Below are positions 1 to 64,000 of a stretch of 64,000 bases of DNA, one piece after another. Under the pieces are notes generated by a model. It saw only the letters and a list, made by a program, of their open reading frames with translations, searched no databases and was not told the origin of the DNA. Source of the stretch: Stenotrophomonas africana (lineage in GTDB: Bacteria; Pseudomonadota; Gammaproteobacteria; Xanthomonadales; Xanthomonadaceae); NCBI RefSeq assembly GCF_013004645.1, contig NZ_JABEME010000006.1:62001-126000 (forward strand). Direction: 5' to 3'. A program made the translations under genes and the position numbers. How positions within the stretch are numbered: position 1 is the first letter of the stretch; every line of letters begins with the position of its first letter.

Positions 1-319
1 ATCGCAGCTCTTTTGCCCATTGGCTGGCGTCTTCGTGGGTGTGGCCCGCCCATGTGTAAGGATGCTGTTGACTTAGACTTACAAACTCGGAGTGCGTCCT
101 ACGCAGTTCGTCGGGGTCAACTAGCACCACATCTCCGTCGAATTCGCGAAGAAGCGCCCCGCTCACTTTGCTCTTGCCTGCTCCCGGCTGGCCAGCTAGA
201 ACGACTGCCTTGGGGTGAATCTGAGAACTGGTTTCATTCACGCCACCATTGGGGATCACCTTCTCTTGGAGCAGCCGAGCATGAGTTTCATGATCCAGGC
301 GGCTGTCCGGAGCGCTCAT
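1..319 (-). CDS. Zeta-type toxin kinase, 5' part only
   Basis: N-terminal 106 residues of a zeta/PezT-family toxin; the gene runs off the left edge of the window. The family phosphorylates UDP-activated amino sugars and so blocks cell-wall synthesis. Seen here: a Walker A motif AGQPGAGKS near residue 42, followed by LVDPDELRRTH, the zeta acidic/arginine motif, and then HPYTWAGHTHEDASQWA, which resembles the zeta substrate-binding stretch. The ATG is the A of an ATGA overlap with the stop of the upstream small gene, which fixes the start and implies translational coupling to the antitoxin. Function comes from family motifs; activity cannot be judged without the C-terminal half. Confidence 0.88.
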   Translation of the reverse strand, partial: MSAPDSRLDHETHARLLQEKVIPNGGVNETSSQIHPKAVVLAGQPGAGKSKVSGALLREFDGDVVLVDPDELRRTHSEFVSLSQQHPYTWAGHTHEDASQWAKELR

Positions 320-654
320 TTCTCAGTAGTCTCAAAAAATGCGTGAAGCGATTCATCTCCCAGCCAATGGCGCTTGAGGGAGGAGGTGAACATCAGCTGT
401 TCCTTTGCCTTGGCCCGGACAACGGCCTGCGGGTTGTTAGACGCTTCGGCATCGGCAAGCTCAATGCGAGCTTCGCGGATGAACCCATCAAGCTTGTCTT
501 CCAAAGCCCAGACTGCGGCCTCAAAAGGAGGGGTGGACTTTATTCTTCTGTTCTTTACAGAGTTGAGGGCCTGCTGTAGTTGTTCGATATGATCCGGGTA
601 GTCTTTGAGCATTTCCCGGAGCTTCGCTGGAACGGGAGGGTGGGATTGAGGCAT
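316..654 (-). CDS. Putative antitoxin, copy A (directly coupled to zeta toxin)
   Basis: Small acidic helical protein of 112 residues whose stop codon overlaps the zeta toxin start (ATGA), the usual antitoxin-toxin arrangement. The N-terminus PPVPAKLREMLKDYPDHIEQ is nearly identical to that of the next two upstream genes, and the middle (PPFEAAVWALEDKLDGFI, ARIELADAEA) and the tail also align. It does not look like classical epsilon; it is a family I know only by context. A Shine-Dalgarno-like AGGT lies 8 nt before the ATG, within a short leader (aggtatcgacc) that is also conserved in copy B. Antitoxin role inferred from position and size. Confidence 0.8.
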   Translation of the reverse strand: MPQSHPPVPAKLREMLKDYPDHIEQLQQALNSVKNRRIKSTPPFEAAVWALEDKLDGFIREARIELADAEASNNPQAVVRAKAKEQLMFTSSLKRHWLGDESLHAFFETTEK

Positions 655-750
655 GGTCGATACCTGTTCAGCGGTTTGACACGTTAAGGAGTATCAGTAC
701 TTGGAGTGATGAGTTCAATGCCCTAGCCAATCGACTATTGGAAGGCGCCG

Positions 751-1101
751 TTAGACACCCATCTGACTGCCATCGAAGTACTCCCAAAGATCGTCGAGGT
801 GAGCCATGCCGATATTGCCGGACTTCGCAAAGGACATGAGCCTTTCCTTTTCTTGAGCCTGGGCAATGGCTTTCGGGTCGCCTGCAGCCCTGGCAGCGGC
901 CAACTCGTCACGCGCTTCGAAGATGAATGTCTCCAGTCGTGCTTCCAGTGCCCAGATTGCGTCATCGAAAGGCATGAGTGGGATCTTGCGAGATCGATCA
1001 ACCGATCGATTTAGGACTTCCTGCAGTCTTTCGATATGCTCGGGATAGTCCTTAAGCATTTCGCGGAGCTTGGCCGGGACTGGTGGGAGGGCTTGAAGCA
1101 T
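751..1101 (-). CDS. Putative antitoxin paralogue, copy B
   Basis: Paralogue of the zeta-linked small protein, 116 residues, with the same opening PPVPAKLREMLKDYPEHIER and the same acidic helical middle (WALEARLETFIFEARDELAAA). ATG at 1101 is preferred because AGGTGT sits 8 nt upstream in the same spacing as copy A; a GTG at 1110 is a weaker alternative. It ends 96 bp before copy A with no toxin gene in between. It could be a spare antitoxin, a remnant of a lost toxin-antitoxin pair, or an anti-addiction gene. No enzyme motifs seen. Confidence 0.78.
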   Translation of the reverse strand: MLQALPPVPAKLREMLKDYPEHIERLQEVLNRSVDRSRKIPLMPFDDAIWALEARLETFIFEARDELAAARAAGDPKAIAQAQEKERLMSFAKSGNIGMAHLDDLWEYFDGSQMGV

Positions 1102-1408
1102 AGTCGACACCTATTCGGTTGCTTTTCGCGCTTGTCAGCGCTGGCCGGCCACCACAAGAGCATTCACGTGCCTCGGTCTTTGGCCAAGAAGTAGCCCCCA
1201 TATCGCTGACGTTCAGCATTCCGGCTCGGGAAGCTCAAACTCAACGGTACGGATCAATTCTCCTTCATCTGGGTCATGTCTACTCCGTAAGAATGAAGGC
1301 ATGAGGCATCAGCTGGCTTGTGATTTGGTCAGAACGGCTTTCCGGAAGGATGACATCAGAGATGCGGGCGAAATGACCTGCGGGTCTCAACTGCAGATGC
1401 GGCTCCAC
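1102..1408. other. Intergenic stretch between antitoxin copies B and C
   Basis: About 307 bp with no convincing gene. On the minus strand a 29-codon frame (1302 to 1213) encodes an acidic peptide ending in VEFELPEPEC, but no ribosome binding site was seen. It may be the scar of a toxin or other gene once paired with copy C. The plus strand holds nothing persuasive. Confidence 0.4.
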
Positions 1409-1756
1409 CTAGCGCCGTTTCTCCGATGTCTTGAAATAATCGCGAAGTTCATGGAGACCTTTCATTCCGCCATTGCCGGATCGCGCTTGGAACATCAGCT
1501 TGAATTTCTCGTCAGTCGCAGAAATCAATTCAGCATCACCCGATGCCTTGGCTGCCGTCAGCTCAGCCTGAGCGTCATTGATAAAGCTGTCGAGACAATC
1601 CTCCAGCTTCCACACTGCATCCTCAAATGGCGGTAGAGACTCCATGGTTCTGTTGTTAACCGAATTGAGCGCTTCCTGCAACATCTCGATATGCCTCGGA
1701 TAGTCCGTAAGCATTTCCCGGAGCTTCGCCGGAACAGGCGGGGACGGGAAATCCAT
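1409..1756 (-). CDS. Putative antitoxin paralogue, copy C
   Basis: Third copy of the same family, 115 residues: PPVPAKLREMLTDYPRHIEM at the N-terminus, then PPFEDAVWKLEDCLDSFIND and a C-terminal HELRDYFKTSEKRR that matches copy A's HAFFETTEK. The ATG at 1756 is chosen over upstream in-frame starts because it restores the family N-terminus and is preceded by AGAGGTAGAGGT. It is separated from copy B by about 300 bp of non-coding DNA, so it may have its own promoter. Role inferred only from homology to the zeta-coupled copy. Confidence 0.76.
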   Translation of the reverse strand: MDFPSPPVPAKLREMLTDYPRHIEMLQEALNSVNNRTMESLPPFEDAVWKLEDCLDSFINDAQAELTAAKASGDAELISATDEKFKLMFQARSGNGGMKGLHELRDYFKTSEKRR

Positions 1757-1908
1757 GGCTGCCACCTCTACCTCTTTGGAATATCCATGCGGATTCAAGA
1801 GTATCCGCACATTCCTTGGTGGGTCCAATGTCATTTGCGACATCAGGCGGAGTGCCTGAGCGACCTCGGTCCTTGGGATCATCTAGTTTAGGCGACGTTG
1901 AGGCAGAG

Positions 1909-1932
1909 CATCCACGCATGGCGTGGATCTAC
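1909..1932 (-). repeat. REP element (GTAG type)
   Basis: On the minus strand GTAG is followed by the inverted arms ATCCACGC and GCGTGGAT, the S. maltophilia-type GTAG REP palindrome. A degenerate second half (gtggcgtggatct) follows at about 1951-1966. It lies upstream of the bdhA start. Confidence 0.8.
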
Positions 1933-2007
1933 TGGAAGCGCGGCAGTCACGTGTGGCGTGGATCTGCGGGGCTACACTGGTTGCCTGTACTTGATGGAAG
2001 CTCACCC

Positions 2008-2790
2008 ATGTTCAGTGGAAAGGTCGCGGTGGTCACCGGCTCCAGCAGTGGTATCGGTCTTGGCATTGCCACCGCGCTGGCGCGGCAAGGCGCCGATATC
2101 GTGCTGAATGGCTTCGGCGATGCGGCGGAGATCGAACGCATCCGTTCCAAGCTGGAAACCGAGTTCGGCGTGCGCGTGGCGCATGACGGCGCCGATCTTT
2201 CCCGTGGCGAGGCAGTGCGCCGGATGATTGAGCATGCCGTCGCGACGATGGGTCGCATCGACATCCTGGTAAACAACGCGGGCATCCAGCACACCGCGCC
2301 GATCGAGGAATTTCCGGTCGACAAGTGGGATGCGATCCTCGCGCTGAATCTCTCGGCGGTGTTCCATGCAACGGCGGCGGCCTTGCCGCACATGAAGCAG
2401 CAGGGCGCCGGCCGCATCATCAACATCGCATCCGTGCACGGCCTGGTGGGCTCGGTGAACAAGTCGGCCTATGTGGCGGCCAAGCATGGCGTGGTGGGGT
2501 TCACCAAGGTGACCGCACTGGAGAATGCGGGCACCGGCATCACCGCCAATGCCATCTGCCCGGGCTGGGTGCGGACGGCGCTGGTCGAGCGGCAGATCAC
2601 CGCGTTGGCCGAGCGCGAAGGCACGGATCAGGAGACCGCCGCGCGTGCGCTGCTGGCTGAAAAGCAGCCGTCGTTGCAGTTCGTGACGCCTGAGCAGCTG
2701 GGACAAATGGTGGTGTTCCTGGCCTCGGACGCCGCTGCGCAGATTACCGGCATGGCGCTGCCGGTGGATGGGGGCTGGACGGCGCGCTAG
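2008..2790 (+). CDS. bdhA: 3-hydroxybutyrate dehydrogenase (SDR family)
   Basis: 260-residue short-chain dehydrogenase. It interconverts (R)-3-hydroxybutyrate and acetoacetate with NAD in ketone-body or polyhydroxybutyrate turnover, in the cytosol. Seen: TGSSSGIGLGIA nucleotide-binding motif near residue 10, NNAGIQH, catalytic Ser in NIASVHG, SAYVAAK (Tyr-Lys), and the VDGGW ending characteristic of bdhA. The stretches VLNGFGD, GIQHTAPIEEFP and AICPGWVRT closely follow the bdhA subfamily. The start at 2008 has GGAAG 8 nt upstream and gives the family N-terminus; an ATG 15 nt earlier is possible. Its TAG stop overlaps the stop of the convergent next gene. Confidence 0.92.
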   Translation: MFSGKVAVVTGSSSGIGLGIATALARQGADIVLNGFGDAAEIERIRSKLETEFGVRVAHDGADLSRGEAVRRMIEHAVATMGRIDILVNNAGIQHTAPIEEFPVDKWDAILALNLSAVFHATAAALPHMKQQGAGRIINIASVHGLVGSVNKSAYVAAKHGVVGFTKVTALENAGTGITANAICPGWVRTALVERQITALAEREGTDQETAARALLAEKQPSLQFVTPEQLGQMVVFLASDAAAQITGMALPVDGGWTAR

Positions 2791-3551
2791 CTGGCTGGCT
2801 GTGCTTTACGCTGCAGCATGGGCAATGCCACCAGCGTGGCGAGAATGGTGAACAGCACCAGCGACGAGCCTACCGTGCCGAAGCCCAGGCCGCCCTTTTC
2901 CAGCGGCTTGGTGAGCAGGTCGCCGAAAGTGGCGCCAAACGGGCGGGTGAGTACGAAGGCGATCCAGAACAGGATGACCCGGTCGATGCCCTTGATGCGG
3001 CTGGCCAGTGCGGTGAGCGCGATGAGGCTGCCGATCAGCAGCGCGCCACCGGTGAAGCCGAGCCCGGAGTCGTCGGCGAGGAAATCGCCCAGCGCGGTGC
3101 CGAGCGTGTTGGAGAACAGCACGGCGGTCCAATAGAAGCCTTCGGCGCGGCGCGATGCGATGTTGCTGACCGAGATCGACTTTTCCGACATGCGCCAGGC
3201 CAGCAGCACCAGCGCCAGGCAGCCGGCCAGCAGGCTGGCGCCGGTGGCGTAGCCCAGCCCCAGGGTGCGGTCGATCAGGTCCGACAGGGTCGTGCCGGCG
3301 GTGCTGGTCGCCAGCACCACCGACCAGAACAGCACCGGGTGGAAGCGCCGTGCCGACAACTGCATGCCCAGCAGGCCGGCGAAGATCGTCAGCAGGATGA
3401 CCGAGCTGGCCACGTAGCCCAGGTTGAGCGTCATCGACAGCAGGTCTCCGGCGGTCTCGCCGAGGGTGGTGGCGGCGATCTTCATCACCCAGAAACCGAG
3501 GGTGATCGCCGCCACTTTGCTGTGCAGGGAGTCTGCGTCTGAAGCACTCAT
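2787..3551 (-). CDS. COG4705-type multi-pass membrane protein
   Basis: 254 residues with about eight hydrophobic segments. Four related motifs recur through the chain: GETAGDLLS, GTTLSDLID, GTALGDFLA and GATFGDLLT, so the protein appears to be built from a fourfold (or twice twofold) repeat, each unit placing an acidic residue in or next to a membrane helix. This pattern fits the uncharacterised membrane-anchored COG4705 family. The regular acidic residues suggest ion handling, but that is inference. The C-terminus shares the CTAG stop region with bdhA. Confidence 0.75.
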   Translation of the reverse strand: MSASDADSLHSKVAAITLGFWVMKIAATTLGETAGDLLSMTLNLGYVASSVILLTIFAGLLGMQLSARRFHPVLFWSVVLATSTAGTTLSDLIDRTLGLGYATGASLLAGCLALVLLAWRMSEKSISVSNIASRRAEGFYWTAVLFSNTLGTALGDFLADDSGLGFTGGALLIGSLIALTALASRIKGIDRVILFWIAFVLTRPFGATFGDLLTKPLEKGGLGFGTVGSSLVLFTILATLVALPMLQRKAQPAS

Positions 3552-3659
3552 CGAACGTCGCCAAGGATGCCTGTGGGCGATGCTGTGGTGGCGGGCGTCG
3601 GAGCGGGGTCGGAACCGGGTCTGGCGAGGGTGAGCGTGCGGGCGGCGTGCGGGCGGCGT

Positions 3660-4037
3660 TCAGCCGGCGCTGGCGGGGGCCGGCAGGTGAGCCAGCAGGG
3701 CGTCCCAGTCGGCCACGAAGCAGCCGTTGTGCCCGCGGTTGCATTCGGTGATCCACGCGTCCAGGGATTCGCTCTGCGCGCGGTAGGCACTGACGTCGCC
3801 CAGTACGGCGAAGCGCAGGCGGTAGTTCACCAGCATCTGCAGCCACTGCCCGGCCATGCCGGAGCGCAGCTCGAAGAAGTCTGGAGAGAGGCGCTGCACC
3901 GGCACGGCGATCCACTCGGCCTGGTGCCCGAGGGCATCGCCGACCAGGTCGCGCAGGGCGTTGCCATCCAGCTGGGGGCCTGTATCGGCGCTGCGCAGGA
4001 TGCGGGTGCTGCCGATCTGTTCGAGATGGGTGTGCAT
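3660..4037 (-). CDS. DUF4180 domain protein
   Basis: 125-residue soluble protein matching DUF4180: opening HTHLEQIGSTRIL, middle AEWIAVPVQRLSPDFFELRSG, then LQMLVNYRLRFAVLGDVSAY and ESNRG-like ITECNRGHNGCFV. Family members often sit beside regulators; their biochemical role is not established. It stands alone, 108 bp downstream of the membrane protein gene on the same strand, and is divergent from the following hydrolase. No membrane segments or signal peptide. Confidence 0.82.
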   Translation of the reverse strand: MHTHLEQIGSTRILRSADTGPQLDGNALRDLVGDALGHQAEWIAVPVQRLSPDFFELRSGMAGQWLQMLVNYRLRFAVLGDVSAYRAQSESLDAWITECNRGHNGCFVADWDALLAHLPAPASAG

Positions 4038-4183
4038 GGTGCGCTCTGAAGTCCGTATCGTCCGCCCAGTATGGCCGTGGAAGGGGAGCGACGGCGAGCG
4101 GTTGCAGCATGAATCTGGCGAATGGACGCGTTAGGCTGCGCCCGGCGCCTGCGCAACGCGGGTTCACTGCAACGGGGAAGGGC

Positions 4184-5470
4184 ATGGCAGGGTGGAAGAA
4201 TCGTTCGTTGTTGACCGCGGTGCTGGTGTGTTCGGGTCTGCCGGCTGCAGCCGCCGAGCTGTGCACGGCCAGCGCCTACGGTGACGGGCAGGGCAGCATC
4301 GTGGTGCTGGGCGCACCCGCTGCGGCACCGGCCACGGGGCAGCGCTATCTGATGCTGGACGGGCGACGTGGCGCCACCGGCGATGCCAACGCACCGGTGA
4401 GCTGCAGCGGCGATGTGGTCAGCTTCAGGTCGCGTGCCGGCGCCACGCAGCGCTGGCAGCGACTGCCGACCCGCGATACCGAGACAACCTTCATCAGTGC
4501 GGGAACCACGCTGGTTGGGCAGTTGATCGAGCCGGCCGGCCCGGCCGATCCGACGCGGCCGCTGGTGGTGCTGGTGCACGGCTCGGAACGCACGATGGCG
4601 GTGGCGGCGATCTACCAGCGGATGCTGGTGGCGCAGGGAATTTCAGTGTTCGCCTACCAGAAGCGTGGCACCGGCGATTCGGAAGGCGAGTACACGCAGA
4701 ACTTCGAGCTGCTGGCTGACGACGCGGCGGCGGCACTGACGAAGGCGCGCGCGCTGGCAGCGGGGCGTTTCGGCCGGGCCGGCTACTTCGGTGGCAGCCA
4801 GGGCGGGTGGATCGCACCGTTGGCGGCGACGCGCTCGCAGGCGGATTTCGTGGCGATCGGTTTCGGGCTGGTGGTGTCGCCCATCCAGGAGGACCGCGAG
4901 CAGTTGTTCGATGAGGCACAGCGCATGCAGTTGGATGCGGCGGCGGTGGTGCAGGTCAGACAGCTTTCAGGTGCGACCGCGCAGTTGATGCGCACGCATT
5001 TCAATGAAGGGTTCGAGGCGCTGGCGAAGGCGCGTACGCAGATCGGTGCCGCACCGTGGGCAAGGACGATCAGAGGCGAATACAGCGGTGACATGCTGCG
5101 CATGAGTGACGCCGACCTGCGTCGGATCGGCCGCGCGCGCTTCGACAACCTGGAGCTGATCTGGGACTACGACGCCGAGGCCGCGCTGCGCCGCCTGAAG
5201 GTACCGTTGCTGTGGGTGCTGGCCGAGCAGGACCGCGCCGCGCCGATTGCCGCCACGCGTTCGATCCTGTCGCGCCTGCGCGCGTCGGGGCAGCCGATCG
5301 AGACCTACCTGTTCCCGGATACCGATCACGGCATGGTCGAGTTCCGTACCGATGCCGAGGGCAACCGCGTGTCGACGCGGATCACCGACGGCTATCTGCG
5401 CCTGCTGGCCGATTGGATCAAGCAGGATGTGCATGGCAGTTATGGGCGTGCGCGCAGATTGGCGAAATGA
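4184..5470 (+). CDS. Secreted alpha/beta hydrolase
   Basis: 428 residues with a signal peptide (NRSLLTAVLVCSGLPAAAAE), so probably periplasmic or exported. An N-terminal region of about 110 residues with two cysteines (LCTASAYGDG and VSCSGDVV) precedes a serine hydrolase fold: VLVHGSERT oxyanion region, GYFGGSQGGW with the nucleophile Ser, EQDRAAPI for the acid and DTDHGMVEF for the His. The pattern fits peptidase- or esterase-like COG1073 members; the substrate is unknown. ATG 4184 is chosen because it gives a clean signal peptide and has GGGGAAG just upstream; a start at 4109 would bury the signal. Confidence 0.82.
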   Translation: MAGWKNRSLLTAVLVCSGLPAAAAELCTASAYGDGQGSIVVLGAPAAAPATGQRYLMLDGRRGATGDANAPVSCSGDVVSFRSRAGATQRWQRLPTRDTETTFISAGTTLVGQLIEPAGPADPTRPLVVLVHGSERTMAVAAIYQRMLVAQGISVFAYQKRGTGDSEGEYTQNFELLADDAAAALTKARALAAGRFGRAGYFGGSQGGWIAPLAATRSQADFVAIGFGLVVSPIQEDREQLFDEAQRMQLDAAAVVQVRQLSGATAQLMRTHFNEGFEALAKARTQIGAAPWARTIRGEYSGDMLRMSDADLRRIGRARFDNLELIWDYDAEAALRRLKVPLLWVLAEQDRAAPIAATRSILSRLRASGQPIETYLFPDTDHGMVEFRTDAEGNRVSTRITDGYLRLLADWIKQDVHGSYGRARRLAK

Positions 5471-5495
5471 AAAAATAGGGAGCCTCGATTGCGAC

Positions 5496-6512
5496 CTATT
5501 TTTCTGAAGCAGGCATGGTAGTTGATCTACGTCGTTTTCGCTCCCGAGCCACGCTCCTCACTACACTCTCTGCCATTCTTCCGGTTTCCAAGTAGTACAC
5601 CTCGGCCGTTATTCTGTAATTTGAGAAGAACTCTGCAAGTTGACGATGTAGCTCCATTGCCCATCTCAATCTTTGACCATCCTGCGAGAAAAACGCTTCT
5701 AGAGCCTTGGCATCAGTGAGTAGATGGAAGACATTGTTTCGCAGAATTCTTAGGGAATTAGCGTGCTTCTTGAATAGGCTGTTCAGTTCGTCTAGCAGCG
5801 GAATCACTTCCTGAAAAGAGTGATGGCGCCTTCTCTGAAGTAGTAGTCTTACCCCGATCGACTGAATGCCTTCCATTGTTGAGTGCAGATATCCCAGCCA
5901 TGACAGCAGGTAGACGCGGAGTCCTATTCTCTTCAATCGGCTCAGTCCATTATGCTTCTCTGCGTAACGGACGGTTGAATTGTAGTGTCCGAGCATCACG
6001 TCGGCCGAGAGAAAGCATTCAGAGTGCAGGGTTAGTATCCTGTCCTGAGACTGGTGGGGCAGGCCACAGCCATCCGTCAGGATTCGATTTACATCCTGGC
6101 TCTTGCTGATTGCAATGTCTGCAACGTAATACAGGCCATAGGGGGCTTGAATTAGTTCACCTTTGATGATCCCATCTTTCAGCCATACTCCGAGCTCGGG
6201 GCGAGTCGAGGTTGGGTAGGCATCGCGCCTGCTGTCCAAGAAGCATTCAAGACGCCATCTGTCAAATCCAGTGGTCTCTCCTTGATCTCCAAAGTCAAAA
6301 TCAACTTGTCCGTCAGGTAGATCCAGCCAGATTCCGCGGCCATGCCTTTGGTAGCTCACACCTCCGACGAGCTTTCCCTCTCGGGGATCGTTCCGAAGGG
6401 TCCACTCGTGGCTGCTATATGGCATTTCAATGCCAGATTCTCTCAGAATCTTTACTGCGTACGATACTTGCTTCTGATAGTCGCGAATGAGATTCGCGAA
6501 GGCTAGTTCCAT
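5496..6512 (-). CDS. DUF6896-like N-terminus with HEPN-like RxxxxH motif; islet gene
   Basis: 338-residue protein, visibly AT-richer than both flanks. The N-terminal half (about 1-125) has a Trp/Gly/Asp-rich pattern with WLDLPDGQVDFDFGD and GETTGFDRWRLECFL, which resembles DUF6896. The C-terminal half is helical and contains LRILRNNVFHLL, an R-x4-H motif of the type used by HEPN ribonucleases. This composition and the isolated position between ordinary high-GC genes indicate horizontal acquisition. No partner antitoxin or mobile gene was found. A role in defence or RNA cleavage is only a hypothesis. Confidence 0.7.
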   Translation of the reverse strand: MELAFANLIRDYQKQVSYAVKILRESGIEMPYSSHEWTLRNDPREGKLVGGVSYQRHGRGIWLDLPDGQVDFDFGDQGETTGFDRWRLECFLDSRRDAYPTSTRPELGVWLKDGIIKGELIQAPYGLYYVADIAISKSQDVNRILTDGCGLPHQSQDRILTLHSECFLSADVMLGHYNSTVRYAEKHNGLSRLKRIGLRVYLLSWLGYLHSTMEGIQSIGVRLLLQRRRHHSFQEVIPLLDELNSLFKKHANSLRILRNNVFHLLTDAKALEAFFSQDGQRLRWAMELHRQLAEFFSNYRITAEVYYLETGRMAESVVRSVARERKRRRSTTMPASEK

Positions 6513-6562
6513 GGTCTGTGGTCAATGATTGGCGATGTCTGATTCTGGTGAATCTATTCTGC

Positions 6563-7027
6563 TCATCTCGGCTTCGCGAACACATCCAACCCCTTGCCCG
6601 TCTCCAGCAGCGACTTCAGGCTCGACAGCACGATCGGCCAGCCCTGGCGGATGCCGGTATCCATGCCGCTGCCGGGTTCCAGTGCGTCGTGGGTGACGGT
6701 CAGCCGCACCATGTCCTGGTAGGGCACGATGTCGAAGGTGACGCGGCTGTAGGCATCCGGGTTGTCGGCCTGCGAGGCGGCGGCCCAGGTGATGACCAGC
6801 CGCGAGGGTGGCGTGCTTTCCACCACTTCGCCGACCAGCTCGACCGATCGTGTTTCGTTGGCGCGCACGTGCTGCCAGCGCGAGCCGGGCTTCCAGTCCG
6901 ATACGTTCTCGTGGCCCCAATAGCGGCTGGCGATCTCGGGGCGGGTGATGGCCTCGAACACCTTCTGTGGCGTGGACGCGATATAGATCACGTGGATGAA
7001 GCGGGTGGACTCTGCGGACATCGTCAT
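6563..7027 (-). CDS. SRPBCC (AHSA1-like) protein
   Basis: 154-residue helix-grip protein of the activator-of-Hsp90-ATPase-1-like family: IASTPQKVFEAITRPEIASRYWG at the start, GSRWQHVR, VVESTPPSRLVITW and a C-terminal QGWPIVLSSLKSLLETG helix. Such proteins bind hydrophobic ligands and are often co-transcribed with an ArsR regulator, as here: its ATG overlaps the stop of that regulator. It is the third gene of a three-gene operon. Ligand unknown. Confidence 0.88.
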   Translation of the reverse strand: MTMSAESTRFIHVIYIASTPQKVFEAITRPEIASRYWGHENVSDWKPGSRWQHVRANETRSVELVGEVVESTPPSRLVITWAAASQADNPDAYSRVTFDIVPYQDMVRLTVTHDALEPGSGMDTGIRQGWPIVLSSLKSLLETGKGLDVFAKPR

Positions 7028-7338
7028 TCTCCTTCCAGTTCGCGTTTCAGGTCATGCAGCAGGCTCAGGCGCTGCTGCTCGAACTTGCGTACCCAGCGCT
7101 CATAGACTTCATGCAGTGGCACCGGGTTGATGAAGTGCAGCTTTTCGCGACCACGGCGCACGGTGCTGATCAGGTTCGCGTCTTCCAACAGGCCAAGGTG
7201 CTGGGTGACCGATTGCCGGGCCATGTCCAGGTGCTCGCACAGCTGACCGAGGGTCTGGCCGTTGTCTTCGCAGAGCAGGTCCAGCAGCGTGCGGCGCGTG
7301 GGATCGGCCAGGGCCTTGAACACCTTGTCTGCATTCAT
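7024..7338 (-). CDS. ArsR-family transcriptional regulator
   Basis: 104-residue winged-helix regulator: FKALADPTRRTLLDLL at the N-terminus, recognition helix region MARQSVTQHLGLLEDANLI, wing RRGREKLHFINPVPL. No metal-binding CxC motif is present, which fits the ArsR subgroup that partners SRPBCC proteins rather than the metal sensors. ATG at 7338 gives the family N-terminus. It lies between two SRPBCC genes, overlapping the downstream one by 4 nt and 11 bp from the upstream one; autoregulation is likely but no operator was identified. Confidence 0.92.
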   Translation of the reverse strand: MNADKVFKALADPTRRTLLDLLCEDNGQTLGQLCEHLDMARQSVTQHLGLLEDANLISTVRRGREKLHFINPVPLHEVYERWVRKFEQQRLSLLHDLKRELEGE

Positions 7339-7349
7339 GCGGGGCGTCT

Positions 7350-7805
7350 TCAGTTCCAGTTGTCGATCCTGACGTCGTGTGGGTTGGGCTGGCCCTTGCC
7401 GTTTTCCAGCAGTGCCTTCAGGCTCATCAGGAACACCGCCCACTTGGTGCTGCAGTGGGAGGTGAACTCGACGTGTTCCTTCCAGCCTTCGTGGGTGAAC
7501 AGCACGATGCAGTAGTCGCCTTCCTGTTTGAGTTTGAAGCGCACATGGGTGCCGATCCATTCGGCGGGGCCAGCCAGGAACTTCCAGAGCACCAGCTCGC
7601 CAGGAATGAGCTGTTCCAGCTTCATTTCCATGGCGCCGATCTCCTGGCCGTTGTTCGTGAAACGCGCCTTGACCGTGCCGCCGACCTCGCGGTCGCCATG
7701 GATGTCGTCGGCCCACCATCCGGCCACGCCTTCGGGGGTTGCCAGCGCCTGGTACACCTGGCTTGCGGGGGCCTTGATGCCGACCCTGTGTGCGATATCC
7801 ACCAT
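7350..7805 (-). CDS. SRPBCC domain protein
   Basis: 151-residue START/AHSA1-like protein: VGIKAPASQVYQALATPEGVAGWW, DREVGGTVKARF, WKFLAGPAEWIGTHVRFKL and FLMSLKALLENG. First gene of the SRPBCC-arsR-SRPBCC operon; GAGGAA lies 7 nt upstream of its ATG. The two SRPBCC proteins of the operon are only distantly similar, so they may act on different ligands or form a mixed pair. Function beyond ligand binding is not visible. Confidence 0.88.
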   Translation of the reverse strand: MVDIAHRVGIKAPASQVYQALATPEGVAGWWADDIHGDREVGGTVKARFTNNGQEIGAMEMKLEQLIPGELVLWKFLAGPAEWIGTHVRFKLKQEGDYCIVLFTHEGWKEHVEFTSHCSTKWAVFLMSLKALLENGKGQPNPHDVRIDNWN

Positions 7806-7946
7806 TGCAGGTTCCTCGCGATGGGCCGGCAGGCGCCGCCCTTGAGTGGACTATATGCAGGTAAATACCTGCATGTCAAATCCGGCCCAGGGACTTCCGG
7901 CCCTGGTAGTGCCGGCCGCTGGCCAGCATCCCGGTGGGGCGATGCT

Positions 7947-8402
7947 TCAGTTCTCCGCGTCCTGAAGGGCGGCATGCAGTGTGTCGGTGATCCGCTGCAA
8001 TGCGGCACGATCATCGGCGGAGAGATGGTCGAGAAAATACCGGCGGACACCGGCAGCGTGCACCGGCCGTGCCGCGCGCAGCTGCGCGTGACCTTCTGCG
8101 GTCATGCGGATCACTACGACGTTTTCGCTGTCGGTATCGCGTTCGATCAGGCCACGGCCGGCCATGCGGGTCAGCTGGTGCGAGAGGCGCGTCTTGTCCC
8201 ATTCCAGGTAGTCCAGCAGTTCGCGCTGACGGCGGCAGCGATCCTTGGACTGGTTCAGCTCCATCAGCACGATGAAGTCGGCCCTTGAGAGCCCGGTGCT
8301 GCGGGTGATGTCCTGGACGATGCGGCCGGAGGTGATCTCGGCCATGCGCCGGAAGCCGCGCCAGGCGGCCCATTCGTCGGGTGTGATGCTGGGGGAGGTC
8401 AT
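7947..8402 (-). CDS. MarR-family repressor
   Basis: 151-residue MarR-type winged-helix regulator: DITRSTGLSRADFIVLMEL, DYLEWDKTRLSHQLTRMAGRGLIERD (recognition helix) and the wing SENVVVIRMTAEGHAQL. It is transcribed away from a flavin monooxygenase gene, and the shared 80-bp gap holds two dyads of the TTGAC-TCAA type. The start at 8402 is preferred because the longer ATG at 8432 lies inside the better operator. It probably represses itself and the monooxygenase; the inducer is unknown. Confidence 0.9.
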   Translation of the reverse strand: MTSPSITPDEWAAWRGFRRMAEITSGRIVQDITRSTGLSRADFIVLMELNQSKDRCRRQRELLDYLEWDKTRLSHQLTRMAGRGLIERDTDSENVVVIRMTAEGHAQLRAARPVHAAGVRRYFLDHLSADDRAALQRITDTLHAALQDAEN

Positions 8403-8423
8403 GGCCGAACGTTGCCGCGAGAA

Positions 8424-8439
8424 GGTTGACATGTCAACC
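8424..8439. promoter_or_regulatory. MarR operator, perfect palindrome
   Basis: GGTTGACATGTCAACC is a perfect 16-bp inverted repeat in the divergent promoter region between the MarR gene and the monooxygenase, 21 bp before the chosen MarR start. Its size and symmetry fit a MarR dimer site. Confidence 0.72.
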
Positions 8440-8452
8440 CGCCCGATCTACG

Positions 8453-8466
8453 GTTGACGTATCAAC
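8453..8466. promoter_or_regulatory. Second MarR-type operator, imperfect
   Basis: GTTGACGTATCAAC repeats the GTTGA/TCAAC half-sites of the upstream perfect palindrome, with centres 28 bp apart, and lies just before the monooxygenase start. Two sites on nearly the same face suggest co-operative binding. Confidence 0.62.
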
Positions 8467-8482
8467 TCACATGGATTGCGCC

Positions 8483-9577
8483 ATGCAGCACCCTCCCCGC
8501 ATCGCCGTCATCGGCGCAGGCCCCGCTGGCCTGACCGCTGCGCTCATCCTGCATCGCGGCGGTCACCGCGTGAGCGTGTACGAGGGCGAAGCATCCGGGC
8601 AGCAGCGCACACAAGGCGGCACGCTGGATCTGCACGACGATTCCGGGCAGGTGGCACTGCGGCGCGCGGGCCTGCTGGAGGCCTTCCGTGCGGTCGCACG
8701 GCATGAGGGGCAGGAGGCGCGGATGGGCGACCCGTGGTCCGGGGAGATCACCATCGGCGGGTTCGGGCCGGAGGGGAGCAAGGACAAGCCGGAGATCGAC
8801 CGCGGCGACCTGCGCCAGCTGCTGCTGGACGCGCTGCCGGCGGAAACGGTGCAGTGGGGCCACAGCCTGACCGAGCTGGTCCCTGCGCAGGCGAACGGCC
8901 ACAGCCTGCGTTTCGCCAACGGCGTGCAGCGCGAGGCGGACATCGTGATCGGTGCCGATGGCGCGTGGTCGAAAGTGCGCGCGGCCTTGAGTGCGTGCCA
9001 GCCGCTGCCCACCGGCATTACGTTTTTCGAGGGTTGGATCGAGCGGCCAGCAGCGGACATCGCAGCGATGGTCGGGCAGGGCAGCCTGTTCTGCTTTGGC
9101 GGCGAGGAGGCCCTGTTCGTGCAGCGCAACAGCCGCGATCGACTCTGCGTCTATGCGGCGCTGAAGTGCTCTTCCGAGTGGCTCGATGCGCAGATCGCGC
9201 AGCACGGCATGCGTACGCTGGTGACAGGCCGCTATGCCGGGTGGGCCCCGAATCTTCGGCGCGTGCTGGAGGCTTGCACGGACTTCGTGCGGCGCCCGAT
9301 CTACAGCCTGCCGGCGGATTTCCACTGGCCCCCGCGCGATGGTGTGACCCTGATCGGCGATGCGGCGCATCTGATGCCGCCGGTGGGCGTGGGCGTGAAC
9401 CTGGCGATGCTGGACGCGTCGGATGTGGCGATGGCGTTGTGTGCGCAGCCGGATGCGATCAGCGCGATGCACGATGCCGAAGCGGTGGTCTGCGAACGCG
9501 CCCGCGCGTTGATGCCCGATGCCATCGAGGGGTTCCAGCGCTGGTTCATTAGCGAAAGGGATGCGCCACGCGGTTGA
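8483..9577 (+). CDS. FAD-dependent monooxygenase, TetX-like
   Basis: About 364 residues of the class A flavin monooxygenase family. Seen: FAD-binding IAVIGAGPAGLTAALIL at the N-terminus, GGTLDLHDDSGQVALRRAGLL followed by KPEIDRGDLRQLLLDAL (both very TetX-like), and the second FAD motif LIGDAAHLMPPVGVGVNLAM. TetX hydroxylates tetracyclines; whether this protein does cannot be told, and the TetX-type FAGQG loop reads VGVG here. Divergent from a MarR gene with two operators between, so expression is probably inducible. ATG 8483 or 8471 are both possible starts; neither has a strong ribosome binding site. Confidence 0.85.
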   Translation: MQHPPRIAVIGAGPAGLTAALILHRGGHRVSVYEGEASGQQRTQGGTLDLHDDSGQVALRRAGLLEAFRAVARHEGQEARMGDPWSGEITIGGFGPEGSKDKPEIDRGDLRQLLLDALPAETVQWGHSLTELVPAQANGHSLRFANGVQREADIVIGADGAWSKVRAALSACQPLPTGITFFEGWIERPAADIAAMVGQGSLFCFGGEEALFVQRNSRDRLCVYAALKCSSEWLDAQIAQHGMRTLVTGRYAGWAPNLRRVLEACTDFVRRPIYSLPADFHWPPRDGVTLIGDAAHLMPPVGVGVNLAMLDASDVAMALCAQPDAISAMHDAEAVVCERARALMPDAIEGFQRWFISERDAPRG

Positions 9578-9698
9578 TGACCGGTCGAAGCATGGGTCTC
9601 CACGCGCCTGCGTCACTGGGTCGCAGGCGGGCTGAAGCATGCGGTACATCGGTTCGGCGCTAGAGTGGGAACGATCCCCCTCCAGGAAGGAGCAACGC

Positions 9699-11468
9699 AT
9701 GTACTACAGCAGTGGCAATTACGAAGCCTTCGCGCGCCCGCGCAAGCCCGCCGGTGTCGATGACAAGCGCGCATGGTTCGTCGGTTCGGGTCTGGCCTCG
9801 CTGGCTGGCGCCGCGTTCCTGGTGCGTGATGGGCGCATGGCCGGTGAGCGCATCACCATTGTTGAACAGCAGCAGATTCCCGGCGGCGCGCTGGATGGCC
9901 TGAAGGTGCCGGAAAAGGGCTTTGTGATCCGCGGCGGCCGCGAGATGGAAGATCATTTCGAGTGCCTGTGGGACCTGTTTCGCTCGATTCCATCGCTGGA
10001 GATTGAAGATGCCAGCGTGCTGGACGAGTTCTACTGGTTGAACAAGGACGACCCGAACTATTCGCTGCAGCGCGCCACCATCAATCGCGGCGAAGATGCA
10101 CACACCGATGGGTTGTTTACCCTGAGCGAACAGGCACAGAAGGACATCATCGCGCTGTTCCTGGCCACCCGGCAGGAGATGGAGAACAAGCGCATCAACG
10201 AAGTGCTGGGCCGCGACTTCCTGGACAGCAATTTCTGGCTGTACTGGCGCACCATGTTCGCGTTCGAGGAATGGCATTCAGCGCTGGAGATGAAGCTGTA
10301 CCTGCATCGCTTCATCCACCACATCGGCGGCCTGCCGGATTTCTCGGCGTTGAAGTTCACCAGGTACAACCAGTACGAATCGCTGGTGCTGCCGTTGGTG
10401 AAATGGTTGCAGGAGCAGGGCGTGGTGTTCCAGTACGGCACCGAAGTGACCGACGTCGACTTCGATCTGCAGCCGGACCGCAAGCAGGCCACGCGCATCC
10501 ATTGGATGCATGACGGTGTAGCCGGTGGCGTGGATCTCGGCAAGGATGATCTGCTGTTCATGACCATCGGTTCGCTGACCGAGAATTCGGACAACGGCGA
10601 TCACCACACCGCAGCGCGCCTGAACGAAGGCCCGGCGCCTGCCTGGGACCTGTGGCGACGCATTGCCGCGAAGGATGCCGCGTTCGGGCGTCCGGATGTG
10701 TTCGGCGCGCACATTCCGGAAACCAAGTGGGAATCGGCAACGGTGACCACGCTGGATGCACGCATTCCGGCCTACATCCAGAAGATCGCCAAGCGCGATC
10801 CGTTCAGTGGCAAGGTAGTGACCGGCGGCATCGTCAGCGTGCGTGACTCGCGCTGGCTGATGAGCTGGACGGTGAACCGTCAGCCGCATTTCAAGAACCA
10901 GCCCAGGGACCAGATCGTGGTCTGGGTGTACTCGCTGTTTGTGGATACGCCCGGCGACTACGTGAAGAAGCCGATGCAGGACTGCACCGGCGAGGAGATC
11001 ACCCGGGAATGGCTGTATCACCTGGGCGTGCCGGTGGAAGAGATCGATGAGCTGGCCGCGACCGGCGCGAAGACAGTGCCGGTGATGATGCCGTACATCA
11101 CGGCGTTCTTCATGCCACGCCAGGCAGGTGACCGCCCGGACGTGGTGCCGGAAGGTGCGGTGAACTTCGCCTTCATCGGTCAGTTCGCTGAATCGAAACA
11201 GCGCGACTGCATCTTCACTACCGAGTACTCGGTGCGCACGCCGATGGAGGCGGTGTACACCTTGCTGGGGATCGAGCGTGGCGTGCCGGAGGTGTTCAAT
11301 TCCACGTATGACGTGCGCTCGCTGCTGGCCGCGACCGGACGCCTGCGTGATGGCAAGGAACTGGACATTCCCGGGCCAGCGTTCCTGCGCAACCTGCTGA
11401 TGAACAAGCTGGACAAGACCCAGATCGGCGGGCTGCTTCGCGAGTTCAAGCTGGTGCAGGAGGACTGA
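9699..11468 (+). CDS. ohyA: Oleate hydratase
   Basis: 589-residue FAD-dependent hydratase (former myosin-cross-reactive antigen family), which adds water to cis-9 fatty acids such as oleate to give 10-hydroxystearate. Seen: YYSSGNYEAFARPRKP, the FAD motif FVGSGLASLAGAAFLVRDG, EQQQIPGGALDG, GGREMEDHFECLWDL, and the later SWTVNRQPHFKNQP and FIGQFAESKQRDCIFTTEYS, all hallmarks of the family. Length is normal. AGGAAGGAG precedes the ATG. It stands alone, possibly a detoxification enzyme for host unsaturated fatty acids. Confidence 0.96.
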   Translation: MYYSSGNYEAFARPRKPAGVDDKRAWFVGSGLASLAGAAFLVRDGRMAGERITIVEQQQIPGGALDGLKVPEKGFVIRGGREMEDHFECLWDLFRSIPSLEIEDASVLDEFYWLNKDDPNYSLQRATINRGEDAHTDGLFTLSEQAQKDIIALFLATRQEMENKRINEVLGRDFLDSNFWLYWRTMFAFEEWHSALEMKLYLHRFIHHIGGLPDFSALKFTRYNQYESLVLPLVKWLQEQGVVFQYGTEVTDVDFDLQPDRKQATRIHWMHDGVAGGVDLGKDDLLFMTIGSLTENSDNGDHHTAARLNEGPAPAWDLWRRIAAKDAAFGRPDVFGAHIPETKWESATVTTLDARIPAYIQKIAKRDPFSGKVVTGGIVSVRDSRWLMSWTVNRQPHFKNQPRDQIVVWVYSLFVDTPGDYVKKPMQDCTGEEITREWLYHLGVPVEEIDELAATGAKTVPVMMPYITAFFMPRQAGDRPDVVPEGAVNFAFIGQFAESKQRDCIFTTEYSVRTPMEAVYTLLGIERGVPEVFNSTYDVRSLLAATGRLRDGKELDIPGPAFLRNLLMNKLDKTQIGGLLREFKLVQED

Positions 11469-11531
11469 GCGGGGCGCGGGTAGCGCCGGGCCATGCCCGG
11501 CGAGCCCAGCAGCGGGAAGTTGACAGCGAGT

Positions 11532-11549
11532 CAACCTACTAGTAGGTTG
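11532..11549. promoter_or_regulatory. TetR operator upstream of its own gene
   Basis: CAACCTACTAGTAGGTTG, a perfect 18-bp palindrome ending 5 bp before the TetR start codon. The 14-bp core ACCTACTAGTAGGT recurs upstream of the next gene, so both are probably bound by the same TetR. Confidence 0.8.
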
Positions 11550-11554
11550 GCGAC

Positions 11555-12142
11555 ATGAAAGAGTCGCTCTCGCCCAAGGCCCAGGAGATCCTGGCCCACG
11601 CCCGTACGCTGCTGGAGGCCGGTGGCTACAACGGCTTCAGCTATGCGGACGTTTCGGCGCGGGTGAACATCAGCAAGGCCAGCATCCATCACCACTTCCC
11701 CAGCAAGGCAGACCTGGTGCGCACGGTGGTTGAACTGTACCGGGCCGAGGCGCGCGAAGGCCTGGCGCTGCTGGACCGGCAGCTGGCCGACCCGCTGCAG
11801 GAGCTCAACGCCTATGTGGATTACTGGTCCAGCTGTATTGCGGGCGGCACGTCGTCGTTCTGCATCTGCGCGATGCTGGCGGCAGAGGCACCAATGATCC
11901 CTGCTGAGATTGCCGATGAGGTGCGCGGGCATTTCGAGGATCTGAGCGGGTGGCTGACGGTGACGCTGGAGAAGGGCGCGGCGCAGGGCCAGTTGCGCCT
12001 GCAGGGTTCCCCTGCAGACGAGGCCAAGGCGTTCATGTCGTCGGTGCATGGTGCGATGCTGGCCGCGCGCGGTTTCGGTGATGCGGCGACGTTCGCGGCA
12101 CTGGCGCGATTGGCCATTGCGCGGGTGAGCGCGACTGCCTGA
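11555..12142 (+). CDS. TetR/AcrR-family regulator
   Basis: 195-residue TetR protein. N-terminal DNA-binding domain: LSPKAQEILAHARTLLEAGGYNGFSYADVSARVNISKAS and SIHHHFPSKADLVRTVV. The ligand domain contains SFCICAMLAAEAPMIP, with two cysteines that resemble the YcdC/RutR-AefR-like group rather than classical TetR. A perfect palindrome sits in its own leader and again before the following membrane-protein gene, so a simple two-promoter circuit is likely. Inducer not known. Confidence 0.92.
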   Translation: MKESLSPKAQEILAHARTLLEAGGYNGFSYADVSARVNISKASIHHHFPSKADLVRTVVELYRAEAREGLALLDRQLADPLQELNAYVDYWSSCIAGGTSSFCICAMLAAEAPMIPAEIADEVRGHFEDLSGWLTVTLEKGAAQGQLRLQGSPADEAKAFMSSVHGAMLAARGFGDAATFAALARLAIARVSATA

Positions 12143-12196
12143 CATGACTGTGGTGGGGCCTGCGGCGACGTGGGCCTTCTTTTTGAACCATTAGCC

Positions 12197-12212
12197 TACC
12201 TACTAGTAGGTA
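12197..12212. promoter_or_regulatory. Second copy of the TetR operator
   Basis: TACCTACTAGTAGGTA, a perfect 16-bp palindrome sharing the core CCTACTAGTAGG with the site before the TetR gene. It overlaps an AT-rich stretch (tatatttaac) that could be the -10 region for the downstream membrane-protein gene. Confidence 0.8.
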
Positions 12213-12234
12213 TATTTAACTCTGGAGATGTTCC

Positions 12235-12735
12235 ATGTCGCACTCTCTGTCCCCCTTGGGCGTGATCCACACGGCAGTCAGCCTGGTACCGGTGTTCGCC
12301 GGCCTGTATGCCTTCATTCGCCATCGCGCGATCGACCCAGCCACACGTTCCGGCAAGTTGTACCTGCTCGGACTGGTGCTGTCGGTGGCCACGTCGTTCA
12401 CCGTGTCCAGCACGGGCGGGATCAACCCCGGCCACGCATTTGGGGTGATCGTGCTGCTGGTGGCATTCGGCGGCGTGCTGGCCGCCCGGCTGCGCTGGCT
12501 GGGGCGCGCAGCGCGTTACCTGTCAACGTTCGCGCTGTCTTTCAGCTTCCTGCTGTCGTTGGTACCCGGCGTCAATGAAACGCTGACCCGCTTGCCGGCA
12601 GCGCATCCGATTGCTGCGGCGCCGATGTCCCCGGTGGTGCTGCAGACGCTGCTGGGGTTGGCGGTGGCGTTTGTGATCGGCTTTGCGGCGCAGTGCTGGC
12701 GCATGCGGTTTCAGGCGGTTTGCAGGCGAACTTGA
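12235..12735 (+). CDS. Small polytopic membrane protein under TetR control
   Basis: 166-residue protein with about four to five membrane spans (LGVIHTAVSLVPVFAGLYAF; LYLLGLVLSVATSFTV; FGVIVLLVAFGGVLAA; LSFSFLLSLVPG; LLGLAVAFVIGFAA). The motif TRSGKLYLLGLVLS before helix 2 recalls DUF2306-type proteins, a weak match. GGAGAT precedes the start. A perfect TetR operator just upstream ties it to the preceding regulator. Transport or stress role is possible but not shown. Confidence 0.75.
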   Translation: MSHSLSPLGVIHTAVSLVPVFAGLYAFIRHRAIDPATRSGKLYLLGLVLSVATSFTVSSTGGINPGHAFGVIVLLVAFGGVLAARLRWLGRAARYLSTFALSFSFLLSLVPGVNETLTRLPAAHPIAAAPMSPVVLQTLLGLAVAFVIGFAAQCWRMRFQAVCRRT

Positions 12736-12746
12736 GCAGATGCGCC

Positions 12747-13214
12747 TCAGTCCCGCACCGCGAGTGCAGCCAGCAGCGACTGCGGTTCGATCAGCGCAGC
12801 CGAACGTGCGGAATCGATCTGGACGTGGCGGCTGCAGAAGTTGAACGATCGACCTTGGGCAGGCGCGGATACGTCTGGAGATGCGTCTGGCGTCTCGATC
12901 TGCAGCACCTCGTCAACAGCCAGTGCCAGCGTTGAAGTGCCTGCCTTGATCAACAGCATGGCCGGGCATCCACCCTCGAATGCCGGTTGACCGCTCATGC
13001 TGCACAGGTCGGCCACCGGCAACGCTTGCCCGCGCACCTCCAGGGTCGGCCTGCCCGGATGATCTACCGGGCCGAACCTTTCCGGGCCGCGTATTTCGAT
13101 GGCTGCCCGCACGTCGATCGCGAACAGGGCCGTGCCTGCACGCATGACGACGATTTCGAACAGGTCAGCGGGCAATTCGCGTGCGTTCGTTGATGAATGA
13201 GCGGGTGGAGACAT
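12747..13214 (-). CDS. CheW-domain protein
   Basis: 155-residue stand-alone CheW-like scaffold: FEIVVMRAGTALFAIDVRAAIEIRG, HPGRPTLEVRGQALPVADLC, LLIKAGTSTLALAVDEVLQIETP. CheW proteins link chemoreceptors to the CheA kinase. No receptor or kinase gene is adjacent; the upstream neighbour encodes a BLUF photoreceptor 97 bp away on the same strand. ATG 13214 is favoured on length, since upstream codons read as low-complexity Pro/Arg sequence, but no strong ribosome binding site is seen. Confidence 0.82.
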   Translation of the reverse strand: MSPPAHSSTNARELPADLFEIVVMRAGTALFAIDVRAAIEIRGPERFGPVDHPGRPTLEVRGQALPVADLCSMSGQPAFEGGCPAMLLIKAGTSTLALAVDEVLQIETPDASPDVSAPAQGRSFNFCSRHVQIDSARSAALIEPQSLLAALAVRD

Positions 13215-13311
13215 GCTGTGGGCGTGGAGAAGACCGTGGGGAGGACGCTTTGAATGATGACGGCCGCAGGGGTTACATGGCCGCGCGGGCCCGCGCGCGC
13301 ACGGCGGCGGT

Positions 13312-13755
13312 TCAGGTGCATCCGGCGGTTGCGCGTCGTGCACCGGCGGTGCCGATGCGCGGAAAGTGCGGACGCAGCAGGCCGACGAGCTGATCCATGC
13401 CGGGAACGGAGTGGCCAAACTCGTCCCATCGCGCATTGACCAGGCCGGACACCACGATCTGCCCGGTCTCGATGTGGGTCATGGCCCAGTACGGAACGGC
13501 ACGGGTACTGATCGCCATGTCCAGTACCGGCACGATGGCAGCATGCGAACGGCTGTCATGGATGCGGCGCCTGACCGCCTCCAGGCCGTCGGGCGGGCCT
13601 TCGATGTACTGGAAAAACCGCTGCCCGTCGACGAGCAGCGCTCCGGTGACGTCCACCCGGCGATTGAACGCGGCAGAGCCCGAGACGATCTGGCGGAGGG
13701 TTTCATCGGAAAGCCCAGCCGACCTGTGGCTGGAGTAAGCAAATGCGTGGAGCAT
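13312..13755 (-). CDS. BLUF-domain blue-light sensor
   Basis: 147-residue single-domain BLUF protein binding FAD. Seen: HAFAYSS with the key Tyr (residue 7), AAFNRRVDVTGALLVDG with Asn31, and RFFQYIEGPPDGLEAV with Gln49, the triad that rearranges on blue-light absorption; then VLDMAISTRAVPYWAM, which carries the Trp/Met-containing beta5 region. No output domain is fused, so a partner protein is needed. The adjacent CheW-like gene is an obvious candidate. Length is normal for short BLUF proteins. Confidence 0.92.
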   Translation of the reverse strand: MLHAFAYSSHRSAGLSDETLRQIVSGSAAFNRRVDVTGALLVDGQRFFQYIEGPPDGLEAVRRRIHDSRSHAAIVPVLDMAISTRAVPYWAMTHIETGQIVVSGLVNARWDEFGHSVPGMDQLVGLLRPHFPRIGTAGARRATAGCT

Positions 13756-13850
13756 GGAAGGGGCTTCGTGTGACGCCCATCACTATACGTGGGTCTCCAC
13801 CGTCCGCCGTGAGCCTTTTCTCACGTGGCGCTGGAGAGCGCTGAGTTGGA

Positions 13851-14852
13851 TCAGCAGCCCACCAGCCGATCCGCGCCAATACCGCCGCGATGCTGGCTGC
13901 GGTACTCGGTAGGGCTCGCAGCGACCTGACCTCGGAAGTGCCGTCGGAAGGATTCCTGCGAACCAAAGCCGGCCTGTTCTGCAATCCACTGCAGCGGCCG
14001 GTCAGTGGTTTCCAGCAGTTCGCGGGCGAAGGCCACGCGCTCGCGGATCAGCCAGTCGATCGGCGACAGGCCCGTGGCTTCCAGAAACTGCCGCTGCAAG
14101 GTGCGTTGGCTGAGTGCAGCCTGCTCGGCGAGACTGCCCAGTGAATGGGGCTCGCGCAGGTTGCGGCGCATCCACTCCATGAGTTTCGCCAGACGCGTCG
14201 GTTCCCCGTTGGGGATCGCGCGGCTGACGCGCTGGCTGCGCCCGGCATCGCGCCACGGTGCCAGCACCAGCCGCTCGGCGACCAGGTTGGCCACGCGTGC
14301 GCCGTAGTCCTTGCGCACCATGTGCAGCATCATGTCCATGCCGGTGGCTGAGCCGGCCGAGGTGATGATGCTGCCAGTATCCACATAGAGCACATCCTCG
14401 CGCACATCAATGCGCGGGAAGTCGCGTGCCAGCGCTTCGGTGAGGCGCCAGTGGGTGGTGGCCTGGCGGCCATCGAGCAGCCCGGCCCAGGCCAGCACGA
14501 AGGCACCGGAGCAGATCGAGGCGATGCGCGCGCCACGGGCATGGGCACGGATGAGCGCATCGAGCAGTGCCTGCGCTGGGCGCTCGCTGGGTTCGCGCCA
14601 ACCGGGGATGACGATGATGTCGGCGTCGTCGACGGCATCGAGCGCGTAGGGCAGCTGCACTTGGGTACCACCGAGCATGCGCAGTGCACCGGGCTCGCCT
14701 GCGCAGAGCTGGGTGCGGTACCAGGCCACGCCGAGTTCCGGCCGCACGGGTGCGAACAGGCCGACCGCGCAGCCGAACTCGAACAGCCCCTGGCCGTGGC
14801 AGGCGACGATGGCGACGAGCGGCGCGTTGGGATCGGCGGATGGGCTGGGCAT
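13851..14852 (-). CDS. ftrA: GlxA/FtrA-type AraC-family regulator
   Basis: 333 residues: an N-terminal DJ-1/PfpI-like domain (VAIVACHGQGLFEFGCAVGLF, ADIIVIPGW, ASICSGAFVLAWAGLLDGR with the nucleophile-elbow Cys) and a C-terminal AraC double helix-turn-helix (SLGSLAEQAALSQRTLQRQFLEATG and PLQWIAEQAGFGSQESFRRHFR). This layout matches FtrA/GlxA regulators. Target genes are unknown. It is divergent from the TonB receptor gene, with a REP pair in the gap. Confidence 0.9.
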   Translation of the reverse strand: MPSPSADPNAPLVAIVACHGQGLFEFGCAVGLFAPVRPELGVAWYRTQLCAGEPGALRMLGGTQVQLPYALDAVDDADIIVIPGWREPSERPAQALLDALIRAHARGARIASICSGAFVLAWAGLLDGRQATTHWRLTEALARDFPRIDVREDVLYVDTGSIITSAGSATGMDMMLHMVRKDYGARVANLVAERLVLAPWRDAGRSQRVSRAIPNGEPTRLAKLMEWMRRNLREPHSLGSLAEQAALSQRTLQRQFLEATGLSPIDWLIRERVAFARELLETTDRPLQWIAEQAGFGSQESFRRHFRGQVAASPTEYRSQHRGGIGADRLVGC

Positions 14853-14951
14853 GGCTTGATGCTACGGGTGGTGATGTGCGCCGCAGAGTGCTGCGCGGGC
14901 ATGAGGTGATGCCTGTGGAGCATGTGTACGGGGGCATTCGTCTGGCTTGGG

Positions 14952-15060
14952 CACCCGACGGGGTAGAGTCGACTGTTAGTCGACTATCGCGCGCAGCGCG
15001 GGCTTCCAGGCGGTATCGCCAACAGCAGTGGACTAACAGTCGACTCTACACCGTCGGGTG
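14952..15060. repeat. Paired inverted REP elements (GTAG type)
   Basis: GTAGAGTCGACTGTTAGTCGACT at 14963-14985 faces its inverse at about 15026-15049, and outer flanks CACCCGACGG and CCGTCGGGTG are also inverted, so the 109-bp unit can fold into one long cruciform or hairpin. The rest of the 368-bp gap from 14853 to 15220 holds no gene that I can support; a promoter for the TonB receptor must lie there. Confidence 0.88.
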
Positions 15061-15220
15061 TCGTCCGCCGCCGGCCGCGTGCGCAGCCCCGCCTAACCTC
15101 ATTACCAGCAGTCATGTGGGTGGCCGGATATGACGGTTGGGTGACGCGATCCCGCCTGTTGCCGTGGGTGAACAGGCCCTTGAATGGAAGCGTGTTTCCG
15201 GCCCACCCCCACGAGCCCCC

Positions 15221-17797
15221 ATGCCTGCCGCCCACGCCCCTGTCCTGAGCTCTCTCGCTGTTCTGATCACAGCCGTCCTTGCCGCGTCGTCCAGCCATGC
15301 CGCTGAAGCCGATGCGGATCCTGCCACCACGGCAGCCTCCGCCAATGTCGCGGCATCCACGCTGGATGCGGTGGTGGTGACCGGCTCGCGCACCAGCACG
15401 CGTACGGTGAAGAACAGCTCCACGCCTATCGATGTGATCTCCGCCGAGGACCTTGCCTCCACCGGCCAGGCCAACCTGCTGGAAGCGCTGCAGCGTGCGC
15501 TGCCGTCACTGAGCCAGATCGGCGGCTACCAGAGCGACCAGGAGAGCCTGATCCGCGGCTACCAACTGCGCAACCTGTCGCCCGGCTACACCCTGGTGCT
15601 GGTCAACGGCAAGCGCCGCAATGCCAGCGCCTATGTGAGCGGGGCGAATGGCGGCGGCTTCCCAGGGCACGCCTGGGCAGACCTGGCACTGATTCCGGTC
15701 TCGGCCATCGACCATGTGGAAGTGCTGCGCGATGGTGCATCGGCCATCTATGGCTCGGATGCGATTACCGGTGTGGTCAATGTGATCCTGAAATCGCAGG
15801 CGCACGGTGGCGAGTTTGCCGTGGAAAGCGGACAGAGCATCGATGGCGATGGCTCGCGTACCAGCGTGCGCGCCAATGTCGGCCTGCCGTGGGGCCAGGA
15901 CGGCTTCATCAACCTGTCCGGCGAGATCACCCGCCAGCATCATGCGATTCGTACCCGCCGCTACATCGATGGCTACCTGAGTTACCCGGCCGTGGATGCG
16001 AATGGCAATCGGGTGGCGCTGCGTCCGAACAACCGGTTGCCGGCCGGCGCAACGCCGAACCCGGCCGAAGCCAGCCGCAATGCCGAGGCCAATACCATCC
16101 TCAGCTCGCCGTCGTATGCGCTGAAGGCCTTCGCGGTGAACGTGGGCCATGGCCTGGGCGACAGCGCGCAGTTCTACGCCAATGCCACCGCCAGCGACCG
16201 CACCGCGCAGGCGATCCAGAACTTCCGCCTGCCGGCGACCATCTTCACTACCTACAAGGCACCCGGCGTGCTGGGCGTGTTTCCCGATGGCTTCCTGCCG
16301 GTGCTGGAAACCAAGGAAAAGCAGTACACCGGTACCGCAGGCGTGAAAGGCCAGGTCGCGGGCTGGGACTACGACGCCAGCCTGACCGGCAACCGCAGCA
16401 CAGTGCGTACCTATACGCGCAACTCGGTGAACTACTCGCTGCCGTACCCCGGCTCGCCCACTGATTTCTATGACGGCAAGCTGGACTACCAGCAGGGCAT
16501 CGCCAACCTGGACCTGCGGCGTGGCTTCGAGGTGGCAGCGTTCGCCTCGCCACTGGAAGTGAGCGCGGGCGCCGAGTACCAGCACGAACAGTACGAACGC
16601 GGGGCAGGGCAGTGGGAGTCGTACACCGGCTTCGGTGCCGCGGCGTTCGTCGGCTATTCCACCGCCGATGCGGTGAAGGCGACCCGCAACAGCAAGGCGG
16701 TCTATGTGGGCGCGGCCACCAACATCACCTCGCGCTGGTATCTGGATGCGGCCGCGCGCTGGGAAGACCATTCCGACTTCGGCAGTGTCTCCACCGGCCG
16801 CCTGACCACACGTTTCGACTTCACCGATGCGCTGGGCGTGCGCGCCACGGTCAGCAACGGCTTCCATGCGCCCAGCCTGGGCGCGCAGTTCTACCAGGCC
16901 ACTGGCAGCTGCCCGTGCGGGACCACGCTGGTGGCGCAGGTGTCTTCGCCGGCGGCGATCGCGCTGGGTGCCACGCCGCTGAAGCCCGAGAAAGCCACCA
17001 ACTACAGCCTGGGCGTGACCTGGGACCCGAGCCCGGCGTTCCACCTGGCAGTGGATGCCTATCAGATCGACATCCGCGGCCAGCTCGGTCAGTCAAGCCA
17101 GATCGGTTACAACGCGCAGGATCCGGCGCGCGTCACCGACAACAGCGGCACGGTGCTGAGTGCGGCGCAGAAGAACACCATCGATGCGCTGCTGGGCTCG
17201 GCCGGCATCAGCATTCTGCCGGGTGATGCGTTCTATGCCAGCTACTTCACCAACGTGGGCAACACGCGTACACGCGGTGTCGAGCTGACGCTGGAGGCGA
17301 ACCAGGAAACCACGTGGGGCAAGCTGCGCTGGAGCTACGCGGCCAACGTCGGCCGTACCACCATCCAGAAGGTCAGCGACATTCCGGCGGCGCTGCAGGG
17401 GCTGCCGAACATCAACCTGCTGACCAGGTCCAGCGAGTACGCGCTGCGCTTCCGCACGCCCAGCTACACCCAGGTGGCCGGGCTGGGCTGGCAGAACGGG
17501 CGCTGGCGCTCGAACCTGGACTTCACCTACTACGGCCCGATCAAGCGCCTGAACAACGGCGTGGAGTACAAGCAGCCGCCGGTGCTGGTGACCAACCTGT
17601 CCGGTGGCGTGGAACTGGGGGCGGGCTGGAGCGCGGCGCTGGGCATCAACAACGTGTTCGACAAGCGCACGCGCAAGGTGCCCGAGTACGCGCGCAGCGC
17701 CACTGATGTGGCCAGTATCGAGACGACCTGGGACAACGGCGATGTGCTGAGCAACGTTGGGGCGTACTGGTACGGGCGGGTCAGTTACCGGTTCTGA
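15221..17797 (+). CDS. TonB-dependent outer-membrane receptor
   Basis: 858 residues with a signal peptide (LAVLITAVLAASSSHAAEAD), a TonB box (TLDAVVVTGSR), a plug domain (TPIDVISAEDLASTGQANLLEAL; GYTLVLVNGKRR; DGASAIYGSDAITGVVNVIL) and a long beta-barrel ending in the aromatic YWYGRVSYRF. Subtype resembles the large TonB receptors with a GSRTSTRTV-type opening. It precedes the FMN reductase/monooxygenase/ABC operon on the same strand and is the likely outer-membrane gate for that substrate. Start 15221 gives the signal peptide directly. Confidence 0.92.
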   Translation: MPAAHAPVLSSLAVLITAVLAASSSHAAEADADPATTAASANVAASTLDAVVVTGSRTSTRTVKNSSTPIDVISAEDLASTGQANLLEALQRALPSLSQIGGYQSDQESLIRGYQLRNLSPGYTLVLVNGKRRNASAYVSGANGGGFPGHAWADLALIPVSAIDHVEVLRDGASAIYGSDAITGVVNVILKSQAHGGEFAVESGQSIDGDGSRTSVRANVGLPWGQDGFINLSGEITRQHHAIRTRRYIDGYLSYPAVDANGNRVALRPNNRLPAGATPNPAEASRNAEANTILSSPSYALKAFAVNVGHGLGDSAQFYANATASDRTAQAIQNFRLPATIFTTYKAPGVLGVFPDGFLPVLETKEKQYTGTAGVKGQVAGWDYDASLTGNRSTVRTYTRNSVNYSLPYPGSPTDFYDGKLDYQQGIANLDLRRGFEVAAFASPLEVSAGAEYQHEQYERGAGQWESYTGFGAAAFVGYSTADAVKATRNSKAVYVGAATNITSRWYLDAAARWEDHSDFGSVSTGRLTTRFDFTDALGVRATVSNGFHAPSLGAQFYQATGSCPCGTTLVAQVSSPAAIALGATPLKPEKATNYSLGVTWDPSPAFHLAVDAYQIDIRGQLGQSSQIGYNAQDPARVTDNSGTVLSAAQKNTIDALLGSAGISILPGDAFYASYFTNVGNTRTRGVELTLEANQETTWGKLRWSYAANVGRTTIQKVSDIPAALQGLPNINLLTRSSEYALRFRTPSYTQVAGLGWQNGRWRSNLDFTYYGPIKRLNNGVEYKQPPVLVTNLSGGVELGAGWSAALGINNVFDKRTRKVPEYARSATDVASIETTWDNGDVLSNVGAYWYGRVSYRF

Positions 17798-17805
17798 TCT
17801 GGAGC

Positions 17806-17828
17806 AGTCGAGCATGGCTCGACTCTAC
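17806..17828 (-). repeat. Single REP element
   Basis: On the minus strand GTAG precedes AGTCGAGCCATGCTCGACT, the same palindrome type as elsewhere. It lies 8 bp after the TonB receptor stop. A second hairpin, GCCGGAC-GTA-GTCCGGC at 17844-17860, follows before the next gene's ribosome binding site; neither has a U-tract. Confidence 0.82.
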
Positions 17829-17878
17829 AAAAGGCGAAGGGCGGCCGGACGTAGTCCGGCATCATCGAGGAGCAGTTC

Positions 17879-18460
17879 ATGTCTTCTGCATTGAAGGTGG
17901 TTGCATTGGTGGGGTCGCCGACCAGTTCGGTGACGTCGCGTACGTTGCTGCTGGTGCGGTACCTGCTGGCGTCTCTGCAGGAGCAGGTGCATGCCAGCGT
18001 GGAGCGGGTGGAGCTGGCGCCGATTGCACGCTCGCTGGGCCAGTCACTGTCGCGGGGTGAAGTGGAACCGGCAGTGGAACAGGCGCTGCGGACCATCGAG
18101 ACCGCCGAATTACTCGTGGTGGCAGCGCCCGTGCACCGTGGATCGTATCCGGGCCTGTTCAAGCACCTGGTCGACTTCATCGAGCTGGAAGCGCTGGTGG
18201 ATACGCCGGTACTGCTGGCGGCAACCGGTGGCAGTGAGCGCCATGCGCTGGTGATCGATCACCAGCTGCGGCCGTTGTTCAGTTTCCTGCAGGCGCACAC
18301 GCTGCCGATCGGGGTGTACGCCACGCCGGCCGACTTCGACGGTGAGCACATCACCAGTGTGGCCTTGCAGGCGCGCATCGCGCTGGCGACCGAGCGTGCG
18401 GCCGGGCATCTGGCCACGCAGTCGCTGGCGGTAGCGGCGCCGCTGCGACGCATCGCCTGA
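17879..18460 (+). CDS. NADPH-dependent FMN reductase (MsuE/SsuE-like)
   Basis: 193-residue flavodoxin-like reductase: VVALVGSPTSSVTSRTLLLVRYL at the N-terminus, LLVVAAPVHRGSYPGLFKHLVDFI (FMN-binding signature with the SsuE/MsuE-type RGSY) and LLAATGGSERHALVIDHQLRPLFSFL. It supplies reduced FMN to two-component monooxygenases, and two luciferase-type monooxygenase genes follow, so it is probably their partner. GAGGAGC precedes the start. First gene of the operon proper. Confidence 0.9.
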   Translation: MSSALKVVALVGSPTSSVTSRTLLLVRYLLASLQEQVHASVERVELAPIARSLGQSLSRGEVEPAVEQALRTIETAELLVVAAPVHRGSYPGLFKHLVDFIELEALVDTPVLLAATGGSERHALVIDHQLRPLFSFLQAHTLPIGVYATPADFDGEHITSVALQARIALATERAAGHLATQSLAVAAPLRRIA

Positions 18461-18617
18461 CGCCATAACCGGCGGCGCTTTGCTTATGGCCAAGGCGCAT
18501 CTGCATGGCCGGATGTGACCGCCGATTGTCGCCTGGCATCGCCGTGCCGACGGCTGTCATCTCTAGCATCGATATCGACGCGGCATCGCATGGCCGCCCC
18601 CCGATGAGGACGACCCC

Positions 18618-18980
18618 GTGAGTCTGGACGCAAACGATAAGCCCATCCTGTTCCTGCTCGACCGTGAGTTCGAGGACGGACAGATTCCCGGCCAGCGCTT
18701 CTTCTGCCGGCACAGCCTGTTGCTGGAAGGGGCGCTGTCGAGCATCGACGGCCTGGACGCGCAGCTGGACGTGCGCCACGTCGGTTTTGCGCGGCCGCGC
18801 CACGAGGTGATCGCCGCGATCGGCGAGCAGGACCAGTCGCTGCCGAAGCTGGTGCTGCCGCAGGGCGTGCGCAGCGACCTGGCCAGCGGCGCGCACCAGG
18901 ACCGCCAGTACATCTCCGGTGCCGAGCCGATCCTGGCCGCGCTGAACGGATTGCTCGGTATTCCCGTGGCCCACCCCTGA
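18618..18980 (+). CDS. DUF3088 domain protein
   Basis: 120-residue protein starting with GTG, with GAGGA 7 nt upstream. It has FLLDREFEDGQIPGQRFFCRHSLLLEGALS, then VRHVGFARPRHEVIAAIGEQDQSLPKLVLP and ISGAEPILAALNGLLG, the DUF3088 pattern; the fold appears thioredoxin-like but the family C-x-x-C is absent (FFCRH keeps one Cys). It sits between the FMN reductase and the monooxygenases, 14 bp before the latter. Its role in this operon is unknown. Confidence 0.85.
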   Translation: MSLDANDKPILFLLDREFEDGQIPGQRFFCRHSLLLEGALSSIDGLDAQLDVRHVGFARPRHEVIAAIGEQDQSLPKLVLPQGVRSDLASGAHQDRQYISGAEPILAALNGLLGIPVAHP

Positions 18981-18994
18981 GCGAGGACGCGACC

Positions 18995-19972
18995 ATGAGT
19001 TATCAGATCAGCGTGCTGGACAAGAGCCCGGTGGCCGAAGGTGCCTCGCCGGAGCAGGCGCTGCGCAACAGCCTGCAGCTGGCACAGCGTGCCGAGCAGT
19101 TGGGTTACCACCGGTACTGGTTTGCCGAGCACCATGCCGCGCCGACCTTGGCCAGCCCCGCACCGGAAGTGCTCGCGGCCTGGGTACTGGCGCAGACCCG
19201 GCGCATCCGCATCGGCAGCGGTGGGGTGATGCTGCGCCACTACGCGCCGTACAAGGTCGCGGAGAACTTCAACCTGCTGTCGGCGCTGGCGCCGGGGCGT
19301 GTTGACCTCGGCGTGGGCAAGGCACCCGGTGGCCTGCCGGCCTCTACGGCTGCATTGGCAGCGGGGCGGCCGGCGTTTGCCGATTTCGACCAGCAGCTGC
19401 GCGACCTGGAGGGCTATCTGTCGGGTACCGACGCCGAGGCGCAGGCGCGCCCGATCCCGCAGCAGGCGCCGGAGCGCTTCCTGCTCGGTGCCAGCCCGCA
19501 GAGCGCCAAGCAGGCGGCCGAGCTGGGCTGGCGTTTCGTTTACGCCGCGCACTTTGATGGCGACCCGAAACACATCGAGGCTGCGTTCGATGCCTATCGC
19601 AGCGTCTCCTCGCAGCCACCGCTGCTGGCCACGGTGGCCTTCGCCGCACCGACTGCTGAAGCCGCAGCGCGTCACATCGGTGCGCTGCGGGTCTACAAGC
19701 TGCACCTCGGTCCCGGGCAAGCGGTGAACCTGCCCAGCCCGGAGGCGGCTGCCGAGTACGCGCGCCAGGTGGGCGTGGCCGACTTCCGCATCGAGGAAAC
19801 CCGCCCGAGCGTGTTGTCTGGCGATGCGCAGCACGTGCGTGACGAACTGGATGCGCTGCACCGGCGCTTCGGCGTGGGTGAGTTCATTCTCGATGCGCCG
19901 GTGGCCGACCTCGACGCACGCCTGACATCCCTTGAACTGCTGTCGCCCGCGCCGCGCGCGGCGGTGGCCTGA
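18995..19972 (+). CDS. LLM-class flavin monooxygenase (MsnO8-like)
   Basis: 325-residue luciferase-like TIM barrel: YQISVLDKSPVAEGAS, YHRYWFAEHHAAPTLASPAPEVL, IRIGSGGVMLRHYAPYKVAENFNLL, PGRVDLGVGKAPGG. These are the hallmarks of the MsnO8/YtmO-type LLM oxidoreductases that use FMNH2 from a separate reductase. In Bacillus, YtmO belongs to the operon for S-substituted cysteine use, which also fits the neighbours here. Followed 18 bp later by a second, NtaA-type monooxygenase. Confidence 0.9.
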   Translation: MSYQISVLDKSPVAEGASPEQALRNSLQLAQRAEQLGYHRYWFAEHHAAPTLASPAPEVLAAWVLAQTRRIRIGSGGVMLRHYAPYKVAENFNLLSALAPGRVDLGVGKAPGGLPASTAALAAGRPAFADFDQQLRDLEGYLSGTDAEAQARPIPQQAPERFLLGASPQSAKQAAELGWRFVYAAHFDGDPKHIEAAFDAYRSVSSQPPLLATVAFAAPTAEAAARHIGALRVYKLHLGPGQAVNLPSPEAAAEYARQVGVADFRIEETRPSVLSGDAQHVRDELDALHRRFGVGEFILDAPVADLDARLTSLELLSPAPRAAVA

Positions 19973-19990
19973 CCTGCAGGAGCGATTCCC

Positions 19991-21334
19991 ATGAGCACGA
20001 CCCCGCGCCACATTCCGTTCGGCATCATGCTGCAGGGTCCCGGCAGTCACATGCATGCCTGGAAGCATCCATCCAACCCGGCCGATGCCAGCGTCAACCT
20101 GCAGTTCTACATCGACATCGTGCGCACCGCCGAGGACAACGGCATCGCCTTCGGCTTCGTGGCGGACGGCCTGTACATCAACGAGAAGTCGATTCCGCAC
20201 TTCCTCAACCGCTTCGAGCCGATCTCGCTGCTGTCGGCACTGGCGACGGCGACGAAGAAGATCGGCCTGGCCGGTACGCTGTCGACCTCCTACAGCGATC
20301 CGTTCACCGTGGCGCGCCAGTTCGCCTCGCTGGATCTGCTCAGCGGCGGCCGCGCTGGCTGGAACGTGGTGACCTCGCCGCTGGAAGGCTCCGGTCGCAA
20401 TTACGGCCGGCCACACCCGGAGCATGCGCTGCGCTACCAGATCGCCGACGAATATCTGGAGGTGGTGCAGGGGCTGTGGGATTCGTGGGATGACGATGCC
20501 TTCGTGCGCGAGCGCGACAGCGGCACGTTCTTCGCACCAGAGAAGTTCCGCCGGCTCGATCACAAGGGGCGCTTCTTCCAGGTGGAAGGCCCGCTCAACA
20601 TCCAGCGTTCGCCACAGGGCCAGCCGGTGATTTTCCAGGCGGGTTCTTCCGATGATGGCATTGCGTTGGCTGGCAAGTACGCCGATGCGGTGTTCACCCA
20701 TTCGCCGTCGCTGGAAGAGACCCGCGCATTCACCCAGAAGGTGAAGAATTCGGCGATCGCGCACGGCCGCGGCGGCAGTGACGTGAAGATCTTCCCGGGT
20801 ATCGGCCCCATCGTCGGCCGCACTGCCGAGGAGGCCGAAGCCAAGTACCAGGCAATCGCCGCGCTGGCCACGCTGGAGGATGCGCTGGCGTACCTGGGGC
20901 GCTTCTTCGATCACCATGATTTCAGCCAGTACGACCCGGATGCACCGTTCCCGGAGCTGGGCGACATCGGCAGCAACTCGTTCCGTTCCACTACCGACCG
21001 CATCAAGCAGGATGCGCGTGAGAAGGGCCTGAGCCTGCGCCAGGTGGCGTTGGAGGCGGTGAGCCCACGACCGAACTTCATCGGCACGCCGGAGCACGTG
21101 GCCGATGAGCTGATCCGTTGGTTCGACGCCGGTGCCAGCGACGGTTTCATTCTCGGCTTCGCCGCACAGCGCGAAGGCCTGGACGATTTCGTGACCCAGG
21201 TGCTGCCGATCCTGCAGGCGCGCGGCTACCACCAGCGCGAGCTGGAAGGGCAGACCCTGCGCGAGCACTTGGGCCTGCCGTACAAGGCCAGCCGTCATGC
21301 GACCGATGCCGAACCGGCGCGGAAGGTGGGGTAA
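19991..21334 (+). CDS. NtaA/SnaA/DszA-type flavin monooxygenase (YxeK/CmoJ-like)
   Basis: 447-residue LLM monooxygenase of the nitrilotriacetate/dibenzothiophene group: FGIMLQGPGSHMHAWKHP, SISLLSALATATKKIGLAGTLST-like segment, DLLSGGRAGWNVVTSPLEG, RFFQVEGPLNIQRSPQGQPVIFQAGSS, and FIGTPEHVADELIRWFDAG. Length and motifs match YtnJ (CmoJ) and YxeK, which oxidise N-acetyl-S-alkylcysteines to release the sulfur-bearing amino acid. The neighbouring acetyltransferase and amidohydrolase support that reading. Substrate not proven. Confidence 0.9.
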   Translation: MSTTPRHIPFGIMLQGPGSHMHAWKHPSNPADASVNLQFYIDIVRTAEDNGIAFGFVADGLYINEKSIPHFLNRFEPISLLSALATATKKIGLAGTLSTSYSDPFTVARQFASLDLLSGGRAGWNVVTSPLEGSGRNYGRPHPEHALRYQIADEYLEVVQGLWDSWDDDAFVRERDSGTFFAPEKFRRLDHKGRFFQVEGPLNIQRSPQGQPVIFQAGSSDDGIALAGKYADAVFTHSPSLEETRAFTQKVKNSAIAHGRGGSDVKIFPGIGPIVGRTAEEAEAKYQAIAALATLEDALAYLGRFFDHHDFSQYDPDAPFPELGDIGSNSFRSTTDRIKQDAREKGLSLRQVALEAVSPRPNFIGTPEHVADELIRWFDAGASDGFILGFAAQREGLDDFVTQVLPILQARGYHQRELEGQTLREHLGLPYKASRHATDAEPARKVG

Positions 21335-21338
21335 GGCG

Positions 21339-22559
21339 ATGAGCGGAGAGAATTCGGTAGCGCTGGGCCATGCCCGGCGAGATCCCGCGTCCATCGGCGT
21401 GCTGCCCGAAATCGCAGCACGCGCCGAGGCCGCCATTGCGATCCGTCATGACCTGCACCGGCACCCGGAGCTGGCCTTCGAGGAGCACCGCACCAGCGCC
21501 CGAGTGGCCGAACTGCTGCAGCAGTGTGGCTATGAGGTGACCACCGGCCTCGGTGGCACCGGCGTGGTCGGTACGCTGCAGCGCGGGCAGGGTAGCCGTC
21601 GTCTCGGTCTGCGCGCCGACATCGATGCACTGCCGATCCACGAGGACTCCGGCCTGGCCTATGCCAGCCAGACCGAGGGGCTGATGCATGCCTGCGGCCA
21701 CGATGGGCATACCGCGATCCTGCTGTCCGCTGCGCACTATCTGGCCCATCACGGTGCTATCGATGGCACCCTGCAGCTGGTGTTCCAGCCGGCCGAGGAA
21801 ACCGGTTCGGGTGCTTCGAAGATGATTGCCGATGGCCTGTTCGAGCGCTTCCCGGTGGATGCCATCTACGGCCTGCACAATTGGCCGGGTGTGCCGGTGG
21901 GCCATTTCGGCTTCGTCGATGGCCCGGCGATGGCGTCGGTGGACTGGGCGCGGCTGAAGGTGATCGGCAAGGGCGGTCACGGCGCCGAGCCGCAGGGTAG
22001 CGTCGATCCGATCTTGGTGGCGGCGCACATCATCACCGCGCTGCAGAGCGTGGTGTCGCGCAACGTCGATCCGCGGCAGATGGGCGTAGTCACTGTCGGT
22101 TCGATTCATGGCGGCCAGGCAGCCAATGTGATTCCGGACGTGGTCGAGCTGAAGCTGACCGTGCGCGCCTACCTGCCCGAGGTACGCGACACCCTGCGGC
22201 GCCGGGTCACCGGGATTGCCGAGCAGACCGCCGCCGCGTTCGGCGCACGTGCCGAGATCGAGTTCCCGCGCGGCTTCCCCAGCGTGATCAACCATCCGCA
22301 GCAGACCGCCTACATCCGCGAGGTGGCGCTGCAGGGCTTCGGCAGTGAACAGGTGGTGCCGGAATTCGCGCCACGCACGGCCAGCGAAGACTTCGCATTC
22401 CTGCTGCAGGCGCGGCCGGGCAGCTTCGTATTCGTTGGCAACGGCGACAGTGCGCCGCTGCACAGCCCGCGCTACGTGTTCAACGATGCCGCCATTGCAC
22501 CGGCCGCCAGCCTGTGGGCGCGGCTGGCCGAAGACTATCTGGTGAAGGACGTGGCATGA
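21339..22559 (+). CDS. M20-family amidohydrolase (N-acetyl-cysteine-type deacetylase)
   Basis: 406-residue zinc amidohydrolase: RHDLHRHPELAFEEHRTSARVAELL, LRADIDALPIHEDSG, MHACGHDGHTAILL (metal ligands), FQPAEETGSGASKMI and the C-terminal PRTASEDFAFLL. The HACGHDGHT subtype is the hippurate/N-acyl-amino-acid group (YxeP/SndB, YtnL/SndA-like). It could remove the N-acetyl group after the monooxygenase step. It starts 4 bp after the NtaA-type gene and overlaps the next gene by ATGA, so expression is coupled. Confidence 0.92.
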   Translation: MSGENSVALGHARRDPASIGVLPEIAARAEAAIAIRHDLHRHPELAFEEHRTSARVAELLQQCGYEVTTGLGGTGVVGTLQRGQGSRRLGLRADIDALPIHEDSGLAYASQTEGLMHACGHDGHTAILLSAAHYLAHHGAIDGTLQLVFQPAEETGSGASKMIADGLFERFPVDAIYGLHNWPGVPVGHFGFVDGPAMASVDWARLKVIGKGGHGAEPQGSVDPILVAAHIITALQSVVSRNVDPRQMGVVTVGSIHGGQAANVIPDVVELKLTVRAYLPEVRDTLRRRVTGIAEQTAAAFGARAEIEFPRGFPSVINHPQQTAYIREVALQGFGSEQVVPEFAPRTASEDFAFLLQARPGSFVFVGNGDSAPLHSPRYVFNDAAIAPAASLWARLAEDYLVKDVA

Positions 22560-23107
22560 GCAGCGACGAACGCTTCCTCTATACCTCGGTGGATGATCCG
22601 CTGGCACGGCCCCTGTTCGATGGCCTGGAACAGGAGTACGACAGCCGCTACGCCGACGTGCGCCGACGCATCGGCGGCAGCGCCCGCGAGGAGCTGCAGC
22701 GCTACCCGGCGCAGGCCTTTGCTGCCCCGGTAGGGGCGTTCGTACTGCTGCTGCGAGACGGCGTGGCGATCTCCGGCGGCGCCTTCATGCCCCATCGCGA
22801 TCCGGAAACCGCCGAATTCAAACGCATCTGGACGCTGCCCGGGCTGCGCCGGCAGGGCATCGCGCGTCGCGTGCTTCAGGAACTGGAAGACCAGGCGGCG
22901 CGGCAAGGGTACCGGCGGGTGTTCCTGACCACCGGCTTCCGCCAGCCTGAAGCGGTTGGCCTGTACCTCAGCCATGGCTACACCGCGCTGTTCGACCTGG
23001 AGGCCGACCTGGAAACCATTGCGCATCTGCCGTTCGAGAAGCATCTACGTGCGCCGGCGCCTGTTGTTGCGCCTACGCAGACCGTGTTGCACGGAGCCCA
23101 CGCATGA
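22556..23107 (+). CDS. GNAT N-acetyltransferase
   Basis: 183-residue GNAT enzyme: RIWTLPGLRRQGIARRVLQELEDQAARQGYRRVFLTTGFRQPEAVGLYLSHGY covers motif A (RRQGIARR, acetyl-CoA loop) and motif B. Position between the M20 deacetylase and the ABC transporter matches snaA/snaB (YtmI/YxeL), which N-acetylate S-substituted cysteines before oxidation. Start ATG overlaps the previous stop, and its own stop overlaps the next start, both as ATGA. Substrate assignment is by operon logic. Confidence 0.88.
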   Translation: MSSDERFLYTSVDDPLARPLFDGLEQEYDSRYADVRRRIGGSAREELQRYPAQAFAAPVGAFVLLLRDGVAISGGAFMPHRDPETAEFKRIWTLPGLRRQGIARRVLQELEDQAARQGYRRVFLTTGFRQPEAVGLYLSHGYTALFDLEADLETIAHLPFEKHLRAPAPVVAPTQTVLHGAHA

Positions 23108-24849
23108 GCACGCCTTCGACCGCATTGGATGGCATTGCCGCCCGTCCTGCGCCAGCGCCTGCACTGAAGATCGTGCCAGCCCGGCATCCGCTGCAGGTGT
23201 TCGGCACAGTATTGGCACTGGCGCTGATCCTGATCGGGCTGCAGTCCGTGCTGGGCAATCCGCGCTGGGGCTGGGGCACCTTCGCCGAGTGGTTCTTCGC
23301 ACGCCCGGTGCTGGAAGGCCTGGGCCGCACGCTGCTGCTGACTGCACTCGGAACTGGCCTCGGTTTCGCGCTGGGCACCTTGCTGGCGTTGGCCCGTGTG
23401 TCCGGCTCGCCGCTGCTGTCGGCGGTGTCGTGGGGCTACGTGTGGTTGTTCCGTTCGATTCCGCTGCTGGTGCTGTTGCTGCTGCTGAACAACCTGGGCT
23501 ATCTGTACAGCACCATCGAACTGGGCGTTCCCTTCACCGGCATCAGCCTGTTCTCCTACCCGACCACGCAGCTGATCGGTGTGTTCACTGCGGCGGTGCT
23601 GGGTCTTACCTTGAACCAGGCGGCGTTCTCGGCCGAGGTGATCCGCGGCGGGATTCTGTCGGTGGACCACGGACAGTACGAAGCGGCCGCCGCGCTTGGC
23701 CTGCCGCGTAGCCGCCAGGTGCGCCGCATCATCCTGCCGCAGGCGATGCGTTCGATCCTGCCGGCCGCCTTCAACGATGTGATTGGCCTGGCCAAGAGCA
23801 CTTCGGTGGTCTACGTGCTGGCGCTGCCGGAGCTGTTCTATACCGTGCAGGTAATCTACCGCCGCAATCTGGAGGTGGTGCCGCTGCTGATGGTGGCCAC
23901 GGTCTGGTACCTGGTAATCCTTACCGTGCTGTCGCTGTTGCAGCGGCGCGTGGAGCAACGCTTCGCGCGTGGCCAGCTGCAGTGCGAGCGCTCGGTGTCG
24001 CGGGTGTCATCGCCCCCGCGTGTGCAGAGCGAAGCCGCGCCGCGCGTGGCAAGCCGCCCGCGCATCGCCACGCAGGTGGAAGCGGGCGAGGGAGCTGCGG
24101 TGTCGCTGCATGGCGTAGGCAAGGTGTTCGGCGACCAGCCAGTGCTGGAAGACGTGAACCTGGACCTGCGCGCCGGCAGCGTGACGGTGCTGATCGGCCC
24201 GTCCGGCGCCGGCAAGTCCACGCTGCTGCGGCTGATCAACCACCTCGAACGCGCCGACGGCGGTTACGTGACTGTCGGCGGCCAGCTGATCGGCTACCGC
24301 CGCGAGGGTGACACCTTGTACGAACTGCCCGAGCGTGAGATCCGCCGCCGTCGTGCGGAAGTGGGCATGGTGTTCCAAGGCTTCAACCTGTTCCCGCACC
24401 TGACCGCGCTGGAAAACATCATCGAGGCACCGATCGCGGTGCGTGGCGTGCCGCGCGCGCAGGCCGAGCAGCAGGCGCGGACGCTGCTGGAGCGGGTTGG
24501 CCTGGCCGACAAGGCCGATGCGTTCCCGCGCCAGCTGTCCGGTGGCCAGCAGCAGCGCATCGCGATTGCGCGGGCACTGGCGCTGCAGCCGAAGGTGCTG
24601 CTGTTCGACGAACCCACGTCGGCGCTGGACCCGGAGCTGGTGGCCGAGGTGCTGAGCGTGATCGAGGAGCTGGCCCGCTCCGGTACCACGCTGGTGATCG
24701 TCACCCATGAACTGAGCTTCGCCCGCCGCGTGGCCGACCACGTGGTGATGATGGACCAGGGACGGGTGATCGAGCAGGACACGCCCGAGGCCCTGTTCGA
24801 GCGCCCGCGCCAGCAACGCACCGCCGATTTCCTGGCCAAGACCCTGTAA
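23104..24849 (+). CDS. Fused ABC permease and ATPase, polar amino acid type
   Basis: 581 residues. The first 290 form a HisMQ-type permease (GLGRTLLLTALGTGLGFALG; FFRS-like WLFRSIPLLVLLLL; EAF motif region AFSAEVIRGGILSVDHGQYEAAAALGLPRSRQ; ILPAAFNDVIGLAKSTSVVYVL). After a low-complexity linker of about 35 residues comes a complete ATPase: Walker A IGPSGAGKST, Q-loop FQGFNLFPHLT, LSGGQQQRIAIARAL, Walker B LLFDEPTSALD, H-loop VTHELSF. Permease and ATPase are normally separate chains; here they are one polypeptide. It serves with the substrate-binding protein downstream; TcyKLMN/YxeNO are the closest functional parallels. Confidence 0.92.
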   Translation: MSTPSTALDGIAARPAPAPALKIVPARHPLQVFGTVLALALILIGLQSVLGNPRWGWGTFAEWFFARPVLEGLGRTLLLTALGTGLGFALGTLLALARVSGSPLLSAVSWGYVWLFRSIPLLVLLLLLNNLGYLYSTIELGVPFTGISLFSYPTTQLIGVFTAAVLGLTLNQAAFSAEVIRGGILSVDHGQYEAAAALGLPRSRQVRRIILPQAMRSILPAAFNDVIGLAKSTSVVYVLALPELFYTVQVIYRRNLEVVPLLMVATVWYLVILTVLSLLQRRVEQRFARGQLQCERSVSRVSSPPRVQSEAAPRVASRPRIATQVEAGEGAAVSLHGVGKVFGDQPVLEDVNLDLRAGSVTVLIGPSGAGKSTLLRLINHLERADGGYVTVGGQLIGYRREGDTLYELPEREIRRRRAEVGMVFQGFNLFPHLTALENIIEAPIAVRGVPRAQAEQQARTLLERVGLADKADAFPRQLSGGQQQRIAIARALALQPKVLLFDEPTSALDPELVAEVLSVIEELARSGTTLVIVTHELSFARRVADHVVMMDQGRVIEQDTPEALFERPRQQRTADFLAKTL

Positions 24850-24864
24850 CCCTCAAGGAATGCC

Positions 24865-25842
24865 ATGAGCCCTGCAGCACCCCGTCGTCCCTCGCGCAGC
24901 ACCCTGTTGATTGTGGGCGTGCTGGTCATCGGCATCGCCGGCATAGTCTATTCGCGCGTACGCCAGGGGCCGGATGCAGGCGCCGTGGCCGCGACCAGCC
25001 TGGCAAGCGGCAACACCGTTGCCTTGAAGGGCACGTTTGACCCGAAGGCGCAGGCGTTGATCCCGGCCGACTATCGCTTCGTCACCCCCGGTACGTTCAC
25101 CGTGGCGACCCATCCGGGACAGCTGCCTCTGGCCGATTATGGGGCCGACAGCAAGGACGTAGTCGGCATCGAGCCCGACATCGCCCGCCTGATCGCCGAT
25201 GCGCTGGGCCTGGAGCTGGTGATCGTACCGGTGGCCTGGGCCGACTGGCCGCTGGGGCTGGAATCGGGCAAGTACGATGCGGTGCTGTCGAACGTGACGG
25301 TCACCGAGGAGCGCAAGAAGAAATTCGATTTCTCCAGCTACCGTTACGACCTGCTGGGCATCTACACGCGCACCGATGGGCCGATCCAGAAGATCGAGAA
25401 ACCGGCGGATGTGGCGGGGCTGAAGGTGGTGGTGGGTGCCAGCACCAATCAGGACCAGATCCTGCGGCAGTGGGACCAGCAGAACATTGCCGCCGGCTTG
25501 AAGCCGGTGGAGTACCAGTACTTCGATGACGCCGTGGTCGGCCGGTTGGCGGTGATTACTGGTCGCGCGGATGTGTCGTTCGAACCGAATGCCACCGGCG
25601 CCTACTCGGCACGCGACGGCAAGGTGCGGCGTGTGGGCCTGTTCCCTGGCGGCTGGCCCAACGCCGCGGCGATCTCGGTGACCACCCGTAAGGGCAGCGG
25701 CCTGGCTGACGCGGTGACGCAGGCATTGAACACCCAGATCGGCAGCGGCACTTACGCACAGGCGCTGGAACGATGGAACGTGGCCGAGGAAGCGGTGCCG
25801 CAGTCGCAGACCAACCCGCCGGGATTGCCGACGCTGCAATGA
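24865..25842 (+). CDS. ABC transporter substrate-binding protein
   Basis: 325 residues with an N-terminal membrane anchor (STLLIVGVLVIGIAGIVYSRV) and a type II solute-binding fold: GTFTVATHPGQLPLADYGADSKDVVGIEPDIARLIADALGLELVIVP, NVTVTEERKKKFDFSSYRYDLLGIYT, GLKVVVGASTNQDQILRQWD. These fit family 3 amino-acid-binding proteins. It ends the operon, 15 bp after the fused transporter gene, and is presumably the periplasmic partner of the latter. Substrate unknown; S-substituted cysteine is a candidate. Confidence 0.9.
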   Translation: MSPAAPRRPSRSTLLIVGVLVIGIAGIVYSRVRQGPDAGAVAATSLASGNTVALKGTFDPKAQALIPADYRFVTPGTFTVATHPGQLPLADYGADSKDVVGIEPDIARLIADALGLELVIVPVAWADWPLGLESGKYDAVLSNVTVTEERKKKFDFSSYRYDLLGIYTRTDGPIQKIEKPADVAGLKVVVGASTNQDQILRQWDQQNIAAGLKPVEYQYFDDAVVGRLAVITGRADVSFEPNATGAYSARDGKVRRVGLFPGGWPNAAAISVTTRKGSGLADAVTQALNTQIGSGTYAQALERWNVAEEAVPQSQTNPPGLPTLQ

Positions 25843-25868
25843 CGCCGGGCGTGGCCCGGAGGGCCCCT

Positions 25869-25936
25869 GTAGAGTCGAGCTTGCTCGACTGGCGCATGGT
25901 GATCGGCGACATGCGGTCGAGCAAGCTCGCCTCTAC
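25869..25936. repeat. Paired inverted REP elements
   Basis: GTAGAGTCGAGCTTGCTCGACT at 25869-25890 faces an inverse copy ending in CTCTAC at 25936. The second arm's GTAG, read on the minus strand, supplies the TAG stop codon of the glycosidase gene. It lies between convergent operon ends and may act as a transcription-ending or mRNA-stabilising hairpin. Confidence 0.85.
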
Positions 25937-28900
25937 CAACGCGCCTCCAGCGTTTTGAACGGCTTTGCCAAACGCACCCCCTCGGCATCGAAGTTTGAAA
26001 CGCTGCGCCCATCCACACTTACCGTCTTCGGCATCGTGCGCGCCGGCCACCAGACCTTCACCGCCGTCCCGCTGCGCAGCCCTTTGCCCAGCGTGACCGT
26101 CAGCGCGCCGTCGCGCTGCCGCGCCTGCATCTGCAGCGTGCCGTACGCCGTCGGCAGGCGTTCCACCGCCAGCCCATCGCCAGCCACCCACGACGGTGGC
26201 GTACCTGGCAGCAGCGACAGCGCATCATCGTCCTCGCGCATCAGCATGCCGAACAGGGTGCGGCCGTACTCGGCGCCGATCCAGGTGTGCGGCATGTCGC
26301 CCAGGTAGCGCGGGAAACGCAGGCGCGAGTGCACGACCTCGGCCAGCACCTGCCACTCAAGCGGGCGCCGGTCATGCAGCAGCCCCTGCAGCAGCTCATC
26401 GGCCACCTGCGGCTGGCCCAGGTGCACATAGCTCAGCACGTTGCGGATCTCATACGGCGTATAGGCGTACAGCGCGCCGGGCTGGCTGCGCTTGCGCACG
26501 TCCTCCAGATAACGCGCGAAGGTGGTCCGCAGTGCCTCGGCGGGCAGCACGCTCTGCGCGCCGGTGGGATCCAATGCAATCGAGACGCCGGTGGGATCGC
26601 CATCGCCCAGGTCGGCCGAAGAGGGAATGAAGTCGATGCCCTTCCACGCCATCGTCGCCCGGATCGAGGCGTGCAGCGCGTCGTAGAGCAGCTTGTGCTG
26701 CTCGCGTGCCCACATTGCGGTCTCGTGGTCGCCCAGCGATTCGGCCAGCCACGCACCGTCATGCCAGCCCTTCAGCCCCCAGTAGTCATCCCAGTAGCTG
26801 TGGGTGGGCGACGGATAGCCCTCATGGCTGATCGACGGCGCAAGGATGCCGGCGAAGCGCTCCGGCGCCGGCTGGTCGGCCTTGTAGCCGGGCACCAGCG
26901 TGCGTTCGCGCAGTTCCTGCAGGAAACGCAGCGCCGCTTTCACTTTCGGCAGATAGGCACGTACCGACTCGGGTCCGCCATCGAGGCGCGCGACATCGGC
27001 CACCAGCGCCACGTACTGGCCTTGGCTGTCGTATTCGATGTCCGAACCGAAGCCGGTGTTGACAGTGCCATCGTCGTTGAGGATGGGCGAGACCAGACCG
27101 TTGGCATGCACGCCGTGTTCGCTGTACCAGGCCAGGTAGTCGCGCGCGACGCGTGCTTCGCCCATGCGCAGCAGCACCGCCGAGGTGGCCATGCCGTCGC
27201 GGATGAAGGAGCGGTTGTAGTTGCGCGGACCGGGCTGCATCGCCGGGCCGGTCTGGTTGATCAGCATGTAGGCGGCCTGCGCGCGCAGCATGTCGACCAG
27301 TGAGGGATCGGGCAGGCGCAGGCCGACCTGGCCCAGCCGTGCCTGCCAGTCGGCGGAGGCCTGCGTGGCCAGGGAATCGAACGCCGCATTGGCATCGCGG
27401 GGCAGCGTGGCCAGATCGAGCGCAGGCGCTTCGGGCAGTGCGCCCTTGGTATCGGCGGCGGCGGTACCCAACGGGAACGCGACCACGATGGCATCGCTGG
27501 CGCCCGGCGCCAACGAGACGCGGTAGTTCAACGCAGCCGAGGCAAGACCCTGGTCATCATGCGCCTGTTGCGCGGAAGGCAGTTGGCCGGCAGCAATGTT
27601 CGCGGTGATTTCCGTGGCGCCATCCGTGCCGAACGGCGCCGTACCAGACGCAGCCACCGGCGTGAGCGACCGCAGCAGCGTGCGCCCATTGACGCGCACA
27701 GCCTGTCCATCGATCGCCACATCGCGAATGGGTGACAGCCCGCCGTTCTGCCACGGCGGATTCATCTGCATCGGGCGCACGACCAGGCTGAGCGTGCCGT
27801 CGATCCGGGTGCTGCCGGTGTTGTGCAGGCGGTGGCGGAGGAAGGTGACCGGTTGGCCATCGCGATCGATGGCGAATACCTCACTGCGCAGCTCCAGCCC
27901 GGGCTGCGGCGACCAGGTGGCCGAAGGCATAGGCTTCCAGCCGTCGCGCAGGGCGTGCTGTACGGGCTGCCCGGCGGCGCCGGCGGTTTGGCCGTCGGCA
28001 TTTCGCCAGATCGGCTGCAGCAGCGGCGCGCCCTTGAAGGCTTCCAGATTGCCGTATTCGTCGAAGATGGATTTCTGCCGCCCTGCGTGCACGCCGACGG
28101 CGGTCCAATAGGTCTGCTGCATCTGCAGCGACGCCGGGAACAACGCACGCTGCGCGCCGCTGGCGGCGATCTGGTAGCGCTTCATCGGCGTCATCACCGC
28201 TTTCGGGCCGAGCAGGCGCAGGCGCGCGATCTGCGGGGCAGCGCCGTCCACGCTCAGGCGGAATGCACGCAGAGGTTGTGCCGTGTCGGCGGCCAGCCAA
28301 CTCTGCCGATGGCTGGCCGCCTGTGCATCGTGTGCGAGATCCTGCCAGCGGCCCTGTGCGTCCTGCGCCTGCAAGCGGGCGGCGCCGCGCGCGCCATCGG
28401 CCCATTCCACTACCAGGCCAGCCGTTGCCTGCGCGCGGGGCAGGGTGATCTCCAACGCGTGAGTGCCTCCTGTTCCGGCCGGAACCGCAACGGTGCCACC
28501 GCCTTGCCAGAGCGCCGCCGCCTGCGCTGCATCGACACCCCTGATGCGTGCGCTGAGCGTGCTGTCCAACGGCTCCATTTCGAAGATCGACACGCCCCAG
28601 TCGGAGGTGCGCTGCGGGCTGGCCAGCCGCAGGTAGCGCGCCTGCCGCGGCGCGAAGTACAGCGTTTCCACATCGCCCAGCGAATCGGCCATGGTGTACG
28701 CGGTCTGCCACTGCTGGCCGTCCAGCGAGGTCTGCAGCGAATAGCCTTCCGGGTTGGAGACATCCCAGGTGAGGCGTACGCCGGCCATCATCGCGGGGGC
28801 CCCCAGATCGATCTGGAACCAATGGCCGGGGCTGAAGGCGCCGCCGGTGACGGTCTTCGGGTCGCCGTCGATCAGGTGGCTGATCGCCATCGCCGGTACC

Positions 28901-29052
28901 TGCTGCGAGGAACTGCTGGCCTGCCATTGGCTGCACGGGGGGAGGGTCTGTGCCTGTGCGCTGGAGGCCAGGGCGGCCAACAGCAGGGCAGCGGCAGGGC
29001 GCAATGGGAAACGCGGTGTGGAGACCTTGGAGCGTTCGGCGCGCAACGTCAT
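25933..29052 (-). CDS. Secreted glycosidase-like protein with F5/8 type C domain
   Basis: 1039 residues. A signal peptide (FPLRPAAALLLAALASSAQA) is followed by a discoidin/F5/8 type C module at about 45-165 (SHLIDGDPKTVTGGAFSPGHWFQIDLG; YLRLASPQRTSDWGVSIFEM). A beta-sandwich-like region of about 400 residues then leads to a helical C-terminal half: RNYNRSFIRDGMATSAVLLRMG, SYWDDYWGLKGWHDGAWLAES, WIGAEYGRTLFGML, of the six-hairpin glycosidase type. The exact GH family is not clear to me. The gene ends inside a REP and is preceded by a LacI-type operator, so expression is probably sugar-controlled. Confidence 0.8.
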   Translation of the reverse strand: MTLRAERSKVSTPRFPLRPAAALLLAALASSAQAQTLPPCSQWQASSSSQQVPAMAISHLIDGDPKTVTGGAFSPGHWFQIDLGAPAMMAGVRLTWDVSNPEGYSLQTSLDGQQWQTAYTMADSLGDVETLYFAPRQARYLRLASPQRTSDWGVSIFEMEPLDSTLSARIRGVDAAQAAALWQGGGTVAVPAGTGGTHALEITLPRAQATAGLVVEWADGARGAARLQAQDAQGRWQDLAHDAQAASHRQSWLAADTAQPLRAFRLSVDGAAPQIARLRLLGPKAVMTPMKRYQIAASGAQRALFPASLQMQQTYWTAVGVHAGRQKSIFDEYGNLEAFKGAPLLQPIWRNADGQTAGAAGQPVQHALRDGWKPMPSATWSPQPGLELRSEVFAIDRDGQPVTFLRHRLHNTGSTRIDGTLSLVVRPMQMNPPWQNGGLSPIRDVAIDGQAVRVNGRTLLRSLTPVAASGTAPFGTDGATEITANIAAGQLPSAQQAHDDQGLASAALNYRVSLAPGASDAIVVAFPLGTAAADTKGALPEAPALDLATLPRDANAAFDSLATQASADWQARLGQVGLRLPDPSLVDMLRAQAAYMLINQTGPAMQPGPRNYNRSFIRDGMATSAVLLRMGEARVARDYLAWYSEHGVHANGLVSPILNDDGTVNTGFGSDIEYDSQGQYVALVADVARLDGGPESVRAYLPKVKAALRFLQELRERTLVPGYKADQPAPERFAGILAPSISHEGYPSPTHSYWDDYWGLKGWHDGAWLAESLGDHETAMWAREQHKLLYDALHASIRATMAWKGIDFIPSSADLGDGDPTGVSIALDPTGAQSVLPAEALRTTFARYLEDVRKRSQPGALYAYTPYEIRNVLSYVHLGQPQVADELLQGLLHDRRPLEWQVLAEVVHSRLRFPRYLGDMPHTWIGAEYGRTLFGMLMREDDDALSLLPGTPPSWVAGDGLAVERLPTAYGTLQMQARQRDGALTVTLGKGLRSGTAVKVWWPARTMPKTVSVDGRSVSNFDAEGVRLAKPFKTLEARW

Positions 29053-29107
29053 TACGGACAGCCTCGCAGGTTCGACCGGAATCGGGCGAGCGCTACGCTA
29101 GCAAGGG

Positions 29108-29123
29108 ATGTAATCGGTTACAT
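29108..29123. promoter_or_regulatory. LacI-family-type operator
   Basis: ATGTAATCGGTTACAT, a 16-bp near-perfect palindrome with a central CG-type core, is located about 55 bp before the glycosidase start. The form ATGTAAyCGrTTACAT is typical for LacI/GalR-type repressors. No lacI-type gene occurs in the window. Confidence 0.66.
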
Positions 29124-29163
29124 GACGCACTGCAGCGTCGCAGGCCACTTCTGTGGTTGACGC

Positions 29164-29186
29164 AGCCGAGCATGGCTCGGCTCTAC
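29164..29186 (-). repeat. Single REP element
   Basis: On the minus strand GTAG is followed by AGCCGAGCCATGCTCGGCT. It lies between the glycosidase promoter region and the end of the MBL-fold gene. Same GTAG family as the other copies, with arm sequence GCCGAGC. Confidence 0.82.
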
Positions 29187-29217
29187 ATGGTTTCCGGCAG
29201 GTCAAGCGCACCGCACG

Positions 29218-30294
29218 CTACAGCTCCACCGTCTCCCACCAGCGCGTACCCGCCTGCGGCGCCTGCATGTCCAGTGCTTCGCCCATCATCGGCGTGGCCA
29301 CCGGCACATTCTTTGCGGCCGCCAATGCGGTGATGCGCTCGAACGGCTGCTGCCATGCGTGCAGGGCCAGATCGAAGGTGCCGTTGTGGATCGGCAGCAG
29401 CCACTTGCCGCGCAGATCCAGGTGCGCCTGCAGGGTTTGTTCCGGCTGCATGTGCACGAACGCCCAGCGCGGATCGTAAGCACCGGTCTCGATCATGGTC
29501 AGGTCGAACGGACCATACTTTTCGCCGATGGCCTTGAAGCCGTCGAAGTAGCCGGTGTCGCCGCTGAAGAAGATGCGGAAGTCACCGTCCTGGATCACCC
29601 ACGACGCCCACAGGCTGCGATCACTGTCGCCCAGTCCGCGGCCAGAGAAATGCTGGCCCGGGGTGGCAGTCAGGCGCAGGCCGTTGGCTTCGGTCGATTG
29701 CCACCAGTCCAGCTGTTCGACCTTGCTGGCGTCCACACCCCAGGCGATCAGCTGGTCGCCGACGCCGAGCGGTGCAATGAAGCGCGCGGTCTTGCCGGCC
29801 AGCTGCATCACCGCAGCGTGGTCGAGGTGGTCGTAGTGATTGTGCGAGAGGATCACGCCGGCGATCGGCGGCAGATCGTCGATGCTGATCGGTGGCGCAT
29901 GGAAGCGGGCCGGGCCCATCCACTGCACCGGCGAGGCGCGCTCGGAGAACACCGGGTCGGTCAGCCAGTACTGGCCGCGCAGCTTCAGCAGGATCGTGGA
30001 GTGCCCCAGCCGGAACAGACTGCGGTCCGGCGCAGCGTCGAGGGTAGCGCGGTCCAGCGGCTGCACCGGAATGGGGTGGGCCGGGACGGTGCCCTTGGGC
30101 TTGTTGAACAGGAACGTCCACCAGATCTCCGCACCGTCGCGCAGGCCCATCGCCGGACGGGGCAGGGCATTGCGGAACTTGCCATCACGGTACTGCGGCG
30201 AATCGGGGAAGTCGGGGAGGGACCAGGACTTGCAGAAGGTGTAGGCGGTCACGGCGAGGATTCCAAGCAGGAGGACAAGGAGCAGGCGCTTCAT
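29218..30294 (-). CDS. MBL-fold metallohydrolase, UlaG/NAPE-PLD-like
   Basis: 358 residues with an N-terminal membrane anchor (LLLVLLLGILAVTAYTF). Metallo-beta-lactamase fold: LGHSTILLKL, then ILSHNHYDHLDH (the HxHxDH zinc motif), TPGQHFSGRG, FSGDTGYF and a late IHNGTFDLALH. The GHSTILL and SGDTGYF spacing matches the lipid-acting NAPE-PLD/RomA-like members. ATG 30294 is chosen as it gives the anchor directly. Divergent from a TetR gene that probably represses it through two palindromes in the gap. Confidence 0.88.
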   Translation of the reverse strand: MKRLLLVLLLGILAVTAYTFCKSWSLPDFPDSPQYRDGKFRNALPRPAMGLRDGAEIWWTFLFNKPKGTVPAHPIPVQPLDRATLDAAPDRSLFRLGHSTILLKLRGQYWLTDPVFSERASPVQWMGPARFHAPPISIDDLPPIAGVILSHNHYDHLDHAAVMQLAGKTARFIAPLGVGDQLIAWGVDASKVEQLDWWQSTEANGLRLTATPGQHFSGRGLGDSDRSLWASWVIQDGDFRIFFSGDTGYFDGFKAIGEKYGPFDLTMIETGAYDPRWAFVHMQPEQTLQAHLDLRGKWLLPIHNGTFDLALHAWQQPFERITALAAAKNVPVATPMMGEALDMQAPQAGTRWWETVEL

Positions 30295-30311
30295 GGGTGA
30301 CGTCCGCTGGG

Positions 30312-30327
30312 TACACTGCACAGTGTA
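30312..30327. promoter_or_regulatory. TetR-type operator 1
   Basis: TACACTGCACAGTGTA is a near-perfect palindrome (all but the central CA step) in the gap between the MBL-fold gene and the TetR gene. An imperfect second copy lies 35 bp away. Confidence 0.72.
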
Positions 30328-30346
30328 GTTTCGTCTTTTTCAAAAG

Positions 30347-30362
30347 TACACTGATGGGTGTA
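30347..30362. promoter_or_regulatory. TetR-type operator 2
   Basis: TACACTGATGGGTGTA repeats the TACACtg half-site of the first site with one degenerate arm and is followed by aaaata, a possible -10 region of the TetR gene. It lies 37 bp before the TetR start. Confidence 0.6.
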
Positions 30363-30398
30363 AAATAGTGGCGTCCGTTCAGTTATCCGGTTCCCGCC

Positions 30399-31010
30399 AT
30401 GTCCCGTGCCCCACAACGCCTGACAGACCGCAAACGCGAAGCCATCGTGCGCGCGGCGGTGGAGGAGTTCCGTGCCTCGGGCTACGAGGCGACCAGCATG
30501 GACCGCATTGCCGAGGCGGCCGGGGTCTCCAAGCGCACCGTCTACAACCACTTCCCGAGCAAGGAAGCGCTGTTCTCGATGATCCTGGAGGAGCTGTGGG
30601 AGCGAAGCGTTGCCAGCGACACATTGCCGTACCGCGCCGACCAGCCGCTGCAGGCGCAGTTGCTGCAGTTGCTGGGGCAGAAGCTGGAATTGCTCAGTGA
30701 TGCCAACTTCATCGACCTGGCGCGGGTGGCGATGGCCGAGATCATCCACTCACCGGAGCGTGCGCAGGCCATCGTCTGCCGCATGGGTGAAAAGGAAAGC
30801 GGCGAGAGTGCCTGGATCCGCGCGGCCATCGCTGATGGCCGGCTGCGCGAGGTCGATCCGGAGTTCGCCGGCCACCAGCTGCACGGGCTGGTGAAGAGCT
30901 TTGCGTTCTGGCCACAGGTGACGATGGGGCAGGCGCCGTTGAACGCACAGGAGCGTGCACGCGTGGCCGAGTCGGCGGTGGCGATGTTCCTGGGGTTCTA
31001 CGCGGTCTAG
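30399..31010 (+). CDS. TetR/AcrR-family regulator
   Basis: 203-residue regulator: DRKREAIVRAAVEEFRASGYEATSMDRIAEAAGVSKRTVYNHFPSKEALF is the complete HTH domain; the C-terminal domain (FIDLARVAMAEIIHSPERAQ) is of the AefR-like group. It is divergent from the MBL-fold gene, with two operator-like palindromes between. Its TAG stop shares the CTAG tetranucleotide with the stop of the convergent EAL gene. Confidence 0.93.
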   Translation: MSRAPQRLTDRKREAIVRAAVEEFRASGYEATSMDRIAEAAGVSKRTVYNHFPSKEALFSMILEELWERSVASDTLPYRADQPLQAQLLQLLGQKLELLSDANFIDLARVAMAEIIHSPERAQAIVCRMGEKESGESAWIRAAIADGRLREVDPEFAGHQLHGLVKSFAFWPQVTMGQAPLNAQERARVAESAVAMFLGFYAV

Positions 31011-32953
31011 CTGGCGGCGAAGCGGCGGAACTCGTCGGCCGGCAGCGCCGCCGAGTACAGATAGCCCTGGCCGACATCCACGCCCAGTGCGCGCAGTTGC
31101 TGTTCCTGCGCCAGGGTTTCGGTACCTTCGGCCACCACGATGGCGCCGCAGCGGTGCGCGACTTCGACGATGAAGCGCACGATCGACTGCGACTTGGCGT
31201 CGGACAGCGTGGCGATCAGCGCCTGCTCGATCTTGACCTCGGCGATGGCCAGCTGCGAGAGCAGGATCAGGGTTGAATAGCCGGCACCGAAATCGTCCAG
31301 CGACAGGGTGACCTCGGCCGCCAGCAATTGCGCGATGTTGGCATCGACGACGTCGCGCTCGACGATTTCGGTCCATTCGACGATCTCCAGGCGCAGCATC
31401 ATGCCGGGCACATCGTGCAGCTGCAGCAGTTCCTGCAGGCGCAGGCCGAAGTCGGGCAGGCGCAGTGACTCGGCCGAGACGTTCACGGCGATCTTCAGTT
31501 GCGTGCCATCGCGTCGGCACTGCTGCAGGAAATGGATGGCCGACTGCAGCGTGGCCCATTCCAGTTCAGCCAGCCGTCCCTGCCGGCGCAGCAGGGAGAT
31601 CACCCGCATCGGCGCGATCAGCCGGCCCTCGCCGTCGCGCATGCGCAGCAGTGCTTCGGCGCCGACCAGCTGGCGATCCTGCAGGCGATGCTTGGGCTGG
31701 TAGCACAGCGGTGCGTCGCCCTGCTGCAGCCAACGTTCGAGAGCGACTTCGATCAGGGCGTCGATCTCGCTGTCGCGCTGGATCGGGTCGTCGAAGAACA
31801 CGACGCCGGATTCGATCGCACTCAGCGCCACGGTGATTGCCCGGAAAGGAAGGTGGCCATCATCTGCGGCGGCCGGTGGCTTCAGTTCGACCACGGCACA
31901 GCGGAACAGCGGCCGGAAACCGGGCCAATCGCGGCCGACCCGATCGGCCAGGTTGCTGGCCAGCTCGGTGATCTGCGGTTGCGTGCGCAGTTCGGACAAG
32001 GTCAGATCGCGCACCAGGATCGCCAGCGCGGCATCGCCGAACTGGTAGATCTCCAGTTGCCCCGCCGGCAGCGAGGGCAGCAGCCGATGCACCTCTTCGG
32101 TACTGTCGCGCTGCCACAGGCCGTTGTCCTGCAGCGGGCCATAGCGCAGGCGCAGATCGCGCAGGTTGCCCATCTCGGCCACGATCAGGCAGGCCTTGCC
32201 GACGCCGTCATTGTCGCGCCAGTAGTGCTGCAGGCGCTCGCCGAGCGCACGCATGTTGGGCAGGCCACTGATCGGATCGACGCGCAGCCAGGCGTGTTCG
32301 CGCTGACGCTGTGCATCGATCTGCGCATCGTTGTAGACCAGTGCAAACACTGCGCCCAGCATCAGCAGTGATAGCGGCAGTGCCAGCAGGCGCTGGATCG
32401 CCAACTCCTCCACGGGCAGCTGATGGGCGCCGATGATAACTACGCCCAGTGCCAGGCCCAACGCAGTGACGACGATACGCACGCCCCAGGCCTGCAGGAT
32501 CATGCGCAGCGAGAGTTCATTGAGCATGCGCGGGTGCAGGCGCCTGCGCAGCCAGACGCCGGCCAGCATCTGCAGCGTGGCCTCGAGGCCGGCGGGCAGG
32601 AAGTACTGGGTGCCGGCGAACTGGTAGCGGGCCAGCAGGCTGGCGCCCAGGCAGGCCAGGCCGCCGCGCCAGCCGCCGAGCAGTCCGCTGACCAGCAGGA
32701 TGTCGAAACCCAGGTGGAGCTTGACCACGCCCTGGGTGTAGCGGGCCACGCACCAGGCGTTGAACAGGTAGATCAGGCCCAGCGCTACGCCGACATACAG
32801 GCGACGGCCTTCAATGGCGTGCCCGGCGCGGCGGGTGGCGATCAGCAGCACGCCGATCATGCCGATCACCGCCGTGGCCTGCAGCAGGTACAGCGGCAGG
32901 CTGGGCAGGGCGCTGTCCAGGACCTGGGCCGAGACCCGTGAAAGCGCATCCAT
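31007..32953 (-). CDS. Membrane EAL protein with degenerate GGDEF
   Basis: 648 residues. N-terminal membrane part of about six helices of the 5TMR-LYT type (YVGVALGLIYLFNAWCVARYTQG; ILLVSGLLGGWRGGLACLGASLLARYQ), then a GGDEF-like domain in which the active motif reads FGDAAL, so no cyclase activity is expected, then an EAL domain with LVGAEALLRM, AVNVSAESL, LRLEIVEWTEI, SLDDFGAGYSTL, AEGTET and GQGYLYS. The usual KID is KIE. Most catalytic residues are present, so it is probably a c-di-GMP phosphodiesterase, controlled by whatever the membrane domain senses. Confidence 0.88.
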   Translation of the reverse strand: MDALSRVSAQVLDSALPSLPLYLLQATAVIGMIGVLLIATRRAGHAIEGRRLYVGVALGLIYLFNAWCVARYTQGVVKLHLGFDILLVSGLLGGWRGGLACLGASLLARYQFAGTQYFLPAGLEATLQMLAGVWLRRRLHPRMLNELSLRMILQAWGVRIVVTALGLALGVVIIGAHQLPVEELAIQRLLALPLSLLMLGAVFALVYNDAQIDAQRQREHAWLRVDPISGLPNMRALGERLQHYWRDNDGVGKACLIVAEMGNLRDLRLRYGPLQDNGLWQRDSTEEVHRLLPSLPAGQLEIYQFGDAALAILVRDLTLSELRTQPQITELASNLADRVGRDWPGFRPLFRCAVVELKPPAAADDGHLPFRAITVALSAIESGVVFFDDPIQRDSEIDALIEVALERWLQQGDAPLCYQPKHRLQDRQLVGAEALLRMRDGEGRLIAPMRVISLLRRQGRLAELEWATLQSAIHFLQQCRRDGTQLKIAVNVSAESLRLPDFGLRLQELLQLHDVPGMMLRLEIVEWTEIVERDVVDANIAQLLAAEVTLSLDDFGAGYSTLILLSQLAIAEVKIEQALIATLSDAKSQSIVRFIVEVAHRCGAIVVAEGTETLAQEQQLRALGVDVGQGYLYSAALPADEFRRFAAS

Positions 32954-33016
32954 AGCAGGTTCCCGCCTGTGACCGACGGCCAGTGACCAGCAGCGTAGTC
33001 GCAGCAGGGCGCAGGT

Positions 33017-33919
33017 TCAATTGCACTGGCTGCGTTCGGGCAGGAGGTGTTCGGCCATGAAATCGACAAACGCGCGCACACGCGGCTGCTGATGGCGATG
33101 GCTCGGCCAGAGGGCCCAGAAGGTGCTTCGCTCAGTGCTCCATGGGTCCAGGACGCTGACGAGCGCACCGCGGTCCAGCGCATCCCGCGTGGCGAAGTCG
33201 GGCAGGCACGCAATGCCATGGCCATCGATGACCATGTGCAGGATCGTCTCAAGATGATTGGCGGTCATCGCGGCAGTCAGCCGCGTTTCAGAGCTTCCCT
33301 CATGCACGGGCAGTGGCCAACGTTCGATCAGGCCGGTGCCGGGAAAGCGATGGAGAAGGCATGCGTGGCCGCTCAGCTCGTCCGGGTGCTGTGGCGTCCC
33401 GTGTCTGGCGAAGTACGCAGGCGCGCCCACGCACAACAGCCGGGTACTGCCGAGGTTGCGGCCGTGCAGCCGGGAGTCGGCAGGGCTGCCTGTGCGGACG
33501 ACGGCGTCGAAGCCTTCCTCGATGACATCGACCAGGCGGTCGCTGAAGTGCAGGTCGAGTTCGATGGCGGGGAAGCGGTGCGCAAACGCTGAAAGCACCG
33601 GCAGCATCAGTCCGCTGGCAAGTGGAAGACTGACCTTCAGACGACCGCTGGGCGCGGCCTGGGCGTCGGTCAGTTCGCGCTCTGCCGCGGCAACCTCGAT
33701 CATGATGCGACGGCAGCGTTCTAGGAACTGCTCGCCTTCGGCAGTCAGGCTGACACTGCGGGTATTGCGATTCAGGAGGCGGGCGCCCAGGCGCTCTTCC
33801 AGCCGGGCGATGGTCTTGCTGGCTGCTGAAGGGGTGATGCCACGATGTCGTGCTGCGGCCGCGAAGCTGCGTGCCTCGGCGACCAGAACGAAGAGGCTGA
33901 GACCGGCAAAGCTGTCCAT
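33017..33919 (-). CDS. LysR-family regulator
   Basis: 300-residue LysR protein: FAGLSLFVLVAEARSFAAAARHRGITPSAASKTIARLEERLGARLLNR at the N-terminus, VSLTAEGEQFLERC, then the substrate domain (GRLKVSLPLASGLMLPVLSAF, VVRTGSPADSRL). It is of the CrgA-like subgroup that controls adjacent transport or oxidoreductase genes. Divergent from an MFS drug transporter with a 120-bp gap, so that transporter is the likely target. ATG 33919 is chosen to match the family start. Confidence 0.92.
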   Translation of the reverse strand: MDSFAGLSLFVLVAEARSFAAAARHRGITPSAASKTIARLEERLGARLLNRNTRSVSLTAEGEQFLERCRRIMIEVAAAERELTDAQAAPSGRLKVSLPLASGLMLPVLSAFAHRFPAIELDLHFSDRLVDVIEEGFDAVVRTGSPADSRLHGRNLGSTRLLCVGAPAYFARHGTPQHPDELSGHACLLHRFPGTGLIERWPLPVHEGSSETRLTAAMTANHLETILHMVIDGHGIACLPDFATRDALDRGALVSVLDPWSTERSTFWALWPSHRHQQPRVRAFVDFMAEHLLPERSQCN

Positions 33920-34039
33920 GACATGGCCATTGATGACGTTCGTGTCATTAAAGCATGGACCAAATAAGGGATTCTTACGCAATAGGGTCGTCGATAGCAT
34001 CAATGCGGTGGCGCTTGGCCACGCTCGAGTCTCATCGAC

Positions 34040-35551
34040 ATGTCTGTTGCCTCTGCTGAGACGGCCGGATCATCGCGCTTTGGCGTGGTGCTGGCGGGCT
34101 GTCTGACGGCGCTCACCATTCCCTTGAGCATTGCCAGCCCCGCCGTGGGCATTGCTGCCATCCGGGACGCGCTGGGCGGTTCCCCTGCGGCGTTGTCCTG
34201 GATCATCAACGCCTACCTGCTGACCTACGGCTGCACCACGCTGGTGGCCGGTGGACTGGCCGATCTGCATGGCAGGCGCCGGATCTGGATTCTGGGCGGC
34301 GCGTCGTTTGCGCTCGTCACCGGCCTGATTCCCTTGATGCCAAATGTGGCATGGATCAACGCCCTGAGATTGCTGCAGGGGATGGCGGCATCGGCAGCGT
34401 TTGCCGGCGCGATGGCGTCGTTGGCGCAGGTGTTCGATGGTCCGGCGCGGGCAAGGGTGTTCAGCCTGATCGGCACCACCTTTGGTGCAGGGGCCGCAGG
34501 CGGTCCGCTGCTGGCAGGCGGGTTGATCGATGCGCTGGGCTGGGAATGGGTGTTCTTCCTGCCTGCGTTGCTGGCCGCCCTGACCGTACCGCTGGTCGCC
34601 CTGTCATCCGTTGAATCGAGAAGCGCCGGTTCGCCACGTCTGGATTGGCTGGGGGCCATCACCTTCATGCTGGCGCTGGGCTCACTCACCTACGCCATGA
34701 TCGTGCTGCCGGAACGTGGCCTGTTGCATCCGCAGACGCTGGTGCTGCTGGCGCTCTCGGTGGTGCTGCTGCGCGTGTTCATTGCCGTTGAGCGCTCCCA
34801 TCGAACACCCCTGCTGGATCTCGGGCTGTTCCGCAACCGGCGTTTTGTTGGCGTGCAGATTCTGGCCGCTGCCCCTGCGTTCTCCTACGTCGTCCTTCTG
34901 GTCGTGCTGCCGGCTGGCTTCATCGGTGTTGAAGGACTGCGACCCACCGAGGCTGGACTGGCGATGGCAGCACTGTCTGCACCCTTGCTGGTGGTTCCCC
35001 TGGTTGCCGGTTACCTGCTGCGCTGGATTCCGGCGCGGACGCTGTGCTGTGCGGGCCTGCTGATCGGCGCGCTTGGGCTGGCATGGCTGGCGCAGGTGTT
35101 CCAGTTCCCGTCGGTGCGCTGGATGCCGATGCTGGTCATCGGGATCGGCATCGGCTTGCCTTGGGGGATCATGGATGGCCTGGCGGTCAGCGTGGTCGGC
35201 AAGGAGCAGGCGGGCATGGCCGCTGGCATCTTCAATGCGATGCGACTGGCAGGCGATTCCATTGCCCTCGCGCTTGTCGGCATCATGCTCTCGGCCCGGA
35301 TTGGCGGGAACATGATGCTGGAGGCCGGCGTCGTGGCCCGTGCCGCCGTGCACAGGCTGTCCATGGGCGACCTTGGCGGAGCGGTGGAGGCGTTGCCCGG
35401 CGTTTCGAGAACGGTGCTGGCCCAGGCGTACAGGGAGGCCGTCCGTGGCCAGCTTTTTGTCCTGGCGATGGCGACCGTGCTGACCGCCATCGTGCTGGGG
35501 TACCTGTTGCGCGAAGAGGTCGAGCCTGGCCTGCGCAGCGGTAGTCAGTAA
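34040..35551 (+). CDS. MFS transporter, DHA2 (EmrB/QacA) type
   Basis: 503-residue transporter with about 14 membrane spans. Seen: FGVVLAGCLTALTIPLSIASPAVGIAAI, WIINAYLLTYGCTTLVAGGLADLHGRRRIW (motif A), LRLLQGMAASAAFAGAMASLA, FSLIGTTFGAGAAGGPLLAGGLIDALGWEWVFFLP (antiporter motif C). Probable proton-driven drug efflux pump. It is divergent from a LysR gene that likely controls it. The end overlaps the convergent SDR gene by 7 bp. Substrate not predictable. Confidence 0.9.
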   Translation: MSVASAETAGSSRFGVVLAGCLTALTIPLSIASPAVGIAAIRDALGGSPAALSWIINAYLLTYGCTTLVAGGLADLHGRRRIWILGGASFALVTGLIPLMPNVAWINALRLLQGMAASAAFAGAMASLAQVFDGPARARVFSLIGTTFGAGAAGGPLLAGGLIDALGWEWVFFLPALLAALTVPLVALSSVESRSAGSPRLDWLGAITFMLALGSLTYAMIVLPERGLLHPQTLVLLALSVVLLRVFIAVERSHRTPLLDLGLFRNRRFVGVQILAAAPAFSYVVLLVVLPAGFIGVEGLRPTEAGLAMAALSAPLLVVPLVAGYLLRWIPARTLCCAGLLIGALGLAWLAQVFQFPSVRWMPMLVIGIGIGLPWGIMDGLAVSVVGKEQAGMAAGIFNAMRLAGDSIALALVGIMLSARIGGNMMLEAGVVARAAVHRLSMGDLGGAVEALPGVSRTVLAQAYREAVRGQLFVLAMATVLTAIVLGYLLREEVEPGLRSGSQ

Positions 35552-36261
35552 CGCGGGTCGCCGATGGCCGGCAGCACCAGTTCGCGCACGAAGCCGGACG
35601 GCGACAACTGCAGCAACGCGCGCACCATCGCTACCACGTCATGCACAGGCACCAGTTCGCCTTCGCCGCGCGCTGCGGCCTCTGCCACCGGCACCGACAG
35701 TGCATCGTCGGTGTTGAGGTAGCCCAGCTGCAGGCTGGTCACCGCCAGGCGCCGATCGCGGAAACCCTCGCGCAGTGCATCGGCGATGCCGTTGAGCGCG
35801 AACTTGGATGCACCGAACGCCACTTCCGGGCGGCCGCTGCGTGGCAGTGCCGAGGTCGAGCCGGTCAGCACCAGCTGCGGGCGTGGTGCGCCCAGCACCC
35901 GCGGCAGCAGGCGCTGCAGCAGCACCAGGGTGGCAGTGATGTTGACGTCGACCAGTCGGCTGAGCGCGGCATCGCTCTCGTCGAGGAAGGCGTACTGATC
36001 GCTGAAGGCGGTGTCTTCCCAGATGCCCAGGTTGTGGATCAGCACATCCAGATCGGCCGGTGCCTGCGCTGCGATGTGATTGGCAGCCAGGGTGGGCTGG
36101 GACAGATCGGCTTCGATCCACTGCAGGGTGACACCCTCGGGGCATTCAATATCGCGTGGACGCTTGCGCGAAACGCCGATGACGGTGTCGCCCGCACTGC
36201 ACAGGCCTTCCACGAACGCTCGACCGAGGCCCCTGCTGGCGCCGATGACCATCAATTTCAT
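35545..36261 (-). CDS. SDR-family oxidoreductase
   Basis: 238-residue short-chain dehydrogenase: MVIGASRGLGRAFVEGLCSAGDTVIGVSR, LDVLIHNLGIWED (NNAG reads HNLG), VLTGSTSALPRSGRPEVAFGASKFALNGI, with YxxxK replaced by FGASK, so the catalytic Tyr appears missing while the Lys is kept. That makes it either non-enzymatic or a csgA/sepiapterin-type variant. ATG 36261 gives the family N-terminus. Followed on the same strand 28 bp upstream by a GNAT gene. Confidence 0.85.
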   Translation of the reverse strand: MKLMVIGASRGLGRAFVEGLCSAGDTVIGVSRKRPRDIECPEGVTLQWIEADLSQPTLAANHIAAQAPADLDVLIHNLGIWEDTAFSDQYAFLDESDAALSRLVDVNITATLVLLQRLLPRVLGAPRPQLVLTGSTSALPRSGRPEVAFGASKFALNGIADALREGFRDRRLAVTSLQLGYLNTDDALSVPVAEAAARGEGELVPVHDVVAMVRALLQLSPSGFVRELVLPAIGDPRY

Positions 36262-36289
36262 GTTGCTTCCTTGTGGTACTGCGGCAGCC

Positions 36290-37018
36290 TCAATCGGCTG
36301 CCAGAACGGTGTCCCAGTTGGCGAACGCACGCAGGCCGCTGCGCTCGGCGGTAATGACCGAGGCGGTGTTGTCGAGCTGACAACGGTACTGAGGCTGCAG
36401 CCCGGCCGCCTGCGCGGACACCGCCATGGCGTGTACCAGCTGGCGCGCGTGCCCGCGACCGCGGGCCTCGGGCAGGGTCAGCACGCCCATGTCGGCCAGG
36501 GCTGGATCCAGGCTCCACGGGTACATGCTTCCCGCGGCAACCAGCCGCTCGCCATCGAAGGCGCCGAACACCTGCCAGTGGTCCAGCTCGACCCAGGCGG
36601 CGTCGAGATCCTCTTCGCTGGCGCTGGCCTGGAACACGTCGAACACGGCTGCGTCGGCCGGGCCGAGACGGTGGATATGGGAGGGTGCAGGGCGCGCGGC
36701 CAGGATCGCAAGTTCTGCGGCAGGGAAGTAGAAGATACGATCCGCGCCATGCGTGCGCTGGCCGAGCTGCTGCAGGCGCTGTTGCAGCTGCGCCAGCGTC
36801 CAGTGCGGTTGCACGTGCAGTTGCAGGCGAGCCGCCAGGGCAGGGCGCAGCAGGGCGCGCGCAGGGCCGACGAGTGGCTGCAGCAGCATGCCGTCCTCGC
36901 CCTCATCGAAATCATCGCTGCACGCCAACTGCAGCAGAGGATCATCCTGCAGCGTGCGCTGCCCGGAGAACACGCCGCGCCAGGTCGCATCGATCAACGC
37001 GGCAAACACATCATCCAT
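36290..37018 (-). CDS. GNAT-family acetyltransferase
   Basis: 242 residues with a helical N-terminal half and a C-terminal GNAT domain: VFGAFDGERLVAAGSMYPW, ADMGVLTLPEARGRGHARQLVHAMAVSAQAAG (acetyl-CoA loop ARGRGHAR) and QYRCQLDNTASVITAERSGLRAF. The two-part layout resembles FR47-like members. It lies 14 bp downstream of the ArsR-rhodanese gene on the same strand, so both are probably in one operon. Substrate unknown. Confidence 0.82.
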   Translation of the reverse strand: MDDVFAALIDATWRGVFSGQRTLQDDPLLQLACSDDFDEGEDGMLLQPLVGPARALLRPALAARLQLHVQPHWTLAQLQQRLQQLGQRTHGADRIFYFPAAELAILAARPAPSHIHRLGPADAAVFDVFQASASEEDLDAAWVELDHWQVFGAFDGERLVAAGSMYPWSLDPALADMGVLTLPEARGRGHARQLVHAMAVSAQAAGLQPQYRCQLDNTASVITAERSGLRAFANWDTVLAAD

Positions 37019-37032
37019 GACCGGTGTCTCGT

Positions 37033-37698
37033 TCAGTGCCGGGGCAGGTCCACCTGCAGGCCGGCGGCCTTCCATTCGGGGTAACCGGCAGCGAGCCGCT
37101 GCGCGGTCAGTCCGGCCTCGCGCAGCATCGCCACCGCATTGTTGGACAGCACGCAGTAGGGACCGCGGCAGTACGCGACAATGTGGACGGCACGCGGCAG
37201 TTCGTCCATCCGTGCGCGCAGTTCCGTAACGGGAATGTTCAGCGCGCCGGGCAGGTGACCCAGATCGAATTCCTCGCGCGGCCGCACATCCAGCAGTACC
37301 ACGCTGCTGCGTTGTTCCAGCAGCTGCTCCACGGTCAGCCCTTCCAGTGCATCGCGGCGCTGCAGGCTGTCGTGGATCACGCCGTGCATCTCGCTGCGCT
37401 GGTGGTCGGCATAGTCGCGCAGCGCGGCCAGCAGGTTGCCCAGCGGGCCATCACCACTGCGGTAGAGGATGCGCTTGCCATCCCGGCGGGTCTGTACCAG
37501 GCCGGCACGGCGCAGCTGCTGCAGGTGCTGGGAGGTATTGGCCACCGACAGCCCGGTCAGTTCGGCCAGGCGTTCCACTGCGCGCTCGCCCTGGGCGATG
37601 TGCTCCAGCAGGGCCAGGCGATGGGCATGGCCGAGCGTGCGGGCGATCTCGGCCAAGGCCTCCAGCGGTGAGGGTGGTGGCTCTGTTGCAGCGTTCAT
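37033..37698 (-). CDS. ArsR-rhodanese fusion regulator
   Basis: 221 residues. N-terminal ArsR winged helix (LAEIARTLGHAHRLALLEHIAQGERAVERLAELTGLSVANTSQHLQQLRRAGLV) joined to a C-terminal rhodanese domain (SSVVLLDVRPREEFDLGHLPGALNIP) with the active loop YCRGPYC (Cys177 and Cys182), which could form a persulfide or disulfide. Sulfur- or redox-sensing repressors of this layout are known. It is divergent from a DUF2938 membrane gene and has a TTCAA/TTGAA dyad in between. ATG 37698 is preferred over GTG 37707. Confidence 0.92.
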   Translation of the reverse strand: MNAATEPPPSPLEALAEIARTLGHAHRLALLEHIAQGERAVERLAELTGLSVANTSQHLQQLRRAGLVQTRRDGKRILYRSGDGPLGNLLAALRDYADHQRSEMHGVIHDSLQRRDALEGLTVEQLLEQRSSVVLLDVRPREEFDLGHLPGALNIPVTELRARMDELPRAVHIVAYCRGPYCVLSNNAVAMLREAGLTAQRLAAGYPEWKAAGLQVDLPRH

Positions 37699-37725
37699 GC
37701 GGGGCACGCTAGCATCGCTCTATCA

Positions 37726-37743
37726 TTCAAGCAAACAATTGAA
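37726..37743. promoter_or_regulatory. Probable ArsR operator dyad
   Basis: TTCAAGCAAACAATTGAA: inverted TTCAA/TTGAA arms separated by 8 bp, in the 55-bp gap between the ArsR-rhodanese gene and the divergent membrane-protein gene. AT-rich dyads of this sort are usual for ArsR-type repressors, and the short gap would let one site control both promoters. Confidence 0.66.
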
Positions 37744-37753
37744 GGTGTGCGAT

Positions 37754-38257
37754 ATGGCTGGCGTGGCGACATTCGTGATGGATGCGGTAGTAGTCGGCGT
37801 GGGAGCAACCGCAGTAATGGACCTGTGGGCACTGGTGCAGCGGCGGCTGCTCGGTATTCCTTCGCTGGACTTCGCGATGGTCGGGCGTTGGCTGGGGCAC
37901 CTGCCGCGCGGGCGCTTCCGCCACGACGGCATCGGCCGCGCGGCAGCGGTCAGTGGCGAGCGCGCGCTGGGCTGGACCGCGCATTACGTGATCGGGGTGG
38001 TGTTCGCGACGTTGTTGCTGGCCGTGATAGGGAGCGATTGGGTGCAGGCACCCACCCTGTGGCCGGCGCTGGCCTTCGGCATCCTCAGCGTTGCCGCGCC
38101 GTTCCTCATCCTGCAACCGGGCATGGGTGCCGGCATTGCCGCTTCAAAGACCCCGGCGCCGGGCAAGGCGCGCCTGCGCAGCCTGGTGGCGCACAGCGTG
38201 TTCGGCGCAGGCATGTACCTTTCCGCGCTGCTGTTGGCCGCGGTCCGTGCAGGATGA
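37754..38257 (+). CDS. DUF2938 membrane protein
   Basis: 167-residue protein with about four membrane spans: FVMDAVVVGVGATAVMDLWALVQRRLLGIPSLDFAMVGRWLGHLPRGRF (the DUF2938 opening), TAHYVIGVVFATLLLAVIG, PALAFGILSVAAPFLILQPGMGAGIAAS, and LVAHSVFGAGMYLSALLL. Function not known. The gene is divergent from the ArsR-rhodanese regulator and probably controlled by it, so a link to sulfur or redox stress is possible. GAAGGTG precedes its start. Confidence 0.88.
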   Translation: MAGVATFVMDAVVVGVGATAVMDLWALVQRRLLGIPSLDFAMVGRWLGHLPRGRFRHDGIGRAAAVSGERALGWTAHYVIGVVFATLLLAVIGSDWVQAPTLWPALAFGILSVAAPFLILQPGMGAGIAASKTPAPGKARLRSLVAHSVFGAGMYLSALLLAAVRAG

Positions 38258-38298
38258 GCGAGAATCCGTGGGGTCACCCGCAACAGGAACACCGCGGC

Positions 38299-39102
38299 AT
38301 GGAAGCACCCAATCCCTTCACTGATGGCCTGCCGCTGCCCTGGGCGTGGCGGGAAGCGTTGGCCAATGCGCGCATCGAGCGGCAGTCGATCGGCGTGTCG
38401 CGCGCGGATGTTGCCCGTGTGCATCGGCCAGGCCAGCCCGATGCCTTCGTGAAGTCGGAAGTGATCGACGCCTTCAGTGAGCTCGGTGATGAGATCGCGC
38501 GCCTGCGCTGGCTGCAGGCACAGGGACAACCGGCGCCAACGGTGATTGCCACCACCGAAGAAGCGGGCCGGCGCTGGTTGCTGATGAGCGCGCTGCCCGG
38601 CCACGACCTGGCCTCGTCGCCGGAACTCGCGCCGCAGGAGCTGGTGGAACTGCTGGCCGACGCGCTGCGTGGGCTGCACGCGTTGCCGGTGGTAGCCTGT
38701 CCGTTCGACCAGCGACTGGCCTCGCGCCTGCAGGCTGCGCAGGCAAGGGTGGAGGCGGGCCTGGTCGACGCCGATGACTTCGATGACGAGCGCCTGGGGC
38801 AGAGCGCACAGCAGGTCTTCGCCGAACTGTGCAGCACCCGGCCCGATCATGAAGACCTGGTGGTCAGCCATGGCGATGCCTGCCTGCCGAACCTGATGGT
38901 GGTCGAGGGGCGTTTCAGCGGTTTCATCGACTGTGGGCGACTGGGCGTGGCCGACCGCTACCAGGACCTGGCGCTGGCCGCGCGCAGCCTGGTCCACAAC
39001 TTCGGCGACACGCGTTGGGTCGCGCCGTTGTTCCAGCGCTACGGCGCGGTGGCCGACGAGCGCCGGCTCGCGTTCTACCGGTTGCTCGACGAGTTCTTCT
39101 GA
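38299..39102 (+). CDS. aph(3')-IIc: Aminoglycoside 3'-phosphotransferase, APH(3')-II type
   Basis: 267 residues (282 if the ATG at 38254, which overlaps the preceding stop, is used). Kinase fold inactivating kanamycin/neomycin-type drugs at the 3'-hydroxyl. Motifs: VSHGDACLPNLMV (catalytic loop), RFSGFIDCGRLGVADRYQDLAL (Mg-binding loop), which are nearly the APH(3')-IIa sequence, and RLAFYRLLDEFF at the end. S. maltophilia carries an intrinsic aph(3')-IIc, so this is probably a chromosomal core gene rather than a recent import: no mobile element flanks it. Confidence 0.9.
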   Translation: MEAPNPFTDGLPLPWAWREALANARIERQSIGVSRADVARVHRPGQPDAFVKSEVIDAFSELGDEIARLRWLQAQGQPAPTVIATTEEAGRRWLLMSALPGHDLASSPELAPQELVELLADALRGLHALPVVACPFDQRLASRLQAAQARVEAGLVDADDFDDERLGQSAQQVFAELCSTRPDHEDLVVSHGDACLPNLMVVEGRFSGFIDCGRLGVADRYQDLALAARSLVHNFGDTRWVAPLFQRYGAVADERRLAFYRLLDEFF

Positions 39103-39500
39103 GCCCGCGCATGGCTGGCGATGGCCGCGCAGATCAAGCCGCCGACCACGCTCAGGTGCTCCAGCGCGAAGAACAGGGCCAGCTGCTGTTCCGCACCGTG
39201 CTTGGTCCAGAAGGTATGCACGATGACGATGGTCAGCAGCAGGAACACCGCCAGCGCGCCGGCGCCCAGCCAGAGCAGGCGATCAAGCAGCAGGCACAGT
39301 GAGCCACCCAGCAGCACCACGGCGCTGGCGAGGTTGAACAGCACAGGCGGTTGCAGCCCGGCCGCCTGCATTTCGGCCACGCTGTTGTCCCACGCCAGCA
39401 GCTTGGCAAGGCCCGAGGACACGAACACCACGGCCAGCAGCAGTCGGGCGAGGAACCACAGCACGCGGCTGTCGAGCAGGGGGGTGATCATCCGTGGCAT
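39075..39500 (-). CDS. DoxX-family membrane protein
   Basis: 141-residue four-span protein: WFLARLLLAVVFVSSGLAKLLAWDNSVAEMQAAGL, then SAVVLLGGSLCLLLDRLLWLGAGALAVFLLLTIVIVHTFW and FFALEHLSVVGGLICAAIA. The FxxSGxxKL opening is characteristic of DoxX. GGAG lies 7 nt before the ATG at 39500. The 3' end overlaps the phosphotransferase gene by 28 bp, convergent. Possible redox role at the membrane by family. Confidence 0.85.
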   Translation of the reverse strand: MPRMITPLLDSRVLWFLARLLLAVVFVSSGLAKLLAWDNSVAEMQAAGLQPPVLFNLASAVVLLGGSLCLLLDRLLWLGAGALAVFLLLTIVIVHTFWTKHGAEQQLALFFALEHLSVVGGLICAAIASHARAQKNSSSNR

Positions 39501-39617
39501 GCAGGAACTCCGGGTTGAGCGTGGGACAGGCCGCGCAGCATCGGGCCTCAACCGCAGTTGAGGTCAAGGCTGGCTGAACGAGGCCCAATGGTGGTCGGGT
39601 TGCTGCCTTCTAATTGG

Positions 39618-39629
39618 ACGAACGTTCGT
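39618..39629. promoter_or_regulatory. TetR-type operator (ACGAACGTTCGT)
   Basis: ACGAACGTTCGT is a perfect palindrome 15 bp before the TetR start, with AACGTTCGTT tail repeats. It is the usual autoregulatory TetR site of the ACGAACG-CGTTCGT style. Confidence 0.72.
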
Positions 39630-39643
39630 TCACTATTTGCGCC

Positions 39644-40234
39644 ATGAACCGAGCCGACCGCAACGAGCAACGCATTGCGCAGATTCTGCAGGCCGCCCTG
39701 CAGTGCTTCCTCGCGAAGGGATTCCACCAGACCAGCATGCGTGACATCGCGCAGGCGGCCGGTGTCAGCCTGGGCAATCTCTACAACCACTTCCCGGGCA
39801 AGGAGGCGATCATCCTTGCCGTGGCGGTGGCCGAGAGCGAAGAGCTGGCACCGTTGCTGCAGCGACTGGCCGCGTCCGAAGGCGAGCGCGCACAGGTGAT
39901 GGCCTTCCTGCAGGACTTCCACGCACTGTGCCGGCAGCCGGAATGGGCAACACTCGCCGTCGAAGTGCTGGCCGAGAGCGCACGCAATCCTTCCGTGGCC
40001 AAGGCGTTTGCGGCCAATCGCAGGCAATTGCAGGCGACGCTGGCCGAAGCCCTGCAGCTGGTGGCACAGCGCGAACGTCGGCGTCCCGTGCTGGCCCCGG
40101 CACTGCAGGCGCAGGTGCTGCTGGATGCCATCGAAAGCGATGCGCTGCGTCGAGGGCTGGGCGAAGCCGATGGCAGCGATGGGGCTTCGCTGGATCCAGG
40201 CCTGCTCGCGCTGCTGCTCGGGGCGCGAGCATGA
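39644..40234 (+). CDS. TetR-family regulator
   Basis: 196 residues: QRIAQILQAALQCFLAKGFHQTSMRDIAQAAGVSLGNLYNHFPGKEAII is the HTH domain. The C-terminal half (FLQDFHALCRQPEWATLAVEVLAESARNPS) is of a common TetR_C type. It is preceded by a perfect palindrome, so probably autoregulated. Its stop overlaps the start of the following membrane protein (ATGA), hence the two are co-translated and the regulator likely controls that gene too. Confidence 0.9.
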   Translation: MNRADRNEQRIAQILQAALQCFLAKGFHQTSMRDIAQAAGVSLGNLYNHFPGKEAIILAVAVAESEELAPLLQRLAASEGERAQVMAFLQDFHALCRQPEWATLAVEVLAESARNPSVAKAFAANRRQLQATLAEALQLVAQRERRRPVLAPALQAQVLLDAIESDALRRGLGEADGSDGASLDPGLLALLLGARA

Positions 40235-41265
40235 GCACCGTTGACCGGCGATTGCACGGCCTTGATCTGGCGCGCTACCTGGCGCTGGCCGGCATGGTGC
40301 TGGTCAACTTCCGCCTGGCGATGGCCGTGCCCGCAGAGGGAGAGGGTTGGCTGGCAGGGTTCTTCCATCTGCTGGAAGGCAAAGCCTCGGCGACCTTCGT
40401 CACGCTGGCCGGTCTTGGCCTGGTGCTGGCCACGCAGCGGCAGGGGTGGTGGCCAGCCAGTGTGCAGACCTGGCGCCGCGCGGCGTTCCTGCTGGCGCTG
40501 GGCCTGCTCAACCTGACCTTGTTCCCGGCCGATATCCTGCACTACTACGCGGTGTATTTCGGGTTGGCGGTGCTGTGGCTGCGGGCCTCGCCGCGGGTGT
40601 TGCTGGCCAGCATCATCGCTCTGGCGGTGGGTTCGTTCTGGGCGTTGCTGCACTGGGACTACAGCCAGGGGTGGAACTGGCAGACGCTGGAGTACGCCGG
40701 TCTGTGGCACTGGCCGGGCGCGGCCCGCAACCTGCTGTTCAATGGCTTCCATCCTCTGCTGCCGTGGCTGTGCTTCTTCCTGCTGGGGATGTTGCTGGCA
40801 CGCCTGCAGCTGTCGCAACCGCGGGTCCAGCGCGCGCTGCTGGTGCTGGGCCTGCTGCTGACCGCGGCTGGACATGGCGTGCAGCAGCTTGCGCAGGGAA
40901 CGCCCTGGCAGGTGTGGTTGGGAACGCAGCCGATGCCGCCGGGGCCCGCCTATGTACTCACCGGTGCGGGCGCGGCGTGCAGTGTCATTGCCGCCTGCCT
41001 GTGGCTGACACGTGTGCGACCGGGTGACTGGCTGGAACCGTTCACCGCGGCCGGGCGCATGACCCTGACCCTGTACGTCGGCCACATCCTGCTGGGCATG
41101 GGTACGCTGGAAAGCCTGGGCCTGCTCGATGGCAGTGCATCGCTCGCGTCGGTGCTGCTCTGGGCACTGCTGTTCCTGATGCTGGCGACCGGCGCGGCAT
41201 GGCTGTTGTCGTGGCAGTTCGCACGCGGCCCGCTGGAGACGGTGATGCGGCGCATCGCAGGCTAG
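40231..41265 (+). CDS. DUF418/DUF1624-like polytopic membrane protein
   Basis: 344 residues with about nine or ten hydrophobic helices. Opening LDLARYLALAGMVLVNFRLAMAV and closing WLEPFTAAGRMTLTLYVGHILLGMG resemble the DUF418 / heparan-alpha-glucosaminide acetyltransferase-like (HGSNAT) group; HG-LD-AR and the late GRMTLTLY are typical. It may transfer an acyl group across the membrane, but this is not shown. Translationally coupled to the TetR gene. Confidence 0.82.
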   Translation: MSTVDRRLHGLDLARYLALAGMVLVNFRLAMAVPAEGEGWLAGFFHLLEGKASATFVTLAGLGLVLATQRQGWWPASVQTWRRAAFLLALGLLNLTLFPADILHYYAVYFGLAVLWLRASPRVLLASIIALAVGSFWALLHWDYSQGWNWQTLEYAGLWHWPGAARNLLFNGFHPLLPWLCFFLLGMLLARLQLSQPRVQRALLVLGLLLTAAGHGVQQLAQGTPWQVWLGTQPMPPGPAYVLTGAGAACSVIAACLWLTRVRPGDWLEPFTAAGRMTLTLYVGHILLGMGTLESLGLLDGSASLASVLLWALLFLMLATGAAWLLSWQFARGPLETVMRRIAG

Positions 41266-41364
41266 TTCTCCGGTCGTGGCGAGGCGATGTTGTGACGGAC
41301 ATGTCTGTGTCGTGGCGAGCGCATCTGCGATAGTGGTGGCAGGTAACACTTTCCGCTTGCATCC

Positions 41365-42372
41365 ATGTCATTCGCTTCGGCGCAGCATCTCGGCGAAGTC
41401 CTGCAACAATCCTATGGCATCACCCCCACCGCTGTGGTGCCACGCCCGGTGGGCGCCGACGCCAATGCCAGCGTGTATCGCGTCGATGCGCGGCACGGGC
41501 AGTGGTGGTTGAAATGCCGCACCTACCAGGTCGACCCGGCCGTGTGGGACAGCCTGCATTGGTTGCGTGGCACGCTGGGAATCGATGAGATCGTCGCGCC
41601 GTGGCCGGCACTGACCGGTGGTGCGTCGGTGCAGCGCTGGGGATTGCAGTTCACCCTGTTCCCTTATGTGGAAGGCCAGTCCGGGTTCGAGGCGGCGTTG
41701 AGCCGCACGCAGTGGAAACGGCTGGGGGAGGTGCTGCGGCGCCTGCACGGCGCACAGCTGCCGGCGGAACTGCAGCGGGCGCTGCCGATCGTCCGGCTGG
41801 AAACCGCGGCGCTGGAGACCGTCGGGCAATGGTTGGCCGGCGAAGACCTGGCGGCCGCGAAGGACGGGCTGGGCCGCGCATTCGTTTCGGTATGGGACCA
41901 GCAGCATGCGCGCATCGCGGCGCTGCATGCGCAGGCACGGGAACTGTTCGCGGCATTGCAGGACGTGCCGGTAGATCTGTATCTGTGCCACACCGATCTG
42001 CATGCCGGCAACCTGCTGATGGGCAATGACGGTGGCCTGCACCTGATCGACTGGGATGGCCTGTCGCTGGCACCGCGTGAGCGCGACCTGATGTTCATCG
42101 GTGCTGCCGTTGGTGGGCGCTGGGGGCGCGAGAATCCGCTGGGCTTCGAGGAGGGCTACGGCAGCGACCGCGGCGACCCGCGCTGGATCGCCTGGTACCG
42201 GCATTGGCGCATTCTGCAGGACCTGATCGAGTTCCAGCAGGTGCTGCTGGGCAGCGATGGGGAGGAGCGTTCGCCGCAGTTGCGCCGGCAGTCACTGCAT
42301 TACCTGGGGGAGCAGTTCGCACCGGGCAATGTGTTCGATGCGGCGGAGCGGGTGTATCGCGTGCTGGATTAG
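41365..42372 (+). CDS. Phosphotransferase, APH(9)-like (spectinomycin kinase family)
   Basis: 335 residues of the APH/choline-kinase fold. Catalytic loop LCHTDLHAGNLLM and Mg-binding HLIDWDGLSLAPRERDLMFIGA closely follow the spectinomycin phosphotransferase APH(9)-Ia; the N-terminal lobe (VGADANASVYRVDARHGQWWLK) holds the ATP-binding Lys. Family members phosphorylate spectinomycin at O-9; activity here is inferred. S. maltophilia is known to carry aph(9)-type genes. The 3' end is followed by a REP pair and tandem repeats. No mobile context. Confidence 0.82.
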   Translation: MSFASAQHLGEVLQQSYGITPTAVVPRPVGADANASVYRVDARHGQWWLKCRTYQVDPAVWDSLHWLRGTLGIDEIVAPWPALTGGASVQRWGLQFTLFPYVEGQSGFEAALSRTQWKRLGEVLRRLHGAQLPAELQRALPIVRLETAALETVGQWLAGEDLAAAKDGLGRAFVSVWDQQHARIAALHAQARELFAALQDVPVDLYLCHTDLHAGNLLMGNDGGLHLIDWDGLSLAPRERDLMFIGAAVGGRWGRENPLGFEEGYGSDRGDPRWIAWYRHWRILQDLIEFQQVLLGSDGEERSPQLRRQSLHYLGEQFAPGNVFDAAERVYRVLD

Positions 42373-42401
42373 GTTCTGGGCCGTTGCCAGCATCGCCCCG
42401 G

Positions 42402-42477
42402 GTAGAGTCGACTATCGCGCGCAGCGCGGTTTCTGCCCGCTCCGAACGAAAAGCAGTCGACTAACAGTCGACTCTAC
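42402..42477. repeat. Paired inverted REP elements
   Basis: GTAGAGTCGACTATCG at the left and its partner GCAGTCGACTAACAGTCGACTCTAC-type end at the right form inverted arms; the left copy lacks the GACTGTTAGT part that the right copy keeps. It is a partly deleted relative of the pair at 14952-15060. Confidence 0.82.
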
Positions 42478-42543
42478 CCATGGCCTGTCCATGCACGACC
42501 CGTGGCTTGCCCGTGCAGGCCCCATGGCTTGTCCATGCAGATG
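42478..42543. repeat. Three tandem 22-bp repeats
   Basis: CCATGGCCTGTCCATGCACGAC (approximately), CCGTGGCTTGCCCGTGCAGGCC and CCATGGCTTGTCCATGCAGATG repeat with a period of 22 bp and 5 to 7 differences between units. They lie directly between the REP pair and the stop codon of the EamA gene and carry no reading frame of the neighbours. Confidence 0.82.
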
Positions 42544-42547
42544 GTTT

Positions 42548-43474
42548 TCATTCTGCGGGCTTGGCTGCTGCCGAGGCAGCAGCGCTTGCGGCGCGACGCG
42601 ACAACACGGCCTCGCGATGGGCGATGTACGCGTTGGCGGCGAGGATGATGCCGGCACCGATGATCGTCCAGCGGTCCACCGTTTCGTTGAACAGCAGCCA
42701 GCCGCATAGCGTGACCAGCGGCAGCTGCAGGAAGCTGATCGGGGTCAGCGCCGAGACTTCGCCCAGCCGCAGCGCACGCGTCCACAACAGCTGACCGACG
42801 GTGCCGAGCACGCCGGTGGCCAGCAACCACAGCCACGCCATGCCGGTGGGCCAGACCCAGACGAACAATGCCGGGACCAGCGACAGCGGTACCCAGAACA
42901 CGTAGGTATAGAGCACCACGGTGTCCGCGCTGTCGATACGGGTCAGCTGCTTGATCTGGATTGCCACCAGCGAGCTGAGCACGGCCGCACCGACAGCGAC
43001 CAGGCTGCCGGCCGTGAAGCCGGCAGTGCCGGGGCGGACGATCACCAGTACACCGATGAAGCCGACCACGACCGCGGCCCAGCGGCGCACGCGCACGGTC
43101 TCGCCCAGCCACAGCACGGCGGCGATGGTGACGAACAGCGGCGTGGAGTACGAGAGCGAAACCGCCTGCGCCAACGGCAGGTGGCCCAGTGCCCAGAACG
43201 CGCACAGCATCGAGCCCAGGCCGATCGCACTGCGCACGAAATAGCGCGGCAGCTGCCGGGTCTTCAGCGGCGCGTGGCCGGGACGCAGCAACATCGGCAG
43301 CAACGCGAGCAGACCGAAGGCATTGCGGAAGAACGCCACTTCCTGGGTCGGCACGTAGCGCGTGGCATAGCGGATGGCCACCGCCATCAGGCCGAATGCC
43401 ATGGTGCTGCCGAGCATCAGCAGCGCCGCCCGCATCGGGGTGGCGCTGGGGGAAAAGGCGGGGGTGTTCACCAC
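42548..43474 (-). CDS. EamA-family (DMT) transporter
   Basis: 308 residues with about ten membrane spans and two internal EamA repeats: [74 protein letters not shown], and later [51 protein letters not shown]. Likely a small-metabolite exporter. Starts with tandem GTG codons (43474 and 43471) overlapping the murB stop, so the two are coupled; neither start has a strong ribosome binding site. Confidence 0.87.
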
Positions 43475-44529
43475 TGTGCGCCGAGCAGGCGGGGCTCCGG
43501 TTCGATGGGCACGCCGAACTTTTCCAGCACCGAAGCGGAAATGCGGCGCGCCAGCGCCAGCAGCTCAGCGCCGGTGGCGTTGCCGTGGTTGACCAGCACC
43601 AGTGCGTGGCTCGGTGCAACACCGGCATCGCCTTCGCGGAAACCCTTCCAGCCGCAGGACTCGATCATCCATGCCGCCGAGACCTTGCGCTTGTCCTCGC
43701 GGTCTGCCGGGAACACCGGCAGTTCGGGGAAGTGCTGCAGCAGCACGTCGACCTGTTCCAGCGGCAGCACCGGGTTCTTGAAGAAGCTGCCGGCGTTGCC
43801 CAGCACATCCGGGTCGGGCAGCTTGCGGCGGCGGATCGCAATCACCGCGTTGGCCACGTCCACCGCGCTCGGCAGATCCACGCCCTGCGCCTGCAGCTCC
43901 TCGCGGATGCCGGCGTAGTCCATGCGCAGATCGTGCAGCAGCGGCAGCTTGAGCTCGATGGCGGTGATCAGGTAGCGATCCGGCTGCTGCTTGAACACGC
44001 TGTCGCGGTAGGCGAAGCCACACTGTTCGTTGTCCAGCCGCACCCAGGCCTGTTCCTGGCAGTCCCAGGCTTCAACGGCCTGGATGAACTCGCCGACCTG
44101 TGCGCCGTAGGCACCGATGTTCTGGATCGGCGCGGCACCCGCGGTGCCGGGAATCAGGGCCAGGTTCTCCAGGCCGGACAGGCCTTCCTGCAGCGACCAC
44201 ATCACCAGGCCGTGCCACGGCACACCGGCACCGGCGCGGATCACCGCATGGTCGGCGCGGTGTTCCAGGAAGCTGATGTCACGGTTGCCGAACACCAGCA
44301 CGGTGCCGGGCAGGTCTTCGGCGATCAGTACGTTGCTGCCGCTGCCCAGCACCAGCAGCGGGCCACTGGCCACGTCGGGCAGCGCGAGCACTTCCGGCAG
44401 CAGTGCAGCATCGTGCAGTTCCAGCAGCTGCGCTGCGCTGGCCTGTACATGGAAGGTGTTCAGCGCCTGCAGTGGCGCATTGCGGGTGAGCGTCCAGCGC
44501 AGCGGGGCGTTGCCGTCGACGGTATCCAT
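43468..44529 (-). CDS. murB: UDP-N-acetylenolpyruvoylglucosamine reductase
   Basis: 353 residues; NADPH/FAD enzyme making UDP-MurNAc for peptidoglycan. Seen: [31 protein letters not shown] (FAD phosphate loop), [60 protein letters not shown] with the catalytic Ser, and the C-terminal EPEPRLLG with the Glu. Type I (E. coli-like) length. The ATG at 44529 is preferred to longer low-complexity extensions. Located 8 bp after pyrD on the same strand. Confidence 0.96.
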
Positions 44530-44537
44530 GGGCGCGC

Positions 44538-45593
44538 TCACAGTGGGGCCACCGCGCCGCGGCTCGGCGCTTCGCGGCGGCGGCGGATCGCCTCCACGCA
44601 TTCGGAGACCAGCGCCGGGCCACGGAAGATCAGGCCGCTGTAGCACTGCACCAGCGCCGCGCCGGCCGCCATCTTGGCCGCCGCATCTGCACCGGACAGG
44701 ATGCCGCCGACGCCGATCAGCGGCACCGATTCGGGCAGGCGCGAACGCAGGCGGCGCAGCACCAGCGTGGACTGCTCCAGCACCGGCGCGCCGGACAGGC
44801 CACCGGCCTCGTTGGCCAGCGGATCGCCGGCCACCTTGCTGTGGTCGATGGTGGTATTGGTGGCGATCACGCCGTCCACCTGCAGCTCGCCCAGCACGCG
44901 GGCAGCGGCGTCGATGTCGCGCTCGCTGAGGTCCGGCGCCACCTTCACCAGCATCGGCACGCGGCGGCCGTGGCGGGCAGCAAGGTCTTCCTGGCGGTCA
45001 CGCAGCTGGCTGACCAGCTGGCGCAGTGCGGTCTCTTCCTGCAGTTCGCGCAGGCCGGCGGTGTTGGGCGAGGAGATGTTGACGGTGATGTAGTCGGCCA
45101 GCGGATAGACCTTGTCCAGGCAGGCGATGTAATCGTCCACGGCCTGTTCGTTGGGAGTGTCCTTGTTCTTGCCGATGTTGATGCCGAGCATGCCGCGGCG
45201 GTTGCGCGCGCGCTCGACGTTGCGCACCAGCGCGTCCACGCCCGCATTGTTGAAGCCCATGCGGTTGATGATCGCGTTGTGCGCCGGCAGGCGGAACAGG
45301 CGCGGCTGCGGATTGCCGGCCTGCGGGCGCGGGGTGATGGTGCCGATCTCGACGAAGCCGAAACCCAGCGCGAACAATGCATCGATGTGCTCGCCATTCT
45401 TGTCCAGGCCGGCGGCCAGGCCGACCGGATTGGGGAAGGTCAGCCCGAACACCGTGCTGGGCATCGGCGCGATGCGTGCGGCCAGCAGCGGCGTGGTGCC
45501 GGTGCGATAGGCCAGGTCCAGTGCGGACAGGCCGAGGCCGTGGGCGCGCTCGGCGTCGAGCGAGAACAGGAAGGGGCGGGCAAGCGAATACAT
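44538..45593 (-). CDS. pyrD: Dihydroorotate dehydrogenase (quinone), class 2
   Basis: 351 residues; FMN enzyme at the inner membrane that oxidises dihydroorotate to orotate in pyrimidine synthesis. Seen: N-terminal membrane-associating helix ([29 protein letters not shown]), [53 protein letters not shown] with the catalytic Ser, [19 protein letters not shown] and [16 protein letters not shown]. Normal length. Upstream of murB. Confidence 0.97.
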
Positions 45594-45602
45594 GCGTAGG
45601 TT

Positions 45603-46373
45603 TCAGTCCAGCGTGCCGAGGAAGGCTCGGGTTCGATATTCAAAAGCGACCTGGCCGTCGACCGCGTGGGCGGCGAACAGGTCCTGCAGAGCGTCGATCA
45701 TCAGCGCGTGGCGCGGATGACCGGATTGCGGGGCATAGGAGGAGGACAGCAGGCGCCCGCGCAGGGCATCGAAATCCAGATGCTGCACGTTCGGCAGCTC
45801 CACCCTGCCGCGCAGGCCAGGGCCGAACCAGGCCTGCATGGTGGCGTCGTCCTGGTAGCGCTCGGCCACGGCGGTGTAGTCGGTGCCGTAGTCCAGCAGC
45901 AGCTGTTCGTAACCGATCAGGAACGGGCTGGCATCGAGCAGCCGTGAATTCCAATAGATCAGTGCCAGGCCACCCGGACGCAGGATGCGCTGCCACTCGG
46001 CGCGCACCGCCACGGTGTCGAACCAGTGGAAGGCCTGCGCGACGCTGACCAGATCAACGCTGGCATCGTCCAGGCCGGTGGCCTCGGCGCGGCCATCGAC
46101 GGCGGAAAAGTCCGGATACTGTGGCGCCAGCCAGTGTTCGGCGGCGGCGCGCATGGCGGCATTCGGCTCGACCGCCACCAGCGGGTGACCGCTGGCCAGA
46201 AACTGGCGGCTGGAGATACCGGTGCCAGCACCGATGTCGGCCACCCGGGCCTCGCGGCTGACACCCATCGGGCCGTGCAGCCATTCCAGCAGGGCCGGCG
46301 GGTAATCGGGCCGGTAGCGGACGTAGTCGGCGACGCGGCTGCTGAAGCGTTCAGTGCTGTCGGAGGCGGTCAT
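45603..46373 (-). CDS. Class I SAM-dependent methyltransferase
   Basis: 256 residues: FSSRVADYVRYRPDYPPALLEWL, VADIGAGTGISSRQFLASG (motif I), LVAVEPNAAMRAAAE, ASVDLVSVAQAFHWFD (motif post-I/IV of the Methyltransf_11 group), RILRPGGLALIYWNSRL. Substrate unknown. ATG 46373 gives the family N-terminus. It lies 9 bp upstream of pyrD on the same strand and 4 bp after the DUF4190 gene, so may be part of the same transcript. Confidence 0.9.
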   Translation of the reverse strand: MTASDSTERFSSRVADYVRYRPDYPPALLEWLHGPMGVSREARVADIGAGTGISSRQFLASGHPLVAVEPNAAMRAAAEHWLAPQYPDFSAVDGRAEATGLDDASVDLVSVAQAFHWFDTVAVRAEWQRILRPGGLALIYWNSRLLDASPFLIGYEQLLLDYGTDYTAVAERYQDDATMQAWFGPGLRGRVELPNVQHLDFDALRGRLLSSSYAPQSGHPRHALMIDALQDLFAAHAVDGQVAFEYRTRAFLGTLD

Positions 46374-46377
46374 GGCG

Positions 46378-46662
46378 TCAGTTCGACACCGCCGCCAGCC
46401 ACGCCAGGCCACCGAAGAACAGGATGAAGACCAGGATGGCGGCAAGCACGGCGCCGACCATCACCCAGCCCAGTACCAGGCCGGTGACGGCCAGGCCATC
46501 GCCTTCCAGTTCATGCGGGCGGCGGCGGATCTCGGCGCGGGCCATGTGGCCGGTGACGATGGCCACGATGCTGGCCACGAAGGGCAGGACGGTCCAGCTG
46601 GCGATGCCCATGACCAGGCTCACCACGGCCAGGGCGCTTGTCTGTCGGGGTGCCACGCTCAT
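46378..46662 (-). CDS. DUF4190 small membrane protein
   Basis: 94 residues with two membrane helices: TSALAVVSLVMGIASWTVLPFVASIVAIVTGHMARAEIRR and GDGLAVTGLVLGWVMVGAVLAAILVFILFF. The GxxxxGHMAxxEI middle is characteristic of DUF4190. Upstream of the methyltransferase gene, 4 bp away. Start at 46662 (MSVAPRQTS) is preceded by AGGAGGACC. No known activity. Confidence 0.85.
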   Translation of the reverse strand: MSVAPRQTSALAVVSLVMGIASWTVLPFVASIVAIVTGHMARAEIRRRPHELEGDGLAVTGLVLGWVMVGAVLAAILVFILFFGGLAWLAAVSN

Positions 46663-46729
46663 CGGGGTCCTCCTTGGCAGTGTGCACATGATAGTGCCTC
46701 TGCCCGGGCAATCCCATGGGCAGTGCCCT

Positions 46730-46818
46730 GTAGAGCCGAGCCCATGCTCGGCTGAACTCTGGGCCGATGCGGTATGGACCGCGCTTTGCGCGCAAGCCGA
46801 GCATGGGCTCGGCTCTAC
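46730..46818. repeat. Paired inverted REP elements
   Basis: GTAGAGCCGAGCCCATGCTCGGCT at the left faces the inverse AGCCGAGCATGGGCTCGGCTCTAC at the right, 89 bp overall. It sits 5 bp after the SDR stop and before the DUF4190 gene. Confidence 0.87.
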
Positions 46819-46822
46819 AGAT

Positions 46823-47632
46823 TCAGCCCATCAACACCTGGCCACCATCCACGTTGAGCACGCTGCCGGTGACCCAGCGCGCCAGCGGCGAGCACAGGAA
46901 CAGGGCGGCATCGGCGATCTCGCGCGGATGGCCGAAGCGGCCGAACGGAATCTTCGCCAGGGTGCCGTGGTACAAGGCGGGATCTTCGGTGCGGCGGCGG
47001 TCCCACAGGCCGTCATCGAACTCGATGGAGCCCGGTGCGATGGCGTTGACCCGGATGCGGTCCTTGGCCAGGGCCAGTGCCTGCGAGGTGGTGTAGTGCG
47101 AAAGCGCGGCCTTGGCGGCGGCGTACGGCGCGCCACCGGGGCGCGGCTGCTGCGCGGCAATCGACGACAGATTGAGGATGCAGGCATCGCTGGACGCGCG
47201 CAGCCAGGGCAGCGCCAGGCGCGAGGCACGCACGGCCGCCATCAGGTCGATCTGCAGGCTGGCGGCCCAGCCGTCCTCGTCGTTGGCCATGCCGTAGCCG
47301 GTGGCATTGTTGACCAGCACATCGATGCCGCCGAGGGCATCGGCGGCGGCCTGCAGCCAGGCCTGGATCTGGCCGGGGTCGGCCAGATCGGCGGAAAACG
47401 CATGCAATGGCGTGCCCTGCGCTTGTGCATCGGCGCGCAGGGCCTCCAGGCCGGCCTGGCCGCGGGCGCAGGCCGAGACCTGCGCACCGGCACCGGCAAA
47501 GGCCAGGGCCATTTCACGGCCGATGCCCTTGCTGCCGCCGGCGATGAGCACGCGGCGGCCGGTGAAATCAATCACCGGCTTGCCAGCCTGTAGCGCCGAG
47601 CCATGCTCGGCGGCACTTCCTGCAGTGTTCAT
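46823..47632 (-). CDS. SDR-family oxidoreductase with REP-derived N-terminus
   Basis: 269 residues: GRRVLIAGGSKGIGREMALAFAGAGAQVSACAR, IDVLVNNATGYGMAN, ILNLSSIAAQQPRPGGAPYAAAKAALSHYT (S, Y and K catalytic set: S of LSS, Y-AAAK), VNAIAPGSIEFD, VTGSVLNVDGGQ. A typical 3-oxoacyl-type SDR. The first ~20 codons (GSAAEHGSALQAGKP) lie inside a REP pair and are absent from the family. ATG 47632 has AGGA 8 nt upstream; a GTG at 47575 would restore the usual N-terminus. Confidence 0.86.
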   Translation of the reverse strand: MNTAGSAAEHGSALQAGKPVIDFTGRRVLIAGGSKGIGREMALAFAGAGAQVSACARGQAGLEALRADAQAQGTPLHAFSADLADPGQIQAWLQAAADALGGIDVLVNNATGYGMANDEDGWAASLQIDLMAAVRASRLALPWLRASSDACILNLSSIAAQQPRPGGAPYAAAKAALSHYTTSQALALAKDRIRVNAIAPGSIEFDDGLWDRRRTEDPALYHGTLAKIPFGRFGHPREIADAALFLCSPLARWVTGSVLNVDGGQVLMG

Positions 47633-47664
47633 GGCCCGTCCTGCCGAGCATGGCTCGGCACTAC
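47590..47664. repeat. Paired REP elements overlapping a gene start
   Basis: GTAGCGCCGAGCCATGCTCGGCG at the left and GCCGAGCATGGCTCGGCACTAC at the right; the loop between holds the ATG and ribosome binding site of the SDR gene on the minus strand. It fills nearly the whole gap to the ALDH gene. Confidence 0.87.
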
Positions 47665-47673
47665 AAAACAGCG

Positions 47674-49206
47674 TTACAGGTCGAACTTGATGCCCTGGGC
47701 CAGCGGCAGCGAATCCGAATAGTTGATGGTGTTGGTCTGGCGGCGCATGTAGACCTTCCAGGCGTCCGAACCGGACTCGCGGCCACCACCGGTGTCCTTC
47801 TCGCCACCGAAGGCGCCGCCGATCTCCGCACCGGACGTGCCGATATTGATGTTGGCGATGCCGCAGTCGCTGCCGGCCGCCGACAGGAACTTCTCGGCGG
47901 TCTTCAGGTTCTGGGTGAAGATCGAGGACGACAGGCCCTGCGGCACGCCGTTCTGCATGTCGATGGCTTCGTCGAGGGTGTCGTACGGCATCACGTACAG
48001 GATCGGCGCGAAGGTCTCGTGCTGGACCACGGCGTCGCTGTTCTTCAGGCCGGAGACGATTGCCGGCAGCACGAAGTTGCCTGCGCGGTCGATGCGGGTG
48101 CCGCCGGTTTCGATGGTGCCGCCGGCGGCCTTGGCCTGGGCGATGGCATCGAGGAACTGCTGCACGGCGCCATCGCTGTTCAGCGGGCCCATCAGGTTGG
48201 CGGCATCGGTCGGGTCGCCGATCTTGCCTTCCACCTGCTTGTAGGCCTTGACCAGCGTGGCCAGCACGTCGGCATAGATCGAGCGGTGCACGATCAGGCG
48301 GCGGGTGGTGGTGCAGCGCTGGCCGGCGGTGCCGACGGCGCCGAACACGATGCCCGGCACGGCCAGCTTCAGGTCGGCGGTTTCGTCCAGGATGATGGCG
48401 TTGTTGCCGCCGAGTTCCAGCAGGCAGCGGCCGAGGCGGCGTGCGACCTTTTCATTGACGGTGCGGCCGACCTGGGTCGAGCCGGTGAAGCTGATCAGCG
48501 GCACGCGACGGTCATCGACCATCTTTTCCGACAGCGCGGTGCCGGCATCGTTGATCAGGAAGAAGATGTCCGGGAAACCGGCTTCGCGCAGGGCGTCGTT
48601 GCAGATCTTCAGCGAGGCGATGGCGGTCAGCGGCGTCTTGTTGGACGGCTTCCAGATGCACACGTCGCCACAGATGGCCGCCAGGAACGAGTTCCAGCTC
48701 CACACCGCCACAGGGAAGTTGAAGGCCGAGATGATGCCGACCAGGCCCAGCGGGTGGTACTGCTCGTACATGCGGTGGCCGGGGCGCTCGGAATGCATGG
48801 TGTAGCCGTACAGCATGCGGCTCTGGCCCACGGCGAAATCGGCGATGTCGATCATCTCCTGCACTTCGCCATCACCTTCCGGCTTGCTCTTGCCCATTTC
48901 CAGCGCAACCAGCGAACCCAGGGCGTCCTTGTGCTTGCGCAGTGCTTCGCCACACAGGCGCACGGCTTCGCCGCGGCGCGGGGCCGGCGTGGTGCGCCAG
49001 ATCTTGAAGGCTTCCTGGGCGCGGGCGACGACGGTCTCGTACTCGGCCTCGGTGGTCGCGCGGACCTGCGCGATCGGCTCGCCGGTGGTCGGGTTGACCG
49101 GGGTGATCAGCTCACCGCTGGTCGCGCTCGACCACTCCCCGTTGCCCAGGTACGTGCCAGCGTTGATCGCGTCCAGGCCAAGGGACTTGAGCAGCTCGGA
49201 AGACAT
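47674..49206 (-). CDS. amaB: ALDH7-type aldehyde dehydrogenase (L-aminoadipate-semialdehyde type)
   Basis: 510 residues. Seen: [97 protein letters not shown] with the catalytic Glu, [10 protein letters not shown] with the catalytic Cys, and [29 protein letters not shown], a signature of the ALDH7A1/AmaB group that oxidises alpha-aminoadipate semialdehyde in lysine catabolism. Single gene; downstream is the SDR across a REP pair. Confidence 0.9.
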
Positions 49207-49309
49207 GCAGACTCCTGTGTTTCGTTACGTTGTTTGGCGCCATCGCGGGCAGGTGGGGGACGCGATGAACAGAACCGCCGATGGTAGCAGAGGGCGGTGG
49301 TTGAGCTTT

Positions 49310-49356
49310 GGTGCGGTGCGGGGTGGAACCGCACCGATAGGCCATCCCTGTACAGG
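49310..49356. other. Two hairpins between galE and the ALDH gene
   Basis: GGTGCGGT at 49310 and ACCGCACC at 49328-49335 form an 8-bp stem around a 10-nt loop, followed by the 12-bp perfect palindrome CCCTGTACAGGG at 49345-49356, just after the galE stop. Neither has a U-tract, so termination is only possible. Confidence 0.5.
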
Positions 49357-49364
49357 GTGCCTGT

Positions 49365-50399
49365 TCAGGCTGGCAGGGCTTCGTCCAGGCTGCGCGCGGT
49401 GTCAGGAATGGCCGGCTGTGGCGACCATGCGGGCGGGTTGCGATGCCACTGCCACGCGCTCTCGATGATCGGTGCCAGCTCGGTCCATCTGGGGTGCCAC
49501 CCCAGCAATTGGCGAGCGCGGGTGGAGGAGGCGACGAGGCTGGCTGGATCGCCCGGCCGGCGTTCTGCCAACTCAAATGGAATGCTGCGCCCGCTCACCT
49601 CTGCTGCAGCGGCGATGACTTCGCGGACAGAGAAGCCCTGGCCATTGCCGAGATTGAATGCATGCGCGCCGGGCGTGTGGTCCATGTACTCAAGAGCGAG
49701 CGCGTGGGCCTGGGCCAGGTCCTGCACATGTACATAGTCGCGCACGCAGGTGCCATCGGGCGTGGCGTAGTCATCGCCGAACACCCTCATGGCGTTGCCG
49801 ATGCCCAATGCGGCACGCAGGACATTGGGGATCAGGTGGGTTTCGCAGGCATGGGCCTCGCCAATGCCGTGGTCGGGCAGGGCGCCAGCGGCATTGAAGT
49901 AGCGCAGGCAGGTCGAGCGCAGGCCGTAGGCTGTGGCTGCGTCAGCGAGGATCCGCTCTGCCATCAGCTTGCTGGCGCCGTAGGGGTTGATCGGCGCCTT
50001 GGGGTGGTCCTCGTCGATCACATCCGACTGTGGATTACCGAATACCGCAGCGGTGGAGGAGAACACGATGCGATCAATGTCGTGGCGGCGCATGGCCTCC
50101 AGCAGGTTCAACGTGCCGGTGACGTTGTTGGCGTAGTAGGTATAAGGAGCGGAAACCGATTCGCCCACCAGCGAACGTGCGGCGAAGTGCATCACGGCGT
50201 CAAAGTGACGGCCTTGGAGGGCGCGCTCGAGTGTTTCGGGGGCCAGTAGATCGGCTTCCAGCAGTTCACCCCAGCGGACGGCATCGCGGTGACCAGTAGA
50301 CAAGTTGTCGAGCACGGTTACGGAGTGGCCGGCTTCGGCCAGATACTGGGCCATGTGGCTGCCGATGTAGCCGGCGCCGCCGCAGATGAGGACCTTCAT
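49365..50399 (-). CDS. galE: UDP-glucose 4-epimerase
   Basis: 344 residues; NAD-dependent epimerase that makes UDP-galactose (or UDP-GalNAc) for the polysaccharide genes upstream. Seen: VLICGGAGYIGSHMAQYLAEAG (Rossmann), VFSSTAAVFGNP, NPYGASKLMAERIL (Y..K catalytic), LRYFNAAGA, GDDYATPDGTCVRDYVHVQDLAQAHALAL. Length normal. 25 bp after the first glycosyltransferase gene in the same direction, so it is probably the last gene of the locus operon. Confidence 0.96.
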   Translation of the reverse strand: MKVLICGGAGYIGSHMAQYLAEAGHSVTVLDNLSTGHRDAVRWGELLEADLLAPETLERALQGRHFDAVMHFAARSLVGESVSAPYTYYANNVTGTLNLLEAMRRHDIDRIVFSSTAAVFGNPQSDVIDEDHPKAPINPYGASKLMAERILADAATAYGLRSTCLRYFNAAGALPDHGIGEAHACETHLIPNVLRAALGIGNAMRVFGDDYATPDGTCVRDYVHVQDLAQAHALALEYMDHTPGAHAFNLGNGQGFSVREVIAAAAEVSGRSIPFELAERRPGDPASLVASSTRARQLLGWHPRWTELAPIIESAWQWHRNPPAWSPQPAIPDTARSLDEALPA

Positions 50400-50424
50400 G
50401 ATTCTTCCCTAAAAGCTAACTGGA

Positions 50425-51534
50425 TCAGGCTTCCTTGCGGATCTTTGCCTGGATGAAAGACGAGAGATCCTCCCTGAACCGGTCAGGCCCGAACTGCTCA
50501 GCTCTCGCACGGCATGCGGTGGCCGAGATGGGCCTTGGAAGTCCCTCAAAACGAGCGATAGCTTCATTGATCGCTTCAACGGATTGCTCATGGAAGAACA
50601 ATCCCGAGGCCACATCGGGGTCGTCACTTTCCACAACTGTCTCGAGCGCGCCTCCCTTGGCAAATGCAATGACAGGAGTTCCGGATGCCATTGCCTCAAG
50701 CGGGACGATGCCGAAATCCTCTACGCCAGGAAACACCAAGGCTCTCGCATTGGCCAAGTGTTCCTTCAGTGCAGAGAAGGGTTGTCGCCCAAGAACGATG
50801 ACTCGATCCGTTGCGCGCGCCTGCATGGCTGCCAGCTGCTCGCCTTCGCCGATGATGACCAGGCGCTTTCCGCTGCGAAGGAACGCATCCATTACCAGAT
50901 CAGCTTTCTTGTAGGCAGTTAACTGGCCGAGGAGCAGGTAATAGTCCTGTTTCTCGGCGCGCACTTCAAAGTCGTCTACCTCAACCGGAGGGTGGATGAC
51001 CTCAGCGCTTCGGCGATAGCACTTGTCTATGCGGCGTGCGATGAACTTCGAGTTTGCAATGAAGTGATCAACGCGAGAGGCTGACACGGAATCGGTGATT
51101 CGCATGTAGTGCATTAATGGTCGCATCAACAGCCTGGTCAGCCATCCAGCATCGGCGAGGTATAGCCGATACATGTCCCAGACATACCGCATCGGGCTAT
51201 GGCAATAGCAGATGTGTACTGCATCAGGATGCGTAATGACGTTCTTCGCGGGCCCGGACTCGCTCGAGATGATGAGATCGTACGCGGTAAGATCCAGCTG
51301 CTCCAAGGCGATGGGCATGAATGGAAGATACTTCTGATAGCGCTTTCGAGCCCCAGGCAGTCTGGATATAAAGGTCTTTTGCACCCGATGCCCAGCAAGA
51401 TGCTTATGTTCTATCTCCGGTGCTGCAACGTGCGTGAATATGTCGGCGTCTGGATAGAGCTTGAGCAGTTGCTCAATTACCTTCTCGCCGCCACGCCATG
51501 TAACGAACCAGTAGTGAATGATCGCTACTTTCAT
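50425..51534 (-). CDS. GT4-family glycosyltransferase (WbaZ-like)
   Basis: 369 residues: VAIIHYWFVTWRGGEKVIEQLLKLYPDADIFTHVAAPE at the start, YCHSPMRYVWDMY (mannosyltransferase-like), then the GT4 C-terminal domain YYLLLGQLTAYKKADLVMDAF, VIGEGEQLAAMQ, RALVFPGVEDFGIVPLEAMASGTPVIAFAKGGALETVV. The E-x7-E motif (EDFGIVPLE) binds the nucleotide sugar. Substrate probably GDP-mannose-like by resemblance only. Overlaps the next GT gene by ATGA. Confidence 0.92.
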   Translation of the reverse strand: MKVAIIHYWFVTWRGGEKVIEQLLKLYPDADIFTHVAAPEIEHKHLAGHRVQKTFISRLPGARKRYQKYLPFMPIALEQLDLTAYDLIISSESGPAKNVITHPDAVHICYCHSPMRYVWDMYRLYLADAGWLTRLLMRPLMHYMRITDSVSASRVDHFIANSKFIARRIDKCYRRSAEVIHPPVEVDDFEVRAEKQDYYLLLGQLTAYKKADLVMDAFLRSGKRLVIIGEGEQLAAMQARATDRVIVLGRQPFSALKEHLANARALVFPGVEDFGIVPLEAMASGTPVIAFAKGGALETVVESDDPDVASGLFFHEQSVEAINEAIARFEGLPRPISATACRARAEQFGPDRFREDLSSFIQAKIRKEA

Positions 51535-52631
51535 GCCTTCAGTACTTTCTTGTAAATGGTGGCGGTCTCCGTCGCGACGGCCCTTGATGAAAACTCACGC
51601 GTCTGCGAGTGAAGAGCCTGCTTCGAGAGTTCATTCCTGAGTGATTCTCCGTATGCAACGCGCTGCAATGCATCGGAGGCCGATTCGACATCTCCCAGTG
51701 AGTAGAGAAGTCCTACGCCATGGGTACGGACAAGCTCGACATGGCCAATCACATTTGACAAAACAGAAGGGATGCCCAGAGACATTGCCTCCAGTACTGC
51801 CAAAGGAAGGCCTTCCCAGCGCGAAGTTGAGAGATAGACATCTGCAGCCGCCAAATAATCCAGAGGGCTATCAACCTGGCCGAGAAAGCTGATATTGCAC
51901 ACTATCTCTGATGTTGCACGCTCTTCCAGCCTCGGCGAGTCGGCGCCAGCGCCGATCCAGATGAAGTGCATTTCTGGCAGGGCTTTTGCAATGGCATATG
52001 CTTCCGCCATGTTCTTCTGATAATCGAATCGACTGACGGTGACGACAATGGGCCTACCGTCCTGAACGCCCAACTTTCGACGGGCTCGGTCGCGCATATC
52101 CTTGATCGCACCTGGCGTGTGGCTGACTACGCCATTTGAGATGACGGTCGATGGCCGTTTCTGCCACAATCCAATTGCCCGCGCCTGCGACTTCTCTTCG
52201 TCTGACACGTGAATTACGTGATTCACCCAGAGTGAGCTTGCGTTCTCATAGAGGCTGTAGATCTTTCTGCTAATCCGTCCGTACTCTCCGACATGGATTC
52301 CGTGCGCAGTATGAATGCCTGGAATTCTCGCCATGGCAGAAACGAAGCGCGCATAAAGACCTGCGCCTTTCCCATGTGCGTGAACCAGATGAATTCCTTC
52401 GCGGCGCGCATGCATTGCGAGACGCCAAGCCTGACGGAGCTCGAATTTCCTATGGGGGATTCGAAATACGCGGCCGCCAGCAATGTCATTGAATCTCGCC
52501 CAGTAGGGATCGTCCTCGGGGCAGGCCACGTAGGGGATGATCCAGTCTTCGCAATCACGAAGAAGCAATTCCAGATGTCGCGGCCCACCGCCATGGTCTG
52601 CGCGAGCCGTGATCATCAGAACTTTTGTCAT
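51531..52631 (-). CDS. GT4-family glycosyltransferase
   Basis: 366 residues from the ATG at 52631: VLMITARADHGGGPRHLELLLRD (GGGPRH sits in the N-terminal donor domain), IHLVHAHGKGAGLYARFVSAM, THGIHVGEYG, VSRFDYQKNMAEAYAIAKALP and DVYLSTSRWEGLPLAVLEAMSLGIPSVLSNVIGHVELV with the E-x7-E motif. Upstream ATGs at 52655 and 52709 are possible but less family-like. AT-rich compared with the flanks. Coupled to the downstream GT4 by overlap. Confidence 0.9.
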   Translation of the reverse strand: MTKVLMITARADHGGGPRHLELLLRDCEDWIIPYVACPEDDPYWARFNDIAGGRVFRIPHRKFELRQAWRLAMHARREGIHLVHAHGKGAGLYARFVSAMARIPGIHTAHGIHVGEYGRISRKIYSLYENASSLWVNHVIHVSDEEKSQARAIGLWQKRPSTVISNGVVSHTPGAIKDMRDRARRKLGVQDGRPIVVTVSRFDYQKNMAEAYAIAKALPEMHFIWIGAGADSPRLEERATSEIVCNISFLGQVDSPLDYLAAADVYLSTSRWEGLPLAVLEAMSLGIPSVLSNVIGHVELVRTHGVGLLYSLGDVESASDALQRVAYGESLRNELSKQALHSQTREFSSRAVATETATIYKKVLKA

Positions 52632-52705
52632 GGGGATGGGCTCGTGCGATTTCATGCGCTGCAAAACTCGATTGCCTATGAATTGTGGTTCATGAAGGTA
52701 TTCCT

Positions 52706-53977
52706 TCACTTCATCATCCGCAGGACATTCTCTCTTCGCAGGGTCAGTCGGTCATAGATTGTGAACACAATGCCCATTCCAATGAAAACAATGATTTTGG
52801 AGTGTGCTATGAAATTATCGCCCATCCAGAAGAGGATGGAAAACGCAATCCATGGATAAGTGAAAAGCCCGAAGGATCGGCCGGAAATCGCGCTTTTCCA
52901 AGCTCTCTGGGAGAGCATGCCGATGATCAGGAAGTAGACGATGGAGAAGATTCCAATGTCGGAATAGACGTATCCAAATGCAGAGGACCAGATATAACTT
53001 CCATCAAGTCCTGATTGCGCTACCGCTCCGAATTCGCTCAGCCAAGCATCCTCCTTGGTGGGCATTCCAAAAAGTGCAGGGAAATCAATCCATCTATTGG
53101 CGATTGGAATGTATGTCAGGAACTTGAAAGCGTGTACGCCGGTGTCAGAGTATGGGAGTTTCATGGCTCCGTCGAGTATCGCCGCAAGCCGGTTATAGCT
53201 GGCAGCGGTATAGCCCGCGACGTTCCTCCCTAGAATGGCCACTTCATCGCTTCCTCGAAGCCAGGCCATTGCAAGGAAGAGGCCTACGACGATCAATGCA
53301 ATGGCAGCAAATGATGTAAAGCTTCCGGATAGCTTGAGCTTTCCAGTGCTGTACTTATGGGAAAGATAGACAACAGCAAGGCCAAAGACGCACGGGAGTA
53401 GATCGTATCTTGCGACTTTGACAAGCGCGCTGTAGATCGAAATGAAGGTGGCGATCACCAGTATGGCGCGCAATGTCAATTGGCGTGTGCCGGTAATGTG
53501 TTCCCTATCCATAATTCGCCACAGGCCCCACCAGCAGGTGGCATAAAGTGCAGGGAGCGCGTTTGTCATGGCGCCTGTCGCATCAAGGTCCATTTTTGCA
53601 CTTCGCCCATCACTGATCCAGCCGGTAAGTAGATTTGGGTTGTTCTCCAGTAGAAGCGCAATGGAGATGATGTTAATCATCGACAGTCCCAATATGGGGA
53701 GCGCAATGAACGAAGCCCGCATGGTTCGACGGTTGTCCAAGTGATCCGCAGGACCGGAAGCCCTGGCTCGTAGGACCGTGGCACCAAATATGAACGCGAC
53801 AACGCATCCACCGACCAAAAGGTGGGATGGCAGATGCATGAACATGTAGTTGTTCTCATGCATGATGCCCTGATAGGCCGATGGCGGGACCATGGTGCAC
53901 GCCCAGAAGAATGCATAGGCAATCATGGCAAAGCCAACCGGTGAGATCAGTATGATTCGAGACGTACGAATTTTCAC
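52706..53977 (-). CDS. O-antigen/EPS polymerase-like membrane protein (Wzy)
   Basis: 423 residues with about ten to twelve membrane spans (IILISPVGFAMIAYAFFWACTM; HLLVGGCVVAFIFGATVL; MRASFIALPILGLSMINIISIALLL; AILVIATFISIYSAL; and later IGIFSIVYFLIIGML). A large periplasmic loop lies near residues 240-340. Position between GT genes in a Wzx-dependent locus and the lack of other polymerase candidates make it the likely Wzy, which varies too much for firm homology. Starts with GTG; strongly AT-rich for this window. Confidence 0.8.
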   Translation of the reverse strand: MKIRTSRIILISPVGFAMIAYAFFWACTMVPPSAYQGIMHENNYMFMHLPSHLLVGGCVVAFIFGATVLRARASGPADHLDNRRTMRASFIALPILGLSMINIISIALLLENNPNLLTGWISDGRSAKMDLDATGAMTNALPALYATCWWGLWRIMDREHITGTRQLTLRAILVIATFISIYSALVKVARYDLLPCVFGLAVVYLSHKYSTGKLKLSGSFTSFAAIALIVVGLFLAMAWLRGSDEVAILGRNVAGYTAASYNRLAAILDGAMKLPYSDTGVHAFKFLTYIPIANRWIDFPALFGMPTKEDAWLSEFGAVAQSGLDGSYIWSSAFGYVYSDIGIFSIVYFLIIGMLSQRAWKSAISGRSFGLFTYPWIAFSILFWMGDNFIAHSKIIVFIGMGIVFTIYDRLTLRRENVLRMMK

Positions 53978-54019
53978 GATGCAATGACTATTGGTCGATG
54001 GTTGCGGGGCATGGATGGA

Positions 54020-55147
54020 CTAGGCAAGTGGGGATGCGGCAACTGGTTTGCCTGTTTTTCCGGTTCCGGAAAGCAGTCTTGCGACGGGCTTTTCCACAAG
54101 CCAATAGGTAGTGGAGGAGATCAGCAGGATGGCGAGTGATGCTACAGCCAGTACGACGCCTGCCGGGGCACCCCCGAGACTGAGGCCGCCTTTCAATAAT
54201 GTTCCAAGAGCCAAAGTGAAGAAGCCATGCGTCAGATATATCGAATATGACGCATCACCCAGCCAGGTTGTTCGACGCAGTAATGTTGCTGAGGGGGCAA
54301 GAAGCGCAAGCGTAACCAATACCGCACTGGGGGCGCCATATATAAACAGCCTGTCAATACCCGTCCCCTCAACTTCTCCCTGCAGAAAGGCGAACGCCAA
54401 GAGACTTGCTCCGATAGCTGTCAGAACCCACCGGATAGGCCGGATGGATCGGGACGCGGGCGGGTGTTTGGATAGGGCCCATCCAATGCACACGCCAAGG
54501 AGGAACTCCATGACCAAGGGTGACGAAACCACGCTTTGTATGCTGGCAGGGATGGCGGGAAGAAGCCCTGCCAAGGCAATCAGCAGGAACGGGAGTGCAA
54601 TCCATGCAATTCCCTTCTTACGCCAACCCAGAAGGATGATGGAAGAGAAAATCAGGTAGAAATACATTTCAAATGACAGCGTCCATCCTTGGTCGAGGAC
54701 GGGGTGCAACGATCCATCTGCTCGGGCCACTGGCACAAGGAGATATGAGCCCGCGATGACGGAGAAAGAGTATTGATGGGATTTAAGTGCTAGTCCGCCG
54801 ATCCACATGAGAAGCAGCACTGAGGTCCATATCCAGTAGGCAGGATAGATGCGAAGCACCCGCTTCCGCAGGAAGCTCCGTGCCGAAGAGAGGCCTGGCT
54901 CCAACTTGGAAGTGCTTCTGAAAATAATGTAGCCACTAATGACGAAGAACAGGTCGACGCCTGCTGCCCCAAGCCCTGTCAGCAGGGTGAGCGTGGAGCT
55001 GAGAGGAGCGGGGTAGTAGCTGTTGAGCGTCAGTCCAACGTGATGAACTATCACTGCAAATGCTGCGACGGCTCGGAGTGCTTGAATGGAGTCAAGCTTT
55101 CCATGATCGACTTGGGCGACGGGCGAAGGAGCCGCGACTTGTTTCAT
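54020..55147 (-). CDS. Acyltransferase 3 family membrane protein
   Basis: 375 residues, about ten membrane spans. Opening LDSIQALRAVAAFAVIVHHVGLTLNS (the catalytic His lies in this acyltransferase-3 motif), LGAAGVDLFFVISGYIIFRST and RSFLRKRVLRIYPAYWIWT are hallmarks of the OafA/WecH type. It probably adds an acetyl group to a sugar of the repeat unit. Start 55147 overlaps the stop of the GT4 upstream (ATGA). Confidence 0.91.
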   Translation of the reverse strand: MKQVAAPSPVAQVDHGKLDSIQALRAVAAFAVIVHHVGLTLNSYYPAPLSSTLTLLTGLGAAGVDLFFVISGYIIFRSTSKLEPGLSSARSFLRKRVLRIYPAYWIWTSVLLLMWIGGLALKSHQYSFSVIAGSYLLVPVARADGSLHPVLDQGWTLSFEMYFYLIFSSIILLGWRKKGIAWIALPFLLIALAGLLPAIPASIQSVVSSPLVMEFLLGVCIGWALSKHPPASRSIRPIRWVLTAIGASLLAFAFLQGEVEGTGIDRLFIYGAPSAVLVTLALLAPSATLLRRTTWLGDASYSIYLTHGFFTLALGTLLKGGLSLGGAPAGVVLAVASLAILLISSTTYWLVEKPVARLLSGTGKTGKPVAASPLA

Positions 55148-56343
55148 GCGGCGCATCCGAGCTGTGCGTATAGAGCAAGATACTTGTCCAGCCACGCTTC
55201 GGTATCCATGAATGGATGCGAAGAAACCTTGGCCGCGGCTCCCATCGTCATACGCTCTTCCGGGTTGCTGGCAACTTGATTCAGAAGGCTGAGAAGTTCG
55301 CCGTCGTTGTCTGGGTCAAAGAGGAAGCCATTCTGGCCGTGCTGGATCATTTCAGGTATCCCTCCCCTGAGCGAACCCAGAACGGGCTTGCCGAAGGCGA
55401 GAGCCTCAAAAACCACGCCCGGGAAAGTGTCATTCCAGAGAGAAGGGACGACGACGGCGTCGACTTCCGGGAAGAAGTCTCGCTGTTTGACTCTGCCCAG
55501 AAATGCTACCCGTGAATCCTTGGTTTTCTTCTTGAGAGCTGCGACATACTTCTGGTCGCCATCGCCTGCGATCCAGAGTTGCGCGTCCTCGTGCTCGAAG
55601 TGTGAAAAAGCCTGTAGAAGCACCTCCACGCCTTTGCTTGGATCCAGGCGGCCGATGAAACCAAAGCGAGTGCCCTTATGTTCAGTCGTAAGCGCACTAA
55701 CGTCGAGAGATTGTGGGTTGCGCGTATTGTTGATGACAGCTTTGATCGGCACCTCTCGGAAATACCCGTGCTGGAGATGGCGATCGAGAATGAACTGACT
55801 GACCCCGACGACGGCAGAGGGCAGACTGCTCGCTTTTCGGTGGGGAAGACGTAGCAACTTGCAGTCCGTGCATTGAGTCTCACAGTTGTGCTCATTGCGG
55901 AACATTGAGCTCCGGGCGCAGATTGCGTACTGGTCATGCAAAACCTGTACGACGGGGATGCCCAACGATTTTATCGTCGCCCAAGAAGAGGCTGACCAGC
56001 CAGGCAGGCTGTGTACTGACACGACATCCGGCTGCTCCAGTTCGAGGACCTGCTTTAGTTGGCTCTGCATCAATCTGCTGTAGCCATCCACCGTATGCCA
56101 AGCGAGCTTGGATAGCGAAGATGCGACCTTCTCCTTTGTTGGCCAGTACAAGTTACGGATGCCGGCGCGCCAGATGCGCACGCCTTCGCGCTCGAGGAGG
56201 TCAAGCGCCCGTCCTGACTGGGTCGAGACGAGAATACACTCGTGGCCCTTCTCCCTCAGAGCGCGGATCAACGTCCAAACAGTAAGCTCCACGCCGCCGC
56301 CGTCTGCCGGATCGTCATATGTATTCAGGAACAGTATTTTCAT
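55144..56343 (-). CDS. GT4-family glycosyltransferase
   Basis: 399 residues: ILFLNTYDDPADGGGVELTVWTLIRALREKGHECILVSTQ, VVSVHSLPGWSASSWATIKSLGIPVVQVLHDQYAICARSSM, a cysteine cluster (HNCETQCTDCKLL) like that in several GT4 enzymes, GTRFGFIGRLDPSKGVEVLLQAFSHF and VVPSLWNDTFPGVVFEALAFGKPVLGSLRGGIPEMI with the E-x7-E-like site. ATG 56343 gives the family start. Donor sugar not predictable. Confidence 0.92.
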   Translation of the reverse strand: MKILFLNTYDDPADGGGVELTVWTLIRALREKGHECILVSTQSGRALDLLEREGVRIWRAGIRNLYWPTKEKVASSLSKLAWHTVDGYSRLMQSQLKQVLELEQPDVVSVHSLPGWSASSWATIKSLGIPVVQVLHDQYAICARSSMFRNEHNCETQCTDCKLLRLPHRKASSLPSAVVGVSQFILDRHLQHGYFREVPIKAVINNTRNPQSLDVSALTTEHKGTRFGFIGRLDPSKGVEVLLQAFSHFEHEDAQLWIAGDGDQKYVAALKKKTKDSRVAFLGRVKQRDFFPEVDAVVVPSLWNDTFPGVVFEALAFGKPVLGSLRGGIPEMIQHGQNGFLFDPDNDGELLSLLNQVASNPEERMTMGAAAKVSSHPFMDTEAWLDKYLALYAQLGCAA

Positions 56344-56365
56344 AGTTGCATTGGTTTCGGACGAT

Positions 56366-57388
56366 TCAAAGCGGGAAGCTCTTGGAAATTCCAAGTCGAG
56401 AGTTCTTGCCATCGCGGATTGCCCTGAGTAGGAGGCGATATCGCGGGAAGCTCTGTGTCTTGATCGCAAAGAACGTCAATAGTCCGAGGTAAATGCACTG
56501 GTTCAACTTGTACTCGATCCGTGAGCTCATCCAGATTTTTCTGTCAAAGTAGGTCTGATTGCGCGCGGCGTAGAACGCCCGAAAATCCGATCCGCCCTTC
56601 AGCCAGCCTAAGAAAGTGTTGGGGTAGCTTTCCTTCAAATTCCAAGACTCCTCGAGATCTTCAAGCTCCGCGTCCGTGGCAAGGCAGATCGCGCCGCCTC
56701 GTGAGGTTATGCGCCTTGTGTACTCGGTGTCATCGGCATATAAAACGAAGTCGGCGTTCGGGAGTCCAATGGTTTCGAACAACTTTCGTGAAGCCATTAG
56801 TCCGCCGTAGGGAGCATAGGGAATCTGGACGGAGGAGGGCGCTGCGCCGAGTGGCCCCTTGGGCCCAATGCGACGCTTGATTTTGAAGAAGAGTTGCCGA
56901 TAGTGGAATCCGAAGAAACTTGAGCGCAGAGGATATGCGCGCTCTGGATTCACGCCTTGTGCAATATCTGCTTGGTGGCTCGGCCGAAATCCAAGAGCTG
57001 CCGATCTCTCGGCTCCATAGGCCCTGGCGGTGATTTCAAGTTGTGAATGAAGCCTTCCCAGTGCTCCCTGTCGCGGTGCGTTGTCATCGTCCATGAGCCA
57101 AATGAACTCAGCGTTGTCAGCGAGGGCTGCCTCGATTCCCACCGAGTATCCATTTGCAGATCCACTGTTGCTGCTCAGTCGGACAACACGAAGTTTATTC
57201 CCCCATTCATTCTCGATGATTTTTAGGTCGGAAGTCGATGCGTTGCTCACAACGATGGCTCGATTGACTCCTTCGATTTCGAAGGCGCGGCGAAGCAGTT
57301 CGCGCAGATACCCGATGCGGTCCGCATAGGTTACCGTCACCAATGTGGTTGAACGCATAGTGGTGTCGATTTTCAGTGACTCAATCAT
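56366..57388 (-). CDS. GT2-family glycosyltransferase
   Basis: 340 residues: TLVTVTYADRIGYLRELLRRAFEIEGVNRAIVVSNAS, LSSNSGSANGYSVGIEAALADNAEFIWLMDDDNAPR (the GT-A DXD lies in MDDDN), PYGGLMASRKLFETIGLPNADFVLYADDTEYTRRI. Resembles rhamnosyl- or galactofuranosyltransferase-like GT2 enzymes such as GlfT1/WbbL. Start overlaps the Wzx-like gene stop by 8 bp, so translation is coupled. Confidence 0.92.
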   Translation of the reverse strand: MIESLKIDTTMRSTTLVTVTYADRIGYLRELLRRAFEIEGVNRAIVVSNASTSDLKIIENEWGNKLRVVRLSSNSGSANGYSVGIEAALADNAEFIWLMDDDNAPRQGALGRLHSQLEITARAYGAERSAALGFRPSHQADIAQGVNPERAYPLRSSFFGFHYRQLFFKIKRRIGPKGPLGAAPSSVQIPYAPYGGLMASRKLFETIGLPNADFVLYADDTEYTRRITSRGGAICLATDAELEDLEESWNLKESYPNTFLGWLKGGSDFRAFYAARNQTYFDRKIWMSSRIEYKLNQCIYLGLLTFFAIKTQSFPRYRLLLRAIRDGKNSRLGISKSFPL

Positions 57389-58835
57389 TGTGACGTAGGC
57401 GCAAAGCGACGGGTGCTGCCAGGGCTATTCCCGCTATTCCGAAAAATACCGCAAGAGTAAGCCTGAGCACGGGGGATGGGATAAGTGCTGCGGTTGTCAT
57501 CGCCGCAATTCCTACAATCATCGCAGCTAGCATGAATGCTGAGGGGCGGCGCACTTCCGGGATGGATATGCTCGAGCATGCGCTGAGGAGAATATAGTCG
57601 AGCGCCATTCTCCCGGACCACGCTATCGCAGCGCCAATGATGCCGAAATGGTTTAGCAGCTGCCATAGCGCGATTGCATAGATGGGGAGTTCTATCAGAT
57701 GCAGCTTGGCGGTGATGCTTGGGCGGCCTGCTGCCTGCAGAAGTGCGTGGGGAATTCTGGCGATGGAATTCAGAATCAGACCGACGCATAGCCAGTGCAA
57801 GAGTGGCGTCGATTGCTGTGAGAACTGTTCGCCGATCCACAGCGAGAGGCCTTCAGGTGCCAGGAGGTATATGCCCAGTGCAATCGGATAGACGGCAGAG
57901 AACATTACAAAGGACGCACTCTTGTAAAGTGACGTCAGCTTGTCTGTTTCCCGTGCACTCCAATGTGCCGCGAATGCTGGAAAAAATACGCCTATGAGTG
58001 CAATGGGAATGAAACTGAGGCGATTGACCAGGTCGCCTGGCACTGCATAGTAGGGCAGGAGATGTAGTGCAACCACGCTGCCAATTACAACCTTATCGAG
58101 CTGCGCCATCAGAGGGCTGATCAGGTTGCTCAGCGTGATCCAGCTGCCAAACCCGAGGAGCTCGCGTAGATTGCTACGGTTGAACCGACCGACGCCTGCA
58201 TCCAGTGCGCCTTTGCGTATGGAAATTTGATAATAAAGTGCCGCTGTGGCGGCTCTGGCCACAGCAAGCGCAATCGTAGCTGGTACCAGGCTATGGGACC
58301 ATGTGAGCATCAGCAGGGGGGCCCCAAAGTTCAGCATTCCCATTAGGAGGCGAACCTGGCTGATTGCATGAAACTCCGCTCGTGCTTCCAGTAGTCCAAT
58401 AAGGCCGGCCGACAGAATCACGAAGGGTATGCCGAGCGCAAGAATTCGGAGGCTGAGTACGCTTTCATCTCGGAGGCTGGCTCCAAGTTTGAGCGCCTCC
58501 GCAATTAGCGGGGCAGTGGCAATCAGTAGTGTGCATGCCAGCAAGCCGAGGACAGCCATGGTTGACAGAGCCGTCTTTATGACGTCGTGAATGTCTTCTG
58601 TGCTATTGCTTCCAAGCCTGTCGGCGACGAGTTTTGTAAGTGCGCGCCCAATGCCGAAATCGAAGATGCTGAAGTAACCAATCAGCGCCCAGATTATCGT
58701 CAATAGTCCAAAGCGCTCGTTGCCGTAGCCGGCCAAAAGGCTTGGGATGGCAAAGAAGGCGAAGGCGAGCGGAATCCCAGCTCCGGCCAAGTTCCAGGCG
58801 ATGCTATGGGCGAAGGAGCGATTTTGCTTTCTCAT
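57381..58835 (-). CDS. Polysaccharide flippase, Wzx/RfbX-like
   Basis: 484 residues with about 14 membrane helices of the MATE/Wzx fold: SIAWNLAGAGIPLAFAFFAIPSLLAGYGNERFGLLTIIWALIGYFSIFDFGIGRALTKLVADRLG is the typical Wzx opening (YG-ERFGLLT). It would move undecaprenyl-linked repeat units across the inner membrane. Start 58835 is chosen on family fit; ATGs at 58847 and upstream are possible. AT-rich. Coupled downstream to the GT2 gene. Confidence 0.9.
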   Translation of the reverse strand: MRKQNRSFAHSIAWNLAGAGIPLAFAFFAIPSLLAGYGNERFGLLTIIWALIGYFSIFDFGIGRALTKLVADRLGSNSTEDIHDVIKTALSTMAVLGLLACTLLIATAPLIAEALKLGASLRDESVLSLRILALGIPFVILSAGLIGLLEARAEFHAISQVRLLMGMLNFGAPLLMLTWSHSLVPATIALAVARAATAALYYQISIRKGALDAGVGRFNRSNLRELLGFGSWITLSNLISPLMAQLDKVVIGSVVALHLLPYYAVPGDLVNRLSFIPIALIGVFFPAFAAHWSARETDKLTSLYKSASFVMFSAVYPIALGIYLLAPEGLSLWIGEQFSQQSTPLLHWLCVGLILNSIARIPHALLQAAGRPSITAKLHLIELPIYAIALWQLLNHFGIIGAAIAWSGRMALDYILLSACSSISIPEVRRPSAFMLAAMIVGIAAMTTAALIPSPVLRLTLAVFFGIAGIALAAPVALRLRHND

Positions 58836-58917
58836 TGAGCCCGGCATGCTGCGTGGTGTAGCTCTACTGAAGGGTGGGAGGTGGGAGGCGCACTCCCTTG
58901 AACGCCACATTCGTTAG

Positions 58918-60339
58918 CTAGTAGGCGTTCTTGTTGATGAACCCTTTGAAGATCGTCAGGAAGACAATCTTCAGATCAAACGAAAGCGACCAGTTCTCGA
59001 TATAGAAGAGATCACATTCGATGCGCTTGTGAAGATCGGTAGAGCCCCGCCAGCCATTGACCTGCGCCCAGCCGGTGATGCCCGCCTTGACCATGTGCTT
59101 CTTCATGTAGGACGGAATCTCGTGCTTGAACTTGTGCACGAACACCGGCCGCTCCGGCCGCGGTCCAACGATCGACATGTCGCCCAGCAGGACGTTGATG
59201 AACTGTGGTAATTCGTCCAGGCTGGTCTTGCGAAGGAAGCTGCCCACGCGGGTGGCGCGATTCTCGCCGGCCTTCGCCCACACTGCGCCAGACGCGCCTT
59301 CGGCATCGACCGGCATCGAGCGGAACTTCAGCATCCAGAACGTCTTGTTGTTCCAGCTCATCCGCTCCTGCCGATAGAAGATAGGGCCTGGAGAGCTCAG
59401 CTTCACAGCCACCGCGATCGCAAGCATGATCGGTGAGATCATGAGCAGGATGAGGCCGGCAAGGATGCGGTCTTCCAGAGCCTTGATCAGGCGGGCGCCG
59501 CCCTGAAGGGGGGTCTGCTGAAGATTGATGACGGGAAGGCCCGCGACCTGCTCGACGGAGTGGTTCAGCAGGTGCAGTCCGAACATGTCAGGCACGAACT
59601 TGATATCGGCAGTGGAGTGCTGCAGCTGATTCAGGGCAATTGCGATGTTGTCTTCGTCGCGCATCGGCAGGGCAATCCACACCTGGTCGATATGATTGGC
59701 CTCCACGTATGCGCCGAGCCCATCAAGTTCTCCCAGCTTGCTTGCATGCTGCACGCTGCCGCGGTCAGACGGGGTTCCGAACCAGCCGCGCACCTCAATT
59801 CCTGCCCAGGTTGCCGACCTCAGGGAGCTGACGATGTGCTGTGAATCGGTCGTGGCGCCCACGATGACGGCGCTCCGTAAATCTGCACCTCGGGCCCGGA
59901 TCCAGCCCGCGATGCCGCGAACGCCAACGCGGAGTGCAATTACGCCAGCCAGGCTCATGCCAAACCACGAGGCAAGCCATATGCGCGAAAGCTCATCGGT
60001 TACCTGGATTGCGGTCGAGTAGGCGAGAAGGCCGCCGAAAATCACGGCGAGCTTCATCAGGACTTTGCCGAACTCGGCGAGCAGTCCACGTCCGCGCCAG
60101 CTCTCGTACAATGATGAGGATCCAAGGACGAGAAGTGCGAAAAGAACGGTGATGGAGACCAATCGGGCGTAGTTCATCGGCATGTGCAGATCGCCGAATC
60201 TCATCGCATAGGCCGCCAGTGCAGCGGCCACCAGGATGAGAGGATCTCCGATTCTCAACGCCAGGCTGAGTGCAGGGGCAAACCTGTTTCCCGAAGCATT
60301 CCAGAGCCCGGCGTGGTGCCGTGCAGGCATGTAAGACAT
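58918..60339 (-). CDS. Undecaprenyl-phosphate glycosyl-1-phosphate transferase (WcaJ/GumD-like)
   Basis: 473 residues. N-terminal membrane part ([25 protein letters not shown] and more), central CoA-binding-like domain ([19 protein letters not shown]), C-terminal bacterial sugar transferase: [96 protein letters not shown]. This is the first, membrane step of repeat-unit assembly, usually with glucose-1-phosphate. AGGAAG is 9 nt before the ATG at 60339. First gene of the minus-strand locus operon. Confidence 0.94.
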
Positions 60340-60652
60340 GTCGATTTCTTCCTTGTAGAGGATCCGTGCATCCAGCAATCGCCTCGCTGCCCGGGGGCTG
60401 GTGGCGCCGATCCGGCGGTCAGTCCAACCCGTTAGCTGTTACAATCGATCACACGATGATAACAGAACCTTCACCAAGGCGTGACCTGCGTCCTGATTTC
60501 CGGGGGTAGGTCCGAGGGCGCCGCCCCATCAGCCTGGTGGGGCTGGGTTCAGTTACACCCTCATGTCAGGTATGCTGCTTGGCTAACTTTCGTATGCGAA
60601 GCGTTGGTGGCTGACGTATGCACCTCACGTCGCCCCGCCAGAGGATTGGCTC
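60340..60652. other. Divergent promoter region between the WcaJ-like gene and wzb
   Basis: About 313 bp with no gene of its own. It holds the 30-bp dyad at 60436-60465 and an otherwise unmarked stretch before wzb. Promoters for both polysaccharide operons must lie here; I cannot point to convincing -35/-10 boxes. Confidence 0.6.
60436..60465. promoter_or_regulatory. 30-bp hyphenated dyad, likely regulator site
   Basis: Outer arms CTGTTA and TAACAG are perfect inverse repeats; inner ATCG and CGAT also match; two bases in each arm differ and the centre is ATCACA. A 30-bp symmetry with 10 of 12 arm pairs matching, close to the start of the WcaJ-like operon, fits a dimeric repressor or activator site. 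Confidence 0.55.
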
Positions 60653-61093
60653 ATGTTCAACAAGGTGCTGTTGGTCTGCATCGGAAACATCTGCCGAAGC
60701 CCAACCGCAGAAGTGCTCATGCGGCATCAGCTTCGGGATCGCACAGGGGTAGAGGTCTCTTCCGCAGGGCTTCAGGCGTTGGTCGGTCGGCCGATAGATG
60801 AGACCGCAGGAGAGCTGCTTCGGGAGAAGGGGCATGATCCCAGCGCCCATCGAGGGCGTCTGGCGACGCCATCCGTGCTGGCAGCGGCTGACCTGGTGCT
60901 GGTGATGGAACAGTCCCACGTGGCGCGAATCGCCCGCGAGGTTCCTCAGGTAAGCGGCAAGACATTCCTGTTGGGGCATTGGGATGGAAGGGCGGAGATC
61001 CCCGATCCCTACCGCCAGCAGCGGATCGCGTTTGAACACGTCTACGGTTTGATCGAGCAGGGCGTTGCCCGCTGGGCCAGCCACATCAAGTAA
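60653..61093 (+). CDS. wzb: Low-molecular-weight protein tyrosine phosphatase
   Basis: 146 residues: LLVCIGNICRSPTAEVLM holds the CX5R loop (Cys9 to Arg15), and EIPDPYRQQ the general-acid Asp. It removes phosphate from the tyrosine cluster of the Wzc kinase and so controls polymer length and export. GAGG lies 8 nt before the ATG. It precedes wzc, with a small terminator in between. Matches Wzb/Etp in length. Confidence 0.95.
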   Translation: MFNKVLLVCIGNICRSPTAEVLMRHQLRDRTGVEVSSAGLQALVGRPIDETAGELLREKGHDPSAHRGRLATPSVLAAADLVLVMEQSHVARIAREVPQVSGKTFLLGHWDGRAEIPDPYRQQRIAFEHVYGLIEQGVARWASHIK

Positions 61094-61096
61094 TTG

Positions 61097-61116
61097 CCGC
61101 ACTGGTGCGGTTTTTT
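61097..61116 (+). terminator. Intrinsic terminator between wzb and wzc
   Basis: CCGCACTGGTGCGG followed by TTTTTT: a GC-rich stem of 5 bp with a CTGG loop and a six-base U-run, immediately after the wzb stop. It should reduce transcription into wzc unless read through or prevented, since wzc starts 16 bp later. Confidence 0.8.
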
Positions 61117-61131
61117 CACGAAACGGAAGCT

Positions 61132-63360
61132 ATGACCAAGGAAACCAGTGCGCGGCCCACCCGCGAAGACGACGAGATTGATCTGCGGGATCTGCTGGGC
61201 GTTCTGATTGACCGCAAGTGGTGGATCCTGGGAACAACCTTCCTGTTCGCGATGGTTGGCGCCGCCTACGCGATCCTGACGCCGCCGGTGTATCGGGCCG
61301 AGGCCACGGTGCAGGTTGAGTCGAAGATGCCGACCATTCCGGGTCTTGCAGATCTGACCTCTCTTGGCGGCGGAGGTAGTACCGCGTCCACCACTGAAGT
61401 TGCGCTGTTGACCTCGCGCACGATCGTCGGTACCGCGGTCGACAAGATGCAGCTCGAGACGGTCATCGAACCCCGGCGTTTCCCATTGGTGGGGGGGCTG
61501 ATCGCACGCCGTTTCTCGGGTGAGACCGAGGGCGAAGTGGCGGCTCCGGTTCTGGGGCTTTCCAGCTACGGCTGGGGCGGCGATGAACTGAAGATTCATC
61601 GCCTGGATGTTCCGGCCCGGTTGCTCGACGAGCCGATGACGCTTGTCGCAGGTGACAAGGCTGGGGAGTACTCGCTGCTTGATGACGAGGGCGAGGCCAT
61701 TGTCAACGGCAAGGTCGGTATGCCTGCCGAGGCGCAGGGAATCAAGATTGAAGTCGCGAGCCTGAACGCCAATCCGGGCATGCGCTTCACGCTGACCAAG
61801 CAGCGCCGCCTTGATGTCATCGCCGGGCTGCAGGAAAACATCCGTGCATCCGAACAGGGCAAAGACTCGGGCATCCTTCGCGTCAGCTACGAAGACACCG
61901 ATGCGGATCGTGCACAGTTGCTGGTGCAGAACATTGCCGAAGCGTACGTCCGGCAGAATGTTGATCGAGGCTCCGCCGAGGCGGCAACGCAGCTTGCGTT
62001 TGTGAAGGACCAGCTCCCCACCGTTCGCAAGCAGGTTGAGGATGCGCAGGCGGCCATGGCTGCCTACCAGTCCCGTTCGAATTCCGTCGACATTACGATG
62101 CAGACCAAGGGGCTGCTCGAGCAGGAGGTCGCCGTTGAGGCAAGCATCCAGCAGCTGCGCCTGAAGCAGGCGGAAATGGACCGAAGCTTCACCCGTGAGC
62201 ATCCGGCCTACCGTGCGATGCTGAACCAGATCGGCGAGCTTGAGGCGCGCAAGAGTGGTTTCCGTCGCGAGGTCAGCGCACTGCCCGATACGCAGCAGGA
62301 GCTGCTGCGTCATACCCGGGATCTGCAGGTCAGCAATGAGCTGTATACCGCCTTGTTGAATCAGGCGCAGCAGTTGGATGTTGCGCGGGCCGGTACGGTT
62401 GGCAATGTGCGGATCGTTGACGATGCAATCGTCGATATCAGCAAGCCGGTGAAACCTCGCAAGCCGCTGATTGTGCTTGTATCGTTCCTGTTGGGCGCAT
62501 TCCTGTCCACTGCTGCCGCCTTCCTTCTCCGCATGCTGAATCCTGGCGTGGAGGATCCGGCGCAGATCGAGGAACTGGGACTGCCGGTGTATGCCGCCAT
62601 TCCGCTCAGCAACTCGCGGAATCTTCTGAAGGTTCAGAAGGGCAAAGGGGGCAAGAAGCGTGTGGTGGCAGATGGCCGCTCCCATCTTCTGGCCGCCGCC
62701 GAGCCCGCCGACCTGGCGGTGGAGGCATTGCGCAGCCTCCGCACAAGCCTGCACTTTGCAATGCTTGAGGCCAAGAACAACATTCTGGCCATCTCGGGCC
62801 CGCGGCCCGGCGTCGGCAAGACCTTCATTTCGGCGAACCTGGCGGCCGTCGTCGCCCAGGCGGGCCAGAAGGTTCTTGTCGTGGACGTTGATATGCGAAA
62901 GGGCACCCTGCACAAGGTGCTGGGCGTGTCGCATTCCCGGGGCTTGTCTGACGTGCTGGCCGGCAAGGTGCCGCTGCAGGATGCGATTCATGCCGTCCCG
63001 GGCTTGGAGAACATGCATTACATTACTCGGGGTGATATTCCGCCGAACCCGTCCGAGCTGCTGATGCACCCGCGGTTCTTGCAGCTGCTGGAGGGTCTGG
63101 CCAAGGAATATGACCTGGTCATCGTCGATACGCCGCCGATTCTTGCGGTCACAGACGCCGCAATTGTGGCCAACCATGCAGGCTCTACCTTGATGGTGAC
63201 TCGATTCGGCGTGAACCAGCCGAAGGAGATCGAGCTCTCGATGAAGCGTTTCGAGCAGAATGGCGTGAAGGTGAAGGGCGCGATCTTCAATGCAGTGGAG
63301 AAACGCGCCACGGGTTATTACAGCTATGGCTACTACGAGTACGCCTCAAGCGAGAAGTGA
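61132..63360 (+). CDS. wzc: Polysaccharide co-polymerase and BY-kinase, Wzc-like
   Basis: 742 residues. Wzz-type periplasmic region flanked by two membrane helices (KWWILGTTFLFAMVGAAYAIL near 30; KPLIVLVSFLLGAFLSTAAAFLL near 445), then a cytoplasmic tyrosine kinase: Walker A SGPRPGVGKT (about 555), A-prime VLVVDVDMRKG (about 581), Walker B DLVIVDTPPI (about 660), and a C-terminal tyrosine tail GYYSYGYYEY for autophosphorylation. It controls chain length and export with Wzb. GGAAG 5 nt before the ATG at 61132. Confidence 0.95.
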   Translation: MTKETSARPTREDDEIDLRDLLGVLIDRKWWILGTTFLFAMVGAAYAILTPPVYRAEATVQVESKMPTIPGLADLTSLGGGGSTASTTEVALLTSRTIVGTAVDKMQLETVIEPRRFPLVGGLIARRFSGETEGEVAAPVLGLSSYGWGGDELKIHRLDVPARLLDEPMTLVAGDKAGEYSLLDDEGEAIVNGKVGMPAEAQGIKIEVASLNANPGMRFTLTKQRRLDVIAGLQENIRASEQGKDSGILRVSYEDTDADRAQLLVQNIAEAYVRQNVDRGSAEAATQLAFVKDQLPTVRKQVEDAQAAMAAYQSRSNSVDITMQTKGLLEQEVAVEASIQQLRLKQAEMDRSFTREHPAYRAMLNQIGELEARKSGFRREVSALPDTQQELLRHTRDLQVSNELYTALLNQAQQLDVARAGTVGNVRIVDDAIVDISKPVKPRKPLIVLVSFLLGAFLSTAAAFLLRMLNPGVEDPAQIEELGLPVYAAIPLSNSRNLLKVQKGKGGKKRVVADGRSHLLAAAEPADLAVEALRSLRTSLHFAMLEAKNNILAISGPRPGVGKTFISANLAAVVAQAGQKVLVVDVDMRKGTLHKVLGVSHSRGLSDVLAGKVPLQDAIHAVPGLENMHYITRGDIPPNPSELLMHPRFLQLLEGLAKEYDLVIVDTPPILAVTDAAIVANHAGSTLMVTRFGVNQPKEIELSMKRFEQNGVKVKGAIFNAVEKRATGYYSYGYYEYASSEK

Positions 63361-63409
63361 TTGCTTGGATGGGGTGAGCTGAAGAGCCTTCCCCTCGGAA
63401 AGACAGATA

Positions 63410-63442
63410 GGGTCGGTTGCATTGCAACCGGCCCTTTCTTTT
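63410..63442 (+). terminator. Intrinsic terminator after wzc
   Basis: GGGTCGGTTGC and GCAACCGGCCC form a strong stem (one bulge) around ATT, followed by the T-rich tttctttt. It lies 50 bp after the wzc stop. Confidence 0.85.
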
Positions 63443-63477
63443 GGCTGCAGGACACCAGGGCAGCGCAGGCAAACGAG

Positions 63478-63510
63478 AAGGGCCGGCTGCGCTGGCAGCC
63501 GGCCCTTCCC
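63478..63510. terminator. Bidirectional terminator-like hairpin
   Basis: AAGGGCCGGCTGC and its exact inverse surround the loop GCTG, a perfect 13-bp stem with short U-runs on both sides. It sits between wzc and the convergent gene and could end transcription from both sides. Confidence 0.8.
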
Positions 63511-63542
63511 TGGTCTCTGTCGAGTGGCTTGGAAGCCCGTCG

Positions 63543-64000
63543 TCAGTCGTCGATTCTGTCGAGATTATCGAAGAAGAAGTCCGGATCCCGCTCTGAAGTC
63601 AGCTGGTACAGCGCATAGCTTCGACTTAACCGCGCGCCACCATCCCGATACAGCGGATTCCAAGCGAACGTCGCACGCGCGCGGGTTGAACGTGGCAACA
63701 GGAAGTCGAAGGGAATCGAAATGAAGATGCCCTTGTCGAAGCTGCCTTCGCCAAAATCCTTGGACGACACATCGGTCTTGGTGGCGTATGCGCCCATGTT
63801 GACGCCATTGTCGAACGCGCGCGCAACTGAGATTGTGGCACCCCAGTCCTTCGCCAGGTAGCGGCCGGCGCTGATCATGCTGGTGATCTTGTGCTCGTCG
63901 CCCCACTGATAGTAGAAGCTGGCGTGGCCGGTGGTGGTGCTGTAGTCGCGGAAGCTGAAGCGCTGATCGAAATCGCGCTGCTTCACCCAGTTCAGTTCGG
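63543..64000 (-). CDS. YjbH-like exopolysaccharide protein, 3' part only
   Basis: C-terminal 151 residues of an outer-membrane-type protein; the gene continues beyond the window. The stretch YQWGDEHKITSMISAGRYLAKDWGATISVARAFDNGVNMGAYATKTDVSSKDFGEGSFDKGIFISIPFDFLLPRSTR and NPLYRDGGARLSR matches the end of the YjbH family. YjbH-type proteins belong to exopolysaccharide production operons. Convergent to wzc. No start is visible. Confidence 0.85.
   Translation of the reverse strand, partial: ELNWVKQRDFDQRFSFRDYSTTTGHASFYYQWGDEHKITSMISAGRYLAKDWGATISVARAFDNGVNMGAYATKTDVSSKDFGEGSFDKGIFISIPFDFLLPRSTRARATFAWNPLYRDGGARLSRSYALYQLTSERDPDFFFDNLDRIDD

Follow-up and report, generated by a model that had tools for sequence, protein, structure and literature searches.

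Organization of the locus

The window analyzed here, i.e., the whole stretch of 64,000 nucleotides of Stenotrophomonas africana DNA, harbors a set of nine plus-strand genes between positions 15221 and 25842. The first codes for a TonB-dependent receptor (TBDR; 15221..17797) with the Pfam domains TonB_dep_Rec_b-barrel and Plug; as judged by eye from a signal-peptide-like N-terminus, its start is likelier the ATG at 15221 than the TTG at 15137 of the longest ORF. Downstream lie genes for an msuE-type NAD(P)H:FMN reductase (17879..18460; TIGR03566, 214.6 bits, cut-off 212.5), a DUF3088 protein of 120 amino acids (18618..18980; PF11287, 102.2 bits, cut-off 26.4), a CmoO-like LLM monooxygenase of the MsnO8 family (18995..19972; TIGR03558, 333.6 bits, cut-off 167), a CmoJ-like LLM monooxygenase of the NtaA/DmoA family (19991..21334; TIGR03860, 515.1 bits, cut-off 280), an M20 amidohydrolase (21339..22559; TIGR01891, 360.9 bits, cut-off 154), a GNAT N-acetyltransferase (22556..23107; PF00583, 52 bits), a fused amino-acid ABC permease-ATPase with BPD_transp_1 and ABC_tran in a single ORF (23104..24849), and a family 3 solute-binding protein (SBP) of an ABC transporter (24865..25842; SBP_bac_3, 84.8 bits). 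All gene families named for the operon in the original prediction were recovered, with scores above curated cut-offs where one fits. Divergently oriented on the minus strand (13851..14852) is a gene for a protein with DJ-1/PfpI and AraC-type HTH domains (Pfam HTH_18, 78 bits; DJ-1_PfpI, 64 bits), which we take to be FtrA-like and which is the probable regulator of the operon.

The genes had been described as following one another with overlapping ends. This is the case at the M20/GNAT (ATG at 22556) and GNAT/ABC (23104) junctions, each with a 4-nt overlap, whereas the other junctions have gaps of 4 to 157 nt: 81 nt from TBDR to msuE, 157 nt from msuE to DUF3088, 14 nt from DUF3088 to cmoO, 18 nt from cmoO to cmoJ, 15 nt from ABC to SBP, and 4 nt from cmoJ to M20 if the latter starts, as taken here, at the ATG at 21339 (the longest ORF runs from 21297). 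A consensus scan of the locus gave no sigma-70-like promoter and one terminator-like site on the plus strand, located within cmoO; because both promoter-like and terminator-like counts were at or below those in shuffled sequence, the scan carries little information.

The paired monooxygenases resemble CmoO and CmoJ

The second LLM monooxygenase (19991..21334) is by sequence a relative of CmoJ/YtnJ. The original prediction named closer similarity to nitrilotriacetate or sulfonate enzymes as a finding that would refute it, and it withstood this comparison. In a PDB search, the B. subtilis YtnJ structures 1tvl, 6ask, and 1yw1 matched with 529 bits, above the dibenzothiophene, dimethyl sulfide, EDTA, and sulfonate enzymes (DszA, 270; DmoA, 226; EDTA monooxygenase, 209; SsuD, 31 bits), with dimethylsulfone monooxygenase a distant relative only; the top match was 3sdo (633 bits), which its entry names "nitrilotriacetate monooxygenase". 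In a tree built from 61 rows, 54 of them distinct, the window protein (P0004) and YtnJ share a 31-row fork with a support of 93/95, a value below the "starred" mark. For all but two of these 31 rows (29/31), cmoO is recorded no more than 9 kb away, and among the 30 rows outside the fork, cmoO is found in 5, is absent in 15, and cannot be told in 10.

The other LLM monooxygenase (18995..19972) shows 39 to 43% identity to MsnO8-type LLMs of Listeria, Niallia, and Paenibacillus cmo loci and 35% to the paralogue in its own genome. In a second tree it clusters with LLMs located beside CmoJ in Bacillota, apart from that paralogue and from MsnO8 (split, 99/97).

As described in a portion of PMC10863075, CmoO and CmoJ act on S-alkyl- and S-benzylcysteine, with sulfoxidation by CmoO, cleavage by CmoJ to yield a sulfenic acid, then reduction and, finally, deacetylation. 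YxeK is associated with S-(2-succino)cysteine in a portion of PMC9706529, where a yxe/scm locus is defined by three of five components and YxeQ is not obligatory. The pairing of an MsnO8-type with an NtaA-type LLM makes the ytm/cmo pathway for S-alkylcysteines a better match than the yxe pathway for S-(2-succino)cysteine. This refines the original prediction of a yxe/ytm-like set with one YxeK/CmoJ-like monooxygenase: the pair fits CmoO plus CmoJ and not YxeK alone.

A yxe/scm-type breakdown of S-(2-succino)cysteine, marked by a YxeK with over 50% identity to the B. subtilis enzyme or by a 2SL lyase, and in which the GNAT protein would acetylate, the NtaA-type LLM would be YxeK, and the M20 enzyme would deacetylate, appears quite unlikely. 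With the yxe/scm system (YxeK, YxeL, YxeMNO, YxeP, and YxeQ), the operon shares the logic of acetylation, oxygenation, and deacetylation, common superfamilies for the acetyltransferase, LLM, deacetylase, and amino-acid ABC transporter, and an M20 protein nearest YxeP among solved structures. However, it has two LLMs instead of one, including a conserved CmoO partner that would be superfluous there; its NtaA-type LLM groups within the YtnJ fork; and a Pfam scan of the nine operon proteins gave no match to a lyase or to the MmgE/PrpD family, which we take to be YxeQ-like.

Reductase, hydrolase, acetyltransferase, and transporter

The best PDB match of the M20 protein (21339..22559) was B. subtilis YxeP (1ysj, 258.6 bits), with other M20 amidohydrolases close at 217 to 243 bits. 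We propose that it is an N-acetylcysteine deacetylase; according to a portion of PMC12757645, N-acetylcysteine is deacetylated by YtnL, ScmP, and YhaA. The GNAT protein (22556..23107) hardly resembles the GNATs of the Bacillota operons in sequence, matching that of the Listeria operon with an E value of 4e-4 across 100 residues and otherwise at the superfamily level; it is proposed to be an S-alkylcysteine N-acetyltransferase, an assignment from gene context only. For the ATPase half of the fused transporter, the TcyN model was closest (305 bits, cut-off 406), and the best NCBIfam model for the SBP was a cystine-binding one (67.9 bits, far under the cut-off of 312). We infer that the msuE-type reductase (17879..18460) would provide FMNH2 for both LLMs.

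MsuE is known from methanesulfonate use, and DUF3088 genes of Agrobacterium vitis and Burkholderia have LLM genes and sulfonate-like or SSU-like ABC genes in their vicinity, as might be expected if the operon served general scavenging of organosulfur compounds (sulfonates, sulfones, or methionine derivatives), with the amidohydrolase acting on other N-acyl amino acids. We regard this as very unlikely, given that the transporter belongs to the amino-acid class, that sulfonate metabolism offers no obvious role for GNAT or M20, and that the window LLM is only distantly related to SsuD and dimethylsulfone monooxygenase.

Conservation of the gene cluster

An identical succession of genes was found in the 12 cmo-type loci fetched from the same family, one of which (L025) is a 4-kb contig with DUF3088, cmoO, and cmoJ only, and two of which (L034 and L035) have no visible msuE. 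Since gene order and strand are maintained in relatives, the cluster is not due to chance. The DJ-1/AraC regulator is within the conserved unit in 26 of the 30 loci L122 to L151, the remaining 4 ending at a contig edge, and the TBDR is present in 29 of these 30.

Among another 20 loci fetched, 13 were cmoO-cmoJ loci of other families; Phyllobacterium and Mesorhizobium plasmids and Bosea are among the sources of proteobacterial cmo loci outside the family. GNAT, ABC, and SBP genes adjoin cmoO-cmoJ in 12 of the 13 and M20 in 10, as in the window; by contrast, a relative of the window TonB receptor is missing from 12 and DUF3088 from 9. A TBDR relative of 34% identity lies immediately upstream of cmoO in a locus of a different family (L093). 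In the other four loci DUF3088 is present. It adjoins cmoO-cmoJ in varied arrangements in Mesorhizobium, Bosea, and a third family (L093). The counts in the 13 loci do not bear out the suggestion that a Gram-negative version of the system may be defined by DUF3088 together with the TonB receptor. More widely, a CmoJ-like match at an E value of 1e-100, not in every case an orthologue, occurs in 41 of 398 genomes of the phylum, including the genome studied here and three of its genus.

Within the family, DUF3088 accompanies the close cmoJ locus in 14 of 14 genomes, those in which CmoJ identity is 80% or higher, and among 17 genomes of the genus covered by both the DUF3088 and the CmoJ searches, 9 have both genes and 8 have neither. 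In genomes with a CmoJ-like match of at least 49%, DUF3088 is absent from 18 of 23; together with its absence from the 9 loci above, this indicates that the step in question can run without DUF3088. Conversely, 7 of 21 DUF3088-bearing family genomes have no CmoJ match at an E value of 1e-100, and 3 of 8 plasmid records with DUF3088 have no annotated LLM within 9 kb. Some DUF3088 genes are far from any monooxygenase.

DUF3088 is predicted to have a thioredoxin-like fold

The AlphaFold2 model of the DUF3088 protein (18618..18980; pLDDT 91.8, pTM 0.86) has the order of strands (E) and helices (H) E10-14, H31-40, E51-55, H62-68, E77-79, E96-100, and H102-113, with the extra strands E18-20/E23-28. 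The predicted order agrees with the beta-alpha-beta/beta-beta-alpha core of the thioredoxin-like fold, in which a Cys opens helix 1 and a cis-Pro precedes strand 3. Cys30, in a CRHS motif, precedes H31, and Pro76 precedes E77, the place of the cis-Pro of the thioredoxin-like core; both residues are invariant in 25/25 DUF3088 sequences. VIA-align comparison of the model gave a best Z of 8.5 (rmsd 2.8, 89 residues), which is near the range explicable by mere common arrangement, and the 50 matches listed are of the CLIC/DHAR/GST/SspA/Grx type, with dehydroascorbate reductase, CLIC1, and GST N-terminal domains leading. A Foldseek search with the model returned no match at an E value below 0.001, and a Pfam scan of the window protein gave no match to glutaredoxin (PF00462) at 0.001. 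The predicted fold is that of thioredoxin or a GST N-terminal domain. The family (PF11287) was assigned to the thioredoxin-like clan in 2010 by HHpred, and the text on the family in the relevant portion of PMC3091736 proposes no function for it.

DUF3088 had been considered an addition with no known Bacillus counterpart. That view needs revision, as it may have a counterpart in role: ytnI of the ytm operon is a redoxin in a table of PMC3862929, a glutaredoxin gene lies between the two LLM genes in 2 of 3 Bacillota cmo loci examined, and the DUF3088 fold is predicted to be thioredoxin-like. The two loci are those of Niallia (FMN reductase-cmoO-glutaredoxin-cmoJ) and Listeria (SsuE-GNAT-SBP-permease-permease-ATPase-LLM-glutaredoxin-LLM); no glutaredoxin was seen in the Paenibacillus locus (L113). 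DUF3088 lies in the operon, but it is not an orthologue of the Bacillota glutaredoxin, and hhalign of DUF3088 against the Niallia and Listeria glutaredoxins, with only two rows on one side, gave no relation (probability 1.1%).

The leading structural matches to dehydroascorbate reductase, CLIC1, and GST N-terminal domains, a GST gene directly after one cmo locus (L102), and DUF3088 genes adjoining other LLM clusters could instead suggest a GST-like or carrier protein for the aldehyde or another by-product of CmoJ, or a redox sensor, and not a reductase. We find this doubtful: at its length the protein has no room for a GST-type helical substrate domain, Cys30 does not vary, and two Bacillota operons have a glutaredoxin in the place between the LLM genes. 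A reductive step by DUF3088, taken by itself, has in our estimate slightly less than an even chance of being correct.

A proposed pathway for S-substituted cysteines

The original prediction of S-substituted cysteine salvage agrees with a gene content that fits uptake, N-acetylation, flavin-dependent C-S cleavage, and deacetylation. Compared with the B. subtilis ytm/cmo operon (ytlI ytmI tcyJKLMN ytmO ytnIJ rbfK ytnLM; PMC2885750), the window operon shares adjacent CmoO-type and CmoJ-type LLMs, GNAT, M20, an amino-acid ABC transporter, a flavin-related gene, and, by the LLMs, a thiol-redox protein, for which DUF3088 is the candidate here. It differs in having a TonB receptor and a fused permease-ATPase, a DJ-1/AraC instead of a LysR regulator, an MsuE-type reductase instead of rbfK, and DUF3088 instead of the redoxin YtnI, and it lacks YtnM.

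With this gene content, the CmoO/CmoJ relationships, the conservation of the unit, and the predicted fold and conserved Cys and Pro of DUF3088 as observations, we consider it likely that the locus is a proteobacterial cmo (ytm-type) operon recovering cysteine sulfur from S-alkyl- and S-aralkylcysteines, and perhaps their sulfoxides; all reactions and substrates, and above all the DUF3088 step, are transferred from Bacillus chemistry. The TonB receptor and ABC transporter would import an S-substituted cysteine, the amino group of which would be acetylated by GNAT. With FMNH2 from MsuE, CmoO would convert the thioether to the sulfoxide, and CmoJ would cleave the C-S bond, releasing N-acetylcysteine sulfenic acid together with an aldehyde. 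DUF3088, as a monothiol protein with a thioredoxin/GST-N fold, would regenerate N-acetylcysteine by reducing either the sulfenic acid or its mixed disulfide with glutathione, and M20 would then release cysteine from the N-acetylcysteine.

The product of CmoJ is a small-molecule sulfenic acid, the reduction of which is required ahead of deacetylation. The portion of the pathway literature covered here, a scope that lies outside the original CmoO/CmoJ paper, names no enzyme for this reduction. We propose that DUF3088 is tied to the cmo pathway. The fuller hypothesis is put forward tentatively, at somewhat less than even odds: DUF3088 may be a monothiol reductase dedicated to N-acetylcysteine sulfenic acid or to the mixed disulfide of this acid with glutathione. 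As a thioredoxin-fold family unrelated, or only very distantly related, to the Bacillota glutaredoxin, it would take the place of the latter in glutathione-making bacteria and would have an equal role in other organosulfur clusters with flavin monooxygenases. If DUF3088 is indeed the reductase, this would give the DUF3088 family a function and fill a missing step of the pathway, and it would stress how widespread the pathway may be among Gram-negative bacteria, as the CmoJ-like matches in 41 of 398 genomes of the phylum suggest.

A conserved operon in the window

Family profiles and coordinates define nine consecutive plus-strand genes at 15221-25842 of the 4.57-Mb genome's window. In order, these encode a TonB receptor, an MsuE FMN reductase, DUF3088, an MsnO8-type LLM monooxygenase, an NtaA/DmoA-type LLM monooxygenase, an M20 amidohydrolase, a GNAT, a fused ABC permease-ATPase and a family 3 binding protein, and all families named in the original prediction were found among them. 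A DJ-1/AraC-type regulator lies divergently upstream, and 3' of the binding protein gene is an opposite-strand gene with an F5/8 type C domain, which was not counted in the unit. The unit is conserved across 30 loci fetched from other genomes (L122-L151; Stenotrophomonas, Xanthomonas and one Lysobacterales MAG), with the two monooxygenase genes (cmoO and cmoJ, see below) and DUF3088 each present in 30/30. The TonB receptor was detected in 29 and the regulator in 26, the absences of both falling at contig ends; msuE was detected in 26, and the loci without it were three from Xanthomonas and one short contig.

A consensus scan of the operon region showed no sigma-70-like promoter and a single plus-strand terminator-like site, within cmoO; neither count exceeds that in shuffled sequence. 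Inverted repeats with GTAGAGTCGA(C/G) gave 6 matches in the window at no more than 1 mismatch, compared to 0.56 expected, at 14952-15060, 17806-17828, 25869-25936 and 42402-42477. The three operon-side sites, i.e., those 5' and 3' of the TonB receptor gene and 3' of the last operon gene, pair as 34-, 8- and 21-nt arms. The repeats resemble the SMAG/GTAG palindromes of Stenotrophomonas. Elsewhere in the window, G+C drops from ~0.67 to 0.52-0.58 at 50001-60000, a possible genomic island.

The two monooxygenases resemble CmoO and CmoJ

By PDB sequence comparison, the NtaA/DmoA-type enzyme P0004 (19991-21334, plus strand) scored 529 bits against three sequences of B. subtilis YtnJ, which we take to be CmoJ. 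Other scores were 280 bits for 7e36, 270 for DszA, 226 for DmoA, 209 for EDTA monooxygenase and 31 for SsuD; assignments as an EDTA, alkanesulfonate, dimethyl sulfide or dimethylsulfone monooxygenase were rejected, their scores lying far below that of YtnJ. The original prediction had named closer similarity to nitrilotriacetate or sulfonate enzymes as evidence against it, and P0004 proved far closer to YtnJ than to the sulfonate and EDTA enzymes; the top score, 633 bits, belongs to 3sdo, a nitrilotriacetate monooxygenase by the title of its entry. In a tree built from 61 rows, of which 54 are distinct and seven are duplicates, P0004 and YtnJ share one fork of 31 rows with support 93/95. Inside this fork, a cmoO-like gene within 9 kb is labelled for 29 rows, the label of YtnJ coming from the literature; among the 30 rows outside, such a gene occurs in 5, is absent from 15 and is undecidable in 10 on stretches too short to tell.

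The MsnO8-type enzyme P0003 (18995-19972, plus strand) is 39-43% identical to the cmoJ-adjoining LLM of Listeria, Niallia and Paenibacillus, and 35% identical to the only further protein of its own genome that matched at E 1e-5. In a tree that includes one row of a different LLM (L099_14588), the operon CmoO rows separate from the own-genome paralogue and MsnO8 at a 99/97 split. Because of the P0004 scores, the P0004/YtnJ fork, the P0003 identities and this split, P0003 and P0004 are most likely CmoO and CmoJ.

As outlined in PMC10863075, B. subtilis CmoO converts an N-acetylated S-alkylcysteine to its sulfoxide, and CmoJ splits the sulfoxide, releasing an aldehyde together with N-acetylcysteine sulfenic acid, the latter then undergoing reduction and deacetylation; in the S-(2-succino)cysteine pathway, according to the passages of PMC9706529 that concern it, YxeK acts without a CmoO-like partner. 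Judged by titles and abstract openings, the literature found on cmo operons of Gram-negative bacteria, on sulfur LLMs of Stenotrophomonas and on organosulfur TonB receptors includes no work on this operon.

For the M20 protein, the closest solved structure is YxeP; YxeP/ScmP and the ytn and yha paralogues are described in PMC12757645, as far as its relevant passages go, as N-acetylcysteine deacetylases. By gene context, the GNAT would be the N-acetyltransferase of the operon. The best models for the ATPase half and the binding protein were cystine TcyN and a cystine-binding model, respectively, both scoring under the cut-off.

DUF3088 is a predicted thioredoxin-type protein with an invariant cysteine

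The DUF3088 gene (18618-18980, plus strand) encodes 120 residues, whose AlphaFold2 model (pLDDT 91.8, pTM 0.86) has a thioredoxin-type element order, with Cys30 heading helix 1 and Pro76 immediately preceding a strand. The 50 VIA-align rows listed comprise dehydroascorbate reductases, CLICs, GSTs, SspA and glutaredoxins, the best among them at Z 8.5, 2.8 A over 89 residues. Foldseek returned mainly thioredoxins and GSTs, with no match at E <0.001; hmmsearch of the PDB sequences yielded 16 matches, all as weak as E 0.62-1.1, 15 of them DsbA-type and aligned at the CPHC site. In a 2010 study, the passage on this family assigns DUF3088 to the thioredoxin clan from HHpred results, in which Grx2 (3ir4) led the PDB hits (PMC3091736).

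Cys30 and Pro76 are invariant in alignments of 13 and 25 rows, and the residue three after Cys30 is S in 12, C in 9 and G in 4 of the 25 rows; judged by alignment, this variable position is the pattern of a monothiol site. The larger alignment draws on 24 of the 51 loci of a contig scan described below, excluding L164 (in-frame stop), four partial and many near-identical loci.

DUF3088 may take the place of a glutaredoxin

Two of three Bacillota cmo loci carry a glutaredoxin between cmoO and cmoJ, that of Niallia matching PF00462 and that of Listeria being known from annotation. No glutaredoxin was found in the third locus, Paenibacillus L113, where a DinB/mycothiol-transferase-like gene (4712-5353) lies between M20 and cmoJ. 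In B. subtilis, the redoxin gene ytnI is sited between ytmO and ytnJ, as stated in passages of PMC3862929 and PMC2885750. The earlier view that DUF3088 has no Bacillus counterpart therefore needs revision, since a glutaredoxin or redoxin lies between the LLM genes in Niallia, Listeria and B. subtilis and may play an equivalent role. Sequence homology of DUF3088 to the Niallia and Listeria glutaredoxins was rejected, with no relation at a detectable level.

In the glutaredoxin's place, DUF3088 would reduce N-acetylcysteine sulfenic acid; as a single Cys suffices, it would most simply act on the glutathione mixed disulfide of N-acetylcysteine. We put this assignment forward tentatively, as a possibility somewhat short of probable, with the absence of a glutaredoxin from the Paenibacillus locus weighing against it. 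Among the literature searched, the passages that mention DUF3088 do not link the family to the cmo pathway. Thiol-handling proteins of differing folds recur at cmo loci: besides L113, a DSBA-like gene lies downstream of the operon in L095 and a GST gene downstream of that in L102.

Distribution and other contexts of DUF3088

DUF3088 was detected in 21/297 Xanthomonadaceae genomes, own included, and a CmoJ-like protein at E 1e-100 in 23/297. Fourteen of these 23 proteins are at least 81% identical, and all 14 genomes carry DUF3088 nearby on the same contig (in the family genome G342, from coordinates only); the remaining nine (42-49%) are without DUF3088, and the other seven DUF3088 genomes gave no CmoJ match at E 1e-100. 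In the class, 2/274 genomes have DUF3088, the window's own being one.

In the phylum sample, 41/398 genomes gave a CmoJ-like match at E 1e-100. Among 20 fetched CmoJ-like loci (19 from this sample and one from the family), 13 also have cmoO, and four of the 13 have DUF3088 (L093, L094, L097 and L098). Genome-wide, DUF3088 occurs in 5/23 genomes with a CmoJ-like match, in one of the five away from the cmo locus. The suggestion that DUF3088 and the TonB receptor mark a Gram-negative version is thus not general, and their status as a hallmark is ruled out by loci of other families that lack them. Bacillota glutaredoxins as queries, searched in 101 loci longer than 9 kb plus the window, gave no match better than E 0.9 in the 13 cmoO-cmoJ loci.

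The contig scan for DUF3088 gave 51 loci, 36 of them with cmoO and cmoJ, a biased rate given that the search patterns came from an alignment (A2) whose rows were all cmo-linked; five more have an NtaA-type LLM of 38-41%, and ten have neither by these queries. Twenty-five of the 51 (L122-L146) are Stenotrophomonas-type, 83-96% identical to the window DUF3088, with labels that include one Bacillus subtilis and one [Pseudomonas] hibiscicola; four matches (L166, L170-L172) are partial and possibly spurious. By the named members of L122-L146, the genome of the window falls in the Stenotrophomonas maltophilia group. The locus labelled Bacillus subtilis SK7B5 (L144, JAHREJ010000022.1) bears the entire Stenotrophomonas-type operon at 78-89% identity, which almost certainly reflects contamination or mislabelling.

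On plasmids, 8 of 43 DUF3088 records and 6 of 673 records with a YtnJ relative were examined. Annotated LLM monooxygenases lie within 9 kb of DUF3088 in five of the eight and in none of the other three, the PLSDB gene tables being incomplete. Mesorhizobium plasmid MesoLj131b2 has DUF3088-MsnO8-LLM-M20-GNAT-permease/ATPase-SBP, the window's order. In the Mesorhizobium operon (L114), an Xre/MbcA/ParS-type antitoxin-like gene (8108-8986) lies directly 5' of DUF3088.

In two family genomes without a close cmoJ (L032, 8662-13846; L030, 8718-12405), DUF3088 lies divergently from a relative (48-50%) of the DJ-1/AraC regulator and is succeeded by a TonB receptor, then in L032 by a PepSY protein and in L030 by a PepSY-like ORF seen by eye only. 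This is perhaps a second, metal- or siderophore-related context of DUF3088. A strict bond of DUF3088 to organosulfur genes is ruled out by the L032 context and the plasmids without an annotated LLM nearby.

Altogether, judged by its sequence, the operon is probably a cmo/ytm salvage operon in a Gram-negative bacterium. It includes an outer-membrane receptor, and its predicted redox protein is a different one. Such a set of genes is ordinary in organosulfur scavenging; the point of note is the proposed role of DUF3088, which renders the sulfenic-acid reduction step directly testable.
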